Shown here piece by piece: positions 1 to 64,000 of a stretch of 64,000 nucleotides of DNA. Below the pieces are notes generated by a model. It made no database searches, was not told the DNA's origin, and was given only the letters and a program-made list of their open reading frames with translations. The stretch is from Gemmatimonadota bacterium (GTDB lineage Bacteria > Gemmatimonadota > Gemmatimonadetes > Palauibacterales > Palauibacteraceae). A program made the translations under genes and the position numbers. Where the stretch lies: assembly GCA_022825725.1 (NCBI GenBank), contig JAJDWE010000075.1:1-64000 (forward strand), written 5' to 3'. The stretch's first letter is position 1. Each line of letters begins with the position of its first letter.

Positions 1-20
1 AGTGAGCCGGGGCGGACGGG

Positions 21-1193
21 TCAGCCGAAGAAGCCGGCGATCCGTTCCAGTCCCTCCTCCAGGACTTCCCGCTCCACCGCGAAGTTGAAGCGCAGGTGTC
101 CCGGAGAGCCGAACGGCTCGCCCGGCATGCACGCCACCTGCACGTCGGCGAGCAGCCGCTCCGCGACATCGAGCGACGCAGCGCCGCCGTCGGCGATCCG
201 CGCGTAAAAGTACAGCGCGCCGTCGGGCGGGAAGGCGTCGATCCCGTCGATCTCCGCGAACCTCGCGAGCCCGAGTTCCCTGAGTCCCGCGAGCCTCGAC
301 AGGAGATCCTCGACGAACGCCTCGCGGTCGGCGCTCTCCCCGAGGGCGGCCGCGGCGGCGTGCTGGGACGGACCGACGGCCCCGGAGGTCGTCTGTCCCT
401 GCAGGTCCGCCATCTTCCGGACGACCTCCTCCGGTCCGACGGCGTACCCGATGCGGAACCCCGGCATGCAGAACGCCTTCGAGACGCCGTCGAGCAGAAT
501 CGTCCTCTCCCCGCGCTCCGCGACGTCGAACACGGACGGGGACGGAGCGCCGTAGGCGAGCCGCCGGTAGATCTCGTCGGAGAGCACCCAGATCCCGTGC
601 CGCTCCGCCCACGCAAGGATCTCGCGCAGAAGGTCCGGCGGGATGACGGCCCCCGTCGGGTTCCCCGGGCTGTTGAGCATGAGCCCCCGGGTCCGCGCCG
701 TGCGGGCGGCCTCGAGGTCCTCGACCGTCGGCACGAACCCGCCCTCCCACGTCGTCTCGACGATGACCGGCTCCGCTCCCGTGAGCCGGACGATCGTCGT
801 ATAGCTCGGCCAGTAGGGAGAAGGCACGAGCACCTCCTCGCCGGCGCCGAAGAGGGCGTAGCAGCAGTTGAACAGCGACTGCTTCACGCCCGCGCTCACG
901 ATCACGGAGCCCGGATCCACCGTCTCGGCGGCCGTCGTCTCGCACAGGTAGCGCGCGATCGCCTCGCGCAGTTCCGGCAGCCCCGAAGTCGGGGGATATC
1001 CCGTCTTCCCCTCCTCCACCGACCGGATGCCGGCGCGGGCCGCGAAGGGCGGCGCGGGGTACTGCGGCTCGCCGGCCGAAAGGTCCACGACCGGGACGCC
1101 CGCCGCCTTCAGCTTCCGGGCCCGGGCGGCGAGCACCAGCGTCGCCGATGCCTCGAGCCGGGCGACGTTCGGGGAAAACTGCGTAAGGGGCAC
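21..1193 (-). CDS. Class I/II pyridoxal-phosphate aminotransferase (aspartate aminotransferase-like)
   Basis: This is a fold-type I PLP enzyme, expected to be a cytosolic amino acid transaminase. From the GTG at 1193 it is 390 aa, the usual length for the family. Visible landmarks are the substrate-side motif NSPGNPTG (about 174-181), SDEIY (Asp206 and Tyr209, which contact PLP), the Schiff-base lysine in GVSKAF (Lys239) and the C-terminal Arg in LRFNF that would bind the substrate carboxylate. The open frame continues upstream to 1886, but that part reads across the opposite-strand moa genes, so I reject it. The GTG gives the normal start PLTQFSPNVARLEASAT; no strong Shine-Dalgarno is visible. 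It is transcribed away from the moa operon. The amino acid substrate cannot be told from sequence. Confidence 0.9.
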   Translation of the reverse strand: MPLTQFSPNVARLEASATLVLAARARKLKAAGVPVVDLSAGEPQYPAPPFAARAGIRSVEEGKTGYPPTSGLPELREAIARYLCETTAAETVDPGSVIVSAGVKQSLFNCCYALFGAGEEVLVPSPYWPSYTTIVRLTGAEPVIVETTWEGGFVPTVEDLEAARTARTRGLMLNSPGNPTGAVIPPDLLREILAWAERHGIWVLSDEIYRRLAYGAPSPSVFDVAERGERTILLDGVSKAFCMPGFRIGYAVGPEEVVRKMADLQGQTTSGAVGPSQHAAAAALGESADREAFVEDLLSRLAGLRELGLARFAEIDGIDAFPPDGALYFYARIADGGAASLDVAERLLADVQVACMPGEPFGSPGHLRFNFAVEREVLEEGLERIAGFFG

Positions 1194-1227
1194 GGTCAGG
1201 CGCTCTTGTCGAAAGGGATGGGTCGGA

Positions 1228-1256
1228 TTGAGAGAGGGCTCGTGCGCCCCTATCTT
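1228..1256 (+). promoter_or_regulatory. Sigma70-type promoter for the moa operon
   Basis: TTGAGA (1228-1233) and TATCTT (1251-1256) are separated by exactly 17 bases. They lie in the gap between the divergent aminotransferase and the moa operon. Initiation would fall near 1263, leaving a short leader that carries the repeated start codons at 1287-1317. Prediction by eye only. Confidence 0.5.
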
Positions 1257-1286
1257 CGGCTGCTGGATGGTACGCGCGGAGAGACG

Positions 1287-1328
1287 ATGACGACAGAGAG
1301 ATGACGACCGGGAGATGACGACAGAGAC
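1287..1328 (+). repeat. Three tandem 14-bp repeats, each carrying an ATG
   Basis: The unit ATGACGACnGnGAn occurs at 1287, 1301 and 1315. The first two copies open five-codon reading frames (MTTER, MTTGR). The stop codon of each overlaps the next ATG as ATGA, and the third ATG starts the 91-aa gene. Because 14 is not a multiple of three, each copy is in a different frame from its neighbour. Confidence 0.75.
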
Positions 1329-1590
1329 GGCAAGCGCGCTGGCCCCGGCGGACGTGTTGGCCGCCGTGCGGGATTTCTTTCTCGGGGACGACCGGATGGT
1401 CGACGCCTGGGTCGATACCGAGAGCGACACCCACATCGCCTTCTGCACCTTCAGGGGCAACCTCTCCGTTGCGGCCTTCCCGGACCCCGAGGGGAGCGAT
1501 GGGACGCGGGTGCGGGTGACGACGCTGCGCGAGGAGGGGATCGTGCCGCGGCTCCTCGCCCACCTCCAGCTCGCGAGCGCGCGCCCATGA
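1315..1590 (+). CDS. Conserved-looking 91-aa protein of unknown function, first gene of the moa operon
   Basis: I do not recognise this protein. It is 91 aa, soluble, without a signal peptide or membrane segment, and looks like a small alpha/beta domain with a basic C-terminal half. It starts at the third ATG of a 14-bp tandem repeat. Its stop overlaps the moaD start (ATGA at 1587-1590), so it is translationally coupled to molybdopterin synthase. The tight coupling suggests a role tied to molybdenum cofactor synthesis or to a molybdoenzyme, but nothing in the sequence proves this. The amino acid composition fits a real GC-rich gene, and the opposite strand offers no better alternative here. 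Confidence 0.65.
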   Translation: MTTETASALAPADVLAAVRDFFLGDDRMVDAWVDTESDTHIAFCTFRGNLSVAAFPDPEGSDGTRVRVTTLREEGIVPRLLAHLQLASARP

Positions 1591-1841
1591 CAGACCGGAT
1601 CTCGGTTCGCACCCTCTTCTTCGGCGTGTACGGCGAACTCGCCGCGCGCAGGGAGGGGTCGGCGGAGCTCGCGGCGGACAGCACGGTGGCGGACCTCGTC
1701 GACAGCCTGCGCGGGCCCGGCGGGCTCGACTGGCTCCCGGAGAGCGTCGTCGTCGCCGTCAACCAGAGCTACGCGGAGGCCGGCACGACCCTGTCCGACG
1801 GAGACGAGGTCGCGCTCATCCCTCCCGTGGCGGGGGGCTGA
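1587..1841 (+). CDS. moaD: MoaD, molybdopterin synthase sulfur-carrier subunit
   Basis: This is a small ubiquitin-fold protein (84 aa) whose C-terminal Gly is thiocarboxylated and donates sulfur to convert cyclic pyranopterin monophosphate to molybdopterin. The protein ends in PPVAGG, the diagnostic double glycine, preceded by the family-typical GDEVALIPPV. Length matches MoaD (about 80 aa). It overlaps the preceding 91-aa gene by four bases and is followed four bases later by moaE, its partner subunit, so the two should be made in equal amounts. Confidence 0.93.
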   Translation: MTDRISVRTLFFGVYGELAARREGSAELAADSTVADLVDSLRGPGGLDWLPESVVVAVNQSYAEAGTTLSDGDEVALIPPVAGG

Positions 1842-1845
1842 GCCG

Positions 1846-2337
1846 ATGTCGCAGCGACCGGACGACCGCGTCCGGACGTGGATCACCCGCGAGACTCTGG
1901 ACGACTTCGCGCGATTCGAGGATATTGTAGGGGAGGTCGGGTCCGTGGAGGACGGTGCGCTGCTCTTCTTTCAAGGGCGGGTTCGCCGCACGAACCGCGG
2001 TCGCCAGGTGTCGCGTCTCACGTACGAGGCCTACGGGGAGATGGCGGAAGGGGAGTTGTCCGCCATCTGTCACGAGGCGCTGGAGCAGTTCGACGTGGGT
2101 TCCATCGCCGCGGCCCACCGCGTGGGCGACCTCGCGCTGGGCGAGGTCAGCGTGGCGATCGCGGTCACGTCGGCACACCGCGACGACGGCTACCGGGCTT
2201 CACGCTGGATTATCGAAACGATCAAGGTCAGACTGCCGATCTGGAAGCACGAGCACTACGAGGATGGCGAATCGCACTGGGTGGGAGCCCCGACGCCCGA
2301 AGCGGGGGCTTCAACCGGCGGTTCACGGTTCGGATAG
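1846..2337 (+). CDS. moaE: MoaE, molybdopterin synthase catalytic subunit
   Basis: MoaE binds two MoaD subunits in a heterotetramer and inserts the two dithiolene sulfurs into cyclic pyranopterin monophosphate. The 163-aa protein shows the family core: GALLFFQGRVRRTNRG near residues 42-57, LTYEAYGEMAE, the AAHRVGDLALGE segment, and the C-terminal KVRLPIWKHEHYEDG followed by a Trp, which contains the catalytic Lys region. The start at 1846 lies four bases after moaD. The last 15 residues, Gly/Ala/Ser-rich, are an uninformative tail. A hairpin at 2368-2386 follows. Confidence 0.93.
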   Translation: MSQRPDDRVRTWITRETLDDFARFEDIVGEVGSVEDGALLFFQGRVRRTNRGRQVSRLTYEAYGEMAEGELSAICHEALEQFDVGSIAAAHRVGDLALGEVSVAIAVTSAHRDDGYRASRWIIETIKVRLPIWKHEHYEDGESHWVGAPTPEAGASTGGSRFG

Positions 2338-2367
2338 GGATGCCTGGTCAAGGGCGGTCGATGGGTT

Positions 2368-2386
2368 CCGGGGCAGTCGGCCCCGG
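2368..2386 (+). terminator. Hairpin after moaE (possible terminator or processing site)
   Basis: A perfect 7-bp stem (CCGGGGC/GCCCCGG) with a 5-base loop lies between moaE and the small peptide gene. No T-run follows, so a classical intrinsic terminator is unlikely; it may attenuate or protect mRNA. Confidence 0.35.
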
Positions 2387-2415
2387 ACGCGGGCGCCCAA
2401 ATCGAGGAGGACGCC

Positions 2416-2538
2416 ATGTTTAAGATGGTCCGCAACCTGCTGGTCGTTGCCATGATCGCGACGGTCTCGTTTGCCGGAGACTGTGGCGACGACGACGACA
2501 ACATGATGATGCAGGAGGAAGCCACGCTGATCGGCTAG
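2416..2538 (+). CDS. Small exported Asp/Met-rich peptide (40 aa), unknown function
   Basis: A 40-codon gene that automated callers often miss. It has a very strong ribosome site, GAGGAGG at 2404-2410, five bases before the ATG. The product has a charged start (MFKMVR), a hydrophobic stretch (NLLVVAMIATVSFAG, about residues 7-21) like a signal peptide or membrane anchor, then an acidic and sulfur-rich tail (DCGDDDDNMMMQEE). The single Cys23 is not in a good lipobox because Asp precedes it. It sits between moaE and moaA and is bounded by hairpins at 2368-2386 and 2552-2583, so it may be made separately from the moa enzymes. Function unknown; metal binding by the tail is only a guess from composition. 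Confidence 0.6.
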   Translation: MFKMVRNLLVVAMIATVSFAGDCGDDDDNMMMQEEATLIG

Positions 2539-2551
2539 CCGTCCTGGGCGA

Positions 2552-2583
2552 GGACTCCGCGCGGCATCGGCTGCGCGGAGTCC
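2552..2583 (+). terminator. Strong hairpin terminator after the 40-aa peptide gene
   Basis: An 11-bp perfect stem (GGACTCCGCGC paired with GCGCGGAGTCC) closes a 10-base loop that can itself add three pairs. It begins 13 bases after the peptide stop. There is no T-run, which is common in very GC-rich genomes, so termination strength is uncertain. Confidence 0.5.
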
Positions 2584-2647
2584 CGCCACTCGCCGCTCCC
2601 GGCCCGGAGGGCGACGAGCTTCCCGCGCAACCCTCACGAACGGTGCC

Positions 2648-3628
2648 ATGAGAGACCAGTTCGGCCGCCGCATCCGGTATCTCCGGATCTCGGTCACAGA
2701 CCGGTGCAATCTGCGCTGCACGTACTGCATGCCGGAGGAGGGGCTCGCGTGGATCCCCAAACCGGAGATGCTCGCGTACGAGGAGATCGCCGAGATTGTG
2801 CGCCAGATGTCCGGGCTCGGGCTGGAACGGGTCCGGATCACGGGCGGAGAACCCCTCGTCCGCAAGGACCTGCCGGACCTCGTGCGCATGATCGCCGCGG
2901 TCCCGGGCATCGACGACATCTCGCTCTCCACCAACGCCATCCTCCTGCCGCGTTTCGCGACAGCCCTCAAGGAAGCGGGCATCGCGCGCGTGAACGTGAG
3001 CCTCGACACGCTCGACCGCGACGGGTTCGAGGAGATCGCCCGGCGGCCGGCGCGGCGCTTCGATGAGACGATGGAAGGCCTCCGTGCCGCCGAAGAGGCG
3101 GGTTTCGCGCCGATCAAGATCAACTGCGTCATCATGCGGGGCCTCAACGACCACGAGGTCGTCGACTTCGCCGAGATCACGCGCGAACGGCCGTGGCACG
3201 TGCGCTTCATCGAACTCATGCCGGTGGGGGAGAACCTCCACCTCACCGACCGCTTCATCTCGACCGACGAAGTGCTCGACAGGATCCGCGCGATCGAGAA
3301 CCTGATGCCGGATCCGGGACCGCGGGGGAACGGGCCCGCCGTCTACTACCGTTTCCCGGACGGCGCGGGGACCGTGGGCGTGATCACGCCCCTCTCCCAC
3401 AACTACTGCGAACGCTGCAACCGGATGCGGCTGACCGCCGACGGGAAGCTCCGGACCTGCCTGTTCGGCGACCACGAGGTCGACATGAAGGGCCCGCTGC
3501 GCGAGACGGGCAGCATCGAGGCTGCGGTGGCGGAGGCGCTCGCCGGGAAACCGAAGCGCCATTACCTGGAGCTGGGCACGGCGGCCGGGAGCGGAGGGCT
3601 CGCGGCGCTGAGCCAGGTGGGGGGCTGA
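2648..3628 (+). CDS. moaA: MoaA, GTP 3',8-cyclase (radical SAM)
   Basis: MoaA carries out the first step of molybdenum cofactor synthesis, a radical-SAM rearrangement of GTP that MoaC then turns into cyclic pyranopterin monophosphate. The 326-aa protein has the radical SAM motif Cys20-x3-Cys24-x2-Cys27 (CNLRCTYC), TGGEPL, and the second 4Fe-4S site that binds GTP at Cys254, Cys257 and Cys271. It ends in Gly-Gly, the conserved flexible tail needed for catalysis. No moaC, moeA or moaB is present in this window. The stop overlaps the start of the next small gene by one base (TGATG). Confidence 0.97.
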   Translation: MRDQFGRRIRYLRISVTDRCNLRCTYCMPEEGLAWIPKPEMLAYEEIAEIVRQMSGLGLERVRITGGEPLVRKDLPDLVRMIAAVPGIDDISLSTNAILLPRFATALKEAGIARVNVSLDTLDRDGFEEIARRPARRFDETMEGLRAAEEAGFAPIKINCVIMRGLNDHEVVDFAEITRERPWHVRFIELMPVGENLHLTDRFISTDEVLDRIRAIENLMPDPGPRGNGPAVYYRFPDGAGTVGVITPLSHNYCERCNRMRLTADGKLRTCLFGDHEVDMKGPLRETGSIEAAVAEALAGKPKRHYLELGTAAGSGGLAALSQVGG

Positions 3629-3870
3629 TGACCTACGAGGAACGACTCCGACACCGGGACCTGATCGAACGCGCGGCGGAGCTGCGCAGGCGGCTGGAGC
3701 TCGACGACGGCGACGCCCCCATGCGGCGCGAGGAGGGGCGGGAACTCGCGGCGATCCTCGAGGCGACGCTGCGGGACATCGGCCCGGAGCGCTGGGACCG
3801 GGTGATGGAGATGGTCGCGAGCGAAGCCGCGCGGAGGGCGGGCGCGGCCCCGGCCCCCCTCTTCGACTGA
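3628..3870 (+). CDS. Unknown 80-aa helical protein coupled to moaA
   Basis: I do not recognise this protein. The ATG shares a base with the moaA stop (TGATG at 3626-3630), which argues that it is translated by coupling. The 80-residue product is rich in Arg, Glu and Ala, with long amphipathic helical stretches (RHRDLIERAAELRRRLEL; EGRELAAILEATLRDIG) and an Ala/Pro-rich end. It has no signal or membrane segment. The frame is also open upstream inside moaA, but only because of GC-rich coding shadow. A helical adaptor or regulatory role is possible; there is no direct evidence. Confidence 0.5.
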   Translation: MTYEERLRHRDLIERAAELRRRLELDDGDAPMRREEGRELAAILEATLRDIGPERWDRVMEMVASEAARRAGAAPAPLFD

Positions 3871-4256
3871 TCGGCGCCGGTTCGCCGCACCGCGGGCTCC
3901 TCGCGGCCGGGTGCCTGCTCGCGGGCCTGGGCGTCGCCGCCGGAGCGTTCGGCGCGCATTCGCTCGAGGGTCGCCTCTCCGCGGACGAACTCGCGATCTT
4001 CGACACGGCGGCCCGCTACCACATGCTGCACGCCCTCGGGCTCATCCTCCTCGGCCTCGCGGCGGCGCGCTGGCCGGACGCGGGGTGGAGACGCCCCGGG
4101 CTCCTGATGCTGTGCGGCACGGCGGTCTTCAGCGGCACCCTCTACGTTCTCGCGCTGTCGGGCATGGGCTGGCTCGGCGCGGTCACGCCGGTCGGAGGCG
4201 TCGCGCTCATCGCCGCCTGGATCTGGGCCGGCTGGATCGCCCTCGCGCGTACCTGA
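3867..4256 (+). CDS. DUF423-family small integral membrane protein, non-canonical start
   Basis: The product is a four-helix inner membrane protein of the DUF423 (YgdD-type) family, function unknown. The family signature is visible: GLGVAAGAFGAH, then LSADELAIFDTAARYHMLHALGL, then hydrophobic helices ending WIWAGWIALA. The signature begins upstream of the first ATG in frame (4023), so starting there would delete helix 1. No ATG, GTG or TTG lies in frame between 3783 and 4022. The only near-start is CTG at 3867, overlapping the previous stop (CTGA). I give that start, 129 aa, as the best guess. It could also be translated by frameshift from the preceding gene. Confidence 0.7.
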   Translation: MIGAGSPHRGLLAAGCLLAGLGVAAGAFGAHSLEGRLSADELAIFDTAARYHMLHALGLILLGLAAARWPDAGWRRPGLLMLCGTAVFSGTLYVLALSGMGWLGAVTPVGGVALIAAWIWAGWIALART

Positions 4257-4261
4257 CGCCC

Positions 4262-4277
4262 GGGCGCGGCGGCGCCC
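4262..4277 (+). terminator. GC hairpin after the moa/DUF423 operon
   Basis: A 6-bp stem GGGCGC/GCGCCC with a 4-base loop lies six bases after the DUF423 stop and is followed by CCTT. It is short but well placed to end the moa-region transcript before dcd. Confidence 0.35.
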
Positions 4278-4350
4278 CTTGACGCCCGCTTAGGTTGACG
4301 CGGCGGAAACCGCATCGCGAGCGGCCGTCCCCCATAACCGTGAGGTCCGA

Positions 4351-4905
4351 TTGGCGATCAAGAGCGACGGCTGGATCCGGCGCATGGCCCGCGAGACCGG
4401 GATGATCGAACCCTTCGCCGACCGCCAGGTCCGCGACGGCGTCATCTCCTACGGCGTCAGCAGCTACGGCTACGACATGCGCGTCGCCGACGAGTTCCGG
4501 ATCTTCCACAACGCGCTCTTCCCGGTCGTCGACCCCAAGAAGTTCGACGAACGCTCCTTTCTCGAGTACCAGGGGGACGTCTGCATCATCCCCCCGAACT
4601 CCTTCGCCCTCGCCCGCTCGATCGAGTATTTCCGCATCCCGCGGAGCATCCTCACCATCTGCGTGGGGAAGAGCACCTATGCGCGCTGCGGCCTCATCGT
4701 GAACGTCACCCCCTTCGAGCCGGAGTGGGAGGGGCACGTGACGCTCGAGATCTCGAACACGACCCCGCTCCCCGCGCGGGTCTACGCGAACGAGGGGATC
4801 GCCCAGGTCCTCTTCTTCGAGTCGGACGAGGTCTGCGAAGTCAGCTACGCGGACAAGGCCGGGAAGTACCAGGGCCAGACCGGCGTCACGCCGCCGAAGC
4901 TCTAG
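4351..4905 (+). CDS. dcd: dCTP deaminase
   Basis: The enzyme deaminates dCTP to dUTP (or to dUMP in bifunctional members), supplying the dTMP pathway; it acts in the cytosol as a trimer. The 184-aa protein matches the Dcd family throughout: [13 protein letters not shown] at the start, [31 protein letters not shown], then [20 protein letters not shown] with the catalytic Glu, and a C-terminal [11 protein letters not shown] loop that closes over the nucleotide. The start codon is TTG at 4351, preceded by GAGGT. Whether it also hydrolyses dUTP cannot be read safely. It converges on a hydrolase gene, and the two stop codons overlap in CTAG. Confidence 0.95.
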
Positions 4906-5771
4906 CCGCTCCCCGGATCCGGGGGCAGCCCGGTGGCGAGTTCGCCCAGCAAACGGGCGAGGAGTTGCGGGTGCTGTTCGGTCAGGACGTGGCCGCCGTC
5001 CCGGCACACCGTGAAGTCGCAGCCGAGGCGGGAAGCGAGGCGCTTCGCGGCTTCGACCGGGATCCTCGGGTCGTGCGCCCCCGTCACGACGTGCGCGGCG
5101 ATGGGGCGGTCGGGCATGCGGTCCTCCAACTCCGCTGGGCGCCAGTCGGCCAGGATGCGCAGTAGCGTCCGGGCGCGGCGCGAACTCGCCCAGGGCCGCG
5201 CGTAGGCGGCGACCAGGTCCGCGGGGGCCCGGAACGCGGGACCGCACGCCCTCCGCAGCACCAGGTGGCCGAGCGGCGCGTGAAGCGGCGCCAGCACGCC
5301 CCCGACGACCCGCCGCACTGCCGCATACCGCAGTAGCCGCAGAACGGATGGGCTCCGGATCTCCGGCGTCACCGGATTCGAGAGCAGGAGCCCGCCGATC
5401 TCCGGTTCCGCCCGCGCGAGTGCGAGCGCGACCGCGGCGCCCTGGGAGTGCCCGGCGACGAGTTTCGGCCATGGGCCATCCGGCGCGAGCGCTCGCACAA
5501 GCTGGCGAAGCCGGCGGACCTCGTCGTCCAGCGTGTACGAGAGTCCCGGCTGCGCGTCCGAGACGCCCCGGCCCGCGAGGTCGGGAAGCCAGCACTCCCA
5601 CCCCCGGTGTTCCTCGGCGAAGCGTTCCGCGACGGGCCGCCATGCGCGCCCGTGGGCACTGATCCCGTGCAGGAAGAGCACGGGGCGCCCCCGCCCCAGA
5701 ATCGCGACGCGCACTGTGCCGTCGCCGATCGCGACATTACGCTCCCCAGACGGCTTCTCGCTCACTCGCAT
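4902..5771 (-). CDS. Alpha/beta-fold hydrolase
   Basis: A cytosolic serine hydrolase of the alpha/beta fold, 289 aa from the ATG at 5771. The oxyanion-side motif is VLFLHGIS, the nucleophile elbow is GHSQG, an acid is offered by TGAHDPRIP, and the histidine by [11 protein letters not shown]. Substrate is unknown; esters, lactones or haloalkanes are all used by relatives. AAGGGG lies directly against the ATG, while a GTG at 5765 has better spacing from it, so either start is possible. The open frame extends to 5963 but would overlap the nuoA 5' end. It diverges from nuoA across a gap that carries two short palindromes. Confidence 0.85.
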
Positions 5772-5775
5772 CCCC

Positions 5776-5790
5776 TTGCTTCCGAAGCAA
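5776..5790. promoter_or_regulatory. 15-bp perfect dyad between hydrolase and nuoA
   Basis: TTGCTTC-C-GAAGCAA is a perfect inverted repeat with a one-base centre. It lies just upstream of the hydrolase start and about 93 bases before nuoA. This is a plausible operator for a dimeric regulator; no factor can be named. Confidence 0.35.
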
Positions 5791-5841
5791 AATACCGCTT
5801 GCCGGTGGTACCCCTCCGCGATACCTTCGCGGCGCGGGAAA

Positions 5842-5855
5842 GTGAAGAAATTCAC
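5842..5855. promoter_or_regulatory. GTGAA-N4-TTCAC inverted repeat in the nuoA leader
   Basis: GTGAAGAAATTCAC is a 5-4-5 inverted repeat 27 bases upstream of the nuoA start. It could be an operator or a small mRNA hairpin near the ribosome site. Confidence 0.3.
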
Positions 5856-5882
5856 AAGCTCGCACGAGAGGAGCGAACCCCC

Positions 5883-6239
5883 TTGCTCGACCCATATCTC
5901 GGCATCCTGATCCTCGCGTTGGTCGGCGTGCTGAACGCGGCCGCGATGATGGGCGTATCGCACTTCGTGGGCTCCCGCCGGCCGACCGCGGTGAAGGCGA
6001 GCCCGTACGAGTCGGGGATTCCCCCGCTCGGGACGACGCGGGAGCGTTTCTCGGTCAACTTCTACATCGTGGCGATGCTCTTCATCGTCCTCGACATCGA
6101 GACGCTCTTCCTCATTCCGTGGGCCGCGATCTTCCGGGAGTTGGGCATGGTCGGGTTCGTGGAGATCACGGCGTTTCTGACCGTGCTCGGCGTCGGACTC
6201 GTGTACGCGTGGAAGAAGGGGGCCCTCGAATGGGACTGA
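5883..6239 (+). CDS. nuoA: NADH:quinone oxidoreductase subunit A
   Basis: NuoA is a small membrane-arm subunit of complex I at the junction with the quinone site. The 118-aa product has three hydrophobic helices and the family motif YESGIPPLG...[12 protein letters not shown] with the conserved [15 protein letters not shown] segment that follows. I chose TTG at 5883, with GAGAGGAG ending nine bases upstream, because the frame further upstream reads antisense to the hydrolase. It is the first gene of a 13-gene nuo operon and overlaps nuoB by 10 bases. Confidence 0.95.
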
Positions 6240-6937
6240 GAACGCTCGACTTGCTGCCTCCCGGCGCGCACCCCGACGAGGGCAAGGTCGACACCGGCAT
6301 CCCGCACAACTGGATGACGACGAAGCTCGACTACGTCATCAACTGGGCGCGCCGCAACTCGCTGTGGCCCATGCCGTTCGGCACCGCCTGCTGCGCGATC
6401 GAGATGATGGCCTCCGCCGCGACCAAGTACGACATCGGCCGCTTCGGGATGGAGCGCATGTCCTTCAGCCCCAGGCAGGCGGACCTGATGATCGTCGCGG
6501 GCCGCGTGACCTACAAGCTCGCCCCGGTCCTGCGCCGGGTCTGGGATCAGATGCCGCAGCCCAAGTGGTGCGTGTCGATGGGTGCGTGCGCGAGTTCCGG
6601 CGGCATGTTCGACAACTACGCGATCGTCCAGGGGATCGACACGATCGTGCCCGTCGACGTCTACGTCCCGGGCTGTCCGCCGCGGCCGGAAGGCCTCATC
6701 TACGGACTCCTGATGATCCAGGAGAAGATCAAGGGAGAGTCGCTGGCCGACCCCCGCGCGCGGGACGAGGCTCCGGAGGCGGTGGGACGCCCGAATCTGC
6801 CCCCGGAGACGATCGAACTCGTCGCCCAGCCCTTCGGCAACTCGACGAACCAGAACCGCATGAGCGGGCTCGGCCCGACCTCCGCGCTCACCCGCTCTCG
6901 CGACCGGCGCGAACGCCGTCTGGAACACCGGGATTGA
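6230..6937 (+). CDS. nuoB: NADH:quinone oxidoreductase subunit B (cluster N2)
   Basis: NuoB carries the terminal 4Fe-4S cluster N2, which reduces quinone at the interface with NuoD. The 235-aa protein has the four ligands Cys54 and Cys55 (GTACCAIEM), Cys120 (MGACASSGG) and Cys149 ([13 protein letters not shown]). The core matches the family, and about 70 C-terminal residues form a charged, low-conservation tail. The ATG at 6230 overlaps the end of nuoA by 10 bases, which supports this start over upstream ones in the same frame. Confidence 0.97.
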
Positions 6938-6953
6938 CGGGGGCGCTCCGCCG

Positions 6954-8882
6954 TTGACGACCGCGACGACCGGGACGACGGCCACGACGACCGCCCCTCC
7001 GCGCATGGTGCGGGTCGCGTCCCTCGACGGGGACGCGGCGAGCCATCCCTCGGTCCTCGCCCTCCGCGAGCGCTTCGGAGAGGGTGTGCGGCGGGTGGAG
7101 AGCGACGCGCTCGGCTACCCCGTCGTGTGGATCGACCCCGGCCTCAACGCCGAGGCGCTCCGCTTCCTCCGCGAAACCCCCGACGAGGCGTACGACCTGC
7201 TTGCGGACCTCATGGGGGCGCACGGCGGCATCGGGGCCCCGATCCAGGTGTGGTACCAGCTCTGGTCCATGGCGCACGGCCGCCAGCTCCGGGTCGCGTG
7301 CGAGGTGCCGATGCACGACCTCGAGCTGGAGAGCGTCACCGACCAGTGGCTCGCCGCGAACTGGCTCGAACGCGAGGTGTGGGACATGTACGGCGTGAGC
7401 TTCCGGGGACACCCGGACCTGCGCCGCATCCTCATGCCGGAGAACTACGAGGAGGGGTTCCCGCTCCGGAAGGATTTCCCGCTCCGCGGACGCTTCAGCC
7501 GCTCCCGGCAGGTGAGCCGCGCGCTCTCCCGCGACCTCGTGGACATCTACGCCGTCGAGGAGCTGGAGATGGCGGGGTACGCCGTCACCGAGGACGGAGA
7601 CGTGCGGGCGCCGTCGGAGCAGACGGCCGAAGGCGGAGCACCGGACGGGTCGCCAACCGGGGCGCCGGGCGGGATCCGCGATGTGAGCCCGGAGGAGAAG
7701 CCCGAGGACGCGCTCGAGGGCGAACCCATCCTCATCAACATGGGGCCGCAGCACCCCGCCACCCACGGCGTCCTCCGGCTCGTGCTCCAGCTCGACGGGG
7801 AGCGCGTCGTGCGCTGCTCCCCCCACATCGGGTACCTGCACACGGGCTTCGAGAAGACGTGCGAGTACCGTGAATGGAATCAATGCGTCCCCTACACGGA
7901 CCGCATGGACTACCTCGCGCCGATGCTCTACAACATCGGCTACGCCGGGGCGGTCGAAGCGCTCCTCGACGTCGAGATCACCGATCGCTGCCGCGTCGTC
8001 CGCGTCATCCTCGGCGAGTTGAACCGCATCCTCGGCCACCTCCTGTGGCTGGGGACGACGGCGATCGACATCGGCGCGTTCTCCGTCTTCCTCTACACCT
8101 TCCAGGAGCGCGAGCGGATCTACAACCTGCACGAGGCGTACACGGGGGGCCGGATCACGACCTCCGTCACGCGGGTCGGCGGGATGATGGCGGACCTGCC
8201 CGTGGGCTGGACGGCGGCGGCGCGCGACTTCGCGGCGACCTTCCCGGAGACGCTGGACGAGGTCGAGCGGCTCCTGTCGCGCAACGCGATCTGGCAGGGC
8301 CGCACGATGGACATCGGCCTGCTCTCCGCGGACAGGGCGGTGAGCTACGGCGTCACCGGACCCACGCTCCGCGCGAGCGGCGTGGCCTACGACGTGCGGA
8401 AGGCGCGTCCCTACCTTGGCTACGAGGAGTACGACTTCGACGTGCCCGTGGGGACGGCCGGCGACGTCTACGACCGCTATCTCGTGCGGGTGGAGGAGAT
8501 GCGGCAGAGCGTCCGCATCGTCGAACAGGCGCTGGACCGGCTCCCGGGCGGCCCGATCAACATCGACGACTACCGGATCGTCCTCCCCCCCAAGGGCGAG
8601 GCGATGGGGTCGATCGACACGATGATCTCGCACTTCAAGCTCGTGATGGAGGGCGTCCGCGTACCGGCCGGCGAGACGTGGTATTCGATCGAAAGCTCGA
8701 AGGGTGAACTGGGCTTCGGAATCATCTCCGACGGGGGCACGAAGCCCGTCCGCTGCCGTTTCCGCGGCCCGTCGTTCATCAACATCGCGTCGCTCCCCGA
8801 ACTCGTGAAGGGCGAACTCGTGGCGGACGTCGTCGCGATCAACGCCTCGCTCGACGTCGTGCTCGGAGAGATCGACCGGTGA
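6954..8882 (+). CDS. nuoCD: NADH:quinone oxidoreductase fused subunits C and D
   Basis: One 642-aa polypeptide joins the 30-kDa subunit (NuoC, about residues 17-200) to the 49-kDa subunit (NuoD, about 257-642) through a Gly/Glu/Pro-rich linker. NuoC landmarks are [20 protein letters not shown] and LRKDFPL. NuoD landmarks are [25 protein letters not shown] and the C-terminal GFGIISDGG...PSFINI region. NuoD with NuoB forms the quinone pocket. The TTG start at 6954 gives a Thr/Ala repeat (TTATTGTTATTT); an in-frame ATG at 7005 would remove it and could be the true start. Fusion of C and D is also known in E. coli. Confidence 0.95.
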
Positions 8883-9475
8883 GCCGGCGCATCCATCCCG
8901 CGGTCGTCCCCGCGCAGCCCTTCCAGTTGACGGCGAGGGAGACGTTCGACGGTCCCATCTTCGAGACGGAGGAGGGGAAGCACCGGCTGGAGGCGGCCCT
9001 CTCCCGCTATCCGACGAAGCAGGCGGCGCTCCTCCCCATGCTCGGTTTCGTGCAGTCGGTGAAGGGGTGGATCGAGCCCGCGGACATGGTCGAAGTCGCA
9101 GAGGCGCTGGATCTTACGCCCGCCTACGTGCACTCGATCGCGACCTTCTACACGATGTACAACAAGCACCCGGTCGGGCGTCATTTCGTCCAGGTGTGCA
9201 CGAACATCTCCTGCCACCTGAACCGGGCCGAAGAGGTGCTGCACCGCTTCCTCGCCGAGACGGGAACGCGGGAGGGCGAGGTCTCGGCGGACGGCGAGTT
9301 CACGGTGATCGAGGCGGAATGTCTCGGCGCCTGCGGCTTCGCCACGGTCGTGCAGGTCAACGACCGCTACCTCGAGGATGTGACGCCGGACCGCGTGCCC
9401 GAGATCGTGGCGAACCTGCGCGGGGCGGGCGACGGCGGGGCGCCCAACGGGTCGGGGAAGGGAGGCGACGCATGA
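8879..9475 (+). CDS. nuoE: NADH:quinone oxidoreductase subunit E (2Fe-2S N1a)
   Basis: NuoE is a thioredoxin-fold subunit of the NADH-oxidising module that carries 2Fe-2S cluster N1a. The 198-aa protein has the ligands Cys107 and Cys112 (CTNISC) and Cys148 and Cys152 (ECLGACG). The helical N-terminal domain includes [12 protein letters not shown] and [12 protein letters not shown], typical of the family. GTG at 8879 overlaps the nuoCD stop in GTGA, and the stop in turn overlaps nuoF. The last 20 residues are a Gly-rich tail. Confidence 0.96.
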
Positions 9476-10761
9476 GCTTCCCGCACGGCAGCGACCTCGA
9501 GACGACGACGCGCCTTTCGCGGCACCAGGGCGAGGCCGAAGCGCGCACGCTCGAAGGGTGGCGCGCCCGGGGCGGCTACGAGGCGCTCCGGCGCTCGCTC
9601 GACATGTCGCCGGCCGAGATCACCGAGGTCGTGAAGGCTTCCGGTCTCCGCGGGCGCGGCGGCGCGGGCTTCCCGACCGGCCTCAAGTGGAGCTTCATGC
9701 CGAAGGACGACGGCAAGCCGCACTACCTGTGCTGCAACGCGGACGAGTCCGAGCCGGGCGCCTTCAAGGACCGCGAGGTCATCCGCTGGACGCCCCACCT
9801 CCTCATCGAGGGCTGCCTGATCGCATCGCGCGCGATCGGGGCGGAGCACGCCTACATCTACGTGCGGGGCGAGTTCTTCGAGGAGACGCAGGTCCTCAAC
9901 GCCGCGGTCGTCGAGGCGTACGAGAACGGCCTCGCGGGGGACGGGATCCTGGGCTCGTCGTGGTCGTGCGACGTGACGATCCACGCCGGGGCCGGGGCGT
10001 ACATCGCTGGCGAGGAGACCGGCCTCATGAACTCGCTCATGGGCAACCGCGCGGAGCCCTGGGCGAAGCCGCCCTTCCCGGCGCAGGCGGGGGCGTTCGG
10101 CATGCCGACGACGGTGAACAACGTCGAGACGCTCGCCGCGGTCCCCATGATCCTGGAGAACGGTGCGGACTGGTACCGGCAGTGGGGGAGCGAGGAGTCT
10201 CCCGGCACGAAGCTGTGGAGCTGCTCGGGCCACCTCGTGCGCCCCGGCAACTACGAGTTCGCGCTCGGCCTGCCGCTGAGCGACATCATCTTCGACGCTT
10301 GCGGCGGCACGCCGTCGGGCAAGCCCGTGAAGGCCGTGATCCCGGGCGGGTCGTCCACGGCCTTCCTGACGGGAGACGAACTCGACTGTGCGACGACGTA
10401 CGAAGGGTTGGCGGAGGCGGGAAGCGCCCTCGGCACCGCCTCGCCGATCGTGATGGACGAGGACACGGACATCGTCGCGGCGATGCGGCGGATCGCGCAG
10501 TTCTACGCGCACGAGTCGTGCGGCCAGTGCGTGCAGTGCCGCGAGGGCACGTCGTGGGTCGTCCGCATCCTGCAGCGCATCGAGGCGGGGGACGGGCGCC
10601 CGGCGGACATCGACACGCTGTACGAGCTGTGCGAGCAGATGACGGGACGCACGATCTGCGTGCTGGCGGACAGCGTCGTGTTCCCGCTCGAGTCCTCGCT
10701 CGACAAGTTCCGCGCCGACTACGAGGCACGGATGAAGCCGACCCTGGTCGCGGCGGGGTGA
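9472..10761 (+). CDS. nuoF: NADH:quinone oxidoreductase subunit F (NADH/FMN site)
   Basis: NuoF binds NADH, FMN and 4Fe-4S cluster N3 and is where electrons enter complex I. The 429-aa protein has the glycine-rich GLRGRGGAGFPTGLKW (about 60-76), NADESEPGAFKDR, the GAGAYIAGEETGLMNSLMG nucleotide region, and the cluster motif CGQCVQCREG (about 348-357) with the fourth Cys in TICVLADS. ATG at 9472 overlaps the nuoE stop by four bases. The longer open frame from 9067 reads through nuoE in another phase and is rejected. Confidence 0.97.
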   Translation: MSFPHGSDLETTTRLSRHQGEAEARTLEGWRARGGYEALRRSLDMSPAEITEVVKASGLRGRGGAGFPTGLKWSFMPKDDGKPHYLCCNADESEPGAFKDREVIRWTPHLLIEGCLIASRAIGAEHAYIYVRGEFFEETQVLNAAVVEAYENGLAGDGILGSSWSCDVTIHAGAGAYIAGEETGLMNSLMGNRAEPWAKPPFPAQAGAFGMPTTVNNVETLAAVPMILENGADWYRQWGSEESPGTKLWSCSGHLVRPGNYEFALGLPLSDIIFDACGGTPSGKPVKAVIPGGSSTAFLTGDELDCATTYEGLAEAGSALGTASPIVMDEDTDIVAAMRRIAQFYAHESCGQCVQCREGTSWVVRILQRIEAGDGRPADIDTLYELCEQMTGRTICVLADSVVFPLESSLDKFRADYEARMKPTLVAAG

Positions 10762-10771
10762 CGGATGGCGC

Positions 10772-12412
10772 GTGAGGATGGCCGAGATGGCTGAGAACGG
10801 GGCGAAGGCCACGGTTACGCTCAAGATCGACGGGGTCGAGGTCACGGTCCCGAGCGGCACCCGCGTCATCGAGGCCGCGGAGCACGTCGGCGTCGTCGTG
10901 CCGCGCTACTGCTACCATCCGGGCATCCCCACGCGGCCGGCGCAGTGCCGCATGTGTCTCGTGGAGGTCGAGGGACGCCCGAAGCTCGAGCCCTCCTGCA
11001 CGCTGCAGGCGGCCGACGACATGGTCGTGAACACGGCGAGCGACACGGCGCGCACGGCCCGCCAGTCGGTCATCGAGTTCCTCCTCGTCAACCACCCGCT
11101 CGACTGCCCGATCTGCGACGCCGCGGGGCAGTGCATGCTCCAGGACTACGCCTACGTCACGAACCAGCTCGAGAGCCGGGTCGACGAGCCGAAGCGGATC
11201 ATGGGGCGCGACCGCATCTCCGACGACATCCTCTACTTCGCGGACCGCTGCGTGATCTGCACCCGCTGCGTGCGCTTCATGCGCGACGTCGCCGAGGACG
11301 ATTCGCTCATCGTCGCCCAGCGCGGGGACAAGGCCTACATCGACACCTTCCCCGGCCGCGAACTCGACAACCCCTTCCAGGGGAACATCGTCGACGTGTG
11401 CCCCGTCGGCGCCCTCGTGCACGAGGACTTCGTGTTCAAGGCGCGGTCGTGGGACATGGATGCGGCGGCGAGCGTGTGTCCGGGGTGTCCCACCGGTTGC
11501 AACGTCACGATCGACACGAAGGAGAACCAGATCGTGCGCGTGAAGCCGCGGCACAACGCGGCCGTGAACTCCTGGTGGATGTGCGACTACGGACGCAAGC
11601 ACCTCGTGATGACGAACCGCGGCGTCCGGGCCGAACTCCCTCTCATCCGCGACGGCGGGGGCGACGGGGACGGCGACGGCGGCGAGCTGAGGCCGGTGGA
11701 CTGGGCGACGGCGCTCGACTGGGTGGCGGAGAAGATCGACGCGCTCGGCTCGCCCGGCGGGAGCGCGGTCGTCTCCCCGGACGCCTCGAACGAGAACCTG
11801 TTCTACCTCAGGACGCTCCTCGACCGGCTCGGCGTCGCGGACGCCGACTTCCGCGTCCCGCAGGGCGAGACCGCCGAACTCCCCACGGTGCCGACGCTCA
11901 AGCTGAGGGCGGACCGCGCCGCGAACGCGGCCGGCGCCGGGTTCTTCGGCGGCCGCCGCGCCGACGGTCCGCCCAACGGCTCGGCGGGCGGCGCGCTCGT
12001 CGTGCTCGATGACGAACTCGAGGGGGCCGGCGAGGACTTCGGCGCTTCAGCCGACTTCTTCCTCTATCTCGGGACGCGGCTCCCCGGCGCGGCGCGCAAC
12101 GCGGACGCGGTGCTCCCGATCGCGACCTTCGCGGAGATGGACGGCACCTTCACGAACTTCGAGGGCCGCGTGCAGCGCTTCCACCAGGCGCTCAGGCCGC
12201 CGGGCCTGGCCCGCCCGGGCTGGATGGTGCTGAGTCGCGTGCTCGCCCGCCTGGGAGACGGCGAGGCCGTCGACGACGTGCGCGGCGCGTTCGAGCGGAT
12301 GGCGGCGCAGGCTCCGGCCTTCGCGGGCCTCACGTGGGACGGGATCGGGCTCAAGGGCGCCCCGGCCGCCGAAGCCGCCGGCGTCGCCGGTTCGGCGGAG
12401 GCCGGCGCGTGA
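10772..12412 (+). CDS. nuoG: NADH:quinone oxidoreductase subunit G (short form)
   Basis: NuoG holds several iron-sulfur clusters that carry electrons away from NuoF. At 546 aa it is much shorter than the E. coli protein (about 900 aa). The N-terminal 2Fe-2S site (CYHPG...CRMCLVEVEG...SC), the His/Cys 4Fe-4S site (NHPLDCPICDAAGQC) and the next set (CVICTRCVRFMRD...CPVG) are present, followed by an N7-type motif CPGCPTGCN. The molybdopterin-like domain that follows is heavily shortened, with a Gly/Asp run near residue 295. Starts at GTG 10772 or ATG 10778/10787 are all possible. It overlaps nuoH by four bases. Confidence 0.93.
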   Translation: MRMAEMAENGAKATVTLKIDGVEVTVPSGTRVIEAAEHVGVVVPRYCYHPGIPTRPAQCRMCLVEVEGRPKLEPSCTLQAADDMVVNTASDTARTARQSVIEFLLVNHPLDCPICDAAGQCMLQDYAYVTNQLESRVDEPKRIMGRDRISDDILYFADRCVICTRCVRFMRDVAEDDSLIVAQRGDKAYIDTFPGRELDNPFQGNIVDVCPVGALVHEDFVFKARSWDMDAAASVCPGCPTGCNVTIDTKENQIVRVKPRHNAAVNSWWMCDYGRKHLVMTNRGVRAELPLIRDGGGDGDGDGGELRPVDWATALDWVAEKIDALGSPGGSAVVSPDASNENLFYLRTLLDRLGVADADFRVPQGETAELPTVPTLKLRADRAANAAGAGFFGGRRADGPPNGSAGGALVVLDDELEGAGEDFGASADFFLYLGTRLPGAARNADAVLPIATFAEMDGTFTNFEGRVQRFHQALRPPGLARPGWMVLSRVLARLGDGEAVDDVRGAFERMAAQAPAFAGLTWDGIGLKGAPAAEAAGVAGSAEAGA

Positions 12413-13668
12413 ACCCGGTCACCGGCGGCGCCTTCGTCCTCGCCACCGTGGGGAAGGTCGTCCTCTTCTTCTCGGTGCTGATGCTCGCGGTCATGCTCGC
12501 CACGATCTTCGAGCGCAAGGTGTGCGGCTTCATGCAGGACCGGAGCGGCCCGAACCGCGTCGGTCCGTGGGGACTCCTCCAGGTCATCGCCGACGGGCTC
12601 AAGAATCTCCTGAAGGAGGAGACGATGCCGGCGCAGGCCGTCCGGCCCTTCTTCCTCCTCGCGCCCGTTCTCGGAATCCTGCCGGCCACGATCCTCTTCG
12701 CCGTGATCCCCTTCGCCTCCCCCCTGCCCACGCAGTGGGGACTCGTGGAGATGATCGTGGCGGACGTGCCGATCGGGTTCCTCTACGTGCTCGCGATCGG
12801 CTCGATCGGCGTGTACGGCGTCGCGATGGGCGGCTGGGCCTCCGGGTCGAAGTACTCGCTGCTCGGCGGCCTCCGCGGCTCCGCGCAGATGGTGAGCTAC
12901 GAGGTCGCGCTCGCGCTCAGCCTCGTCCCGCTCATCCTCCTGACCGGGGACGTGCGCGCCCCCGAGATCGTCTCGATGCAGCAGACGTTCACCGCCGGGC
13001 CCGCGACCTACGCGACGTGGTTCATGTTTCCGCTCCTCGTCGGCCTCTTCTTCTTCTTCGTCTCGGGGCTCGCGGAGACGAACCGGCTCCCCTTCGACCT
13101 TCCGGAGGCGGAGGCCGAACTCATCACCGGATACCACACGGAGTATTCGGCGATGAAGTTCTCGATGTTCATGATCGGCGAGTTCGCGCACGTGATCACG
13201 GTCGCCGCGCTCGTCACCGTCTTCTTCCTCGGCGGGTGGGACATCCCGTTCTGGCAGGGGGACAATATCCGCGTCCTCTCCGACGGGACGGTGATCGGAG
13301 AGCCGACGTGGTGGAAGACGCTGCTCACGCTCGGCGCCTTCGGTGTGAAGACGTCGCTCCTCGTGCTCGTCTTCGTGTGGATTCGGTGGACGCTGCCGCG
13401 CTTCCGCTACGACCAGCTCATGGATCTGGGCTGGAAGTTCATGCTGGAAGCGGTGACGGTCTACATCCTCGTCATCGCCTTCGTCATCCTCGGGATCGAG
13501 GCGGTCGGGATCCCGGCCGGCGGCTGGTACGCGTTCGTTCTCTTCCTCGTGAATCTTGCGCTCGCGGGGGTTCTCTTCTTCGCCATGGACCGGGGGACGC
13601 TGATCCGCGGCGGGGCGAAGGGGGCGAGGCCGGGCGGCGGCGACGCCGCTGAAGGTCAGGGAGGGTAA
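12409..13668 (+). CDS. nuoH: NADH:quinone oxidoreductase subunit H
   Basis: NuoH is the membrane subunit that forms the mouth of the quinone chamber and the start of the proton path. The 419-aa protein has about eight membrane helices and the conserved loops FERKVCGFMQDRSGPNRVGP, LLKEETMPAQA, ETNRLPFDLPEAEAELITGY and RWTLPRFRYDQLM. It starts at GTG 12409, overlapping the nuoG stop. The C-terminal 15 residues are Gly-rich and hydrophilic. The nuoI start follows with no gap. Confidence 0.97.
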   Translation: MNPVTGGAFVLATVGKVVLFFSVLMLAVMLATIFERKVCGFMQDRSGPNRVGPWGLLQVIADGLKNLLKEETMPAQAVRPFFLLAPVLGILPATILFAVIPFASPLPTQWGLVEMIVADVPIGFLYVLAIGSIGVYGVAMGGWASGSKYSLLGGLRGSAQMVSYEVALALSLVPLILLTGDVRAPEIVSMQQTFTAGPATYATWFMFPLLVGLFFFFVSGLAETNRLPFDLPEAEAELITGYHTEYSAMKFSMFMIGEFAHVITVAALVTVFFLGGWDIPFWQGDNIRVLSDGTVIGEPTWWKTLLTLGAFGVKTSLLVLVFVWIRWTLPRFRYDQLMDLGWKFMLEAVTVYILVIAFVILGIEAVGIPAGGWYAFVLFLVNLALAGVLFFAMDRGTLIRGGAKGARPGGGDAAEGQGG

Positions 13669-14166
13669 ATGCCTGGAGAGGTGAAGGTTGTCGAGCGGCC
13701 GCGCGCGGAGAGTTCGTACGTGCGGGCGGCGGCGAAGGGGATGTCGATCACCATGCGGCACCTCCTGAGCCCGAACAAGAAGACGCAGCAGTATCCCGAC
13801 GAGAAGTGGGAACTCGCTCCCCGGACGCGCGGGACGCACCGCATGGCGGTGCACGAGGACGGGCGGGCGAAGTGCGTGGCCTGCGGCCTGTGTCCGACCG
13901 TCTGCCCCGTGAACTGCATCAAGCTCGTGCCGGCGGAGGACGAGAGCGGCGAGCGCTACGCGGCGATCTACGAGATCGACGAGTTCCGCTGCATCTTCTG
14001 CGGCTACTGCCAGGAGGTGTGCCCGGTCGAGGCGATCCACCTCGGCGTGCACTACGAAAACGCGGAGTATTCGCGCGAGCGCTGGGTGTACGACCTCGAA
14101 CGGCTCGTCGAGCAGGAGCACGACGTGACCGCGCTGTGGGATCCTCAGGACCCCGCGTCGCAGTGA
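13669..14166 (+). CDS. nuoI: NADH:quinone oxidoreductase subunit I (N6a/N6b)
   Basis: NuoI is a ferredoxin-like subunit with two 4Fe-4S clusters that pass electrons to NuoB. The 165-aa protein has Cys69, 72, 75, 79 (CVACGLCPTVCP) and Cys108, 111, 114, 118 (CIFCGYCQEVCP), and the conserved ending motif HLGVHYENAEYSRE. The ATG is immediately after the nuoH stop (TAAATG). The N-terminal helix MSITMRHLLSP fits membrane-surface docking. Confidence 0.97.
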   Translation: MPGEVKVVERPRAESSYVRAAAKGMSITMRHLLSPNKKTQQYPDEKWELAPRTRGTHRMAVHEDGRAKCVACGLCPTVCPVNCIKLVPAEDESGERYAAIYEIDEFRCIFCGYCQEVCPVEAIHLGVHYENAEYSRERWVYDLERLVEQEHDVTALWDPQDPASQ

Positions 14167-14173
14167 TGGCGCG

Positions 14174-14701
14174 ATGATCCAGGACTTCCTCTTTCAGGCC
14201 TTCGCGGCGAGCGCGATTTTGGGCGCGGTGATCATGGTCACGCGCCGGAATCCCGTCTCCGCCGTGATCTTCCTCGTCGGCGTGTTCTTCGCCACTTCGG
14301 GCATGTTTCTCATGCTCGACGCGCACTACATCGCGGCGATCAACGTGATTCTGTACGGCGGGGCCATCATGGTCCTCTTCCTCTTCGTCCTCATGCTCCT
14401 GAACCTGGGGCACGCGGACTGGCGCGACCTGCGGGGTCCCGTCGGAGGCCTCATCGGCGGCTCGATCTCGATCGCCTTCCTCGGCGTCCTCACGCGCCTC
14501 TTCGTGGGGGGCACGGAGGCCCGGCCGGTGGTGGAGATCGCGGGCAGCGCCCTGCGCGAGGCGGCCGCCGAACAGGGCGTCGTCGGCGTCGTCGCCCGGC
14601 CGCTCTTCACGGAGTACACGATCGTGCTCGAGGTCACCGGCGTCCTCCTGCTCGTGTCCATCGTGGGGACGATCCTGCTGGCCCGGAGGGAGCGCACATG
14701 A
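14174..14701 (+). CDS. nuoJ: NADH:quinone oxidoreductase subunit J
   Basis: NuoJ is a membrane-arm subunit with five predicted helices. The 175-aa protein has the pattern [28 protein letters not shown] followed by [28 protein letters not shown], where the glycine-rich helix 3 forms the pi-bulge known to matter for coupling. It starts seven bases after nuoI and overlaps nuoK by four bases. Confidence 0.95.
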
Positions 14702-15027
14702 GCGAGGCCGGCATGGCGGGCGCGCTCGGACTGAACGGACTCATCGCCCTCTTCGTGAGCGCGATTCTGTTCTCCATCGGCGTGATCGGGGTCCTGCTGC
14801 GGCGCAACGCGATCATCGTCTTCATGTGCGTCGAACTGATGCTCAACGCCGCGAACCTGTCGCTCGTCGCCTTCTCGCGCATGCACGGGATCGAGGGGCA
14901 GATCTTCGTCTTCTTCGTGATGGCCGTCGCCGCGGCGGAGGCCGCCGTGGGGCTCGCGATCATCATCGCGATCTTCCGGCACTATGAAGTCGTGGACCTC
15001 GACCGCTTCCGGCTCCTGAAGTGGTGA
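14698..15027 (+). CDS. nuoK: NADH:quinone oxidoreductase subunit K
   Basis: NuoK is a three-helix antiporter-like subunit of the proton-pumping arm. The 109-aa protein has the two key membrane glutamates in the typical contexts, one in [14 protein letters not shown] and one in [17 protein letters not shown]. The start ATG at 14698 overlaps the nuoJ stop. The last residues overlap the nuoL GTG start. Confidence 0.96.
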
Positions 15028-17090
15028 GCCTCACCGCCCTCGCGGGGCAGGAGGGGGCGGGAGCCGGGTTCCATCCGGTGTTCCCGTGGCTCATCCTCGC
15101 CCTCCCGCTCCTCGGGGCCGCGGTGAACGGCCTCGGGGCCTTCCTGTGGCGCGACGACAAGCGGATCCCGACGATCGTGGGCCCCGCGGCGCTGCTCGGG
15201 AGCTTCGCCGTCGTCCTCGTGAACTTCATCGGGATGAGCGGGGCGGAACTGCACGGCGCGGAGGTCGTCCGCCTGTGGAGCTGGATCGTGTCCGGGGACC
15301 TCAGCATCGGGGTCGACCTCCAGTTCGACCAGCTCTCGATGCTGATGTGCATGATCGTGACCGGAGTCGGGAGCCTGATCCACATCTACTCCGTCGGCTA
15401 CATGCGCGACGACCCCGGCTACTCCCGCTACTTCTCCTATCTCAACCTCTTCGTCTTCTTCATGCTCGTCCTCGTCCTGGGGGCCAGCTTCCCGCTGATG
15501 TTCGTGGGATGGGAGGGCGTGGGGCTCTGTTCGTACCTGCTCATCGGCTTCTGGTACGAGAACCGGGAGTACGCGAACGCGGGCAAGAAGGCGTTCATCA
15601 TGAACCGGATCGGCGACGCGGGCTTCCTCGTCGCCATGTTCCTCGTCTTCACGGCCTTCGGGACGCTGGACTTCGTTCCCGTCCTCGCGGCGGCGGAGGG
15701 GACGCTCGCGTACGGCGGCGCGCTCGTGACCGGGATCACCCTCCTCCTCTTCCTCGGCTGCACCGGGAAGTCGGCCCAGATCCCCCTTCACACCTGGCTT
15801 CCGGACGCGATGGCGGGTCCGACGCCGGTCTCGGCGCTCATTCACGCGGCGACGATGGTGACGGCGGGGGTCTACCTCATCGCGCGCACCAGCGTCCTGT
15901 TCGCGCTCTCGCCCGTCTCCCAGGGGGTGGTCGCGGCGGTGGGCGCGGGGACGGCGCTCTTCGCGGCCTCGATCGCGATCCGGCAGTACGACATCAAGAA
16001 GGTGCTCGCGTACTCCACGATCTCGCAGCTCGGCTACATGTTCCTCGCCGTCGGGGTGGGGGCGTTCACGGCCGGCGTCTTCCACCTGATGACGCACGCC
16101 TTCTTCAAGGCGCTCCTCTTCCTGGGCGCGGGGGCCGTGATCCACGCGGTGCACCACGCGTGGGCGCACGGCGACGACGGCCACGGAGACGGACACGGCG
16201 ACGCGCACCACGGCGACCCGAACGACATGCGGAACCACGGCGGGCTCCGGAAGTTCATGCCCCGCACCTTCGTCTTCATGTGGGTCGCGACGCTCGCGAT
16301 CGCGGGCGTGCCGCCGCTGGCCGGATTCTTCTCGAAGGACGAGATCATCTGGTACTCGGGCGCGTACGGCTACCCGATCCTGTGGGGCGTGGCGCTCGCG
16401 ACGGCGCTGCTCACGGCCGTGTACATGGCCCGCCTGATGGTGATGACCTTCCACGGCGGCAACCGGACCTTCGGCCACGGGGGAGACGCGGAAGCCGGAC
16501 GGCGCCTGCACGAGGTGCCCGCCGTCATGTGGGCGCCGCTTGCCGTCCTCGCGGTCCTCTCCGTCGTCGGAGGGTGGGCGAACATCCCCGAGGCGCTGCC
16601 GCTCCTCCCGACCGTCGAGTGGCTCCACCATTGGCTGGAGCCCGTGTTCGCGCCGGCGATCGCCGTGAAGGAGGCGCACGGCTTCTCCCCCGAGTACCGG
16701 TCGCCCGTCGGGGGCGGCGAGGCGCTGTGGGCGGGGATCTCCGCGGCAATCGCGATCGCGGCCGTCGTCGGGACCGTCCGCGCGCTGTCGCCGAAGCCGG
16801 TGCCGACGGAGGCGGAGGCCGTGGCGCCGACCGGGTTCGCCCGCGTGCTCCACGACAAGTGGTACGTGGATGAGCTGTACGACCGCGCGATCGTCCGTCC
16901 CTCGCTCGCCCTGTGGCGCGCCTGCTGGCGGATCGTGGATGCGGGCATCATCGACGGCGCCGTGAACGGGGCGGGGCGGGCCGCCCGACTCCTCGGCTGG
17001 GCCGGGGGACAGCTCCAGACGGGCCGCGTGACGACCTACCTCGTCGCCTTCATGCTCGGGGCCCTGCTCGTCCTCGGGGTGCTCTCATGA
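15021..17090 (+). CDS. nuoL: NADH:quinone oxidoreductase subunit L with His/Asp-rich loop
   Basis: NuoL is the distal antiporter-like proton pump with a long lateral helix. The 689-aa protein has [16 protein letters not shown] (with the conserved Glu), [16 protein letters not shown], and [13 protein letters not shown] with [17 protein letters not shown]. The C-terminal lateral helix and final transmembrane helix are present ([15 protein letters not shown] at the end). An unusual insert rich in His, Gly and Asp lies at about residues 378-402, before GLRKFMP. GTG at 15021 or at 15024 can start it; both overlap nuoK. Confidence 0.96.
16151..16228 (+). repeat. His/Gly/Asp-rich low-complexity segment in nuoL
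   Basis: Codons for repeated HGD/GHGD units encode an imperfect repeat ([17 protein letters not shown]) in a loop between membrane helices of NuoL. This may be simple-sequence expansion or a metal/proton-binding loop. Confidence 0.6.
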
Positions 17091-18682
17091 TGGCCCTCTA
17101 CGACGGGCACTGGATCCTGACGGCGCTCGTGCTCCTCCCCCTCGTGGGCGGTGCGGCCTGCCTCGTGGTGCCGGAAGCCCGCGCGAAGACCGTCGCCCTC
17201 GCGACGACGCTCGTCCTGTTCGCGCTCTCGCTGCCGCTCTTCTGGACCTTCGACACGGCGGAGCCGGGATTCCAGAATCTCGTCTCCATCCCGTGGATCG
17301 AGGCGTGGGGGATCTCCTACGCGGTGGGGCTGGACGGGATCTCCATCCTCATGATCCTGCTCACGACCTTCACGATGCCGTTGGCGGTGGCGGGCTCCTT
17401 CTCCTACATCCGGCGCCGGGAGCGCGCCTTCTACGCGATGCTCCTCTTCCTCACGACGGGGATGATCGGCGTCTTCGTCGCCCTCGATCTCTTCCTGTTC
17501 TACGTGTTCTGGGAGATCATGCTGATTCCGATGTACTTCCTCATCGGGGTCTGGGGCGGGGAGCGCCGGATCTATTCCGCCGTGAAGTTCTTCCTCTACA
17601 CGGCGGTGGGCTCGCTCCTGATGCTCGTCGCGATCGTGACCCTCGCGTGGATCTTCCAGGACGGCTCCGGGGCGTGGAGCTTCGCCTACGAGGATCTCGT
17701 GTCGCTCGAACTCGCGCGGCGCGCGCAGCTGTGGCTCTTCGCGGGGTTCGCGCTCGCGTTCGCGATCAAGGTGCCGCTCTTCCCGTTCCACACCTGGCTG
17801 CCCGACGCGCACGTGGAGGCGCCGACGGCGGGCTCCGTGATCCTGGCGGGGGTGCTGCTCAAGATGGGCGTGTACGGGTTCCTGCGCTTCGGGCTCCCCT
17901 TCTTCCCGGCCGCGGCGACGGACCCCGTGGTCGTGAACGCGATGCTCGTGCTGGGGCTCATCGGGATCCTGTACGCGGCCTGGGTGGCGGCGGTCCAGCC
18001 GGACGCGAAGAAGCTCATCGCCTATACCTCCGTCGCCCACCTCGGCTTCGTCGTGCTCGGCGTGTTCGGGCTCACGACCCAGGGGATCGAGGGCGGCATC
18101 CTCCAGATGGTGAACCACGGGATTTCGACGGGGGCGCTCTTCCTTCTCATCGGGATGCTGTACGAGCGGCGCCACTCGCGGGAGATCGCGGACTTCGGCG
18201 GCATCGCGAAGGTGATGCCGGTGTTCGCCTTCGCGCTCGTCGTCGTCGCGCTCTCCTCGGTCGGGCTTCCGGGGACGAACGGCTTCGTCGGCGAGTTCCT
18301 GATCCTCGTGGGGACGTTCAGGACGCACCCGTGGATCGCCGCCATCGCGACGACCGGCGTGATCTTCGCGGCCTGCTACATGCTGCCGATGGTGCAGCGC
18401 GTCCTCTTCAACCGCCTCGATCGCGAGGAGAACCGCGCGCTCACGGACGTGAACCGCCGGGAGCGGCTGATCCTCGCCCCGCTCCTCGCGCTGATCCTGC
18501 TCATCGGCGTGTGGCCGGGTCCCTTCCTGAACCGGACGAGGGCGTCCGTGCAGGCGCTCATCGAGCACGTGGAGACGCGGTCGGCGAACGTGCCCGCCGC
18601 GGAGCCGCTGTCCGTCGAGCCCGTGCCCGTCGAGGCCGCCTCCGCCGGGGCCGCCTCCGTCGAGGCCGGGGGAGGGGAGTGA
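17087..18682 (+). CDS. nuoM: NADH:quinone oxidoreductase subunit M
   Basis: NuoM is the middle antiporter-like proton pump. The 531-aa protein has the family motifs FWEIMLIPMYFLIGVWGG (with the essential Glu), IKVPLFPFHTWLPDAHVEAP, KKLIAYTSVAHLGFV and LPGTNGFVGEFLIL, and about 14 helices. The start ATG at 17087 overlaps the nuoL stop (ATGA). A second ATG directly follows at 17090. The last 25 residues are an Ala/Val/Glu/Ser repeat-like tail (VEPVPVEAASAGAASVEAG) not expected in the family core. Confidence 0.96.
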   Translation: MMALYDGHWILTALVLLPLVGGAACLVVPEARAKTVALATTLVLFALSLPLFWTFDTAEPGFQNLVSIPWIEAWGISYAVGLDGISILMILLTTFTMPLAVAGSFSYIRRRERAFYAMLLFLTTGMIGVFVALDLFLFYVFWEIMLIPMYFLIGVWGGERRIYSAVKFFLYTAVGSLLMLVAIVTLAWIFQDGSGAWSFAYEDLVSLELARRAQLWLFAGFALAFAIKVPLFPFHTWLPDAHVEAPTAGSVILAGVLLKMGVYGFLRFGLPFFPAAATDPVVVNAMLVLGLIGILYAAWVAAVQPDAKKLIAYTSVAHLGFVVLGVFGLTTQGIEGGILQMVNHGISTGALFLLIGMLYERRHSREIADFGGIAKVMPVFAFALVVVALSSVGLPGTNGFVGEFLILVGTFRTHPWIAAIATTGVIFAACYMLPMVQRVLFNRLDREENRALTDVNRRERLILAPLLALILLIGVWPGPFLNRTRASVQALIEHVETRSANVPAAEPLSVEPVPVEAASAGAASVEAGGGE

Positions 18683-18683
18683 C

Positions 18684-20207
18684 GTGAGCCACTGGGTCGC
18701 GTTCCTGCCGGAAGTCGTCCTGTCGCTGGCGGCGATGTTCATCCTCATGCGCGACGCCTTCGTGCGCCCGGACGGGGGCGGGGCCGCGGGAGGCGCTGGC
18801 GCGGGCGGCGACCATCGGCGGATGTCCGTCGACTGCCTCGTCACGCTGTATTCGATCGCGGGTGCGCTCATCGCGAGCCTGTGGCTCATGGATGCGTCCG
18901 CCCCGACCGACGCGATGATCGCGCTCGACGGCTTCCGCGTGGCGGCGGACGTGATCCTGCTCGGCGGAGCTCTGCTCGTAGTGTCCCTCTCGCGCGACTA
19001 CCTGGACCGCGAGGGGCTGCGCTCCCCGGAGTTCCACGCGCTGATCCTCCTGGCCCTCGTCGGGATGATGGTGCTCGTCGCGGCGCGCGACCTCATCCTC
19101 CTCTTCGTCGGCCTCGAGCTGATGTCGATCTCCGTCTACGTCCTCACCGGATTCGTGCGGAAGAACCCGCGCTCCTCCGAGGCGAGCCTCAAGTACTTCA
19201 TCGTCGGCGCCTTCGCGAGCGCCTTCGTCGTGTACGGGATCGCGCTCCTCTACGGGGCCACCGGGACGACGCGCCTGGCCACCGCCGCCGAGGTGATCGC
19301 GGCCGGGCCGGCCGGGGGGGACCTCCTCCTCGTCGCCGGCATCGGCCTCCTCCTCATCGGCTTCGCGTTCAAGATCGCCGCCGTCCCCTTCCACATGTGG
19401 GCGCCGGACGCCTACGACGGCGCCCCCACGCCGGTGACGTCGTTCATGGCGACGGGCGTCAAGGCGGCCGCCTTCATCGCGCTCCTGCGCGTGCTGACCG
19501 TGGATCTGGGGGGTGCGGCCGAGGTGTGGAAGGGCGCCGTGTGGTGGCTCGCGATCCTGACGATGATCGTGCCGAACCTGGTCGCGCTGTCGCAGCAGGA
19601 TGTGAAGCGGATGCTCGCCTACTCCTCGGTGGCCCACGCGGGATATCTGCTCGTCGGCGTCGTCGCGGCCTCCGAACTCGGCCGGTCCGCCTCGCTCTTC
19701 TACCTCGCGGCGTACACCGTGGTGACCGCCGGGAGCTTCGCGATCGTCTTCCACGTGGCGGGGCGGGGCGACCGGAACCAGCGCGTGCGCGACTACCGGG
19801 GACTTGGCTGGCGGCGTCCCGTGCTCGGAGTCGCGCTCCTCGTCTTCCTCCTCTCGCTGGCCGGCTTCCCGCCCACGGCGGGCTTCGTCGGAAAGCTGTA
19901 CCTGCTTCGCGCCGCGGTGGATGCGGGGGAGATCGCGCTGGCCGTCACGCTCGTGCTGACCAGCCTCGTCGCCTACTACTACTACCTCCGCGTGGTGTGG
20001 AAGATGTACTTCGAGGCGGCGCCAGAGGACGCCCACACGCCGCCGTCTCCCAGGCCGGGGTTCAATCTCGTGATCGGGACCTGCGTGGCCCTGATCCTTC
20101 TCGGCGGCCTCTTCCCGGGCCGCATCATCGACCGGGCCCGCGACGCGCTCGCGGACACGCCCGCGCCGGGCATGGTCGTGCAGGCCGAGGACCCGCCGTC
20201 GCCGTAA
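18684..20207 (+). CDS. nuoN: NADH:quinone oxidoreductase subunit N
   Basis: NuoN is the third antiporter-like subunit and closes the nuo operon. The 507-aa product has FVGLELMSISVYVLTGF, SLKYFIVGAFASAFVVYG, FKIAAVPFHMWAPDAYDGAP and VKRMLAYSSVAHAGYLLVG, all typical, with about 14 helices. GTG at 18684 follows the nuoM stop by one base. The stop overlaps the start of the phosphohexomutase gene (TAATG), so the operon may continue into it. Confidence 0.96.
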   Translation: MSHWVAFLPEVVLSLAAMFILMRDAFVRPDGGGAAGGAGAGGDHRRMSVDCLVTLYSIAGALIASLWLMDASAPTDAMIALDGFRVAADVILLGGALLVVSLSRDYLDREGLRSPEFHALILLALVGMMVLVAARDLILLFVGLELMSISVYVLTGFVRKNPRSSEASLKYFIVGAFASAFVVYGIALLYGATGTTRLATAAEVIAAGPAGGDLLLVAGIGLLLIGFAFKIAAVPFHMWAPDAYDGAPTPVTSFMATGVKAAAFIALLRVLTVDLGGAAEVWKGAVWWLAILTMIVPNLVALSQQDVKRMLAYSSVAHAGYLLVGVVAASELGRSASLFYLAAYTVVTAGSFAIVFHVAGRGDRNQRVRDYRGLGWRRPVLGVALLVFLLSLAGFPPTAGFVGKLYLLRAAVDAGEIALAVTLVLTSLVAYYYYLRVVWKMYFEAAPEDAHTPPSPRPGFNLVIGTCVALILLGGLFPGRIIDRARDALADTPAPGMVVQAEDPPSP

Positions 20208-21574
20208 TGCGGATCCATTCCGGAATCTTCCGCGAATACGACATTCGCGGGATCGTCGGGGACGACCTGACGGAGGCGGCAGTCGAACTCGTCGGGCGGG
20301 CCTTCGGGACCGAACTCGCCGGGCGCCCGTCGCCGCGCGTCGTCGTGGGGCAGGACAACCGTCCCTCGTCTCCGGCCCTTTCCGCCGCGCTGTGCCGCGG
20401 TCTGTGCGCGGCCGGCGTCGACGTGACGACGGTCGGCACCGTGCCCACGCCGACCCTCTATTTCGCCGCCATCGAGTTCGGGACGGACGGGGCGATTCAG
20501 ATCACCGGATCCCACAACCCGCCCGTATACAACGGAATCAAGCTGGTGCGGGACGGCGCGTCGCTCTACGGCCCGGCCATCCGGGCCCTCCGCGACCGGA
20601 TCGAGGCGGAGGATTTCGCGTCGGGCTGCGGGGAGGTCCGGGAGGCGGAGATCCTCGACCGCTACGTGGAGGAGATCGCCGCGCGCGGACGGGTCGAAGG
20701 CGACGTGCGCATGGTGCTCGACTGCGGGAACGGGGTGGGGAGCGTCGTCGCGGTGCGCGCCTTGACCGCCGCGGGAATCGACGTGGACGGCCTCTACTGC
20801 GAGTCGGACGGGACCTTCCCGAACCACCATCCGGACCCGACGGTGGACGAGTACGTGCAGGACCTCATCGCCCGCGTCCGGGAGACCGGCGCGGACCTCG
20901 GCGTCGGACTCGACGGCGACGCGGACCGGATCGGCGCGGTGACCGAGGAAGGGAAGATCATCCGGGGAGACCACCTGCTTCTCCTCTTCGCGCGGGAAGT
21001 GCTCGCGGAGCGGCCGGGGGCCGAGGTCGTCTTCGACGTGAAGTGCTCGCAGGCGCTGCCCCGGGTCATTCGGGCCGATGGCGGCGTTCCCGTGATGTGG
21101 AAGACGGGACACTCGCTCATCAAGGAGCGCATGCGGGCCGGAGGATCTCCGATATCGGGTGAGATGAGCGGCCATATCTGTTTTGCCGACAGATTTTTCG
21201 GAACGGATGACGCGATCTATGCGGCGGCCCGTCTCGCGGGTCTCGTGTCCCGTTCGGGTCGCCCGCTCTCCGAGTTGGCGGCGGAGATTCCGAGCTATCC
21301 GGCCACGCCGGAACTGCGCATCGACTGCCCGGAGGAGCGGAAGTTCGGCCTCGTGGCGGAGGCGGTGCGCTTCTTCAGCGAGCGTTACGAGGTCATCGAC
21401 ATCGACGGCGTGCGCGTCCTCTTCGATGGCGGATGGCTGCTGATCCGCGCGAGCAACACGCAGCCGGCCGTCGTCGCGCGCGTCGAGGCGGACACGGAGG
21501 CGCGGTTGCAGGAGATCGCGGACGTGGCGCGAACCTTTCTGGCCGGCCAGGGGGTCGACCTGCCGGCGGTTTGA
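20207..21574 (+). CDS. Phosphomannomutase/phosphoglucomutase (alpha-D-phosphohexomutase)
   Basis: The enzyme interconverts hexose 6- and 1-phosphates and so supplies mannose-1-P or glucose-1-P for envelope sugars. The 455-aa protein has all four domain signatures: FREYDIRGIVG at the start, the phosphoserine loop TGSHNPPVYNGIK, the metal loop GLDGDADRIG, and the C-terminal phosphate-binding RASNTQPAVVARVEA. The metal loop with Met/His specificity elements (GEMSGHICF) fits the bifunctional PMM/PGM (ManB/AlgC) branch. The start ATG shares two bases with the nuoN stop. Confidence 0.93.
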   Translation: MRIHSGIFREYDIRGIVGDDLTEAAVELVGRAFGTELAGRPSPRVVVGQDNRPSSPALSAALCRGLCAAGVDVTTVGTVPTPTLYFAAIEFGTDGAIQITGSHNPPVYNGIKLVRDGASLYGPAIRALRDRIEAEDFASGCGEVREAEILDRYVEEIAARGRVEGDVRMVLDCGNGVGSVVAVRALTAAGIDVDGLYCESDGTFPNHHPDPTVDEYVQDLIARVRETGADLGVGLDGDADRIGAVTEEGKIIRGDHLLLLFAREVLAERPGAEVVFDVKCSQALPRVIRADGGVPVMWKTGHSLIKERMRAGGSPISGEMSGHICFADRFFGTDDAIYAAARLAGLVSRSGRPLSELAAEIPSYPATPELRIDCPEERKFGLVAEAVRFFSERYEVIDIDGVRVLFDGGWLLIRASNTQPAVVARVEADTEARLQEIADVARTFLAGQGVDLPAV

Positions 21575-21590
21575 AGCGAGATTCGAGGCG

Positions 21591-22727
21591 ATGAACATTC
21601 ATGAATACCAGGCGCGGGAGATCTTCGCGCGGCACGGGATCCCCGTGCCGGAGGCGGAGATCGCCGCGACGGCGGAGGAAGCCCGGGCGGCGGCCGAACG
21701 CTTCGGCGGGCCGGTCGTCGTCAAGGCCCAGGTCCACGCCGGAGGACGCGGCAAGGCGGGGGGCGTCAAGCTCGCCGACACGCCGGCCGAGGCGGGCGAC
21801 AGGGCCGAAGCCATCCTCGGGATGGAGATCAAGGGGATCGAGGTGCGGCAGGTCCTCGTCGCGCCGGCCGAGGATATCGCGTCCGAGGCCTACGTCGGCA
21901 TCGTGCTCGACCGGGCGCGCCGGGCGGACACGATCATGGTCTCCTCGGAGGGCGGCGTCGACATCGAGGAGGTCGCCGCGACGATGCCCGAGGCCATCCG
22001 AAAGGTCGCGGTGGACCCGCGCTACGGGCTCCTCGCCCACCAGGCGGCGCTCCTCGGCCATCACCTCTACGACGACCCGGGCGCGGCGCGGCAGGCCTCG
22101 TCCATCATCGCGAAGCTCTACGAGGCCTACCGGGCGAGCGGCGCCACCCTGGCGGAAATCAACCCGATGATCGTGAATCCCGCCGGCGAGGTGAAGGCGA
22201 TCGATGCGAAGATGAACATCGACGACAACGCCCTCTTCCGGCTCCCCGAGATCGCGGTGCTTCGCGATACGGAGGCGGAGAACCCGGCCGAGGTCCGGGC
22301 GCGCGAGGCCGAACTCTCCTACATCCAGCTCGACGGCAACGTCGGCTGCTGCGTGAACGGGGCCGGCCTCGCGATGGCCACGATGGACCTCGTCAAGTAC
22401 TACGGCGGCGAGCCCGCGAACTTCCTCGACATCGGGGGTTCCTCGAATCCGGACAAGGTCGTGGCCGCGCTCGAACTCATCACCGAGGACCCGAAGGTGG
22501 ACTCGATCCTGTTCAACATCTTCGGCGGCATCACGCGCTGCGACGATGTCGCGAACGGGATCGTGGAGGCGACGAGCCGCATGGAACTGGGGGTCCCGAT
22601 CACGATCCGCCTCACGGGAACGAACGAGGAGGAGGGGGTCGCGATCCTCGCCTCGCGAGGCTTCGAGGCGATGGTGGACATGGACCGCGCGGTCGAGACG
22701 GCCGTCGGACGGGCGGGTGGCGGCTGA
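21591..22727 (+). CDS. sucC: Succinyl-CoA ligase (ADP-forming) beta subunit
   Basis: The beta subunit binds nucleotide and joins with SucD to convert succinyl-CoA to succinate with substrate-level phosphorylation in the TCA cycle. The 378-aa product begins [16 protein letters not shown] and has the ATP-grasp elements [26 protein letters not shown] and [13 protein letters not shown], and the CoA-side motif [16 protein letters not shown] and [13 protein letters not shown]. It ends one base into sucD (TGATG), so both subunits are coupled. Confidence 0.97.
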
Positions 22728-23593
22728 TGGGGATCTTCATCGGAGACGATACGAGGCTCGTGGTCCAGGGGATCACGGGGCGCGACGGCTCGTTCCACAC
22801 CCGGCAGATGATGGAGTACGGCACGCGCGTCGTGGCCGGCGTGACGCCGGGGAAGGGGGGTCGGACGTTCGACGGCGGCGTGCCCGTGTTCGACACCGTG
22901 GAGGAGGCGGTGGCCGAGCGAGGCGCGAACACGAGCGTCATCTACGTACCCGCGCGCTTCGCGGCGGATGCGGTGTTCGAGGCGGCAGACGCGGGGATCG
23001 CGCTCATCGTGTGCATCACGGAGGGCGTGCCCGTGGGGGACATGCTGCGCGTGCTCCCGTACGTGCGGGAGAAGGGCGCGCGCCTCATCGGCCCGAACTG
23101 TCCGGGCCTCATCGTCCCCGGCCGCTGCAAGGTCGGGATCCTCCCCGGCCAGATCGTGCGCGAGGGGCCGGTCGGGATCGTGAGCCGTTCCGGCACGCTC
23201 ACCTACGAGGTCATCTTCCAGTTCACGCGCGCCGGGATCGGTCAGTCCGCCTGCGTCGGGATCGGCGGGGATCCGCTCATCGGCACGGATTTCGTCGATT
23301 GTCTCGCCGCGTTCGAGGCGGATCCGGAGACGGAGGCCGTCGCGGTCATCGGGGAGATCGGCGGGACGGACGAGCAGGTGGCGGCGGAATACGTGTCGCG
23401 GGAGATGAGCAAGCCCGTCGTCGGGTTCATCGCGGGCCAGACCGCGCCACCCGGCCGGCGCATGGGGCACGCGGGCGCGATCATCTCGGGCTCCGAGGGG
23501 ACGGCGGAGGAGAAGATCCGCGCCTTCGAGAGCCACGGGATCGGCGTCGCGCGGAGGCCCGCCGACCTGGTCGGGCTGATACGCGACCGCTAG
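22727..23593 (+). CDS. sucD: Succinyl-CoA ligase alpha subunit
   Basis: The alpha subunit carries the phosphohistidine that relays phosphate between succinyl-phosphate and nucleotide. The 288-aa protein has the Rossmann CoA-binding start ([22 protein letters not shown]), [20 protein letters not shown], and the active-site His248 in [11 protein letters not shown]. Length is typical. It shares one base with sucC and is followed by a 88-base gap with no obvious terminator before the CBS protein. Confidence 0.97.
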
Positions 23594-23681
23594 GCAGGCC
23601 GGGGCGGGTGGCCGGGCCGGGAACTCAAAGCGGGAACTGGGGGCGGGGAACGCTGCGACGCAGAACCGGCAGGAGGCGGCA

Positions 23682-24125
23682 ATGAAGGTTCGTGAGATCA
23701 TGACCCGCGACGTGACCACGGCCGCTCCCGGGATGACGCTGGAGGATGCGGCGGAAATGCTCGCGCGGAGGCGGCTGCGCGCGATGCCCGTCATCGATGA
23801 CGAAGGCCACGTGCTCGGGATGCTCACGGACCGCCTGCTGATCAGTCGGCTCCTGCCCGCGCTCGAGCGGGCGGACGCGGGCCGGCCGGCGGCGGGAGGC
23901 GCGGCCGCCGGAGAGGTGCGCGACATCATGGAACGCACCGTGATGTGCGTGAAGGAGGACGAACCGCTGGCCAACGTGGTTCGTCTGATGCTGGACAGCG
24001 AAATCGAACGCCTGCCGGTCGTCCGCGAGGGCCAGCTCGTCGGGTTTCTGACGCGCGGCGACATCATACGAAGGCTCCTGCTTCGGGACACGGCAGGCGA
24101 AACGGAAGAAACGAAAGGGGAGTGA
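23682..24125 (+). CDS. CBS-domain pair protein
   Basis: This 147-aa stand-alone Bateman module has two CBS motifs, one at about residues 1-60 (KVREIMTRDVTTAAPGMTLEDAAEML) and one at about 75-140 (VRDIMERTVMCVKEDEPLANVVRLM), separated by an Ala/Gly-rich insert. Such modules bind adenine nucleotides and act as energy sensors. The effector target is not given by the sequence. A good ribosome site (CAGGAGG) precedes the ATG. Its place between sucCD and ndk, both nucleotide-handling enzymes, is suggestive only. Confidence 0.85.
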   Translation: MKVREIMTRDVTTAAPGMTLEDAAEMLARRRLRAMPVIDDEGHVLGMLTDRLLISRLLPALERADAGRPAAGGAAAGEVRDIMERTVMCVKEDEPLANVVRLMLDSEIERLPVVREGQLVGFLTRGDIIRRLLLRDTAGETEETKGE

Positions 24126-24129
24126 AGAC

Positions 24130-24555
24130 GTGCAGACGATGACGCTCGCGATCATCAAGCCCGATGCGTTCGGGTCCGGGAAGGCCGGCAAGGTCCTCGC
24201 CGCGCTCGAGGACGCGGGCTTTCGCATACGGGGGTCACGCGTCCTGCGGCTCGGGCGCGCCGGAGCCGAGGCGTTCTACGCCGTGCACCGGGAGCGGCCG
24301 TTCTTCGGCGCGCTCGTGGAGTTCATGACGTCGGGGCCCTGCATGGCGCTCGCGCTCGAACACGAGCGGGCCGTGCCCTACCTGCGCGAGGTCATCGGCG
24401 CCACGGATCCGGCTGAGGCCGCGCCGGGCACCGTCCGTGCGCTTTACGCGGAGAGCAAGGAGCGCAACGCCATCCACGGCTCCGACTCCGACGAGAACGC
24501 GAGGGTCGAACTCGGTTTCTTCTTCGGACAGGTCGACCTCATCGGAAGCGCGTGA
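24130..24555 (+). CDS. ndk: Nucleoside diphosphate kinase
   Basis: The kinase balances NTP and dNTP pools by a ping-pong mechanism. The 141-aa protein begins LAIIKPDAFGSGKAG and has the catalytic His116 in NAIHGSDSDENARVE, with SGPCMALALE and GATDPAEAAPGTVRALYAE as expected. The starts GTG 24130 and ATG 24139 are both possible; the second gives the shorter, more usual N-terminus. It starts five bases after the CBS gene and overlaps the DUF177 gene by four bases. Confidence 0.96.
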   Translation: MQTMTLAIIKPDAFGSGKAGKVLAALEDAGFRIRGSRVLRLGRAGAEAFYAVHRERPFFGALVEFMTSGPCMALALEHERAVPYLREVIGATDPAEAAPGTVRALYAESKERNAIHGSDSDENARVELGFFFGQVDLIGSA

Positions 24556-25157
24556 GTCCGCGGCGCGCCCCGCGATCGCCCGACCCGCCGGACCTGCCGA
24601 ACCCGCCGGACGCCGCCCGGATCGGACTTGCGGGCCTCGACGCCGGCCCCATCGAGCGGACGTTTCGGGTCGAGGCGCCGGGCGAATCGCTGGGCGCGTT
24701 GCCGCTGCCGTTCGAATACGTCGATGTCGAGGTCGAAGTCCGGCGTGCGGACGGAGCCGCGATTCGCGCCCGGGGCACGCTCGACGCGGGGGCCATCGTC
24801 GAGTGCCGGCGGTGCCTCGAGCCGACGCAAATCGGCGTGCGTGCGCGTTGGGCCGCGCTGTACCGTCCGCCCGGCCGGGTCACGCCCGGGGAAGAGGGCG
24901 TCTGGGCGCTGGACGCCCAGTCGGCCGAACTCGACCTGGCGGGACCGATCCGCGAGGAGTTGTGGGTCAACGCGCCCGCCTGGGTGGAGTGCTCGCGCGA
25001 CTGCCCGGGGCTCTGCCCGACGTGCGGCGTGCGGCTCGCGGAAAAGGCCTGTCGCTGCCCCCCGCCGGAACCCGACGGGCGCTGGGCCGCGCTGGAAGGA
25101 CTGGGAGGAGCCTCGGAGGGCGCTTCCGAGGGCACTTCGGAGGGCGACATTCCTTGA
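24552..25157 (+). CDS. YceD/DUF177 family protein
   Basis: This is a 201-aa protein of the DUF177 (YceD) family, almost always found upstream of rpmF and linked to 23S rRNA/L32 and fatty acid operons. It has the CRRC pair (VECRRCLEPTQ) in the middle and a second Cys cluster (CSRDCPGLCPTCGVRLAEKAC) that could hold zinc. GTG at 24552 starts it, overlapping ndk. The Pro/Asp-rich first 20 residues and the Ser/Glu/Gly repeat at the end (EGASEGTSEGD) are low complexity. Confidence 0.82.
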   Translation: MSPRRAPRSPDPPDLPNPPDAARIGLAGLDAGPIERTFRVEAPGESLGALPLPFEYVDVEVEVRRADGAAIRARGTLDAGAIVECRRCLEPTQIGVRARWAALYRPPGRVTPGEEGVWALDAQSAELDLAGPIREELWVNAPAWVECSRDCPGLCPTCGVRLAEKACRCPPPEPDGRWAALEGLGGASEGASEGTSEGDIP

Positions 25158-25253
25158 CATTCGAGGGCGAAAAGTGCCAGTTGCCGTGTTCCGCCCGAAT
25201 CGAACGTCGCATGCGGCACACGAGCCGATGGCTTCCAGGAGTGAGTTGACGAT

Positions 25254-25436
25254 ATGGCTGTTCCCAAGAGACGGACGTCGAAGCAGCGCAAGCGCAAGCG
25301 GCGTACGCACTACAAGGCGCCCGACAACCCGTACCAGCCGTGCCCCAAGTGCGGGGATCCGAAACGACCGCATCGCGTCTGCCCGACCTGCGGATACTAC
25401 GGGGATCGCGAGGTCGTTCAGATCGACGACTTTTGA
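25254..25436 (+). CDS. rpmF: 50S ribosomal protein L32 (zinc-binding form)
   Basis: A 60-aa basic ribosomal protein that begins [21 protein letters not shown], the L32 hallmark, and carries a CxxC...CxxC zinc ribbon ([20 protein letters not shown]). Keeping all four cysteines marks the zinc-dependent paralogue type. It follows yceD by 96 bases and precedes plsX, the conserved yceD-rpmF-plsX order. Confidence 0.97.
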
Positions 25437-25448
25437 AGCTCCCGAGCG

Positions 25449-25469
25449 CGGCCGCCCATCCGGCGGCCG
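25449..25469 (+). terminator. Hairpin between rpmF and plsX
   Basis: An 8-bp perfect stem (CGGCCGCC/GGCGGCCG) with a 5-base loop lies 12 bases after the rpmF stop. No T-run follows, so partial termination or attenuation of plsX expression is more likely than full termination. Confidence 0.4.
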
Positions 25470-25498
25470 GGCCGGGTAGATTATCTGGGCAGCCGAGC

Positions 25499-26482
25499 GT
25501 GATACGGGTTGCACTCGACCTCATGGGCGGCGACGCCGCTCCGGAGGCCACTCTCGACGCCGCCGAGGGCGCGCTCGACGCATGGCCGGACGATCTATCT
25601 CTCCTGCTCGTAGGCCCGCGAAGCCTCCTCCGTGGAGAACGAACCCGGTTCCCGCGCGACCGCGTGGCGTGGCTCGCCGCGGAGGAGTCCATCGACCCGG
25701 CGGAGCCGCCCGCGCTCGCCGTGCGGCGGAAGGCGGACAGCACCGTGGTCCGTGGGCTGGAGGCAGTGCGCGACGGGAAAGCCGATGGCTTCGTGTCGGC
25801 GGGGCCGACGGGGGCCACGGTCGTGGCGTCCGTGCTCACGCTCGGCCTGCTCTCCGGCGTGGATCGGCCGCCGGTGGGCGCCCTCTTCCCGACCGCGACC
25901 GGGCGCGTCCTCGTCATGGACGTGGGCGCGAACGTGGACGTCACCCCGCGGCAACTGCACCAGTTCGCGCACCTGGGATCGACCTACCTGCGCCGGACGC
26001 TCTCGATCGAGCGGCCGCGGATCGGACTGCTCAACATCGGGGCGGAGGGAGAGAAGGGGGGCGACGTCATGGCGACGGCCCACGGCCTCCTCTCCGTCGA
26101 CCCCGAGCTCGATTTCATCGGGAACGTGGAGGGACACCGGATCGTGACCGGGGCGTGCGACGTGCTCGTGTGCGGCGGCTTCGTCGGCAACGTGCTGCTT
26201 AAATTCTACGAGTCGATCGCCGAGTTCGTGCTCGAGATCTTCCGGAATGCCGGCGTCGGCGAAGGGGGCAGGCTCGGCGAGGCGCTGCGCTTTCTCGACT
26301 ACGCGGAGTACGGCGGCGCGCCCCTGTTCGGCGTGGACGGGGTCACCGTCATCTGTCACGGGACCTCCCCCGCGCGCGCGATCATGAACGGGATCCGCAC
26401 GGCGGCCGACTGTGCCGCCTCGGGCTTCACCTCCGTCACTCGCACGTCCCTCGCCCGGATGCCGCAGGAGAGCGGCACGTGA
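25499..26482 (+). CDS. plsX: PlsX, phosphate acyltransferase
   Basis: PlsX makes acyl-phosphate from acyl-ACP, the first donor for phospholipid synthesis through PlsY. The 327-aa protein starts IRVALDLMGGDAAPEA and has ADGFVSAGPTGATVVAS, GLLNIGAEGEKGGDVM, DVLVCGGFVGNVLLKFYE and the C-terminal GVDGVTVICHGTSPARAI, all typical of the family. GTG at 25499 is chosen because it is the family start; the upstream frame overlaps rpmF. It overlaps fabD by four bases. The usual fabH is missing between the two. Confidence 0.95.
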   Translation: MIRVALDLMGGDAAPEATLDAAEGALDAWPDDLSLLLVGPRSLLRGERTRFPRDRVAWLAAEESIDPAEPPALAVRRKADSTVVRGLEAVRDGKADGFVSAGPTGATVVASVLTLGLLSGVDRPPVGALFPTATGRVLVMDVGANVDVTPRQLHQFAHLGSTYLRRTLSIERPRIGLLNIGAEGEKGGDVMATAHGLLSVDPELDFIGNVEGHRIVTGACDVLVCGGFVGNVLLKFYESIAEFVLEIFRNAGVGEGGRLGEALRFLDYAEYGGAPLFGVDGVTVICHGTSPARAIMNGIRTAADCAASGFTSVTRTSLARMPQESGT

Positions 26483-27414
26483 GCGGGGTCGCGCTCCTCT
26501 TCCCGGGACAGGGGGCCCAGTACGTGGGCATGGGCCGGGACCTCGCGGAAGACGATGGGTCGGTGCGGGAACTCTACGAGCGGGCCGACGACACGCTCGG
26601 CATGCCGCTGAGCCGGATCTGCTGGGAGGGGCCCGAGGAGGAACTCCGGGCGACGGAAAACGCGCAGCCCGCGATCATGCTGCACTCCTTTGCCATCTGG
26701 CATCTCATCGCCGCGCGCGCCGGGAAGCCCGGCATCGGCGCGGGACACTCGCTCGGGGAGCTGTCGGCCTACCTCGCGTCCGGCGCCTTCGGCTTCGAGG
26801 ACGGTCTCCGGATCGTGCGGGAGCGCGGACGGCTCATGGGGGCCTCGGGCGCGGACCGGCCGGGCACGATGGCCGCCATACTCGGGTTGGACGCCGCATC
26901 CGTCGCCGACGCGTGCGCGCGCGCGGCGGAGGCCGGAGGGGTGGCGGTGCCCGCGAATCTCAACGCGCCCGGCCAGGTCGTCATCAGCGGTGACGTCGAG
27001 GCCGTGGCCGCCGCCGGCCGGCTCGCCTCGGAGGCCGGCGCGCGCCGCGTCCTCCCGCTCAACGTGAGCGGTGCGTTCCATTCGCCGCTCATGGCGACGG
27101 CGGCCGACGGACTGGCGGCCGCGCTCGAGGGAGCGGCCTGGCGGGAGCCGTCCTTTCCCATCGTCTCCAACGCCACGGCGACGCCCGTGACGGAGTCGGA
27201 GGAGGCGCGGCGAACCCTCATCCTGCAGCTCACGTCGCCCGTCCGCTGGATGGAGGGGATCGACCGCATCCGCGAGACGGGGACCGCGCGCTGGCTCGAA
27301 GTCGGACCCGGCAACGTGCTTTCGGGCCTCGCCCGCCGCATCGATCGAAGTCTGCGCGTGACCCCGGTCGGAGATTCTCCGTCCGTGGACGCCTATCTCG
27401 GATCTTCGGACTGA
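26479..27414 (+). CDS. fabD: Malonyl-CoA:ACP transacylase
   Basis: FabD loads malonate from CoA onto acyl carrier protein for fatty acid elongation. The 311-aa protein has LFPGQGAQYVGMG at the start, the nucleophile Ser91 in GHSLGE, the substrate Arg region IVRERGRLM, and His201 in SGAFHSPLM. GTG at 26479 overlaps the plsX stop. Eleven bases separate it from fabG. Confidence 0.97.
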   Translation: MSGVALLFPGQGAQYVGMGRDLAEDDGSVRELYERADDTLGMPLSRICWEGPEEELRATENAQPAIMLHSFAIWHLIAARAGKPGIGAGHSLGELSAYLASGAFGFEDGLRIVRERGRLMGASGADRPGTMAAILGLDAASVADACARAAEAGGVAVPANLNAPGQVVISGDVEAVAAAGRLASEAGARRVLPLNVSGAFHSPLMATAADGLAAALEGAAWREPSFPIVSNATATPVTESEEARRTLILQLTSPVRWMEGIDRIRETGTARWLEVGPGNVLSGLARRIDRSLRVTPVGDSPSVDAYLGSSD

Positions 27415-27425
27415 AGGGTGCCTGA

Positions 27426-28169
27426 ATGAGCGAATTGACAGGGGAGATCGCCATCGTCACGGGAGCGACGCGCGGCATCGGGACCGCGATCGCGACGGAA
27501 CTGGCCCGGGGAGGCGCGCGCGTGGCCGTGGTCGGAACCGGCGCGGACCGGGCCCGGGTCGTGGCCGAGCGCCTGCCGGGAGAGGGCCATGCGGGCTTTG
27601 GCTGCGACGTCTCCGATCCGGAGGCGTGCCGGGGACTCGTCTCGGACGTCTCCGGAAGCCTCGGCGACGCGACGATCCTCGTGAACAACGCGGGCATCAC
27701 GCGCGACAACATCGTCCTCCGCCTCAAGGATGAGGACTGGCGCGCCGTGCTCGACACGAATCTGTCGGGGGCCTTCTATCTCATGCGGGCCGTCGCCCGC
27801 GGCATGATGAAGCGGCGCGCCGGGAACATCGTGAACATCTCCAGCGTTGTGGGCTTGACGGGCAACCGCGGCCAGTCCAACTATGCGGCGGCCAAAGCCG
27901 CCCTGATCTCGCTTACCCGAAGCGTCGCTCAGGAGCTTGCGAGTCGCGGTGTGCGGGCCAACGCCGTCGCGCCGGGGTTCATCGCCACGGACATGACCTC
28001 CGGACTGCCCGAGAGCGTTCAAAAAGCCATGTCGGAGAGGATTCCCCTCGGCCGGCCGGGGTCCCCGGAAGATGTCGCCACGGTGGTGCGATTTCTCGTC
28101 GGTCCCGGGGCTTCGTACGTTACGGGGCAGGTGATCGTCGTCGATGGCGGGATGGTCATGCAGTCGTAG
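27426..28169 (+). CDS. fabG: 3-oxoacyl-ACP reductase
   Basis: FabG is the NADPH-dependent first reductase of each fatty acid elongation cycle, an SDR tetramer. The 247-aa protein has the cofactor motif VTGATRGIG (about 11-19), NNAGIT, and the catalytic Ser140, Tyr153 and Lys157 (NISSVVG; SNYAAAK). The end VTGQVIVVDGGMVM matches the family. It is followed by a 102-base gap before acpP. Confidence 0.97.
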   Translation: MSELTGEIAIVTGATRGIGTAIATELARGGARVAVVGTGADRARVVAERLPGEGHAGFGCDVSDPEACRGLVSDVSGSLGDATILVNNAGITRDNIVLRLKDEDWRAVLDTNLSGAFYLMRAVARGMMKRRAGNIVNISSVVGLTGNRGQSNYAAAKAALISLTRSVAQELASRGVRANAVAPGFIATDMTSGLPESVQKAMSERIPLGRPGSPEDVATVVRFLVGPGASYVTGQVIVVDGGMVMQS

Positions 28170-28271
28170 CGCCGGCGCGGCAACTTCGGTCGCCGGTACG
28201 GTCGCTGGAAAAGGGTCGGGAAACGGCGGGGCCGCGGGTCGGTCCCCTTCATACAAGGAGAACACGCAATC

Positions 28272-28502
28272 ATGGACAACGCGGCACGCGTGCGGGAGAT
28301 CATCGCGCAGGAACTCGGCGTGGAGCAGGAGAAGGTGGTGGACGACGCGAACTTCGTCGATGATCTGGGCGCCGACTCGCTCGATACCGTCGAACTCGTG
28401 ATGGCTTTCGAGGAGGAGTTCGGGATCGAAATCCCGGATGAGGACGCGGAGAGGATGCAGACGGTCGAGGAGGCCATCGCCTACCTGAACGAGAAGGTTT
28501 AG
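28272..28502 (+). CDS. acpP: Acyl carrier protein
   Basis: The 76-aa acidic carrier of growing acyl chains. The phosphopantetheine is attached to Ser36 in [13 protein letters not shown], the classical ACP motif, and the protein ends [12 protein letters not shown] strong AAGGAG ribosome site lies upstream, as expected for one of the most abundant cell proteins. The 102-base gap before it could hold its own promoter, but I could not define one. Confidence 0.98.
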
Positions 28503-28534
28503 CAGCCCGCCCGGGCCCGCAGGCCTTTCATTTC

Positions 28535-29785
28535 ATGAGAAGACGTGTAGCGATCACGGGGGTCGGCCTCGTCACCCCGATCGGGCTCGACCCCGACTCC
28601 ACCTGGGAGGCTCTCCTCCGCGGCGAGAGCGGCGCCGGGCCCATCACGCAGTTCGATACCACCGACCACTCGGTGCGCTTCGCCTGCGAGGTGAAGGACT
28701 TCGACCCGGCGAAGTACATGGACCCGAAGGACGCCCGGCGGGCGGACCGTTTCCTCCACTTCGCGATGGCCGCGGCGGAGCAGGCCGTGACCGAGGCGGG
28801 CTTCGCCGAGGGGTTCGGCGATCTGCCCGCGGATCGGGTCGGCGTGCTCATCGGCGTCGGGATCGGCGGGCTCCCGCTCCTCGAGGCCCAGCACAAGAAG
28901 CTGCTCGGTGGCGGGCCGCGGCGCGTCTCCCCCTTCTTCATCCCCATGTTCATCCCGGACATGGCGTCGGGCATGGTTTCCATGCGCTACGGAGCGCAGG
29001 GCCCCAACTATGCGACCGTGTCGGCCTGCGCCTCCAGCGGCCATTCCGTCGGGCTGGCCTTCCGCTCGATCCGCAACGGCGAGGCCGACGTGATGATCAC
29101 GGGGGGCAGCGAGTCCACGATCACGCCGCTCGCGGTCGCCGGCTTCGCGAACATGCGGGCGATGTCGACGCGCAATGACGATCCGAAGCGGGCCTCGCGA
29201 CCCTTCGACGCGCACCGCGACGGGTTCGTGCTCGGGGAAGGCGCGGGGATGTTCATCCTCGAGGAGATGGAACACGCGAAGGCGCGCGGCGCCGTGATCC
29301 TCGGGGAACTCGCGGGCTTCGGGCAGAGCGCGGACGCCTACCACATGACGGCGCCGGTGCCGGATGGATCGGGAGCGCGGCTCGCCATGGAACAGGCGCT
29401 CGACGACGCGGGCGTCGACCCGACGGAGGTCGGGTACATCAACGCGCACGGCACGTCGACGCCCGCGAACGACGTCTCGGAGACGAAGGCGATCAAGGAC
29501 GTCCTGGGCGATCACGCGTACTCGATCGTCGTGGGTTCGACGAAGTCGATGACGGGACACACGTTGGGAGCGGCGGGGGCCATCGAGGGGGCGATTTCCG
29601 CCCTCGTCTGCAGGCACGGGATCATCCCGCCCACGATCAACTTCGAGGAAGCGGATCCCGAGTGCGATCTCGAATACGCCCACGGTGGGGTGATGGAGCG
29701 GGAGGTCGAGGTCGCGCTTTCGAATTCTTTCGGGTTCGGCGGCCACAACGTCTGTCTGGCCGTCCGGCGCTGGAACGGAGACTAG
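28535..29785 (+). CDS. fabF: 3-oxoacyl-ACP synthase II
   Basis: FabF condenses malonyl-ACP with acyl-ACP. The 416-aa protein starts RRVAITGVGLVTPIG and has the catalytic triad Cys165 (SACASSGHS), His305 (NAHGTSTPAND) and His342 (TGHTLGAAG), ending in NSFGFGGHNVCLAVR. It follows acpP by 32 bases. Since fabH is not in this cluster, initiation of the pathway must be encoded elsewhere or done by another enzyme. Confidence 0.97.
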   Translation: MRRRVAITGVGLVTPIGLDPDSTWEALLRGESGAGPITQFDTTDHSVRFACEVKDFDPAKYMDPKDARRADRFLHFAMAAAEQAVTEAGFAEGFGDLPADRVGVLIGVGIGGLPLLEAQHKKLLGGGPRRVSPFFIPMFIPDMASGMVSMRYGAQGPNYATVSACASSGHSVGLAFRSIRNGEADVMITGGSESTITPLAVAGFANMRAMSTRNDDPKRASRPFDAHRDGFVLGEGAGMFILEEMEHAKARGAVILGELAGFGQSADAYHMTAPVPDGSGARLAMEQALDDAGVDPTEVGYINAHGTSTPANDVSETKAIKDVLGDHAYSIVVGSTKSMTGHTLGAAGAIEGAISALVCRHGIIPPTINFEEADPECDLEYAHGGVMEREVEVALSNSFGFGGHNVCLAVRRWNGD

Positions 29786-29789
29786 AGTC

Positions 29790-30191
29790 ATGAGTTCGGT
29801 ACTGGTGATGATGGGGTCGGAATCGGACATGCCCACGATGGATAAGGGCGTGGCGATCCTTCGGGAGAACGGGGTCGAGGTGCAGGTCGAGGTGAGTTCC
29901 GCCCACCGGCAGCCGAAGCGGACCGCGGAGCTGGCGGAGGGCGCGGCGGCGGCCGGCCATTCCGTCGTGATCTGCGGGGCGGGACTGTCGGCGGCGCTCC
30001 CCGGCGTCGTGGCGGCGCACACCTCGCTGCCGGTGATCGGCGTTCCCGTCTCGGCGGGCACCCTCGGCGGGCTCGACGCGCTCCTGTCGTGCGCGCAGAT
30101 GCCGCCAGGCGTCCCCGTCGCCGCCGTGGGCATCGACAACGCGAAGAACGCGGCCCATCTCGCCCTCCGCATCCTGGGCGCGAGGGGCTAG
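29790..30191 (+). CDS. purE: PurE, N5-carboxyaminoimidazole ribonucleotide mutase
   Basis: PurE class I carries out carboxyl migration on N5-CAIR in purine synthesis. The 133-aa protein has MGSESDMPTMDKG, the SAHRQPKR motif (class I carries SAHR), GAGLSAALPGVVA, and VPVAAVGIDNAKNAA. PurK, its usual partner, is not adjacent. It follows fabF closely, four bases after the stop, and precedes ispF by 27 bases. Confidence 0.95.
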   Translation: MSSVLVMMGSESDMPTMDKGVAILRENGVEVQVEVSSAHRQPKRTAELAEGAAAAGHSVVICGAGLSAALPGVVAAHTSLPVIGVPVSAGTLGGLDALLSCAQMPPGVPVAAVGIDNAKNAAHLALRILGARG

Positions 30192-30218
30192 AGAGGCCCG
30201 GCCGCGGAGGTTCGTCCG

Positions 30219-30707
30219 GTGCGGACCGGCGTCGGGTACGATTCCCACCGTTTCGACGAGACGCGGCCCCTCGTGCTGGGGGGCGTGTCGATCCCGGACG
30301 CCCCCGGACTGAAGGGACACTCCGACGGGGACGCGGTCGCGCACGCGATCACGGATGCGGTCCTCGGCGCGGCGGGCCTCGGGGACATCGGCGCCCTCTT
30401 CCCGGACACGGACCCCGCGTACGAAGGCGCCGATTCCATCGAACTTCTCGCCCAGGCGGTGCGCCGCCTGCGCGAGGGGGGATTCCGGGTCGTGAACGTC
30501 GACGCGACCGTCATCGCCGAGCGGCCGCGCATCGGGCCGCACGCCGAGGCGATGCGGGAGCGGCTCGGCCGTGCGCTGGGCACGGGGCCGGGCGGCGTGT
30601 CGGTGAAGGGAAAGTCGAACGAGGGGATGGGATGGATCGGACGGGGCGAGGGCCTCGCCGCCATCGCGGTCGCCACGGTGTCCGGGGCCGAGGGGGACGG
30701 TGACTGA
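30219..30707 (+). CDS. ispF: 2-C-methyl-D-erythritol 2,4-cyclodiphosphate synthase
   Basis: IspF acts in the non-mevalonate isoprenoid pathway. The 162-aa protein starts RTGVGYDSHRF (metal ligands Asp8 and His10) and has GHSDGDAVAHAITDAVLGAAGLGDIG with the next metal His, FPDTDPAYEGADS, and a C-terminal GMGWIGRGEGLAAIA. GTG at 30219 fits. The other mep genes are not in the window. It overlaps the DedA gene by eight bases. Confidence 0.95.
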   Translation: MRTGVGYDSHRFDETRPLVLGGVSIPDAPGLKGHSDGDAVAHAITDAVLGAAGLGDIGALFPDTDPAYEGADSIELLAQAVRRLREGGFRVVNVDATVIAERPRIGPHAEAMRERLGRALGTGPGGVSVKGKSNEGMGWIGRGEGLAAIAVATVSGAEGDGD

Positions 30708-31398
30708 GGTCCCCGGCGTCCAACCCCTCCTCGACTTCCTCCTCGCCCTCCCGGCGGTCACGGCCTACGCGCTCATCACCGTCGGGTCCGCCCTTGAGAA
30801 CGTCTTTCCGCCCGTCCCGTCCGACACCTTCGTCGTGCTGGGCGCCGTACTCGCGGACCGGGGCTCCCTGCAGCCCCTCCCCGTCCTCCTCTGCGCGTGG
30901 ATCGCGAACTCCGGCGGGGCCATGGTCGTCTTCGGGTTTGCGCGCCGGCACGGCCGCGGCGCGTTCGAGACCCGCTGGGGCCGGCGCCTCCTCCGCCCGC
31001 ACCAGTTCCGGCGCCTGGCCCGCTTCTATGAGCGGCACGGGCTGTGGGCCATCTTCTTCGCCCGCTGCCTGCCGGTGCTGCGCGTGGTCGTCCCCACCTT
31101 CGCGGGATTCACGGCGCTGGGTGCGGTGCGCGCGATGGCCCCGGTCGTCGCCGCCTCGCTCCTCTGGAACGGGCTCATGCTCACGGGCGGAATGTTCGCC
31201 TCGCGCAACGTGGACCGCATCATGGCGCTTCTCGGCCAGGTCAACGCGTGGCTCCTCGTCGTGGCCGTTGTCCTCATCGGCGGCATCGTCGGCTGGTGGA
31301 TCCGCAGCCGGCGGGACGAGCCTCCGCCGGCGTCCGCGGATCCCGACGACGACTCCGGCGGCGACACAGACGGCGACGGACCGCGGGCGTCGCCGTGA
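30700..31398 (+). CDS. DedA/SNARE-associated family membrane protein
   Basis: DedA proteins are inner-membrane proteins tied to lipid carrier or phospholipid flipping. The 232-aa protein has the signature ENVFPPVPSDTFVVLGAVLA near residue 30, a re-entrant helix, and FFARCLPVLRVVVPTFAGF with the conserved Arg. A last helix is followed by a hydrophilic Asp/Gly/Ser tail (about 30 residues). GTG at 30700 overlaps ispF; the stop overlaps xerD. Confidence 0.85.
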   Translation: MTEVPGVQPLLDFLLALPAVTAYALITVGSALENVFPPVPSDTFVVLGAVLADRGSLQPLPVLLCAWIANSGGAMVVFGFARRHGRGAFETRWGRRLLRPHQFRRLARFYERHGLWAIFFARCLPVLRVVVPTFAGFTALGAVRAMAPVVAASLLWNGLMLTGGMFASRNVDRIMALLGQVNAWLLVVAVVLIGGIVGWWIRSRRDEPPPASADPDDDSGGDTDGDGPRASP

Positions 31399-32309
31399 CG
31401 GGAGAAGGCCCGGGGACCGAGCGCGCCTTCCACCTCGAGTCCTTCCGCGACCACCTCGGCTTCGAGCGGGGACTCTCTCCGCGCACCATCGACGCGTACC
31501 TGCGCGAAGCCCGGCGCCTCGCGGCGTTCGCGGTCTCGGAGGGCGTCGCGGAGCCGGCCGGAGTCACGTATCAACTGCTGCGCGACCATCTTGCCCGATT
31601 GGCCGGCGAAGGACGGGCGGCCTCGACCGTCGCGCGGACCGTGTACGCGCTGCGTGGCTACTTCCGCTTCCTCAACGTCGAGGGCGCGATCGAGTCCGAT
31701 CCGACCGAACGCCTCGAAGCGCCGCGCGCGGGGCGCTCTCTCCCCGACGTGCTCGCCGTCCACGAGGTCGAGGCTCTGATCGGAGCGGCGGACCCGGAGA
31801 GCCGCACGGCGGCGCGGGACGAGGCGATGCTCGAGATGCTCTACGGCTGCGGGCTCCGCGTGTCGGAACTCGTCGCCCTGAAGGGCCGGGAACTCGACCT
31901 GGAGGAAGCCCTCGTGCGCGTGCGGGGGAAGGGAGGAAAGGAGAGGTTCGTTCCGGTCGGCGCGGCTGCGTGCTCGGCGGTGCGCCGATACCTTCGAACC
32001 ACCAGGCCGGCGCTCGACCGGGGGCGATCCGCCGGACACATCTTCCTGAATACCCGGGGGCTTCCGTTGAGCCGGATGGGCGTCTGGAAGATTCTGCGCC
32101 GCCACGTCGAGCGTGCCGGCATCCTGAAGCGCGTGACGCCCCACACGCTGCGCCACAGCTTCGCGACTCACCTGCTGGAGGGAGGGGCCGACCTCGCGTC
32201 GGTCCAGGAGATGCTCGGACATGCAGACATCTCGACGACCGAGATTTATACGCACGTGGACCGATCGCACCTGCGCCAGGTGCACCGCAGCCACCACCCG
32301 CGCGGGTAG
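31395..32309 (+). CDS. xerD: Tyrosine recombinase XerC/XerD
   Basis: A tyrosine recombinase that resolves chromosome dimers at dif. The 304-aa protein has a SAM-like N-terminal core-binding domain (about 1-105) and a catalytic domain with Arg155 (GCGLRVSEL), a Lys near 180 (GKGGKERF), His250 and Arg253 (HTLRHSFATH), His276 (LGHADIST) and Tyr285 (IYTHV). Size and motif set fit housekeeping Xer, not a phage integrase. It starts at GTG 31395, overlapping the DedA gene. Whether it is XerC or XerD cannot be settled without alignment. Confidence 0.9.
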   Translation: MTGEGPGTERAFHLESFRDHLGFERGLSPRTIDAYLREARRLAAFAVSEGVAEPAGVTYQLLRDHLARLAGEGRAASTVARTVYALRGYFRFLNVEGAIESDPTERLEAPRAGRSLPDVLAVHEVEALIGAADPESRTAARDEAMLEMLYGCGLRVSELVALKGRELDLEEALVRVRGKGGKERFVPVGAAACSAVRRYLRTTRPALDRGRSAGHIFLNTRGLPLSRMGVWKILRRHVERAGILKRVTPHTLRHSFATHLLEGGADLASVQEMLGHADISTTEIYTHVDRSHLRQVHRSHHPRG

Positions 32310-32318
32310 GCGACGCCC

Positions 32319-32861
32319 ATGAGGTTGACCCGGCTCCTCCACCTGTCGCGCAACCGGCGTCCGGTCAAGCGCTTCCGCGACCGGCTCGTGGAACCCGAGG
32401 TCGTGGAGGCGGTGCTCGAGGCGGCGCGCTACGCCTCGTCCGCCCGGGAGGCGCAGCCGTGGCGCTTCGTCGTCGTGCAGGAGGCGCTCGCGCGCCACAG
32501 GATCGCTGCGGCCGCCTTTAACCATCCGCATGTGAGGACGGCGCCCGTCGTCGTCGCCTGCTGCGCGCGGATCCACTCACACGTGAGCGGCACGGGGCGC
32601 CCGAGCTTCTCCATGGACCTCGCCTCCGCGACCCAGACGATGATGCTGGCGGCCGCGGATCTCGGCGTGCAGTCGAGCTGGGTGTACGGCTTTCGGGAGG
32701 GTGACGTCCGCGAGATCCTGAGCGTGCCGGAGCACGTTCCGATCGTGGCCCTCTTCTGCCTCGGATACCACGACGGGCTGGCGGAACTGCCCGAGCGGCT
32801 GCCGCGCGAGGAGGTCATCGCCTGGGACCGCTGGAGGACGGCGACGAGGGTCGCCAGGTGA
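32319..32861 (+). CDS. Nitroreductase-family FMN protein
   Basis: A 180-aa flavin-binding oxidoreductase of the nitroreductase fold. Visible landmarks are NRRPVKRFRDRLVEPEVVEAVLEAARYASSA followed by QPWRFVVVQ (the FMN-binding start), MDLASATQTMMLAAADLG, and VALFCLGYHD. Possible roles are quinone or nitro reduction, dehalogenation or bluB-like activity; the sequence does not decide. It starts 10 bases after xerD and overlaps the next gene by four bases. Confidence 0.8.
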   Translation: MRLTRLLHLSRNRRPVKRFRDRLVEPEVVEAVLEAARYASSAREAQPWRFVVVQEALARHRIAAAAFNHPHVRTAPVVVACCARIHSHVSGTGRPSFSMDLASATQTMMLAAADLGVQSSWVYGFREGDVREILSVPEHVPIVALFCLGYHDGLAELPERLPREEVIAWDRWRTATRVAR

Positions 32862-34453
32862 AGCGCCTCGGGCTTGCGGTGGCGCTCGCCGCTGCGTCGG
32901 CCGCCGGAGTGCCGACTGCGGCGGAGGGGCAGGAGGTGTGGCTGGCCGAGGAGCCACGGTCGGAAGCGCAGGCCGCGCTCGAAGCCTTCCTCGAAGCCGG
33001 CGGCTTCACGGTGTGGACGACGGATACGGTCCTGGCGCGGGGAGACACGGTGCCGGGCGCCGTCCTCCTGCTCGAAGGCACGGCCCGCATCGCCGGGCGG
33101 ATCGAGGGCGATCTCTACGTCGTCGACGGCGACCTCTTCCTTCGCTCCGGCGCGTCGATCGCGGGGAACGTGGTCGTGCTCGGGGGAGGGTTCTACGACT
33201 CGGACGTGGCCGAAGTCGAGGGGACTGTCACCTATCGTCCGAACGAACCGCTGCGCGTCCGGCCCACGCGGGGCGGTTTCGAGATTATCTCCGAGGTCGA
33301 CCCGGAGCCCGCCTTCGAACTCGACGGCACGTACGGCTTCCACCTCCCGACCTACGACCGCGTGAACGGCCTTTCGATCCCCGTCGGCGTGTTGGGCCGG
33401 GTGTGGGACGCGCCGGGCCGGCCCGAACTGGCAGCCGGGATGACGTGGATCCCGGCCCGCGGGGATGTGGACTACCGCTTCCGCAATTCCTGGCGCCTGG
33501 CCGAACGCGTCCGGCTGGGCCTGTTCGCGACGAGCGGCATGGTCAACAACGAGGACTGGATCCGCCCGACGTGGTACAACAGCCTCGCGCACTTCGTGGC
33601 CGGCGACGATGTCCAAAGCCACTACGACTCGAAGGAACTCGGCCTGGAGCTGGAATGGACCTCGCCGGAGCCGCCCGTGTGGGATGATGCGCCGCGCTGG
33701 CGCGTTGTCGCCGCGGTGGGGCGCGAGGAGGCGGAGGACTTTCGCTTCCGCCAGGTGACGATCCTCTTTGGCGAGGAGCCGCCGGGGCCGTTCCCGTCGC
33801 TGCCGGATTACGATCCTCATCTCCAGGTCAACGAGGGAAGTCTGTGGTTTGGGCGCGTCGGCTTCGAGTGGGTGTCGCAGGGGAGAGACCGGCACACCGC
33901 GATCGGTCTCGGGGTCGAGGCCGGGTTCGAGGACGACATCGGCCACCTGGTGATCGGTCTCGGCCCGATTTCGAAGTACGACTACCTGCTGGCGGAGGGA
34001 CGCGTCTCTCTCCGCCGAGTGACGCCGTGGGGGCACGCCGTGGAGGCGTTCGGGATCGGACGAGCCGACGTCACGGGTCGCCTGCCCATGCAGCGCTACT
34101 CGATGATCGGGGGTATCGGGACGCTGCCGACGATGCCGTTGCGCGGCCTGCGGAACGCCCGCCTGCTCTTCGCCGAGACGAGCTATGCGATCCCGCTTCT
34201 CGGCGACCCGACGCTCGGGGGGGTGGACGCTTTCGCGCGCACCAGCTTCGGGGGCGTCGGCTCGGACGACGACGGCTTCGACCTGCACGGTTCGGTCCAG
34301 GGCGGACTCGCCCTCCGGATGTGGGATTTCCGGCTCGAATTCGGAGCCGCCGCCGGCTCCACCGCCGAACCCGGCGACCCCGGCCTCACCGCCTTCATCG
34401 ACGTTCGAACCCGGCGGTCCGCCCGGCCCACGCGGATGCCGCCGCCGCGCTGA
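32858..34453 (+). CDS. Exported protein with bactofilin-like repeats and predicted beta-barrel
   Basis: I can see a domain layout but not a named family. The 531-aa protein begins with a signal peptide (MKRLGLAVALAAASAAGVPTA). Residues about 65-115 are a short beta-solenoid like bactofilin/polymer-forming domains (TARIAGRIEGDLYVVDGDLF; SIAGNVVVLGGG). From about 140 to the end there are alternating aromatic/polar strands (YGFHLPTYDRVNGLSIPVG; RMWDFRLEFGAAAG) with glycine turns, which fits an outer-membrane barrel. GTG at 32858 overlaps the nitroreductase stop. It could be a surface or adhesion porin-like protein; the function is open. Confidence 0.6.
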   Translation: MKRLGLAVALAAASAAGVPTAAEGQEVWLAEEPRSEAQAALEAFLEAGGFTVWTTDTVLARGDTVPGAVLLLEGTARIAGRIEGDLYVVDGDLFLRSGASIAGNVVVLGGGFYDSDVAEVEGTVTYRPNEPLRVRPTRGGFEIISEVDPEPAFELDGTYGFHLPTYDRVNGLSIPVGVLGRVWDAPGRPELAAGMTWIPARGDVDYRFRNSWRLAERVRLGLFATSGMVNNEDWIRPTWYNSLAHFVAGDDVQSHYDSKELGLELEWTSPEPPVWDDAPRWRVVAAVGREEAEDFRFRQVTILFGEEPPGPFPSLPDYDPHLQVNEGSLWFGRVGFEWVSQGRDRHTAIGLGVEAGFEDDIGHLVIGLGPISKYDYLLAEGRVSLRRVTPWGHAVEAFGIGRADVTGRLPMQRYSMIGGIGTLPTMPLRGLRNARLLFAETSYAIPLLGDPTLGGVDAFARTSFGGVGSDDDGFDLHGSVQGGLALRMWDFRLEFGAAAGSTAEPGDPGLTAFIDVRTRRSARPTRMPPPR

Positions 34454-34458
34454 TTCTT

Positions 34459-34487
34459 TTGACAACCCCGGAGCGCAAGTCTAGCTT
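34459..34487 (+). promoter_or_regulatory. Sigma70-type promoter of the kds-lpt operon
   Basis: A perfect TTGACA (34459-34464) and TAGCTT (34482-34487) are spaced 17 bases. They start six bases after the preceding stop and lie 42 bases before kdsB. This is the best promoter match seen in the window. Confidence 0.65.
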
Positions 34488-34528
34488 TTCGCGATGCCGC
34501 TCCGGACCGTCTCCCGGCCTCCCCAGCG

Positions 34529-37799
<3,271 letters not shown>

Positions 37800-37812
37800 G
37801 AGCCCGGTCCCC

Positions 37813-38391
37813 ATGAGCACGAGACCCCCGATGGATCGCCGACTCGCCGAGTCCGTCCGCTTCGTCTCCCTCGACGTGGACGGCGTGCTCACGGACGGTT
37901 CCATCTGGATCGGTGCGGACTCGGACTCTCCGCACGGTGCCGCGCGCGACGTGCGTCGTTTTCATGCACTCGATGGCCTGGCGATCCGGATGATGCAGCG
38001 GGCGGGACTCGTCGTCGCGTTCCTCAGCGGCAAGCGATCCGCCGCCGTCCGCCTGCGGGCGCGGGAGCTGGACATCGCGGAGGTTTCGCTCGGTTCCGGA
38101 AAGGGAAAGCTTTCGGCCCTTCGGGGTATGCTCGCGCGACGCGGTTGCACCTGGGACCAGGCGGCGCACCTTGGCGACGATCTCACGGACCTCGCCGTCA
38201 TGGAGCGGGTGGGGTTGCCGGCCGCCGTCGTCGGCGCCGTGCCCGAGGTCCGGGCCGGCGCGGCGTGGGTGGGGACGGTGCCCGGCGGGGAAGGGGCCGT
38301 GCGGGAATTCGCGGAGGCCCTGCTCGTCGCCCGGGGCGAATGGGACGGGCTGGTGACGGAGTTTCGGGAAGGAGGACGGTTTGCGGGTTGA
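37813..38391 (+). CDS. kdsC: Kdo-8-phosphate phosphatase (HAD family)
   Basis: KdsC removes phosphate from Kdo-8-P to give Kdo. The 192-aa protein is a capless HAD phosphatase with the nucleophile motif DVDGVLTDG (Asp21, Asp23), SGKRSAAVRLRA, and HLGDDLTDLAVME for Mg2+. ATG at 37813 is best; the frame upstream reads inside kdsA. It overlaps lptC by 11 bases. Confidence 0.92.
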   Translation: MSTRPPMDRRLAESVRFVSLDVDGVLTDGSIWIGADSDSPHGAARDVRRFHALDGLAIRMMQRAGLVVAFLSGKRSAAVRLRARELDIAEVSLGSGKGKLSALRGMLARRGCTWDQAAHLGDDLTDLAVMERVGLPAAVVGAVPEVRAGAAWVGTVPGGEGAVREFAEALLVARGEWDGLVTEFREGGRFAG

Positions 38392-39448
38392 ACGGGAGGT
38401 CGGCGCGGACTGCGCGCCGGCGCGGGCGAGCGGGGTCGATGCGCCGGGGGGACCGGTGCGGCTGGGCCTGTTCGCCCGGGTTTCGCTGTTGCCGTTTCTC
38501 CTTGCGTGCGGGTCCGGCGATGCGCCTCCGACTGCGAGCGAACCGCTGCCCGAGGGAGTGGACACCGCCGTGCGGGGGATGCGGACGTTCGTCACGCGCG
38601 ATGGCGTCCGGCGCGCCGTGGTCGAAGCCGACACGGCGGAATGGCGCGAGGACAACGAGATTCACCTGCGCCGAATGACGCTGACCTTCTTCGATCCGAA
38701 CGGACTGCAATCGACCGAGGTGACCTCTGCGTTCGGGATCTTCCATCAGCTCACGGGCGACCTCGAGGCTGAAGGGCAGGTGGTCGTGGAGGACCGCGTG
38801 GACGACCAGCGTCTCGAGACGGAGCGCCTCCGGTATCGGAACGCGGACGGTCGCCTGCTGGGCGATACCACGTTCCAGTTCGTCGATCCGGTCGAGGGTC
38901 TGACGCTCGACGGGACGGGGTTCGAGTCGGACCCCGCGCTCGACTCGGTCGTCGTCATGAATCAGGAAGGCGAGATGCTCCCCGTCGCTTCCTTCACGGA
39001 GACGATCCCGCTGCCGGCCGTCCCCGCCGGGGACCCCGCGGGCGTCGCCGACGAACCTGTCGCCGGGGAGCAGGCCGCGGGGGAGCCCGTCGCCGAGGAG
39101 CAGGCCGCGGACGAACCGCCGGCGGCGGACTCGGCGGCGGCAGGGGGCAATCCGGAGGCGCTTCCGGCGCCGGACACCACGGCGGCAGCGGACACCACGG
39201 CCAGCTCGCCCGACAGCGTCCCGGCCCCCGTGGACAGCGCGGCGGCGGCACTCGACACGACGGAGGCGGCCCTGCCGGACAGCCTGCCGGTGCCGCCCGA
39301 TACGACGGAGACCCTGCCGGACAGCCTACCCGTGCCACCCGATTCGACGGCGGCCCCGCAGGACAGCGTACCGGTACCGCCCGATACCACGGCGGCGCTG
39401 CCGGATAGCCTGAAGGCGCCCCCCGATACTGCGGCGGCGCGCCGGTGA
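38381..39448 (+). CDS. lptC: LptC-like lipoprotein with Pro/Asp/Ser/Thr repeat tail
   Basis: LptC links the inner-membrane LPS transporter to the periplasmic LptA bridge. The TTG start at 38381 has a GGAGG site. Residues about 26-45 form a signal sequence ending in a lipobox (PFLLACGSG). Residues about 60-190 carry the beta-jellyroll with TRDGVRRAVVEADTAEWRED and LTFFDPNGLQSTEVTS, matching the LptC family. The last 150 residues are low complexity with repeated PDSLPVPPDTT-type units, unusual for LptC. It overlaps kdsC by 11 bases and LptA by four. Confidence 0.82.
   Translation: MRVEREVGADCAPARASGVDAPGGPVRLGLFARVSLLPFLLACGSGDAPPTASEPLPEGVDTAVRGMRTFVTRDGVRRAVVEADTAEWREDNEIHLRRMTLTFFDPNGLQSTEVTSAFGIFHQLTGDLEAEGQVVVEDRVDDQRLETERLRYRNADGRLLGDTTFQFVDPVEGLTLDGTGFESDPALDSVVVMNQEGEMLPVASFTETIPLPAVPAGDPAGVADEPVAGEQAAGEPVAEEQAADEPPAADSAAAGGNPEALPAPDTTAAADTTASSPDSVPAPVDSAAAALDTTEAALPDSLPVPPDTTETLPDSLPVPPDSTAAPQDSVPVPPDTTAALPDSLKAPPDTAAARR
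39190..39438 (+). repeat. PDSxPxPPDTT-type repeats in LptC tail
   Basis: The 3' part of lptC encodes repeated units such as ALPDSLPVPPDTTE, with near-copies at about 39271, 39311 and 39358. The translated units are periodic and disordered. This looks like simple-sequence growth at the DNA level. Confidence 0.7.
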
Positions 39449-41310
39449 CTCGCGGACGCCTCGCTTTCCCCGGCTGTCTCGTCGTGGCGGCGTGGCTCAC
39501 CGGCCCGCTCGCCGCGCAGGAACCCGACCCAGGGGTCGGGTCGGCGCTCGAGCGGTGCAGCCTGAGGTGGAGCCCGCTCGAAGCCGACACGAGGAGCGTC
39601 ACCAACCGGGACGTGACCGGCGCGCACGTCACGGTTCTCAGCGGCCGCTACCTGTGGACCTGCGGCAACGCCACGATGGAGGCGGACAGCGCGATCAAGC
39701 GCGACGGCCCCCGGCAGGTCGAACTCCTCGGCGCGGTCGTCTACGAGGATTCGATCCGGACGCTGCAGTCGGAACGGCTCCTGTACTTTCAACTCTCCGA
39801 CTTCATCATCGCCGAAGAGAACGTCAAACTCGTCCGTCTGACGGATCGGTCCACCCTCATCGGCCCCCGTGTGGAGTTTCTGCGAGCCGTCTCAGGCGTC
39901 GACGCCGTCACGACCGCGCCCGACCGGCCGATCGTGACGTTCTATCCGACCAACACCGAGTCGCCCGAGCCGTTCCTGATCGAATCGGATCTTGCCATCT
40001 TCGCCGGCGAGGATGAGGCCCGCTTCTACGGAGATGCGATCATAGACCGGACCGATCTGAACGCCCGGGCGGACAGCGCCCTGCTCACTCGGGCCGACGG
40101 CCTCGGCGCCCTGTGGGGCGAGCCGTGGATCGAGGCCGAGGGAATCCGGATGGAAGGCGATTCGATACGATTCGTTTCCGAGAACCAGGAACTCGAGGAA
40201 ATCCACGCCATCGGCAATGGCTACGTGTCCGGGGAGAGATTCGAGGTGGAAGGGGAGTTGATCGACATCGATCTGAGCAATCGCGAGGTGGAGCAGGTGC
40301 AGGCTCACGGGGAAGGCGTGAGCCGGGCGCTCTCCGGCAGCCACGAGCTTTGGGGCGACTCGATTCGTTTCGCGATGTACCGGAGCCAGATCGACACGGC
40401 GTATGCGTTCGGCGGTGCCGTCGCGGTCCAGCGCGACTCGTCCTGGGTGCCGCCGCCCGCACCGGAGCCGGCGACTGCGGATTCGACGGCCGCCGATTCA
40501 GCCGCCGTCGACGCCACGGCCACCGATCCGCCCGCCAGCGATTCGACGGCCGCGGCCCAGGACACCGCCGCAGCCCTCACGCCGGCCGACTCCGCAGCGG
40601 CCCAGGACACCGCCGCAGCCCCCGCTCCGGCGGACTCCGCTGAAGCCGGCGCGGACACGACCGGAGTGGCGGCCGAGGGCGATGAGCCGGCAGAGGACGA
40701 GGAGCTCGAGGAGATCGAACTCCCGACCGATGGCTCCGCGAACTGGGCGCGCGGCGATACCCTCGTCGCGATCTTCGAGCGCTCTGAATCGCCGGTTGCG
40801 GACTCATCGCTCGCGCCCGATCCCTTCATGCGGCAACTCGTGGTCGACGGGAATGCCAGCGCCTTCTACAGAATGGTCCGGGATTCGACGACGAGCACAC
40901 GACCTTCGCTGAACTACATCGTGGCGCGGCGCCTTCAGGTGGACTTCGACGCGGGAGAGCCCACGGGGGTCGAAGGGGAACACGCCATCGGCGCCTTTCT
41001 GGAACCGCGGGAAACGTTCGGGACGCCGTCGCCGGCGGACAGCGCGGCGGCAGCCGACAGCGCGGCCGTGGCCGACAGCGTGGCGGCCGTGGCCGACAGT
41101 ACGGGAGCTGCGGCCGCGGGCGATTCGCTCGGTGCGCCCCAGGACACGTCGGACGTCCGACCCGACAGCGCGGCTGTGGCCGACAGCACGGCGGCGCCAC
41201 CCGATACGGTCGGCGCACCTCCGGACACCTTGCGTACCGGCCAACCGGGACGGGAGCGGCGCGTGACGTCCGGCGCGTCTCCGGCCCTCAGACCCAGGAG
41301 ATCCTGTTGA
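39445..41310 (+). CDS. lptA: LptA/OstA-type periplasmic protein with Asp/Ser/Ala-rich linkers
   Basis: LptA forms the periplasmic bridge that carries LPS from LptC to LptD. The 621-aa protein has a signal peptide ([20 protein letters not shown]) and two or more OstA-type jellyroll stretches ([65 protein letters not shown]). It is far longer than E. coli LptA (about 185 aa) because of two Ala/Asp/Ser-rich segments near 345-405 and 535-600 and repeated domains. Function by context between lptC and lptB is strong, though a tandem OstA-domain protein with a different partner is possible. Confidence 0.75.
40470..40665 (+). repeat. Ala/Asp/Ser low-complexity segment 1 in LptA-like gene
   Basis: Repeats of the [10 protein letters not shown] and [13 protein letters not shown] type run for about 60 residues between two OstA-like blocks. 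Confidence 0.65.
41030..41225 (+). repeat. Ala/Asp/Ser low-complexity segment 2 in LptA-like gene
   Basis: A second run ([18 protein letters not shown] and similar) near the C-terminus resembles the first segment and the LptC tail in composition. Confidence 0.65.
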
Positions 41311-42032
41311 GCAGTGTACTACGGGCCGAAGGCCTCGTCCGCTCCTTCAAGCGTCGCTGCGTCGTGAACCAGGTGGAGATCGAGGTGCGGCAGGGAGAGG
41401 TCGTCGGATTGCTCGGCCCCAACGGCGCGGGGAAGACCACGACCTTCTACATGATCGTCGGCCTGCTCAAGGCGGATGAGGGACGCGTCTACCTCGACAG
41501 CGACGAACTCACGAGCTGGCCCATGTACCGGCGGGCGCGAGCCGGCATCGGCTATCTCCCACAGGAGGCGTCGGTCTTCCAGAAGCTCACGGTCGAACAG
41601 AACGTGATGGCGATCCTCGAGACCATCAGGATGTCGCGTCAGGAGCGGCACGACCGCCTGGAGGAGTTGCTCGACGAGCTGTCCATCAAGCACCTTCGGG
41701 CGAACAAGGCCTATTCGCTTTCGGGCGGAGAGCGGCGGCGCCTGGAAATTACCCGGGCGCTGGCGACCCGGCCCAAGTTTCTGCTGCTCGATGAGCCCTT
41801 CACCGGGGTCGATCCGATCGCGATCGACGACATCCAGCGCATCGTGCGGGGCCTGCGGGAAAAGGGTCTGGGGGTTCTCATCACCGACCACAACGTGCGC
41901 GAGACCCTGTCGATCACGGACCGCGCGTACCTCCTGTTCGAAGGCAAAATCCTGGTGCAGGGCGAGGCGGATCACCTCGTGAACGATCCCGAGGCCCGCC
42001 AACTGTACCTCGGGGAGGACTTCAGGCTCTGA
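41307..42032 (+). CDS. lptB: LptB, LPS export ABC ATPase
   Basis: LptB powers extraction of LPS from the inner membrane with LptF/G (not in this window) and LptC. The 241-aa protein has Walker A GPNGAGKT, the Q-loop region [11 protein letters not shown], signature LSGGERRR, Walker [13 protein letters not shown] and the H-loop ITDHNV, and resembles the Lpt family specifically. TTG at 41307 has AGGAG eight bases upstream and overlaps the LptA stop. Confidence 0.96.
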
Positions 42033-42034
42033 AC

Positions 42035-43504
42035 ATGGCAACGGGACGGCCGAGTCTCGCCGCGGGCCTCCATTTGCGGCAGGAACAGAAGGCGCAGCCT
42101 CGTCTCTACCAGGCGATGGACCTCCTTCACATGCCGCTGCTCGATCTTCAGGGCCACCTGAGACAGGCGCTCGTCGACAACCCCTTCCTCGAGCTCGTGG
42201 AACCCGGAGACGAGCCCGACGACGCCGACGACCTGCGTGACGCCCTGGCCGAAGACGCGGAAGACGGCCCCGCGGATGAGGCGGAGGAGGTGGACTGGGA
42301 GGATGTCCTCCTCGATGACTTCGATGCGGGCGGGTCGCGCGAAGAATACGGGGACCGGGAGTACTACGCGCCCGCGGCGGTCGCCACGCGGAGTCTCTGG
42401 GACCACCTCCACGAGCAGTTGAATCTGCTCCGTCTCGGCGAGCGGGAGCTGCGGATCGGCGAAGAGATCATCGGCAACGTCGACCGTGACGGGTTCCTCT
42501 CATGCTCGCTCGACCGGATCGTCGAGGCGCTTGAGGCACGGCGAGAGGATACGCAGGAAGATCGCCGGGACGCTGCGGGGGCCGTTTCACGGGACGAGGT
42601 CGAGGAGATGCTCGCCCGCATCCAGTCCTTCGAACCGAGCGGCGTGGCGGCGCGAGACCTGCGCGAGACGCTTCTGCTGCAGTTGCGGGACCGCGGGCGG
42701 GAGGCGTCGCTGGCCTGGCGAATCGTCGACGGACACTTCGATGACCTCGCGAACCGTCGGTGGCCGGAGCTGGCGGACGAATTCGGGATCACGCCGCGCG
42801 AGGTGCAGGCCGCGGCGGACGAGATCGCGAAGCTCGATCCCAAGCCCGGTCTCCGGTACGCGGACGCATCGGAGTCCTACGTGATCCCGGATCTGACGGT
42901 GGAGAAGGTCGAGGGCCGGTATCGCGTCTCGCACGCCGACACCTCGCTGCCCCGCCTGAAACTCTCGCCCGTCTACAAGGACGTGGCCGCGGACCGCGCC
43001 CGGTTCCGGGGGGAGAACAAGGCGTTCATCTCGGAGAGGCTGAACAGCGCCCGGTGGCTGATCCAGGCAATCGAGCAGCGCCGGCAGACGATGCTGCGGG
43101 CGATGGATTTCATCGTCGAACGGCAGCACGAGTTCTTCGAGAAGGGCGTCGAACACCTGCGGCCGCTCACACTTCGCGATGTCGCGAAGCACATCGAAAT
43201 GCACGAGTCCACCATCTCTCGCGTGACGAACGGCAAGTACGTCCAGACGCCGCGCGGACTCTATCCGCTCAAGTTCTTCTTTTCGGGGGGCTATTCGACG
43301 CACGCCGGGGAAGACGTGTCGTCGGAGGGCGTACGGGCCCGGATCCGGAAACTGGTGGCGGAGGAGGACCCGACGGCGCCGCTCAGCGACCACGCGATCA
43401 CCGCCCGCCTGCAGAAGGCCGGGGTCCGGATCGCGCGCCGCACGGTGGCGAAGTACCGGGACCAGCTCGGGATCCTCTCGGCGCGGCTGCGCAGGCGCGT
43501 ATGA
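42035..43504 (+). CDS. rpoN: RNA polymerase sigma-54 factor
   Basis: Sigma54 directs transcription from -24/-12 promoters and needs AAA+ activators. The 489-aa protein has the Gln/Leu-rich N-terminus (LRQEQKAQPRLYQAMDLLHMP), an acidic second region, the core-binding region, the helix-turn-helix (TLRDVAKHIEMHESTISRVTNGKYV) and the RpoN box ARRTVAKYRDQL near residue 467. The lptB-rpoN order is common in diderms. It overlaps the next gene by four bases. Confidence 0.97.
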   Translation: MATGRPSLAAGLHLRQEQKAQPRLYQAMDLLHMPLLDLQGHLRQALVDNPFLELVEPGDEPDDADDLRDALAEDAEDGPADEAEEVDWEDVLLDDFDAGGSREEYGDREYYAPAAVATRSLWDHLHEQLNLLRLGERELRIGEEIIGNVDRDGFLSCSLDRIVEALEARREDTQEDRRDAAGAVSRDEVEEMLARIQSFEPSGVAARDLRETLLLQLRDRGREASLAWRIVDGHFDDLANRRWPELADEFGITPREVQAAADEIAKLDPKPGLRYADASESYVIPDLTVEKVEGRYRVSHADTSLPRLKLSPVYKDVAADRARFRGENKAFISERLNSARWLIQAIEQRRQTMLRAMDFIVERQHEFFEKGVEHLRPLTLRDVAKHIEMHESTISRVTNGKYVQTPRGLYPLKFFFSGGYSTHAGEDVSSEGVRARIRKLVAEEDPTAPLSDHAITARLQKAGVRIARRTVAKYRDQLGILSARLRRRV

Positions 43505-44427
43505 GCGATCCGAGAGTCTCGGTTCTCGTCCCGGCGTATGACGAAGCAGAGAACATGCCGGAACTGTTCGCGGAACTCGCGGCGACCTTCGCGGCGCACG
43601 ATCTCGCGGCCGAGGTCGTCCTCGTCGACGACGGTTCCGGCGACGGGACGGCGGAAGCCGCGGAGGCGGCGGCCGCGCAGGCGGGGCTGGGCGACGGGGC
43701 CGTCGTGCTCCGGCACCGCGCGAACCTGGGGAAGACGGAGGCGATGCTCACGGCCGCCGAGGCTGCCCGCGGCGAGTATCTCGTCCTCTTCGACGCGGAC
43801 CTGCAGCATTCCACCGAGGAGATCCCGCGCTTCGCGGCGAAGCTGGACGAGGGTTACGACCTCGTCGCGGGCCGCAAGGTGGGGCGCTACGAGAAGCGGT
43901 TCACCTCGTCCATCTACAACCGGCTCGCGCGCGCGATCTTCAAAGTTCCCGTGCGTGACCTCAACTCCATGAAGGCGTTCCGGGCCGATGTCCTCACGGG
44001 CCTTCGGCTGCGGCACGACTGGCACCGCTACTTCGTCGTGCTTGCCCACGCCCGGGGATACCGGCTCGGCGAGCTGGACATCGACCTCCTCCCGAGACGG
44101 CACGGAGAGCCCAAGTTCTCGGGGCGCCGGCGCATCCTGATCGGGGTGCTCGACATGGTGTCGGTGTGGTTCCAGCTCGTGTTCGGGCGCAAGCCGCTCC
44201 TCTTCTTCGGCACGAGCGGCCTCGCGATGATCGCGGCCGGCTGCGCCACCGGCCTCGCGGCGCTCGTCTTGCGCTTCGGGTTCGGCCTCGGGTACCGGCC
44301 TCTGCTCACGCTTGTGCTTCTCCTCGTCGTGGGAGGCCTTCTCCTCTTCGTCCTCGGCTTCCTCGCGGAGACTATGGCCCAGCTGCGGGACGAGATCGAG
44401 GACTTGAAGCGCGGCAGACCGCAGTGA
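43501..44427 (+). CDS. GT2 family glycosyltransferase (DPM1/GtrB-like)
   Basis: A polyprenyl-phosphate sugar transferase type: the N-terminal GT-A domain has VSVLVPAYDEAENMPELF, VVLVDDGSGDGT, LFDADLQHSTEEIP and KFSGRRRILIG, and the C-terminus has two membrane helices (KPLLFFGTSGLAMIAAGCAT; TLVLLLVVGGLLLFVLGFLA). Such enzymes put a sugar on undecaprenyl phosphate at the inner membrane. The donor cannot be identified. ATG at 43501 overlaps the rpoN stop, and the stop overlaps the GT4 gene. Confidence 0.9.
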   Translation: MSDPRVSVLVPAYDEAENMPELFAELAATFAAHDLAAEVVLVDDGSGDGTAEAAEAAAAQAGLGDGAVVLRHRANLGKTEAMLTAAEAARGEYLVLFDADLQHSTEEIPRFAAKLDEGYDLVAGRKVGRYEKRFTSSIYNRLARAIFKVPVRDLNSMKAFRADVLTGLRLRHDWHRYFVVLAHARGYRLGELDIDLLPRRHGEPKFSGRRRILIGVLDMVSVWFQLVFGRKPLLFFGTSGLAMIAAGCATGLAALVLRFGFGLGYRPLLTLVLLLVVGGLLLFVLGFLAETMAQLRDEIEDLKRGRPQ

Positions 44428-45659
44428 AGGTGGTCCATGTCGTCACGGCTTTCCCGCGCCACGACGACGACGTGATCACCCCCTGGCTCGGAAGACTGCT
44501 GCTCGGCCTGCGCGACCGGGGTCTGGAGGTCGAGGTGCTCGCGCCCGCGTACCGGGGCGGGGGCGCGACGGAGTGGCGGGGGATTCCCGTGCGCCGCTTC
44601 CGGTACGCCCCGGCCGCGCTCGAGACCCTCACGCACGAGGAGACCGCGCCGGACCGCATCCGCCGCCGGCCGGCCTACGCCGCGCTCCTGCCCGGGTACA
44701 TGATCGGCGGCAGCCTGGCGTCGATCGGTCTCGGGGCCTCGGCGCCCCCGGATGTCGTCCACGTGCACTGGCCGGTCCCGCACGGTTGGTTCGGCGCCCT
44801 CGCGCGGGCGTCATCCGAGCGGACGGCGGTGGTCTCGAGCTTCTATTCCGTCGAGATCCGCTGGATCGAACGCCGTCTCCGGTGGGCCCTGCCGTTCCTG
44901 CGCTGGTCGATCGAGAGCGCCGACGCCGTGACGGCGATCTCGACCGCGACGGCCGCGGCCGTGTCCCGGTACACGGCGCGCGAGGTGCCCGTGATCCCCT
45001 TCAGCGCGGCGATCTCCGACCGGCCACTGTCCGACGGCGACGGCGCCCAGGCCCAGCTGCCGGAGCGTGCGGGACCCGTGCGGCTCCTCTTCGTGGGCCG
45101 CCTTGTGGAGCGGAAGGGCGTGCATATCCTGATACGGGCGCTGGCTCGCGTCCGGGAGCGTGTCGAGGCGACGCTCACGGTGGTCGGCGAAGGGCCCGAG
45201 GCCGCCCCGCTGGAAGCGGAGGCCCGCCGCGTCGGCGTCGACCCCTTCGTTCACTTCGCGGGCCGAGTGGATGAGGAAGCGCTCGGCGAGGCGTACCGAA
45301 CGAGCGATCTCTTCATCCTGCCGGCGGTCGTGGACGGCAAGGGCGACACGGAGGGACTCGGCGTGGTCCTCCTCGAAGCGCTCGAGTTCGGTCTGCCCCT
45401 GATCGCCTCCGATGCCGGCGGAATCCCGGACATCGTGAAGCACGGCGAGACGGGACTGCTCACACGGCCCGGCGACGCCGGAGCCCTGGCGGACGCCATC
45501 ATGCGGGTCATCGAGGACCCCGCCGCGGCACGGGAACGAGTCGAGAAGGGAAGGGCGCACATGCGCGAACACTTCGGCCTGCCGAGCGTCGTCGACCGGC
45601 TCGTGAGCGGCTACGAAGGTGCCGTGGCGACCCGGCGTGGATTCAAGGCGGGCGCATGA
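44424..45659 (+). CDS. GT4 family glycosyltransferase
   Basis: A GT-B fold retaining transferase, 411 aa. The C-terminal Glycos_transf_1 domain carries LLFVGRLVERKGVHILIRAL, VVGEGPE, FAGRVDEEALGEAY, and the Glu-rich EGLGVVLLEALEFGLPLIASDAGGIPD. The N-terminal domain has the VVHVVTAFPRHDDD acceptor-side start. GTG at 44424 overlaps the previous stop. Together with the neighbours it is likely part of exopolysaccharide, O-antigen or glycolipid assembly. Confidence 0.92.
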   Translation: MKVVHVVTAFPRHDDDVITPWLGRLLLGLRDRGLEVEVLAPAYRGGGATEWRGIPVRRFRYAPAALETLTHEETAPDRIRRRPAYAALLPGYMIGGSLASIGLGASAPPDVVHVHWPVPHGWFGALARASSERTAVVSSFYSVEIRWIERRLRWALPFLRWSIESADAVTAISTATAAAVSRYTAREVPVIPFSAAISDRPLSDGDGAQAQLPERAGPVRLLFVGRLVERKGVHILIRALARVRERVEATLTVVGEGPEAAPLEAEARRVGVDPFVHFAGRVDEEALGEAYRTSDLFILPAVVDGKGDTEGLGVVLLEALEFGLPLIASDAGGIPDIVKHGETGLLTRPGDAGALADAIMRVIEDPAAARERVEKGRAHMREHFGLPSVVDRLVSGYEGAVATRRGFKAGA

Positions 45660-46573
45660 TCCGGATGGCGGTCATCCGCTGGTATCTCTACGCCCTTTAT
45701 CGGCGTTGCGTCAGGCTCAGAGACCGGCTGCTCCGTCCGCGTGCGCTCTCGGAAGTCGATTCCAATCTCGCTCACCTGCTGCTCGCGCAGTACGGGGAGG
45801 CCGTCGGGGATCCCGATGGGCTCGGATACAGGGAACTCCTCCGAACGCGTGAATTCAAGGTGTCCTCGCAGAATGGAGAAGATGGCCTCCTGGCTTTCAT
45901 CTTCTCCGAGATCGGCGTGACGAACCGGGAATTCGTGGAATTCGGCGTGGGCGACGGCCGCGAGTGCAACTGTGCCAATCTGGCGGCCCGGTTCGGATGG
46001 AGCGGCCTGATGCTCGAGTCCGATGCCGCGGCCGCGCGCCGGGCGCGCGAACACTATGCCCGGCTGGCGCGACGCGATGGGAAGGTCGTAGAGGTCCGGC
46101 AAGCCCATGTGACCGTGGAGAATATCAACGAGACGATCTCGAATGCCGGGACGCAGGGTGAAATCGATCTGCTGTCGATCGACATAGACGGGAACGATTA
46201 TTGGCTGTGGGAAGCGATCGACGCCATCGAACCGCGAGTCGTCGTGATCGAGTACAACGCATCGCTGGGAATGCGATCGATCAGTGTGCCGTACGATCCC
46301 GGTTTCGTCCGTTTTCGCAAGCACCGAAGCGGCTGGTACCACGGTGCGTCGCTGGCCGCCCTGGCGAAACTGGGACAGCGGAAGGGTTATGATCTGGTCG
46401 GTGCGGACAGTCGGGGAGTCAACGCCTTCTTCGTTCGCGCGGAAGCGCGGCGCGGATGCCTCAGGGCCGTGAATGCGGAAGAGGCATACTATCCGCAGAA
46501 GACCCGTCTGACGGCTGCTACTGTCGAACAGCAGTTCGACGCCGTCCGGCACCTTGATTTCGTCGAGGTCTGA
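45656..46573 (+). CDS. FkbM/SabA-like SAM-dependent methyltransferase-type protein
   Basis: A 305-aa cytosolic protein with a Rossmann-like core: FKVSSQNGEDGLLAFIF, EFVEFGVGDGRECNCANLA (SAM-binding-type glycine loop) and IDLLSIDIDGNDYWLWEAI. The same SQNGEDG and IDGNDY motifs occur in proteins found in glycan gene clusters that are annotated as FkbM-type methyltransferases. The substrate and even the catalytic activity are uncertain. It starts inside the end of the GT4 gene (four-base overlap). Confidence 0.7.
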   Translation: MIRMAVIRWYLYALYRRCVRLRDRLLRPRALSEVDSNLAHLLLAQYGEAVGDPDGLGYRELLRTREFKVSSQNGEDGLLAFIFSEIGVTNREFVEFGVGDGRECNCANLAARFGWSGLMLESDAAAARRAREHYARLARRDGKVVEVRQAHVTVENINETISNAGTQGEIDLLSIDIDGNDYWLWEAIDAIEPRVVVIEYNASLGMRSISVPYDPGFVRFRKHRSGWYHGASLAALAKLGQRKGYDLVGADSRGVNAFFVRAEARRGCLRAVNAEEAYYPQKTRLTAATVEQQFDAVRHLDFVEV

Positions 46574-46579
46574 GCGCCC

Positions 46580-48112
46580 ATGACCACGGACGCGGGACAC
46601 TGGGGCGAACGACATCTTGCATCCCTGTCCATCGGACTCGCGGCTCTCCACTTCGTCCTCGGCCTGCTGGTCTTCGAGCCCACGCTGTTTCCCGGCGGAG
46701 ACAACGCGGCGTATCTGATTCTGGGCGACGCGCTGCGGAGCGGGGAAGGGTACCGCGACCTCTACCTGCCCGACACGCCACTGCACACCCGCTATCCTCC
46801 GCTTCTTCCGACTCTACTTGCGGGGCTCGGCTGGATCGGCGGTGTCGGGGTCGCAAAGGTCACGATGCTGCTCCTCACGGCCACGACGGTCTGGGTCACC
46901 GCACACCTGGGTCGGAGGTGGATCGGGGCCGGCGCTGGGATCACCGCGGCTGCGCTGCTGGCGGTCAATCCCACGTTGCTCGAGTACGGACACTACATAC
47001 TGAGCGAAGCGCCGTTCACGCTGCTTGTCGTCGTGGCTCTCCTGCTGTCGCTCCGACCGGACGGCAAGTCCGCGGGCTTCGCCATGTTGGCCGCGATCGC
47101 AGCCTTCGCGACGCGCACGGCCGGCATGACGGTGCTCGCCGCGCTCCCGCTGGCGTGGCTCCTGGAGGGCCGACACCGGCGTGCCGCCTGGTCGGGCGCC
47201 GCCGCGGTGGGAGCACTCGGGGCCTGGGCGCTCTATCAGCGGCTGGTTGCGGCGGACCAGCCGGGGTACATGGCCGAACTTCTGCTTGTCGACCCCTACA
47301 CGCCGGAGGCCGGCACCGCGGGTCTCGCGGAGCTGTTCGCCCGGGCTGCGGAGAACAGTTGGGCTTATGTCAGCCGGGTCCTTCCCGAGACGTTCCTGGG
47401 GTTTGGTACAGGGATGGGGAGTGGTACCCCGGCCGTGGCGCTTGGGGTCGTGATCGCGGCCGCGGCGCTTACCGGATGGGCGATCCGGTCACGGCGGCAG
47501 ATTCGGGCGCCGGAAGTGCTTGCTGTCTTGTACGCCGGCTTGATCGCGGCGTGGCCGTCGGTCTGGACGGATCGCCGCTTCCTTCTGCCTCTGGTGCCCG
47601 TCCTGCTCCTTCTGGCGTTTGCAGCGCTTCGGCAACTGCCACCCGTTCCACGCCGCTGGGCTGCGTGGGTCGCACCGGCCGTCATCGTACTGTTCGGGAT
47701 CTCGTGGGTCGGTCGTGCCGCCCCCGACCGTATCGCCTGCGTGGCCTCGTATCGGACGGGGATGCCATGCGACGCTCCGGCAAACGCGAGCCTGTACGAG
47801 GCAGCCCGGTGGGCACGCGACAACACGCCCCCGGACGCGATCATCGCCAATCGCAAGCCGCGACTGTTCTACTGGTACGCCCGGCGGCGGGGAGACCTCT
47901 ATCCCTACTCGAATGACCCCTCGACCGTTATTCGAGGTCTCGAAGCGATGCGCGCAGACTATGTGGTTGTCGACCGGATCAGCGGGACAACTGAGCGCTA
48001 CCTCGTCCCGGCGATTCAGGAGCACGAGTCCCGCTTCGAGATGGTCTACGCAGGCGGCGATCCGGCGTCCGCCGTTTTCCGGTTCCTGCCTTCTTCCGCG
48101 AACGTGGACTGA
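46580..48112 (+). CDS. ArnT/PMT-type membrane glycosyltransferase (GT39/GT83-like)
   Basis: A 510-aa integral membrane protein with about 10-11 helices. The first periplasmic loop has FPGGDNAAYLILGDALRSGEG and the conserved RYPPLLPTLLAG, resembling PMT_2/ArnT-like transferases that use polyprenyl-phosphate sugars. The C-terminal part (YEAARWARDNTPPDAII; DYVVVDRISGTTE) is a soluble periplasmic domain seen in this family. The donor sugar is likely supplied by the GT2 protein upstream. Confidence 0.72.
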   Translation: MTTDAGHWGERHLASLSIGLAALHFVLGLLVFEPTLFPGGDNAAYLILGDALRSGEGYRDLYLPDTPLHTRYPPLLPTLLAGLGWIGGVGVAKVTMLLLTATTVWVTAHLGRRWIGAGAGITAAALLAVNPTLLEYGHYILSEAPFTLLVVVALLLSLRPDGKSAGFAMLAAIAAFATRTAGMTVLAALPLAWLLEGRHRRAAWSGAAAVGALGAWALYQRLVAADQPGYMAELLLVDPYTPEAGTAGLAELFARAAENSWAYVSRVLPETFLGFGTGMGSGTPAVALGVVIAAAALTGWAIRSRRQIRAPEVLAVLYAGLIAAWPSVWTDRRFLLPLVPVLLLLAFAALRQLPPVPRRWAAWVAPAVIVLFGISWVGRAAPDRIACVASYRTGMPCDAPANASLYEAARWARDNTPPDAIIANRKPRLFYWYARRRGDLYPYSNDPSTVIRGLEAMRADYVVVDRISGTTERYLVPAIQEHESRFEMVYAGGDPASAVFRFLPSSANVD

Positions 48113-48113
48113 C

Positions 48114-50465
48114 ATGTCGACCGAAAACGGCCGGAGGGATTACACGCCACTATGGTTCCTGGGCGCTGCCGCTCTGGTGACCCTGCTGTTCTACCGCGAC
48201 TTCGTCTTCCATCCGGAGCGGCTGATCTCCGGATCGGACATGCTGTTCGAGGGGATCTCCCTGCGGCGCTTCTACGTGGACGAGATCCAGGCGGGCAGGG
48301 GTGTTCCGCTCTGGGTTCCGAACGTGTACGGAGGCATGCCGTTCGTCGGTCTCCTGCCCGGGCCCATCTTCTATCCGTCTACCGTCCTCTACCTCTTGAT
48401 GCCGCTCCACAGGGCCATCGGATGGACGTTCGTCCTGCACACCTTCCTGGGCGGTGCATTCGGCTACTTCCTCGCGCGCTCGTTCCGGTTGCGGCCCTCG
48501 TCCGCCGTCGTGTGCGGGGCTTCGTTCATGCTCACCGGCTACATCACGTCGCACCTCTACGGCGGGCACGATGGGCGGATGTTCGCGATGACCCTCATCC
48601 CCCTCGCGCTCGGACTCCTGAACCGCGCGCTCGAGAGCGGGGAGGCGCGCTGGTTCTGCGGGCTCGCGCTCACCATCGCGGTCCAGGCATTCACGCCCCA
48701 CACGCAGGTGATGTACTTCTCCAGCCTCGTCCTGTCCGCCTTCTTCCTCTTCCATCTCGCCTTCCGCATACTGCGGCCGGGGAAGGGGGGAGGCCACCGA
48801 GCATACGTCCGGCCGGTGGTTGGATTCGCGCTCACGGTCGTCGCCTCCATCGCCCTGGCGGGGCCGCAGTTGTTTCCGGTGCTGGGTCTGCTCGACAACG
48901 TGACACGGGCCGCCGCCGAAACGGGCTACGATTTCGCCGCCTCGTGGGCGTTGCCTCCCCAGGAGGTGACCGCGCTCTTTCTGCCCGATCTCATAGGGTC
49001 CCTCGGGGGGTACTGGGGACAACAGGTGTTCAAGCTGCATACGGAGTACCTCGGATCGGTGCCCCTGGCCCTCGCGATTCTGGGGTTCTCGGCGGGCATC
49101 CGCAGCGGGCTGCCTGCGGAGCAGCGGCGCACCATCGCGTTTCTCGCCGTGGCCGGTCTTGTCGGGGTTCTTTTCGCCCTGGGAGCGGCGACGCCGGTCC
49201 ACCGCATCGCCTATGCCGTGCTCCCCCTCATCGAAAGCCTGCGGGCGCCCGCAATGATGCTCGGGGCCGTGGCGGTGTTCGTGGCCCTGTTGGCCGCGTA
49301 CGGGTGGGAAGCCGTTCTCCACCGGCGAGAGGCGGATGCCCAGGTGTCCTTGATTCCACTCGCACTCGTCGGTGGCCCCATCGTGATCCTTGGACTCTGG
49401 GCCGCTCTCGACCCTCGCGGGCTGGCGAATTTCGTCGTCCTGTCCTGGTATCCGGAAGGCTGGCCGCGGCAACCCGGGGCGAATGCCGTCTCCGCGCTGC
49501 GCGCGAACGGCCTCGTTCTCGTCGTCGGATTCTCGCTCGCCTGGGGCGTCGCCTGGGCGGTCTCGCGCCGCAGCCTTACGCCGTTTGCACTGGTGCCGGT
49601 CCTGGCCTTCGGCGTTCTGGACCTTTGGCGCGTGGACGCCCGCTATCTTCACGTCCAGGTCGCCGAAGCCGCGCTGACCCCCGATCCCGTCGTCAGGGCA
49701 ATCCAGGAACGAGCGGAGACAGGAGAGCGCGTCTGGGCACCGAACCTTGGCGGGCCGGTACGCAACTACGGGCCGAACGAACTGGCTTTCCATCGGATCG
49801 CGTCCGCCACCGGCCGACAGAAGTTCCTCCTGGAGCCGTACTCGGCCCTTGTGGGGGGGATCGCTCCAGACGAGGGACTGGTCCGCGATCCCGTGCGTTC
49901 GCTCCTCAACGTCCGCTACTTCATTGGGACCGCGGCGCAGGAGGGCGTCGAACCTCTCGCGGAGGCTTCCGGCCGCTACCTGTACGGGCTCCCGCCCGGT
50001 TCGGCGTACGCGTTCTTCCCCCGGCAGGTCGAAACGGTGGCGAACCCGTCGGAGGCCGTGGCGCGGACGTGGGAGAACCCCAATCCCGAGGCCCTGTCGG
50101 TGGTGGAGCCGCTCGCGGGCCGGGCTCCGCCCGCTGCGGGGAGGGGCACCGCGGCGATCGTTCGATATGAACCGGATCGGGTCGAGCTCGAGGTCGAAGC
50201 CGAAGAGGCGGGGCTCCTCGCCGTGAGCGAGATCCACGATCCCGGCTGGCGCGCCTTCGTGGATGGTGCGGAGACCGCCGTGTGGCGTACGAACACGGCT
50301 TTCCGCGGTGTGCTGATTCCGGAGGGACGACACCGCCTCACCTTCGAGTACCGGAGTCTGTCCTTTCAAATCGGCGTGTGGACGTGCCTGGTCACGCTGC
50401 TGCTGATTTTGCTTGTGCTTGTGAAGACGCGAACCTCCGGCGGCGAGAACGGTGAAGACGGCTGA
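48114..50465 (+). CDS. YfhO-family membrane protein (putative polyprenyl-linked glycosylation)
   Basis: This large 783-aa protein has about 12 helices and a C-terminal periplasmic domain. The start MSTENGRRDYTPLWFLGAAA leads into LFYRDFVFHPERLISGSDM and WVPNVYGGMPFVG, typical of YfhO-like proteins, which carry out lipoteichoic acid glycosylation in firmicutes. The C-terminus has AVSEIHDPGWRAFVDG, the usual HDPGWRA-like motif, followed by a final helix. The real substrate in a diderm is unknown. It begins one base after the preceding gene's stop. Confidence 0.8.
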   Translation: MSTENGRRDYTPLWFLGAAALVTLLFYRDFVFHPERLISGSDMLFEGISLRRFYVDEIQAGRGVPLWVPNVYGGMPFVGLLPGPIFYPSTVLYLLMPLHRAIGWTFVLHTFLGGAFGYFLARSFRLRPSSAVVCGASFMLTGYITSHLYGGHDGRMFAMTLIPLALGLLNRALESGEARWFCGLALTIAVQAFTPHTQVMYFSSLVLSAFFLFHLAFRILRPGKGGGHRAYVRPVVGFALTVVASIALAGPQLFPVLGLLDNVTRAAAETGYDFAASWALPPQEVTALFLPDLIGSLGGYWGQQVFKLHTEYLGSVPLALAILGFSAGIRSGLPAEQRRTIAFLAVAGLVGVLFALGAATPVHRIAYAVLPLIESLRAPAMMLGAVAVFVALLAAYGWEAVLHRREADAQVSLIPLALVGGPIVILGLWAALDPRGLANFVVLSWYPEGWPRQPGANAVSALRANGLVLVVGFSLAWGVAWAVSRRSLTPFALVPVLAFGVLDLWRVDARYLHVQVAEAALTPDPVVRAIQERAETGERVWAPNLGGPVRNYGPNELAFHRIASATGRQKFLLEPYSALVGGIAPDEGLVRDPVRSLLNVRYFIGTAAQEGVEPLAEASGRYLYGLPPGSAYAFFPRQVETVANPSEAVARTWENPNPEALSVVEPLAGRAPPAAGRGTAAIVRYEPDRVELEVEAEEAGLLAVSEIHDPGWRAFVDGAETAVWRTNTAFRGVLIPEGRHRLTFEYRSLSFQIGVWTCLVTLLLILLVLVKTRTSGGENGEDG

Positions 50466-51435
50466 CGGAGAGGCGGCCGCCGGTTCCAGCGATCCTGGAC
50501 GGTCTCGAGTCACCATGCTCGCCATGGTGGCTTTTCTCCTGGTCTCGCTCGTGGCGGTGGCTCTGGCACTGTCGCGCACCTGGGCTGCCTGGCCGGGCGT
50601 CGCCGAGTCGGCGGGTGCGAACTGGCGCTTCAATCCCGTGTGGCTCGTGGGCGGAGTCGTCTCCTCGGCCGCCGCTCTCTGGGTCGGCGGCGGCCTCTGG
50701 GGCGCCCTTTTTCGGTCGGCCGGTGGACGAGCGGGGATTCCCGAAGCGGCTGCGGCCTGGCTCGGTTCCAACCTGGGCCGGTATGTGCCGGGCAAGATCT
50801 GGCAGGTGACAGGCCTCGTCGGCTACGTCCGGACCCGCGGGGATTCCGGAGCCGGGGCACTCGCGACCCTGTTGGTGTTCCAAAGCGTGATGCTGGTTAC
50901 CGGTGCCGGACTGGGCTGGGCGACACTCGGCTCCAGAGCGTTTCAGGACCTCGGTCTGTGGCCGCTCGTTGTGGGCGTGCTGGGCGTAGCCGTGGCTCTC
51001 GCCCCTCCCACGCTGCGGCTCGTCGTCCGTCTCGGACAGCGGCTGCTCCGGGAACCTGGAGATCCGGGGCCCGTATCAATCCAAGGGAAGATGTTGGCCC
51101 GCACAGCCGTCGGCGGTGTCGCCGTCTGGATATTGCACGGATTCGGATTCTGGGCGCTCCTCCAGGGGCTTGTCGCGGAGAATCCTGTCGATCCCGTCTT
51201 GGCGTGTGGGGTGTTTTCGACGTCGTACGTCGTCGGTTACGTCGCCGTCATCGCCCCCGGTGGGATCATCGTGCGCGAGGGGTCGATCGTCAGCTTGCTG
51301 AGCGTTGTAGCCTCGATTTCGCTTGGACCCGCCGCGGCGCTGGCGCTTGCCGCTCGAGTGTGGGCCACAGCGGCCGAACTCCTTGCGTTCGGCGTCGGGT
51401 TCGCGATCGCCCGGCGGCGACCGCGGACAGGTTGA
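50452..51435 (+). CDS. LPG_synthase_TM/flippase-like integral membrane protein
   Basis: A 327-aa protein with about eight helices in the fold shared by the membrane half of lysylphosphatidylglycerol synthase (MprF) and UPF0104 proteins. Visible motifs are AWLGSNLGRYVPGKIWQVTGLVGY and the conserved VGYVAVIAPGGIIVREGSIVSLL. Such proteins often sit in glycan clusters and may move or modify lipid carriers. GTG at 50452 overlaps the YfhO-type gene by 14 bases. Confidence 0.75.
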   Translation: MKTADGEAAAGSSDPGRSRVTMLAMVAFLLVSLVAVALALSRTWAAWPGVAESAGANWRFNPVWLVGGVVSSAAALWVGGGLWGALFRSAGGRAGIPEAAAAWLGSNLGRYVPGKIWQVTGLVGYVRTRGDSGAGALATLLVFQSVMLVTGAGLGWATLGSRAFQDLGLWPLVVGVLGVAVALAPPTLRLVVRLGQRLLREPGDPGPVSIQGKMLARTAVGGVAVWILHGFGFWALLQGLVAENPVDPVLACGVFSTSYVVGYVAVIAPGGIIVREGSIVSLLSVVASISLGPAAALALAARVWATAAELLAFGVGFAIARRRPRTG

Positions 51436-51472
51436 CGTCAGGCGGCACGAACCCTTGGGAAGGGCACAGCGC

Positions 51473-53101
51473 ATGTCGTTTCGTGACCGGAGTCCACGGG
51501 TCCGCTTCCGGATCGCCCTTCCGATCCTCTTGCTCGTTGCCCCGGTTGTCGGTTGCGGAGGCGGGGACGGCTTGATCGTGGATCCCGACCCGATCCCGAT
51601 ACCCCCAATCAACCATTCGCCCGAGACCACCGTTGCCATTCCGGCACAATCCCTTGTCGTCGGCACGAACGTAACGGTGGACCTCTCGCAGTTTTTCAGG
51701 GACCCGGATGGCGACGCCCTGACATACAGCGCCACGTCATCCGACACGCTCTTCGCGGAAGCGGGGGTGTCCGGCCACCGGCTGATCCTCGTCGCCGTAT
51801 CCCGGGGTGTGGCGGCGGCCGCGATCACGGCCAGCGACGGGAGAGGTGGGGAGGCGCGTCAGTCGTTTCCCGTGACGGTGCCGAACGCGCCGCCGATGGC
51901 CGTGGGCGAGATTGACTCAAGGACGCTTTCGCCGGGGGGCACGGAAACGATTGACCTCTCCCCCTATTTTAGCGATGCGGACGGCGACGCTCTGACGTAC
52001 GGCGCCGCGTCATCCGACACGCTGGTTGTCCGGGTCTCGGTGTCCGTCCATCGGCTGACGCTGGTGGCCGTGTCCCGCGGTGCGGTGGCAGCCACGATCA
52101 CCGCCCGTGACGGGATGGGTGGGGAGGTCCATCGGTCGTTTGCCGTGACCGTTTCAGGGACCGCGCTGAACTCTCCGCCGGTCCCCGTGGGCGAGATCCG
52201 TTCGAGGACGATCGCCACGGGAAGCACGGCTGCGATCGACGTCTCTCGCTACTTCAGCGATGCGGATGGCGATGCTCTGACGTACAGCGCCACGTCATCC
52301 GACGCACTCGTAGCGGAGGCTTCCGTTTCCGGGAGTGAATTGGCCATGGTCGGGGTTTCTCCCGGCGTTGTGGAGACGACCGTGACGGCGCGGGACGACG
52401 AAGATCTCGAAGCTCGGCAGAGCTTCGAATTGACGGTCTGCACGGTTCCCCAGGGCATCCTGCACTGGTGGTCGGCCGACGGAAGTGGTGCCGAGCGTGT
52501 TGGGGGCGTGGACGCGATCCTCGGCGGCGGAGCTACATATGCGCAGGGGATTGTGGGTGACGGTGGCGGAGAGGCCTTCTCCTTTGACGGGGTGGACGCC
52601 ATCGCCCTCGTCCCCGACGCCCCGACGCTCAATCCGGAGGGTCCGTTCACCGTCATGGCGTGGGCTCGAACGGGCCCGGTGCCCAGGCCCAACGGCGCGA
52701 TCGCCGGCAAGGGACACCCCTGGGCGGAGTCCTGGCTGCTCGACACGCACCGGGATCGCTGGAGGGCCGTAATTCGGAACGAAGACGAGCTGAGCACGGC
52801 CGCATACGGCTCGAGGATCGAACCGATGACGTGGACCCATGTAGCCATGAACTGGGACGGCGAGACTTTGACTCTGTATGTGGACGGACAGCCGGTCAAG
52901 GTCGATACGGTCACCTCAATCAACGTGACCGACGCGCCGGTAGGGATCGGCGCCCGAAGCGAGAAGGGCTTCACCGACGACGAACTCCATTTCGAGTTCG
53001 AGGGAGAGATCGACGAAGTGATGTTCTTCGGACGGGCTCTCGGCGAGGAGGAGATAAAGTCGGTGTTCGACAACACCGCCGTTGGCTTCTGCAGTCCCTG
53101 A
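51473..53101 (+). CDS. Lipoprotein with three cadherin-like repeats and a LamG-like domain
   Basis: The 542-aa protein has a signal sequence ending in the lipobox VVGC (Cys27), so it should be anchored in a membrane by lipid. Three repeats of about 85-90 residues follow at about 45-135, 136-225 and 226-320. Each contains DADGDALTYSATSSD-type Ca2+-loop motifs and a sandwich-like end (AVSRGVAAAAITASDG; SFAVTV). From about 325 there is a ConA-like LamG_3 domain (LHWWSADGSGAERVGG; FTVMAWART; WTHVAMNWDGETLTLYVDG). A likely role is surface sugar binding or adhesion. It follows the glycan cluster. Confidence 0.8.
   Translation: MSFRDRSPRVRFRIALPILLLVAPVVGCGGGDGLIVDPDPIPIPPINHSPETTVAIPAQSLVVGTNVTVDLSQFFRDPDGDALTYSATSSDTLFAEAGVSGHRLILVAVSRGVAAAAITASDGRGGEARQSFPVTVPNAPPMAVGEIDSRTLSPGGTETIDLSPYFSDADGDALTYGAASSDTLVVRVSVSVHRLTLVAVSRGAVAATITARDGMGGEVHRSFAVTVSGTALNSPPVPVGEIRSRTIATGSTAAIDVSRYFSDADGDALTYSATSSDALVAEASVSGSELAMVGVSPGVVETTVTARDDEDLEARQSFELTVCTVPQGILHWWSADGSGAERVGGVDAILGGGATYAQGIVGDGGGEAFSFDGVDAIALVPDAPTLNPEGPFTVMAWARTGPVPRPNGAIAGKGHPWAESWLLDTHRDRWRAVIRNEDELSTAAYGSRIEPMTWTHVAMNWDGETLTLYVDGQPVKVDTVTSINVTDAPVGIGARSEKGFTDDELHFEFEGEIDEVMFFGRALGEEEIKSVFDNTAVGFCSP
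51620..52435 (+). repeat. Three tandem repeats of about 270 bp in the lipoprotein gene
   Basis: DNA encoding DADGDALTYxAxSSD occurs three times at about 51705-51745, 51975-52020 and 52258-52305, within repeat units that are also similar elsewhere. The copies have diverged, so they are not very recent. Confidence 0.75.
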
Positions 53102-53147
53102 ACGCCCGCGCGACGCGGCTGGCACTGCGGGATGGTCGCGCTGATCC

Positions 53148-53492
53148 TTATCCGGCCTCCGGCGGGACCAGCGGCTCCAGTCGGTCGATCAGGCCCGGAA
53201 GGTCGTGACAAACCGTTCGCCAGACGAGTTCCAGGTTGATCTCGAAATAGGCATGCACGAGACGATTTCGCATGGCGATGATGTCACGCCACGGGATGTC
53301 CGGGTGAGCCTGCCGCGTACCCCTGTCCACTTGTGCCGCGGCCTCGCCGACGATCTCGATCGCCTTCGTGGCCGAAAAAACGGCTCGCTCGTCTCGCTCG
53401 AAGTCGGCGAATGACATGCCCTCCGTGAACGACAAGGCCTTCCTTGCGGCGAGAAGCATGTCCAGCAGGTATTCGGACTCCTCACGTGGCAT
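53148..53492 (-). CDS. hepT: HepT-type HEPN toxin (DUF86)
   Basis: HepT is an RNase-type HEPN toxin in HEPN/MNT toxin-antitoxin pairs. The 114-aa all-helical protein has the active motif R-x4-H-x-Y at Arg75, His80, Tyr82 (RNRLVHAY), the Tyr being the site that the antitoxin AMPylates in known systems. ATG at 53492 is best, since the frame beyond reads into the antitoxin. It overlaps mntA by 11 bases, as is normal for the pair. Toxicity is inferred from family only. Confidence 0.9.
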   Translation of the reverse strand: MPREESEYLLDMLLAARKALSFTEGMSFADFERDERAVFSATKAIEIVGEAAAQVDRGTRQAHPDIPWRDIIAMRNRLVHAYFEINLELVWRTVCHDLPGLIDRLEPLVPPEAG

Positions 53493-53844
53493 AGACCACC
53501 CTCGCGGACTCCAGTATCTTCTTCCGCCGAATGTAGTTCCGGCTCCTTTCGATCGTTGGACGATGTACCAGATCGACCCGGCGGCGGCACATGTCGGCCA
53601 GTTCACTTCTGATCCTGGCGGCTACGAACAACCCCGGCGTCTGTCCCGGCTTGAAGCGAACGAGGACGTCGATATCGCTGTTCGGCCCGAAGTCGTCGCG
53701 CAGCACCGATCCGAACAGCGCCAACTCCTCCACCCCCCAGCGCTCACAGAAGGCCGCGATTCGGCTCATGGGAACACCCAGACGCGCGGCCAGGCGCTCG
53801 CGGTCCAGCATCTCTGCGGTTCCCGCTCGCACCGAGGCCTCCAT
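53482..53844 (-). CDS. mntA: MntA-type nucleotidyltransferase antitoxin
   Basis: MntA neutralises HepT by transferring AMP groups to it. The 120-aa protein from ATG 53844 has the minimal nucleotidyltransferase motif Gly45-Ser46 and Asp57-x-Asp59 (GSVLRDDFGPNSDIDVLV). A GGAG ribosome site lies eight bases upstream. The ATG overlaps a TAA stop in another frame (TAATG), as if coupled to an earlier gene. The same frame is also open upstream to 54183 and would give a 233-aa chimera carrying an integrase N-terminus. Confidence 0.85.
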   Translation of the reverse strand: MEASVRAGTAEMLDRERLAARLGVPMSRIAAFCERWGVEELALFGSVLRDDFGPNSDIDVLVRFKPGQTPGLFVAARIRSELADMCRRRVDLVHRPTIERSRNYIRRKKILESARVVYAT

Positions 53845-54183
53845 TACGGCAACTCCACGATCTTGAGGCTCTCGACGTCCCGGTCCTCCACGGTTTTGAC
53901 CGCCGCGCCCCCGCGGGTCGCCGCCGTTGCGCACCGTCCGGCTGTTGTCCAGAGCCTGTCGGCGCGCCTCGGCGAGAGTGATCTCGGGATACGGCCCGAG
54001 CCCGACCGAAGTCAGTCGCCCCGCGATCCTGAGGCGCTGACGCCACGTCTTGCTGATTCGGCCGGCCTTCGTCCGGTGCACACGGAGGCTCAGTCCTCGA
54101 CCGCCGCGCCCGTCTCCGTACACGCCCGGACGGTTGACCGTGCGGACGAAGGCGGCGGTGAGGTGCCCAGGTCGTTTCATCAC
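53845..54183 (-). pseudogene. Truncated P4-type integrase, N-terminal arm domain only (DUF4102)
   Basis: Translated from GTG 54183 or ATG 54180, this gives the arm DNA-binding domain of a phage P4-type tyrosine integrase: LTAAFVRTVNRPGVYGDG, LSLRVH, and LTSVGLGPYPEITLAEARRQ, then DNSRTVRNGGDPR. The core-binding and catalytic domains are absent, so the integrase is dead. AAGGA precedes the start, so the remnant may still be translated. It stays open through the mntA frame, either by chance or as a functional fusion. No tRNA or att repeat was recognised beside it. Confidence 0.75.
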
Positions 54184-54200
54184 GCGTTCCTTACCGAATG

Positions 54201-54225
54201 TGTATCACTTGTTGCAACACTACAC
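54201..54225. promoter_or_regulatory. Palindromic element upstream of the integrase remnant
   Basis: TGTTGCAACA (54210-54219) is a perfect 10-bp palindrome flanked by outer GTGTA/TACAC arms (54200-54204 and 54221-54225). It lies upstream of the minus-strand genes, so it might be a toxin-antitoxin operator or an integrase site. Overlapping it, TTGCAA (54212-54217) and TACACT (54234-54239) form a weak plus-strand promoter with a 16-base spacer. Confidence 0.3.
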
Positions 54226-54401
54226 GGGAAGAATACACTACCTGAGTCCACCGCACTAGAATGGCGAGAGAATCGCTATCGGATGGCGTGCTCGCCGGGA
54301 ACCTGGCTCGCGAGCAGGGTGCCACGCCACGTACACCTTTGGCCTCTGTTAAGCCCTGGCGGATGCGGGAGCGGTCCCGGGGGCGATAAATTCCCGGCGC
54401 C

Positions 54402-55193
54402 ATGAGCCCCGACACCTCTTTCCCGGCGTCTCCTGACCCCGAAGACGACCCCGTCGCTCCCGCGGTTCCTGTGGACGGCGAACGCGGCCTCGTCATCCTG
54501 CCCACGTACAACGAGATCGACTCCATCGGCGGGATCGTCGAGCGCGTTCTCGCCCAGGACAGCCGGCTGTCGGTCCTCGTCGTCGACGACGCGTCTCCCG
54601 ACGGGACGGGCGCCCTCGTCGACTCGCTTGCCGCGGCGGATCCGCGCGTGAACGTGCTGCACAGGGAGGGGAAGCTGGGGCTCGGGACCGCCTACATCGC
54701 GGGTTTCCGCTGGGCGCTCGAGCGGGATTTCGAGTGGATCTTCGAGATGGACGCGGACGGGTCGCACGACGCGCGGTATATTACGGACATGATCGCCGCG
54801 GCCGCCCGCTTCGATGTCGTCGTCGGATCCCGCTATACTGCGGGCGTGAACGTCGTCAACTGGCCCATGTCGCGTCTGCTCCTCAGCTACTACGCGAACA
54901 AGTACGCGCGCATCGCCACGGGGCTGCGGCTCGCCGATTCCACGAGCGGCTTCAAGTGCTTCGCGCGCCGCGTGTTGGAGGCGATCGACCTCGACCGCGT
55001 GGGATCGACCGGGTACACGTTCCAGATCGAAATGAACTTCCGCGCTTGGAAGAAGGGGTTCCGCGTCGGGGAAGTCCCCATCGTGTTCACCGATCGTCGC
55101 CTCGGGCAGAGCAAGATGTCGGGAGCGATCGTGCGTGAGGCGGTGTGGCGGGTGTGGGCGCTGCGTCTGCGGTCTCTGATCGGGAGGCTGTGA
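54402..55193 (+). CDS. Polyprenol-monophosphomannose synthase-type GT2
   Basis: A 263-aa DPM1-like GT2 transferase without C-terminal helices. It has GLVILPTYNEIDSIGGIVE, VLVVDDASPDGTGAL, IFEMDADGSHDARYI, VVVGSRYT and FVGEVPIVFTDR-like sequence (FRVGEVPIVFTDRRLGQSKM). It likely makes polyprenyl-phosphate-mannose or a similar donor on the cytoplasmic side. The first 25 residues are a Pro/Asp tail. The stop shares a base with the start of the K+ channel gene (TGATG). Confidence 0.9.
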   Translation: MSPDTSFPASPDPEDDPVAPAVPVDGERGLVILPTYNEIDSIGGIVERVLAQDSRLSVLVVDDASPDGTGALVDSLAAADPRVNVLHREGKLGLGTAYIAGFRWALERDFEWIFEMDADGSHDARYITDMIAAAARFDVVVGSRYTAGVNVVNWPMSRLLLSYYANKYARIATGLRLADSTSGFKCFARRVLEAIDLDRVGSTGYTFQIEMNFRAWKKGFRVGEVPIVFTDRRLGQSKMSGAIVREAVWRVWALRLRSLIGRL

Positions 55194-56107
55194 TGGCCAA
55201 GAACCGGACCATGTCGTACTTCCCGTCCCGGCGAGACCCTCCGCGCCCGGCGATCGACTACGAGACGCACCCGGTCTTCTCGCAGCGGCCGCAGTGGAGG
55301 TGCGAGGCCCACCGCATCATCTTCGGCAACCTGACCCCCGCCGGCCGGCTCTTCGACGTCGTCCTCATCGGTGTCATCCTCGCCAGCGTCGTCGTCGTGA
55401 TGCTGGAGAGCGTGCAGGGATTCGACGTTCGCGTGAACGACACGCTGTGGACGCTCGAATGGGTGTTCACGGCGCTGTTCACGATCGAGTACGTGCTCCG
55501 CCTCATCTCCGCGGAACGCGCCGGCGGATACGCCCGTTCCTTCTTCGGGATTATCGATCTGCTCGCCGTCCTGCCCAACTTCGTGGGGTTGCTGATCCCC
55601 GGAGGACAGGCGCTCGCCGTCATCCGCGTGCTCCGGGTGCTGCGGGTGTTCCGGGTCCTGAAGCTCGCCCAGTTCGTGGGGGGCGAGCGGCTGCTGATCA
55701 ATGCTCTGCGCTCGAGCGCCTACAAGATCGCCGTCTTCATCGTCGCCGTGCTCGTCGTCGTCACGCTCGTGGGCGCGGCGATGTACGTGATCGAGGGAGC
55801 GGAGGCGGGCTTCGACAGCATCCCCCGCGGCGTCTACTGGGCCATCGTGACCGTGACGACGGTGGGGTTCGGCGACATCACGCCCCAGACCACGCCCGGG
55901 CAGATGCTTGCCGCGCTCCTCATGATCCTGGGGTACGGCGTGATCGCCGTCCCGACGGGAATCGTGACGGCCGAGATCACGGGCCGCGAAATGAAGGTGC
56001 GCTCCGCCCGCCCCGCCATGGACCGGCTGTGCCTGCGCTGCGCCTCGCCGGGGCATGACGAGGATGCCACCCACTGCAAGCACTGCGGTTCCGAACTGCT
56101 CGAATGA
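55193..56107 (+). CDS. Voltage-gated K+ channel with C-terminal zinc-ribbon-like motif
   Basis: A six-helix channel of the Kv type, 304 aa. S1-S3 are hydrophobic, S4 carries the regular Arg repeat AVIRVLRVLRVFRVLKLAQF, and the pore has the selectivity filter TTVGFGD (about residues 222-228) followed by S6 (VIAVPTGIVTAEI). After S6 is a short soluble tail with two CxxC pairs (CLRC...CKHC), likely a zinc ribbon. ATG at 55193 or GTG at 55190 are in the same frame. The channel overlaps the methyltransferase gene by four bases. Confidence 0.92.
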   Translation: MAKNRTMSYFPSRRDPPRPAIDYETHPVFSQRPQWRCEAHRIIFGNLTPAGRLFDVVLIGVILASVVVVMLESVQGFDVRVNDTLWTLEWVFTALFTIEYVLRLISAERAGGYARSFFGIIDLLAVLPNFVGLLIPGGQALAVIRVLRVLRVFRVLKLAQFVGGERLLINALRSSAYKIAVFIVAVLVVVTLVGAAMYVIEGAEAGFDSIPRGVYWAIVTVTTVGFGDITPQTTPGQMLAALLMILGYGVIAVPTGIVTAEITGREMKVRSARPAMDRLCLRCASPGHDEDATHCKHCGSELLE

Positions 56108-56862
56108 CCAGCTCGTCATCGCAGGCCGACCCCGCCGAGCGCGACTACTACGAGGAGTTCCTGGCGAGCCGTGAGTACAGGGAGAGCCGGGCCCGCAAGG
56201 CGGCGGTCCTCGACATGATCGTGGGCGACAGGATCCGGGCGGGGGGCACGATCGGCGATGTCGGGAGCGGCACGGGTCTCCTCAAGCGCGAACTCGAGAA
56301 GCTCAGCGGGCAGCCCATCATCGGCTTCGAGGTGGATCCCGGGGTCGTCATCGAGCGCGGCCGCACCTGCGTGGCCGATGGGACCCGGCTCCCGACCTCG
56401 GACGCGAGCTTCGACTTCCTCATCGTGAACCACCTCTACGAACACGTGGCCGACCCGCGAAGGCTGTTCGCGGAGGTGTCCCGGGTGCTCAAACCCGGCG
56501 GCTCCGCCTACGTCAGCGCCGGCAGCCGCTGGGCCGTCGTCGAGCCGCACTACCGGCTGCCGTTTCTCAGCTGGCTGCCTCGGGGACTGGCCGACCGTTA
56601 CGTTCGCTGGACGGGGCGGGCGAAGAGCTACCGGGGAATCCGTTTCCTGGGGTACCGCTCGCTGCAGCGTGCGATGGACATCCCGGAACTGCGAAGCGCC
56701 GACATGACGGAACACGCGATTCGATCCGTGCTAAACGGAGGAGGCGGCGGAAAGTGGCAGCCCGTCTGGCGGGTGCTCTCCGTGCTTCCCGTCCGGCTGC
56801 GCCGCTGGATCCTGCGCCGCGGACCGCAGTGGTTCTTCCTCCTCACGCGGCGGGATCGATGA
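56104..56862 (+). CDS. Class I SAM-dependent methyltransferase
   Basis: A 252-aa Rossmann-type methyltransferase. The SAM-binding loop is IGDVGSGTGLL, followed by EVDPGVV, ADGTRLPTSDASFDFLIVNHLYEHV and VSRVLKPGGSAYVSAG. This Methyltransf_11 type acts on small molecules, quinones or sugars; the substrate is open. The C-terminal WQPVWRVLSVLPVRLRRW is amphipathic and may touch the membrane. It overlaps the channel gene by four bases and the next gene by four. Confidence 0.87.
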   Translation: MTSSSSQADPAERDYYEEFLASREYRESRARKAAVLDMIVGDRIRAGGTIGDVGSGTGLLKRELEKLSGQPIIGFEVDPGVVIERGRTCVADGTRLPTSDASFDFLIVNHLYEHVADPRRLFAEVSRVLKPGGSAYVSAGSRWAVVEPHYRLPFLSWLPRGLADRYVRWTGRAKSYRGIRFLGYRSLQRAMDIPELRSADMTEHAIRSVLNGGGGGKWQPVWRVLSVLPVRLRRWILRRGPQWFFLLTRRDR

Positions 56863-59198
56863 GGCATCGCCCGTCGTCGCTGCGCATGCCGTCGCTGCGC
56901 ATGCTGCGTGGACGGGCGGGGCGCGCCGGCCGGCTCTCGCGGGCTGTGCTCGGCGTCGCCGTGGCGGCGGTGTGCGCGGCCCCGGGGCTTGCGGCCCAAG
57001 CCGGCGGTGCGGAGGCCGTGGACGTGGAGGCGCTCCGGCCCGGCGCCCCGGTACCCATCACCCGCATCTCCGAGACGATCGAGGTGGACGGGGTCGTGAA
57101 CGAGCCCGTGTGGGACACGATCGACCCGGTCCCCCTCTTCATCATGTCGCCCGTCCACGGGGGAGAGCAGACCGAGCGCACCGAGATTCGTCTCGCGCAC
57201 GATGACCGGTACCTCTACGTCTCCGGACGCATGTACGACTCGAATCCGGACTGGATCAGGGTCAACACGTTCTACCGCGACATCTACAGCGGAGACGACC
57301 TGTTGTCCTTCGTGGTCGACAGCTACAACGACTACGAGACCGCCCTCTGGTTCGGCGCCAACCCCGCGGGCGTCCGCTACGACCGCTCCGTCTCCAACGA
57401 CGCCGAGTTCACCGGCGACCTCCCTCCGTTCAACCAGGACTGGAACGCGCACTGGGACGTCATCACGATGCGCAACGGGGAAGGATGGTTCGCGGAGTTT
57501 CGCATTCCGTTCTCCACGCTTGGATTCCAGGCGCAGGGCGATGAAGTGACGATGGGAATCACCATCTATCGCTACATCAGCCGGAAGAACGAGCGCCAGG
57601 TGTACCCGCCGATCGGACGGGAATGGGGCCGGTTGGCGTTCATGAAGCCTTCGCAAACGCAGCGGATGACGTTGCGGGAGGTGCGCCCAACGTCGCCGGT
57701 CCATGTGACGCCGTACGTGCTGGGAGGCCTGAGTCAGACACCCGTGCTGCGGGAGCCCGCCGACGCGGCCGCCTTCTGGGCCACGGAGCGGGATCGGACC
57801 GCGGAACCGGGGGTCGATCTCAAGTACTCGCCTTCATCCAATCTGGCCATCGACGTGACGGTCAACACGGACTTCGCGCAGGTGGAGGCGGACGACCAGC
57901 AGATCAACCTCACCCGGTTCTCCCTCTTCTTCCCGGAGAAACGCCAGTTCTTCCAGGAGCGGTCCTCGACCTTCGATTTCGGGACGGGCGGCTTCACCGA
58001 CCGCGTGTTCTTCAGCCGCAGGGTCGGTTTCGAGGGCGGGGAACTCGTCCGGATCTACGGGGGCGCCCGCGTCGTCGGCCGCCTCGGAGGGCTCGACTAC
58101 GGGCTTCTGAACATGCAGACGGCTCCCGCCGCCGGCCGTTCGGGCGAGAACGTGGGCGTGATGCGGGTCAAGCAGCAGGTATTCAATCCGTTTTCGTTCG
58201 TGGGCGGGATCCTGGCGACGCGCATTGGGGCGAACGGGCAGGACAACGTCGCCTACGGCGTGGATGCGCAGATCCGTCCCCTCGGCAACGAGTGGGTGAC
58301 GCTGACGTGGGCGCAGACCTTCGATGAGGCGGTGAACGAGAGGAATCCGCTCGATGCGGGCCTGTTCCGCGCCCGCTGGGAACGGCGGACGGACCGCGGC
58401 CTGTCGTACAACCTCTACTACCGGCGGGTCGGGCCCGACTACACGCCGCGGCTCGGCTTCCAGTTGCGCAGGGATTTCACGCTCTTCGGCGGCGAGGTCG
58501 GCCACACCTGGCTCCAGGGGCCGAGCGCGTCGCTGAACACCGTCACGCTGTCGGTGATGGGCGAGAACTACTATCGCAACGCCGACATCACGCCGGAATC
58601 GCGATCGATCCGCCCGGAAGTGGAATTCGCTTTCAAGTCGGGTTCGAGCATCGCGGTCTATTCGAACACGCAGTTCGAGGATATCCGGATCCCGTTCCGC
58701 ATCACCGGCCTGTCAATCCCGACGGGCGAATACTGGTTCCAGGAGGCGGGCATCGACTGGATGCTGCCTCGAGCCGCGATCTTCCGGGGGGATATCCGGG
58801 CGAGCGTGGGGAGCTTCTACGACGGGCGGCGTGTCGGCCTGATCTTCAACCCGACCTGGAGCGCGTCCCGATACCTTGAGATCGGCGGCGGGTATGAAAT
58901 CAACCGGATCGAGTTCCCCGACCGGGGAGAGGCCCGCACGACCCAACTCGGCCGCGTGAAGCTGTCTTTCGCCCTGAATCGGAGCATCTCGCTGAGCACG
59001 TTCGCGCAGTACAACAACCTCGACAAGCAGACGAGCATCAACGCCCGCTTCCGCTACCATTTCAGGGAGGGCACGGATCTCTGGATCGTGTACAACGAGG
59101 GATTGAACTTCGAACGGGACAGGGGATTCGATCCGAGGCTGCCGTGGTCCGCCGGGCGGAACGTCATGATCAAGTACTCGCACACCTTCAGCTGGTAA
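56859..59198 (+). CDS. DUF5916 protein 1 (CBM9-like domain plus beta-barrel)
   Basis: The 779-aa protein has an Arg-rich N-terminus and signal sequence ending near LGVAVAAVCAAPGLAAQ. Residues about 70-240 form the CBM9-like fold (ISETIEVDGVVNEPVWD, VVDSYNDYETALWFG, FRIPFSTLGFQAQGDEVTMG). The DUF5916 part follows, with FAQVEADDQQINLTRFSLFF, PEKRQFFQERSSTFDFG and FFSRRVGFEGGELVRIYGGA, then many barrel strands, ending SHTFSW as in outer-membrane proteins. Function unknown; sugar binding or transport is possible. ATG at 56859 overlaps the methyltransferase stop. Confidence 0.85.
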   Translation: MRHRPSSLRMPSLRMLRGRAGRAGRLSRAVLGVAVAAVCAAPGLAAQAGGAEAVDVEALRPGAPVPITRISETIEVDGVVNEPVWDTIDPVPLFIMSPVHGGEQTERTEIRLAHDDRYLYVSGRMYDSNPDWIRVNTFYRDIYSGDDLLSFVVDSYNDYETALWFGANPAGVRYDRSVSNDAEFTGDLPPFNQDWNAHWDVITMRNGEGWFAEFRIPFSTLGFQAQGDEVTMGITIYRYISRKNERQVYPPIGREWGRLAFMKPSQTQRMTLREVRPTSPVHVTPYVLGGLSQTPVLREPADAAAFWATERDRTAEPGVDLKYSPSSNLAIDVTVNTDFAQVEADDQQINLTRFSLFFPEKRQFFQERSSTFDFGTGGFTDRVFFSRRVGFEGGELVRIYGGARVVGRLGGLDYGLLNMQTAPAAGRSGENVGVMRVKQQVFNPFSFVGGILATRIGANGQDNVAYGVDAQIRPLGNEWVTLTWAQTFDEAVNERNPLDAGLFRARWERRTDRGLSYNLYYRRVGPDYTPRLGFQLRRDFTLFGGEVGHTWLQGPSASLNTVTLSVMGENYYRNADITPESRSIRPEVEFAFKSGSSIAVYSNTQFEDIRIPFRITGLSIPTGEYWFQEAGIDWMLPRAAIFRGDIRASVGSFYDGRRVGLIFNPTWSASRYLEIGGGYEINRIEFPDRGEARTTQLGRVKLSFALNRSISLSTFAQYNNLDKQTSINARFRYHFREGTDLWIVYNEGLNFERDRGFDPRLPWSAGRNVMIKYSHTFSW

Positions 59199-59224
59199 GG
59201 CGGCGCGCCGCACCCAGCGCCGCC
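59199..59224 (+). terminator. GC hairpin after DUF5916 gene 1
   Basis: An 8-bp stem (GGCGGCGC/GCGCCGCC) with a 10-base loop begins at the first base after the stop codon. No T-run follows. It may separate expression of paralogue 1 from paralogue 2. Confidence 0.4.
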
Positions 59225-59250
59225 CGGATTGAACTCTCGGGCTCCCCGGG

Positions 59251-61602
59251 GTGTTCTTTTCGGCGAGCAGGCCTCCCGATTCCACTCCCGACCCCGGGTG
59301 CACGCCGTTGACCCACATCGGCCCTGGATGTCAGCGACTCGCGGCTTCGTGCGCGTGGATCCTGCCGTTCTGTCTGCTCGCGGCGCCGGGGCTTTCCGCG
59401 CAGACCGGAACCTCCGACGAGGTCGATGCCGCGTCGTTCCGGTCGCCGGTTCCGGTTCCCATCTCGCGCCTCACGGGAGAGATCCAGGTCGACGGGGTCG
59501 TGGACGAACCCGCATGGGACGCGGTGGAGCCGCTCCAGATGTTCATGTGGGCCCCCGACCACGGCGGCGAGATGACGGAGCGGACCGAGGTCCGCATCGC
59601 GCACGACGACGAGTACCTCTACCTCTCCGGCCGGATGTACGACTCGAACCCCGGCGGCATCCGCTCGAACACCTTCTACCGGGATGCGTTCAGCGGCGAC
59701 GACCTCCTCTCGTTCGTGGTCGACAGCTACAACGACTACGAGACCGGATTGTGGTTCGGGACCACGCCCGCCGGCGTCCGCCAGGATCGCTCGCTCTCCA
59801 ACGACGGCGATTTCACGGGCGACGTGATGCCGTTCAACGCGGACTGGAACGCCCACTGGCAGGTCGTCACCTCGATAGACGACGAGGGGTGGTCCGCGGA
59901 ATACCGGATCCCGTTCTCCACGCTTGGATTTCAGGCGCAGGGGGACGAGGTGACGATGGGGATCATCGTCTACCGCTTCATCGCCCGTAAGAACGAGCGC
60001 CACGTCTTCCCGTTCATCGGCCGCGAATGGGGGCAGGGGGGCTTCCTCAAGCCGTCGCAGGGCCAGCGGATGACCTTGCGCGGGGTGCGGCCGACGACGC
60101 CGGCCTACGTGACCCCGTACCTGCTCGGAGGCCTGAGCCGGACCCCGGTCCTCCGGGAGCCGTCGGACGCCGCCTCCTTCTGGGGGACGGAGCGGGACCA
60201 GGTCGCGGAGCCGGGTCTCGACCTCAAGTACTCGCCCTCGTCGAACCTGGCCATCGACCTCACCGTCAACACCGACTTCGCGCAGGTGGAGGCGGACGAC
60301 CAGCAGGTGAACCTCACCCGGTTCTCGCTCTTCTTTCCCGAAAAACGGCAGTTCTTCCAGGAGCGCTCCTCGACCTTCGACTTCGGGACGGGCGGGTTCA
60401 CCGACCGCGTCTTCTTCAGTCGCCGCATCGGGCTCGAAGGGGGCGAACTCGTCCGGATCTACGGGGGCGCGAGGGTGGTCGGCCGGCTCGGCGGCCTGGA
60501 CTTCGGGGTTCTGAACATGCAGACGGCGCCGGTCGCGGGCCGGTCGGGCGAGAACATGGGGGTCATGCGCCTCAAGCAGCAGGTCCTCAACCCGTATTCG
60601 TTCGTCGGGGGGATCCTCACGACCCGCTACGGCTCCAACGGCCAGAACAACGCGGCCTACGGCCTCGACTCGCAGCTGCGCCTGTTCGGCGACGAGTTCC
60701 TTACCGTCACCTGGGCGCAGACGCAGGACGAGGTGGTCAGGGAACGCAACGCGCTCGACGCGAGCCTCGTGCGGGCGCGCTGGGAGCGCCGGACGGACCG
60801 CGGGGTCTCGTACAACCTCTCCTACCGGCGCGTGGGTCCGGACTACCTGCCGCGCCTCGGCTTTCAACTGCGGAACGACTTCACGCTGTTCGGCGGCGAG
60901 TTCGCCCACACCTGGCTGAGAGGAGCGGACGCGAGCCTGAACGCGATCACCCTGGCGGTGATGGGCGAGAACTACCAGCGCAACGTCGACCTCACCCTCG
61001 AGTCGCGATCGATCCGTCCCGAGGTGCGGCTCGAATTCAAGTCGACCGCGATGATCATGGCCTACTCGAACTCGCAGATCGAGGACCTCCGGACCCCGTT
61101 CCGGATCGGGGATGCGTCGATCCCGCCCGGGGAATATCGGTTCACGGAGGCCGGCATCGACTGGATGCTGCCGCGCACGACGATCTTCCGCGGCGAGATC
61201 AGGACGACGGCGGGGAGTTTCTACGACGGGCGTCGGGTGGGTCTCATCCTGAACCCCACCTGGACCGTCTCCCGCTACCTGGAGGTCGTCGCCGGCTACG
61301 AGGTGAACCGGCTCGAGTTTGCCGACCGCGGCGAGGCGGCGACGACGCACCTCGGCCGGCTGCGGCTGAATTTCGCCTTCAACACGCACCTCTCGTTCAG
61401 CGCGTTCGCGCAGTACAACAATCTCGACGACCGGACGAGTATTAACGCGCGCTTCCGTTACCACTTCAGGGAGGGCACGGACCTCTGGATTGTGTATAAT
61501 GAAGGGTTGAACTTCGAACGGGACCGGGGATTCGATCCGAGGCTGCCGTGGTCGGCGGGACGAAACATCATGATCAAGTACTCGCACACCTTCATCTGGT
61601 GA
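59251..61602 (+). CDS. DUF5916 protein 2 (CBM9-like domain plus beta-barrel)
   Basis: This paralogue, 783 aa from GTG 59251, has the same layout: a signal region (RLAASCAWILPFCLLAAPGLSAQ), a CBM9-like domain with LTGEIQVDGVVDEPAWDAVE and VVDSYNDYETGLWFG, and DUF5916 with FAQVEADDQQVNLTRFSLFF and PEKRQFFQERSSTFDFG. A TTG at 59308 gives a shorter N-terminus that fits the signal better, so the true start is open. Its 3' end is nearly the same at DNA level as that of gene 1, and it overlaps gene 3. Surface or outer membrane role by composition. Confidence 0.85.
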   Translation: MFFSASRPPDSTPDPGCTPLTHIGPGCQRLAASCAWILPFCLLAAPGLSAQTGTSDEVDAASFRSPVPVPISRLTGEIQVDGVVDEPAWDAVEPLQMFMWAPDHGGEMTERTEVRIAHDDEYLYLSGRMYDSNPGGIRSNTFYRDAFSGDDLLSFVVDSYNDYETGLWFGTTPAGVRQDRSLSNDGDFTGDVMPFNADWNAHWQVVTSIDDEGWSAEYRIPFSTLGFQAQGDEVTMGIIVYRFIARKNERHVFPFIGREWGQGGFLKPSQGQRMTLRGVRPTTPAYVTPYLLGGLSRTPVLREPSDAASFWGTERDQVAEPGLDLKYSPSSNLAIDLTVNTDFAQVEADDQQVNLTRFSLFFPEKRQFFQERSSTFDFGTGGFTDRVFFSRRIGLEGGELVRIYGGARVVGRLGGLDFGVLNMQTAPVAGRSGENMGVMRLKQQVLNPYSFVGGILTTRYGSNGQNNAAYGLDSQLRLFGDEFLTVTWAQTQDEVVRERNALDASLVRARWERRTDRGVSYNLSYRRVGPDYLPRLGFQLRNDFTLFGGEFAHTWLRGADASLNAITLAVMGENYQRNVDLTLESRSIRPEVRLEFKSTAMIMAYSNSQIEDLRTPFRIGDASIPPGEYRFTEAGIDWMLPRTTIFRGEIRTTAGSFYDGRRVGLILNPTWTVSRYLEVVAGYEVNRLEFADRGEAATTHLGRLRLNFAFNTHLSFSAFAQYNNLDDRTSINARFRYHFREGTDLWIVYNEGLNFERDRGFDPRLPWSAGRNIMIKYSHTFIW
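61495..61500 (+). promoter_or_regulatory. Perfect TATAAT box inside DUF5916 gene 2
   Basis: TATAAT arises from TAT AAT codons (Tyr-Asn) where paralogue 1 uses TAC AAC. It lies 99 bases before the GTG of paralogue 3. No matching -35 is visible at a 16-18 base spacing, so its use as a promoter is uncertain. Confidence 0.35.
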
Positions 61603-63854
61603 AGCTGCGCGCGACCCTCTGGCTGTGCGCGACGCTCGCGGCGGCGGCGCTGCCGGTGGCCGCGGCGGCGCAGGACGGCGGGCGAGGGAAGCCCTCCGTG
61701 CCGCTCCATCGCCTCGTGGGCAGCGGCCACATCCAGCTCGACGGCTTCGTCGACGAGCCGGCGTGGGAGGACATCGATCCCGTGCCGCTCGTGATGTACT
61801 CGCCCACGTACGGCGGGGCCCTCACCGAAGAGACGGAGATCCGGGTCGCCTACGATGACGGATACCTGTACGTCTCGGGGCGGCTGTTCGACTCCGACCT
61901 CGGCGGGATCCGGGCGAACAGCTTCGTCCGCGACGGGTTCAGCGGCGACGACCAGTTCTCGGTTGTGATCGACAGCTACAACGACCACGAGACGGCCGTG
62001 GCCTTCGTGGTGAACCCCAACGGCGCGCGGTCCGACCGGGCGGTGTGGGGCGACGCCGAGTGGACCGCAGGCACGCGACCCTTCAACAGCGACTGGAACG
62101 CGCACTGGGATGCCGCCGTCCAGCGGACGAACGACGGGTGGTCCGCAGAGATGCGCATTCCGTTCTCCACGCTGGGGTTCCAGAACGCCGGCGGGGAAGT
62201 GACGATGGGACTCTCCGTCTACCGCTCGATTTCGCGCAAGAACGAGCGCCACGTCTATCCCGATATCTCCCCCGAGTACGGGTTCTTCGGCTTCGGCAAG
62301 CCATCGCTGGCGCAGCGGGTCACCCTGACGGACGTGAACCGGGCGAATCCGATGTACGTGACGCCGTACCTCCTCGGCGGCATGACGCAGATCCCGACGC
62401 TGCGCGAACCGCCGGACGTGCAGTCGGCGTACTGGGCGACGACGGACGATCCCACCGGGGAGCCCGGCCTCGACTTCAGGTATTCGCCGTCGTCGAACCT
62501 CTCGATCGACCTCACCGCAAATACCGACTTCGCCCAGGTGGAGGCCGACGACCAGCAGATCAACCTCACGCGGTTCCCCCTCTTCTTCCCGGAGAAGCGG
62601 CAGTTCTTCCAGGAACGTTCGGCGACCTTCGACTTCGCGACCGGCGGGGTCACGGACCGGGTCTTCTTCAGCCGCCGGATCGGGCTCGACCAGGGCGAAC
62701 TCGTCCGCATTTACGGAGGCGCGCGCGTCGTGGGGCGGGCGGGCGGGCTCGACTTCGGGATGCTGAACATGCAGACCGCCCCCAGCGTGGGACGGCCGGG
62801 GGAGAACATGGGTGTGCTGCGGCTCAAGCAGCAGATCTTCAATCAGAACTCCTCCGTCGGCGGAATCGTCACGACGCGTGTCGATGCGTACGGCAAGACG
62901 AACGTGGCTTACGGCGCGGACAGCGAGGTCCGGGTGTTCGGGGACGAGTACCTGACGCTCCGGTGGGCCCAGTCGTTCGACGACGACGTGGCGGAACGCA
63001 ACCCGCTCGACGCGGGGACGCTCTTCGCGCAGTTCGAGCGGAGGAGGCAGGAGGGGTTCGCCTACAGCGCGCAGTATCGCCGCGTGGGAGGAGACTACCT
63101 GCCGCGCCTGGGCTTCCAGCTGCGGAACGAGTTCACGCTCTTCGGCGGATCGGCCGGTTACTCCTGGTTCATGGGCGCCGACTCGAAGTTGCGCGCCGTG
63201 ACAGTCAGCGGCGAGACGCAGCATTTCTACCGAAACGTGGATCTCACGCCGGAATCACGGGTTATCGCCCCTCAGGTGATGATCGGGATGAAGTCGGGCA
63301 CCTTCATGATCCTGACATCCCGTTCGAGCTTCGAGAGCATCCGGGTGCCGTTCGGGATCGCGGGATTGACGGTCGATCCGGGCGAATACTGGTTCCATGA
63401 AGCCGAGGCCTCGCTCCGGCTCTCGCGCGGCGGCCTCGTGCGCGGGGAGATCGGCGGCTCGGCCGGGAGTTTCTACGACGGCCGCCGCGTGAGCCTTCGC
63501 CTGAGTCCGGCGCTGAATCTCTCCCGCCATTTCGAGCTTCGCCCGAGCTACGACATCAACCGCTTCGAGTTGCCCGGCCGGAACTTCCTGACGACGCACC
63601 TCGCGAGACTCAACCTGGACTTCGCGCTCGACACGCACCTCTCGCTGAGCACCCTGGCGCAGTACAACTCCACGACGGACCAGGTGAGCGTGAACGCGCG
63701 CTTCCGCTACCACTTCCGGGAGGGCGTGGATCTGTGGGTGGTCTACAACGAAGGCTACTTCATGGACCGCACGAACGGGGGTGTCGACCCGCGCCTGCCG
63801 TTCTCGTCCGGCAGGGCGCTGATGGTGAAGTACTCCCACACCCTCACTTTCTGA
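61599..63854 (+). CDS. DUF5916 protein 3 (CBM9-like domain plus beta-barrel)
   Basis: The 751-aa product has a signal peptide (KLRATLWLCATLAAAALPVAA), a CBM9-like domain (VGSGHIQLDGFVDEPAWEDI; VIDSYNDHETAVAFV) and the DUF5916 core (FAQVEADDQQINLTRFPLFF; PEKRQFFQERSATFDFA). It is more diverged than the first two in both its domains. GTG at 61599 overlaps the previous stop by four bases (GTGA), which is the best support for this start; the frame is open a little further upstream. Ends KYSHTLTF, an outer-membrane-type aromatic C-terminus. Confidence 0.85.
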   Translation: MKLRATLWLCATLAAAALPVAAAAQDGGRGKPSVPLHRLVGSGHIQLDGFVDEPAWEDIDPVPLVMYSPTYGGALTEETEIRVAYDDGYLYVSGRLFDSDLGGIRANSFVRDGFSGDDQFSVVIDSYNDHETAVAFVVNPNGARSDRAVWGDAEWTAGTRPFNSDWNAHWDAAVQRTNDGWSAEMRIPFSTLGFQNAGGEVTMGLSVYRSISRKNERHVYPDISPEYGFFGFGKPSLAQRVTLTDVNRANPMYVTPYLLGGMTQIPTLREPPDVQSAYWATTDDPTGEPGLDFRYSPSSNLSIDLTANTDFAQVEADDQQINLTRFPLFFPEKRQFFQERSATFDFATGGVTDRVFFSRRIGLDQGELVRIYGGARVVGRAGGLDFGMLNMQTAPSVGRPGENMGVLRLKQQIFNQNSSVGGIVTTRVDAYGKTNVAYGADSEVRVFGDEYLTLRWAQSFDDDVAERNPLDAGTLFAQFERRRQEGFAYSAQYRRVGGDYLPRLGFQLRNEFTLFGGSAGYSWFMGADSKLRAVTVSGETQHFYRNVDLTPESRVIAPQVMIGMKSGTFMILTSRSSFESIRVPFGIAGLTVDPGEYWFHEAEASLRLSRGGLVRGEIGGSAGSFYDGRRVSLRLSPALNLSRHFELRPSYDINRFELPGRNFLTTHLARLNLDFALDTHLSLSTLAQYNSTTDQVSVNARFRYHFREGVDLWVVYNEGYFMDRTNGGVDPRLPFSSGRALMVKYSHTLTF

Positions 63855-64000
63855 TCTCCACGCAATTCAGCCGTAAGTTTACATAATATATCTTATGCGC
63901 CATCTTTGCTCGTGCCGACGACCATACGGAATTGCGGAGATTCTGCCCGGGTGTTCCCGAATTCGCCCGGGACGGGCTGGGGTCAGCCGCTCCCTGCGAG
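63855..64000. other. Terminal non-coding region with AT-rich patch
   Basis: No credible gene is visible. AT-rich bases at about 63872-63897, with TTTACATAATATATCTTA, stand out from the high-GC background and could be a promoter for a gene beyond the window. A CCCGGG-flanked inverted repeat lies at about 63948-63974. Confidence 0.4.

Follow-up and report, generated by a model that had tools for sequence, protein, structure and literature searches.

A predicted transmembrane glycosylation module linked to lpt genes in Gemmatimonadota is retained in a genus that lacks lipid A genes

The CsbB/GtcA/YfhO and GtrA/GtrB/Gtr glycosylation systems combine a GT-A polyprenyl-phosphate-sugar synthase bearing C-terminal transmembrane (TM) helices with a GT-C acceptor transferase, which in several of them is YfhO (PMC8035078). 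A gene cluster of Gemmatimonadota shares both components, but has no adjoining GtrA or Wzx and places an MprF-fold protein in the flippase position, contains two donor synthases and a GT4 glycosyltransferase, is linked to the genes of the lipopolysaccharide (LPS) transport machinery Lpt, and resides in a Gram-negative host, where it is independent of lipid A. The cluster also resembles the archaeal AglD/UPF0104 loci with STT3/PMT-like neighbours, in which a UPF0104 protein adjoins a DPM-like GT2 and a GT-C enzyme, although the archaeal genes serve S-layer N-glycosylation and neither YfhO nor an Lpt linkage has been described for them (PMC5898192). The gpgSDF and hexSDF operons likewise pair a GT4 with a UPF0104 protein predicted to be a flippase and make a membrane glycolipid, but they have neither polyprenyl-phosphate donor synthases nor a GT-C and do have a deacetylase (PMC12713373), whereas the module genes identified in the window, the whole 64,000-nucleotide stretch of DNA analysed here, include no deacetylase.

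Two further comparisons bear on what such a cluster might modify or export. The Pgf system of Streptococcus mutans has a TM-anchored GT2 and two large membrane transferases, as the present cluster does, but includes an epimerase, and no GT4, flippase or Lpt linkage has been described for it (PMC5856776). In LPS-less Borrelia, Lpt is retained without LPS, and its cargo has been proposed to be a glycolipid (PMC10353723), while a commentary argues that the LptD homologue exports lipoproteins (PMC13317210); Lpt homologues are also kept by LPS-less spirochaetes, Thermus and Thermotoga (PMC10353723). The parts of these two sources that we consulted describe no lpt-linked glycan module in Borrelia, whereas the locus reported here has a dedicated one. 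For the Gemmatimonadota themselves, no structural or pathway paper on LPS or glycolipids was among the matches listed in searches of the open-access literature.

The window is a Gemmatimonadota contig, and the nearest named relatives within the species collection are Candidatus Palauibacter and metagenome-assembled genomes of Gemmatimonadales. In the window, a gap-free run of genes on the forward strand begins with lptC (38381–39448; PF06835, E 1.4e-6), a linkage partner of the module in many genera, and continues through a gene in the lptA position, between lptC and lptB, encoding a periplasmic protein (39445–41310), lptB (41307–42032; TIGR04406, E 5e-111, above cut-off) and rpoN, encoding sigma-54 (42035–43504; Pfam Sigma54 domains). 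It then passes into genes for a GT2 with two C-terminal TM helices (43501–44427), a cytoplasmic GT4 glycosyltransferase (44424–45659; Glycos_transf_1, 2e-41), an FkbM-like or SAM methyltransferase-like protein (45656–46573), an ArnT/PMT-like GT-C (46580–48112), a YfhO-type GT-C glycosyltransferase (48114–50465), an LPG_synthase_TM/UPF0104-type membrane protein, hereafter LPGTM (50452–51435), and an Ig-repeat/LamG lipoprotein (51473–53101; Laminin_G_3, Big_9 and He_PIG matches, lipobox VVGC). The order of the seven genes from GT2 to the lipoprotein and their tight packing, both noted in the sequence-only reading, are borne out by the gene coordinates, with 4-nt overlaps at each of the rpoN/GT2, GT2/GT4 and GT4/FkbM junctions and spacings of 6 nt between FkbM and ArnT, 1 nt between ArnT and YfhO and 37 nt between LPGTM and the lipoprotein ATG at 51473. 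YfhO and LPGTM overlap by 14 nt if LPGTM starts at the GTG at 50452, or are separated by 49 nt if it starts at the ATG at 50515.

Downstream on the forward strand, a soluble DPM-type GT2 (54402–55193, start may be 54471) is split from LPGTM by the lipoprotein gene and by an antisense pair of toxin-antitoxin type (53148–53844, reverse strand) encoding a HepT-like RNase and an MNT-type nucleotidyltransferase. It is followed by a Methyltransf_11 protein, MT11 (56104–56862, forward strand; Methyltransf_11 match), and by three successive proteins of 750–770 aa with alike N-terminal motifs, apparently paralogues (56886–63854). Scans of the window for Rfam families, tRNAs and promoters or terminators returned nothing above chance.

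Profile comparison placed the first GT2 closest to ArnC, its profile matching ArnC along the full length (5e-46) and GtrB sll0501 (2e-32), in each case with the TM part included, and the profile of the DPM-type GT2 matched the dolichol-phosphate-mannose synthase 5mlz (2.5e-41), so that, as judged by homology, the module likely holds two polyprenyl-phosphate-sugar synthases. GT-C enzymes carry a conserved acidic motif in their first extracytoplasmic loop (PMC8035078; PMC11127046), and both large membrane transferases of the window have a conserved acidic residue there: D42 of the YfhO protein is invariant in the alignment and lies directly after TM1, and D41 of the ArnT-like protein is invariant, as is the GGD motif in the same loop (alignment A3). 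A direct sequence search of the PDB gave no match for the YfhO protein; its structural model (pLDDT 92) matched AftD, ArnT and STT3/oligosaccharyltransferases in a fold search.

The family labels of the sequence-only reading fared unevenly in Pfam. Glycos_transf_2 and Glycos_transf_1 were both far above cut-off, and YfhO (PF09586) stood just above it, at 32 bits against 28.5 and through its C-terminal ~74 residues only, with the GT-C fold lending the label further weight. LPG_synthase_TM (PF03706; 19.8 against 33.4 bits) and FkbM (PF05050; 18.1 against 22.7 bits) fell short, Methyltransf_24 was below its own cut-off for the FkbM-like protein too, and the protein labelled ArnT/PMT had no PMT match in the Pfam scan and, in a profile search, a weak match to STT3A (E 4.5e-4).

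GtrA is the usual flippase of such glycosylation systems, and a profile search for it (PF04138) found none in the window's genome or in 59 of 60 relatives; since known systems use other flippases too, this lack excludes only the GtrA-type subclass. LPGTM gave only chance matches to the PDB by sequence, and the sole confident fold matches of its model (pLDDT 88) were three MprF structures, with modest TM-scores of about 0.5 and E-values of 0.01–0.12. UPF0104 proteins were predicted as flippases in archaeal glycosylation by Makarova and colleagues (PMC5898192), and we regard the MprF-fold LPGTM as a candidate flippase in the place of GtrA, the flipping of polyprenyl lipids by UPF0104 proteins being putative. 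An LPGTM-type gene was present in 55 of the 60 relatives, with one copy in 53, two in 2 and none in the remaining 5. In one relative (G044) YfhO and LPGTM are fused in one open frame of 1153 codons, an isolated instance that might reflect misassembly; further fusions suspected in other genomes of family f4 were not borne out, the single frame being confined to G044. In sum, both profile matches and structural models speak for a pair of polyprenyl-phosphate-sugar synthases, a pair of GT-C transferases and one flippase candidate.

A YfhO homologue was found in 115 of 119 relatives and in 94 of 97 good genomes; the genomes G008, G087 and G110 are without any YfhO match, as is the 65%-complete G042. 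We fetched about 100 loci, called their genes and compared their neighbourhoods, basing the counts on 85 loci from 48 genera, some of which end at contig edges; most of the genomes compared are metagenome-assembled. Within 8 kb of YfhO, LPGTM was present in 75 of the 85 loci, the DPM-type GT2 in 72, the first GT2 and the GT4 in 69 each, rpoN in 57 and lptB in 56. The conserved core is the ArnC/GtrB-type GT2, the GT4, the YfhO-type GT-C, the MprF-fold membrane protein and the DPM-type GT2, and it is usually chained to lptC-lptA-lptB-rpoN. In nearly all loci whose upstream side is intact, a gene in the lptA position is flanked by lptC and lptB, and one relative's homologue of its product weakly matched the LptA model. 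In LPS-bearing genera the module is linked to kds-lpt, and the five-gene core also occurs without adjoining lpt or rpoN in Zixibacteria (L156, L158, L172), UBP14 (L178) and Eisenbacteria (L190). The core is thus kept throughout the class and also beyond it, in other phyla, which rules out a neighbourhood that is not conserved even within a genus, and its class-wide conservation and lpt linkage support the earlier proposal of a lipid-carrier glycosylation system coupled to the lpt operon.

The boundaries of the unit had been drawn differently in the sequence-only reading, which counted seven genes from GT2 to the lipoprotein and overlooked the DPM-type GT2, the fifth core gene. The FkbM-like gene occurs only in the window and its nearest relative (G005), and we rejected it as a module part. 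The lipoprotein is restricted to the window's genus, where it is present in 5 of 13 loci; in five same-genus loci without it, LPGTM is followed directly by the DPM-type GT2, so the lipoprotein is accessory and unlikely to be the dedicated target that it had been suggested to be.

Around the core, gene content varies among families. The ArnT-like gene is distributed over families f1, f2 and f4, a Methyltransf_11 gene sits between GT4 and YfhO in f1 and f4 relatives, and wecB, encoding a UDP-GlcNAc 2-epimerase, lies inside the block in f2 and f6. Methyltransferases of various kinds have been gained or lost in the block among relatives, hinting at a methylated sugar; those seen are of FkbM-like, 223-aa class I and Methyltransf_11 types (L131, L134 and, in the window, 45656–46573 and 56104–56862). 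Five loci of the window's genus (L039–L042 and L044) carry a rearranged module, in which an LPGTM lies ahead of a YfhO that is only ~32% identical and GT4 and, where identified, wecB are on the opposite strand, suggesting that part of the module was replaced within one genus; in L039–L042 the lipoprotein is near the DPM-type GT2. In family f5 (L088, L108, L112, L115), three additional genes lie between GT4 and LPGTM, which, judged from the L088 copies, seem to encode FemAB-type, hexapeptide acetyltransferase and polysaccharide deacetylase-like proteins.

One genus in the window's family, g6, represented by six metagenome-assembled genomes of 71–90% completeness, allowed the module to be viewed apart from lipid A. 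No match to WaaA, LpxB or LpxD and no intact LpxC was found in any of the six, one of which has a 64-residue LpxC fragment, whereas nearly all LPS-positive comparison genomes carry waaA, lpxB, lpxD and lpxC in identical searches. In G026, on a single contig, this fragment corresponds to the final part of lpxC, ahead of fabZ, and skp, lpxD, most of lpxC, lpxA, an oxidoreductase gene, lpxB and an lpxL/lpxK gene are gone relative to relatives, while the genes downstream of the lost stretch are still present, indicating excision in situ. In G021, G026 and G032, the lpt locus has lost kdsB, kdsA and kdsC from both sides of pyrG. In a tree of RpoN and GT2, g6 formed a single clade (support 100/100) that branches from within the LPS-bearing genera, so its loss of lipid A is secondary.

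All six g6 genomes retain lptF/G, and, where the locus is visible, the genus keeps lptC, the lptA-position gene and lptB together with GT2, ArnT, GT4, MT11, YfhO, LPGTM and the DPM-type GT2. The lptC of G026 is above the NCBIfam cut-off; LptF/G matches also occur in the Thermus, Deinobacterium and Thermotoga controls, and the search for LptD (PF04453) was uninformative, missing LPS-positive controls too. The module proteins of g6 are as similar to those of the window as are those of the family's other genera and show no sign of decay. The block of G026 lies in three separate places with all pieces persisting, although rpoN has an apparent truncation and GT4 possibly one as well; GT4 and MT11 are about 69 kb apart (L223, L048), the intervening DNA having Tad-pilus-like genes at its margins, and one gene is in part read as N. 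The retention of the module and Lpt in g6, which lacks lipid A genes, contradicts LPS decoration as the sole role of the module.

We therefore favour, with a probability of about 0.5, a multi-component transmembrane glycosylation module whose acceptor is most likely a lipid-A-independent membrane glycolipid handed to the adjoining Lpt exporter. Gene content, class-wide conservation, donor-synthase homology, the GT-C and MprF folds and the retention in g6 form its direct basis; we infer the sugars, the flipping, the lipid acceptor and the export by Lpt. On the cytoplasmic side, the ArnC/GtrB-type and DPM-type GT2 enzymes would load polyprenyl phosphate with sugars and GT4 would put a sugar onto a lipid acceptor. 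The MprF-fold protein, replacing GtrA, would flip a sugar-carrying lipid, whereupon the YfhO-type GT-C and, in the window's family, also the ArnT-like GT-C would move sugar from carrier to acceptor on the periplasmic side, and the finished glycolipid may then pass to the Lpt exporter next to the module. A GT4 and a UPF0104 protein that yield a glycolipid have precedent (PMC12713373). In its most specific form, this proposal has the module making a non-LPS surface glycolipid as Lpt cargo, beside LPS in most Gemmatimonadota and as an LPS replacement in g6, with an MprF-type protein as the flippase of a sugar linked either to the carrier or to a lipid, a version that we advance only tentatively.

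A decorator of LPS alone would be expected to decay in g6, where the module persists. A reading in which the enzymes decorate LPS core or O-chain, as in Gtr and ArnT systems, and were re-used in g6 fits the kds-lpt linkage in LPS-bearing genera, the proximity of GT2 to ArnC and the fold of YfhO, which is like ArnT among others, but it has to reckon with a complete module in a genus of which six of six genomes are without lpxB, lpxD, waaA and intact lpxC. Moreover, Wzy_C (PF04932, O-antigen ligase/polymerase-type) is absent from the window's genome and scarce in its genus, which speaks against a classic O-antigen acceptor here, and we consider this reading unlikely. Periplasmic protein O-glycosylation, in which the carriers feed GT-Cs that modify surface or secreted proteins, would by contrast outlast the loss of lipid A; pgfS, pgfM1, pgfE and pgfM2 of S. 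mutans modify surface adhesins (PMC5856776), the matches of GT2 and YfhO include NCBIfam PgfS and PgfM1/M2, and in both the window and five genomes of its genus the cluster contains a surface lipoprotein. The Pgf equivalog cut-offs are nevertheless far off (PgfS 68 against 500 bits, PgfM1 25 against 1400 bits), no cognate protein is conserved alongside the module, and the lpt linkage and the core GT4 are left unexplained, making protein glycosylation doubtful, although it is the chief rival to the glycolipid reading.

That the block has no single product, and that unrelated envelope genes are simply held together by an rpoN/lpt promoter, draws on the presence of rpoN and lptB beside the block in many genomes. 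It is highly improbable given that the five-gene core stays together in other phyla without adjoining lpt or rpoN, that G026 retains all parts although they are split over three places, and that G044 has a YfhO–LPGTM fusion. The persistence of the module with Lpt in g6, together with the class-wide lpt linkage, makes an Lpt-exported, lipid-A-independent glycolipid the most economical product.

Whether Lpt carries a glycolipid or a lipoprotein in LPS-less bacteria that have an outer membrane is a matter of debate. In g6, lipid A has been lost while its kin retain it, and Lpt with the linked glycan module provides candidate genes for the biosynthesis of an alternative cargo, so the cargo question becomes open to a genetic test. 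If the glycolipid reading is true, an MprF-type protein would become one of the few candidate flippases for lipid-linked sugars, and a class-wide gene cluster without an assigned product in the open-access literature would be explained.
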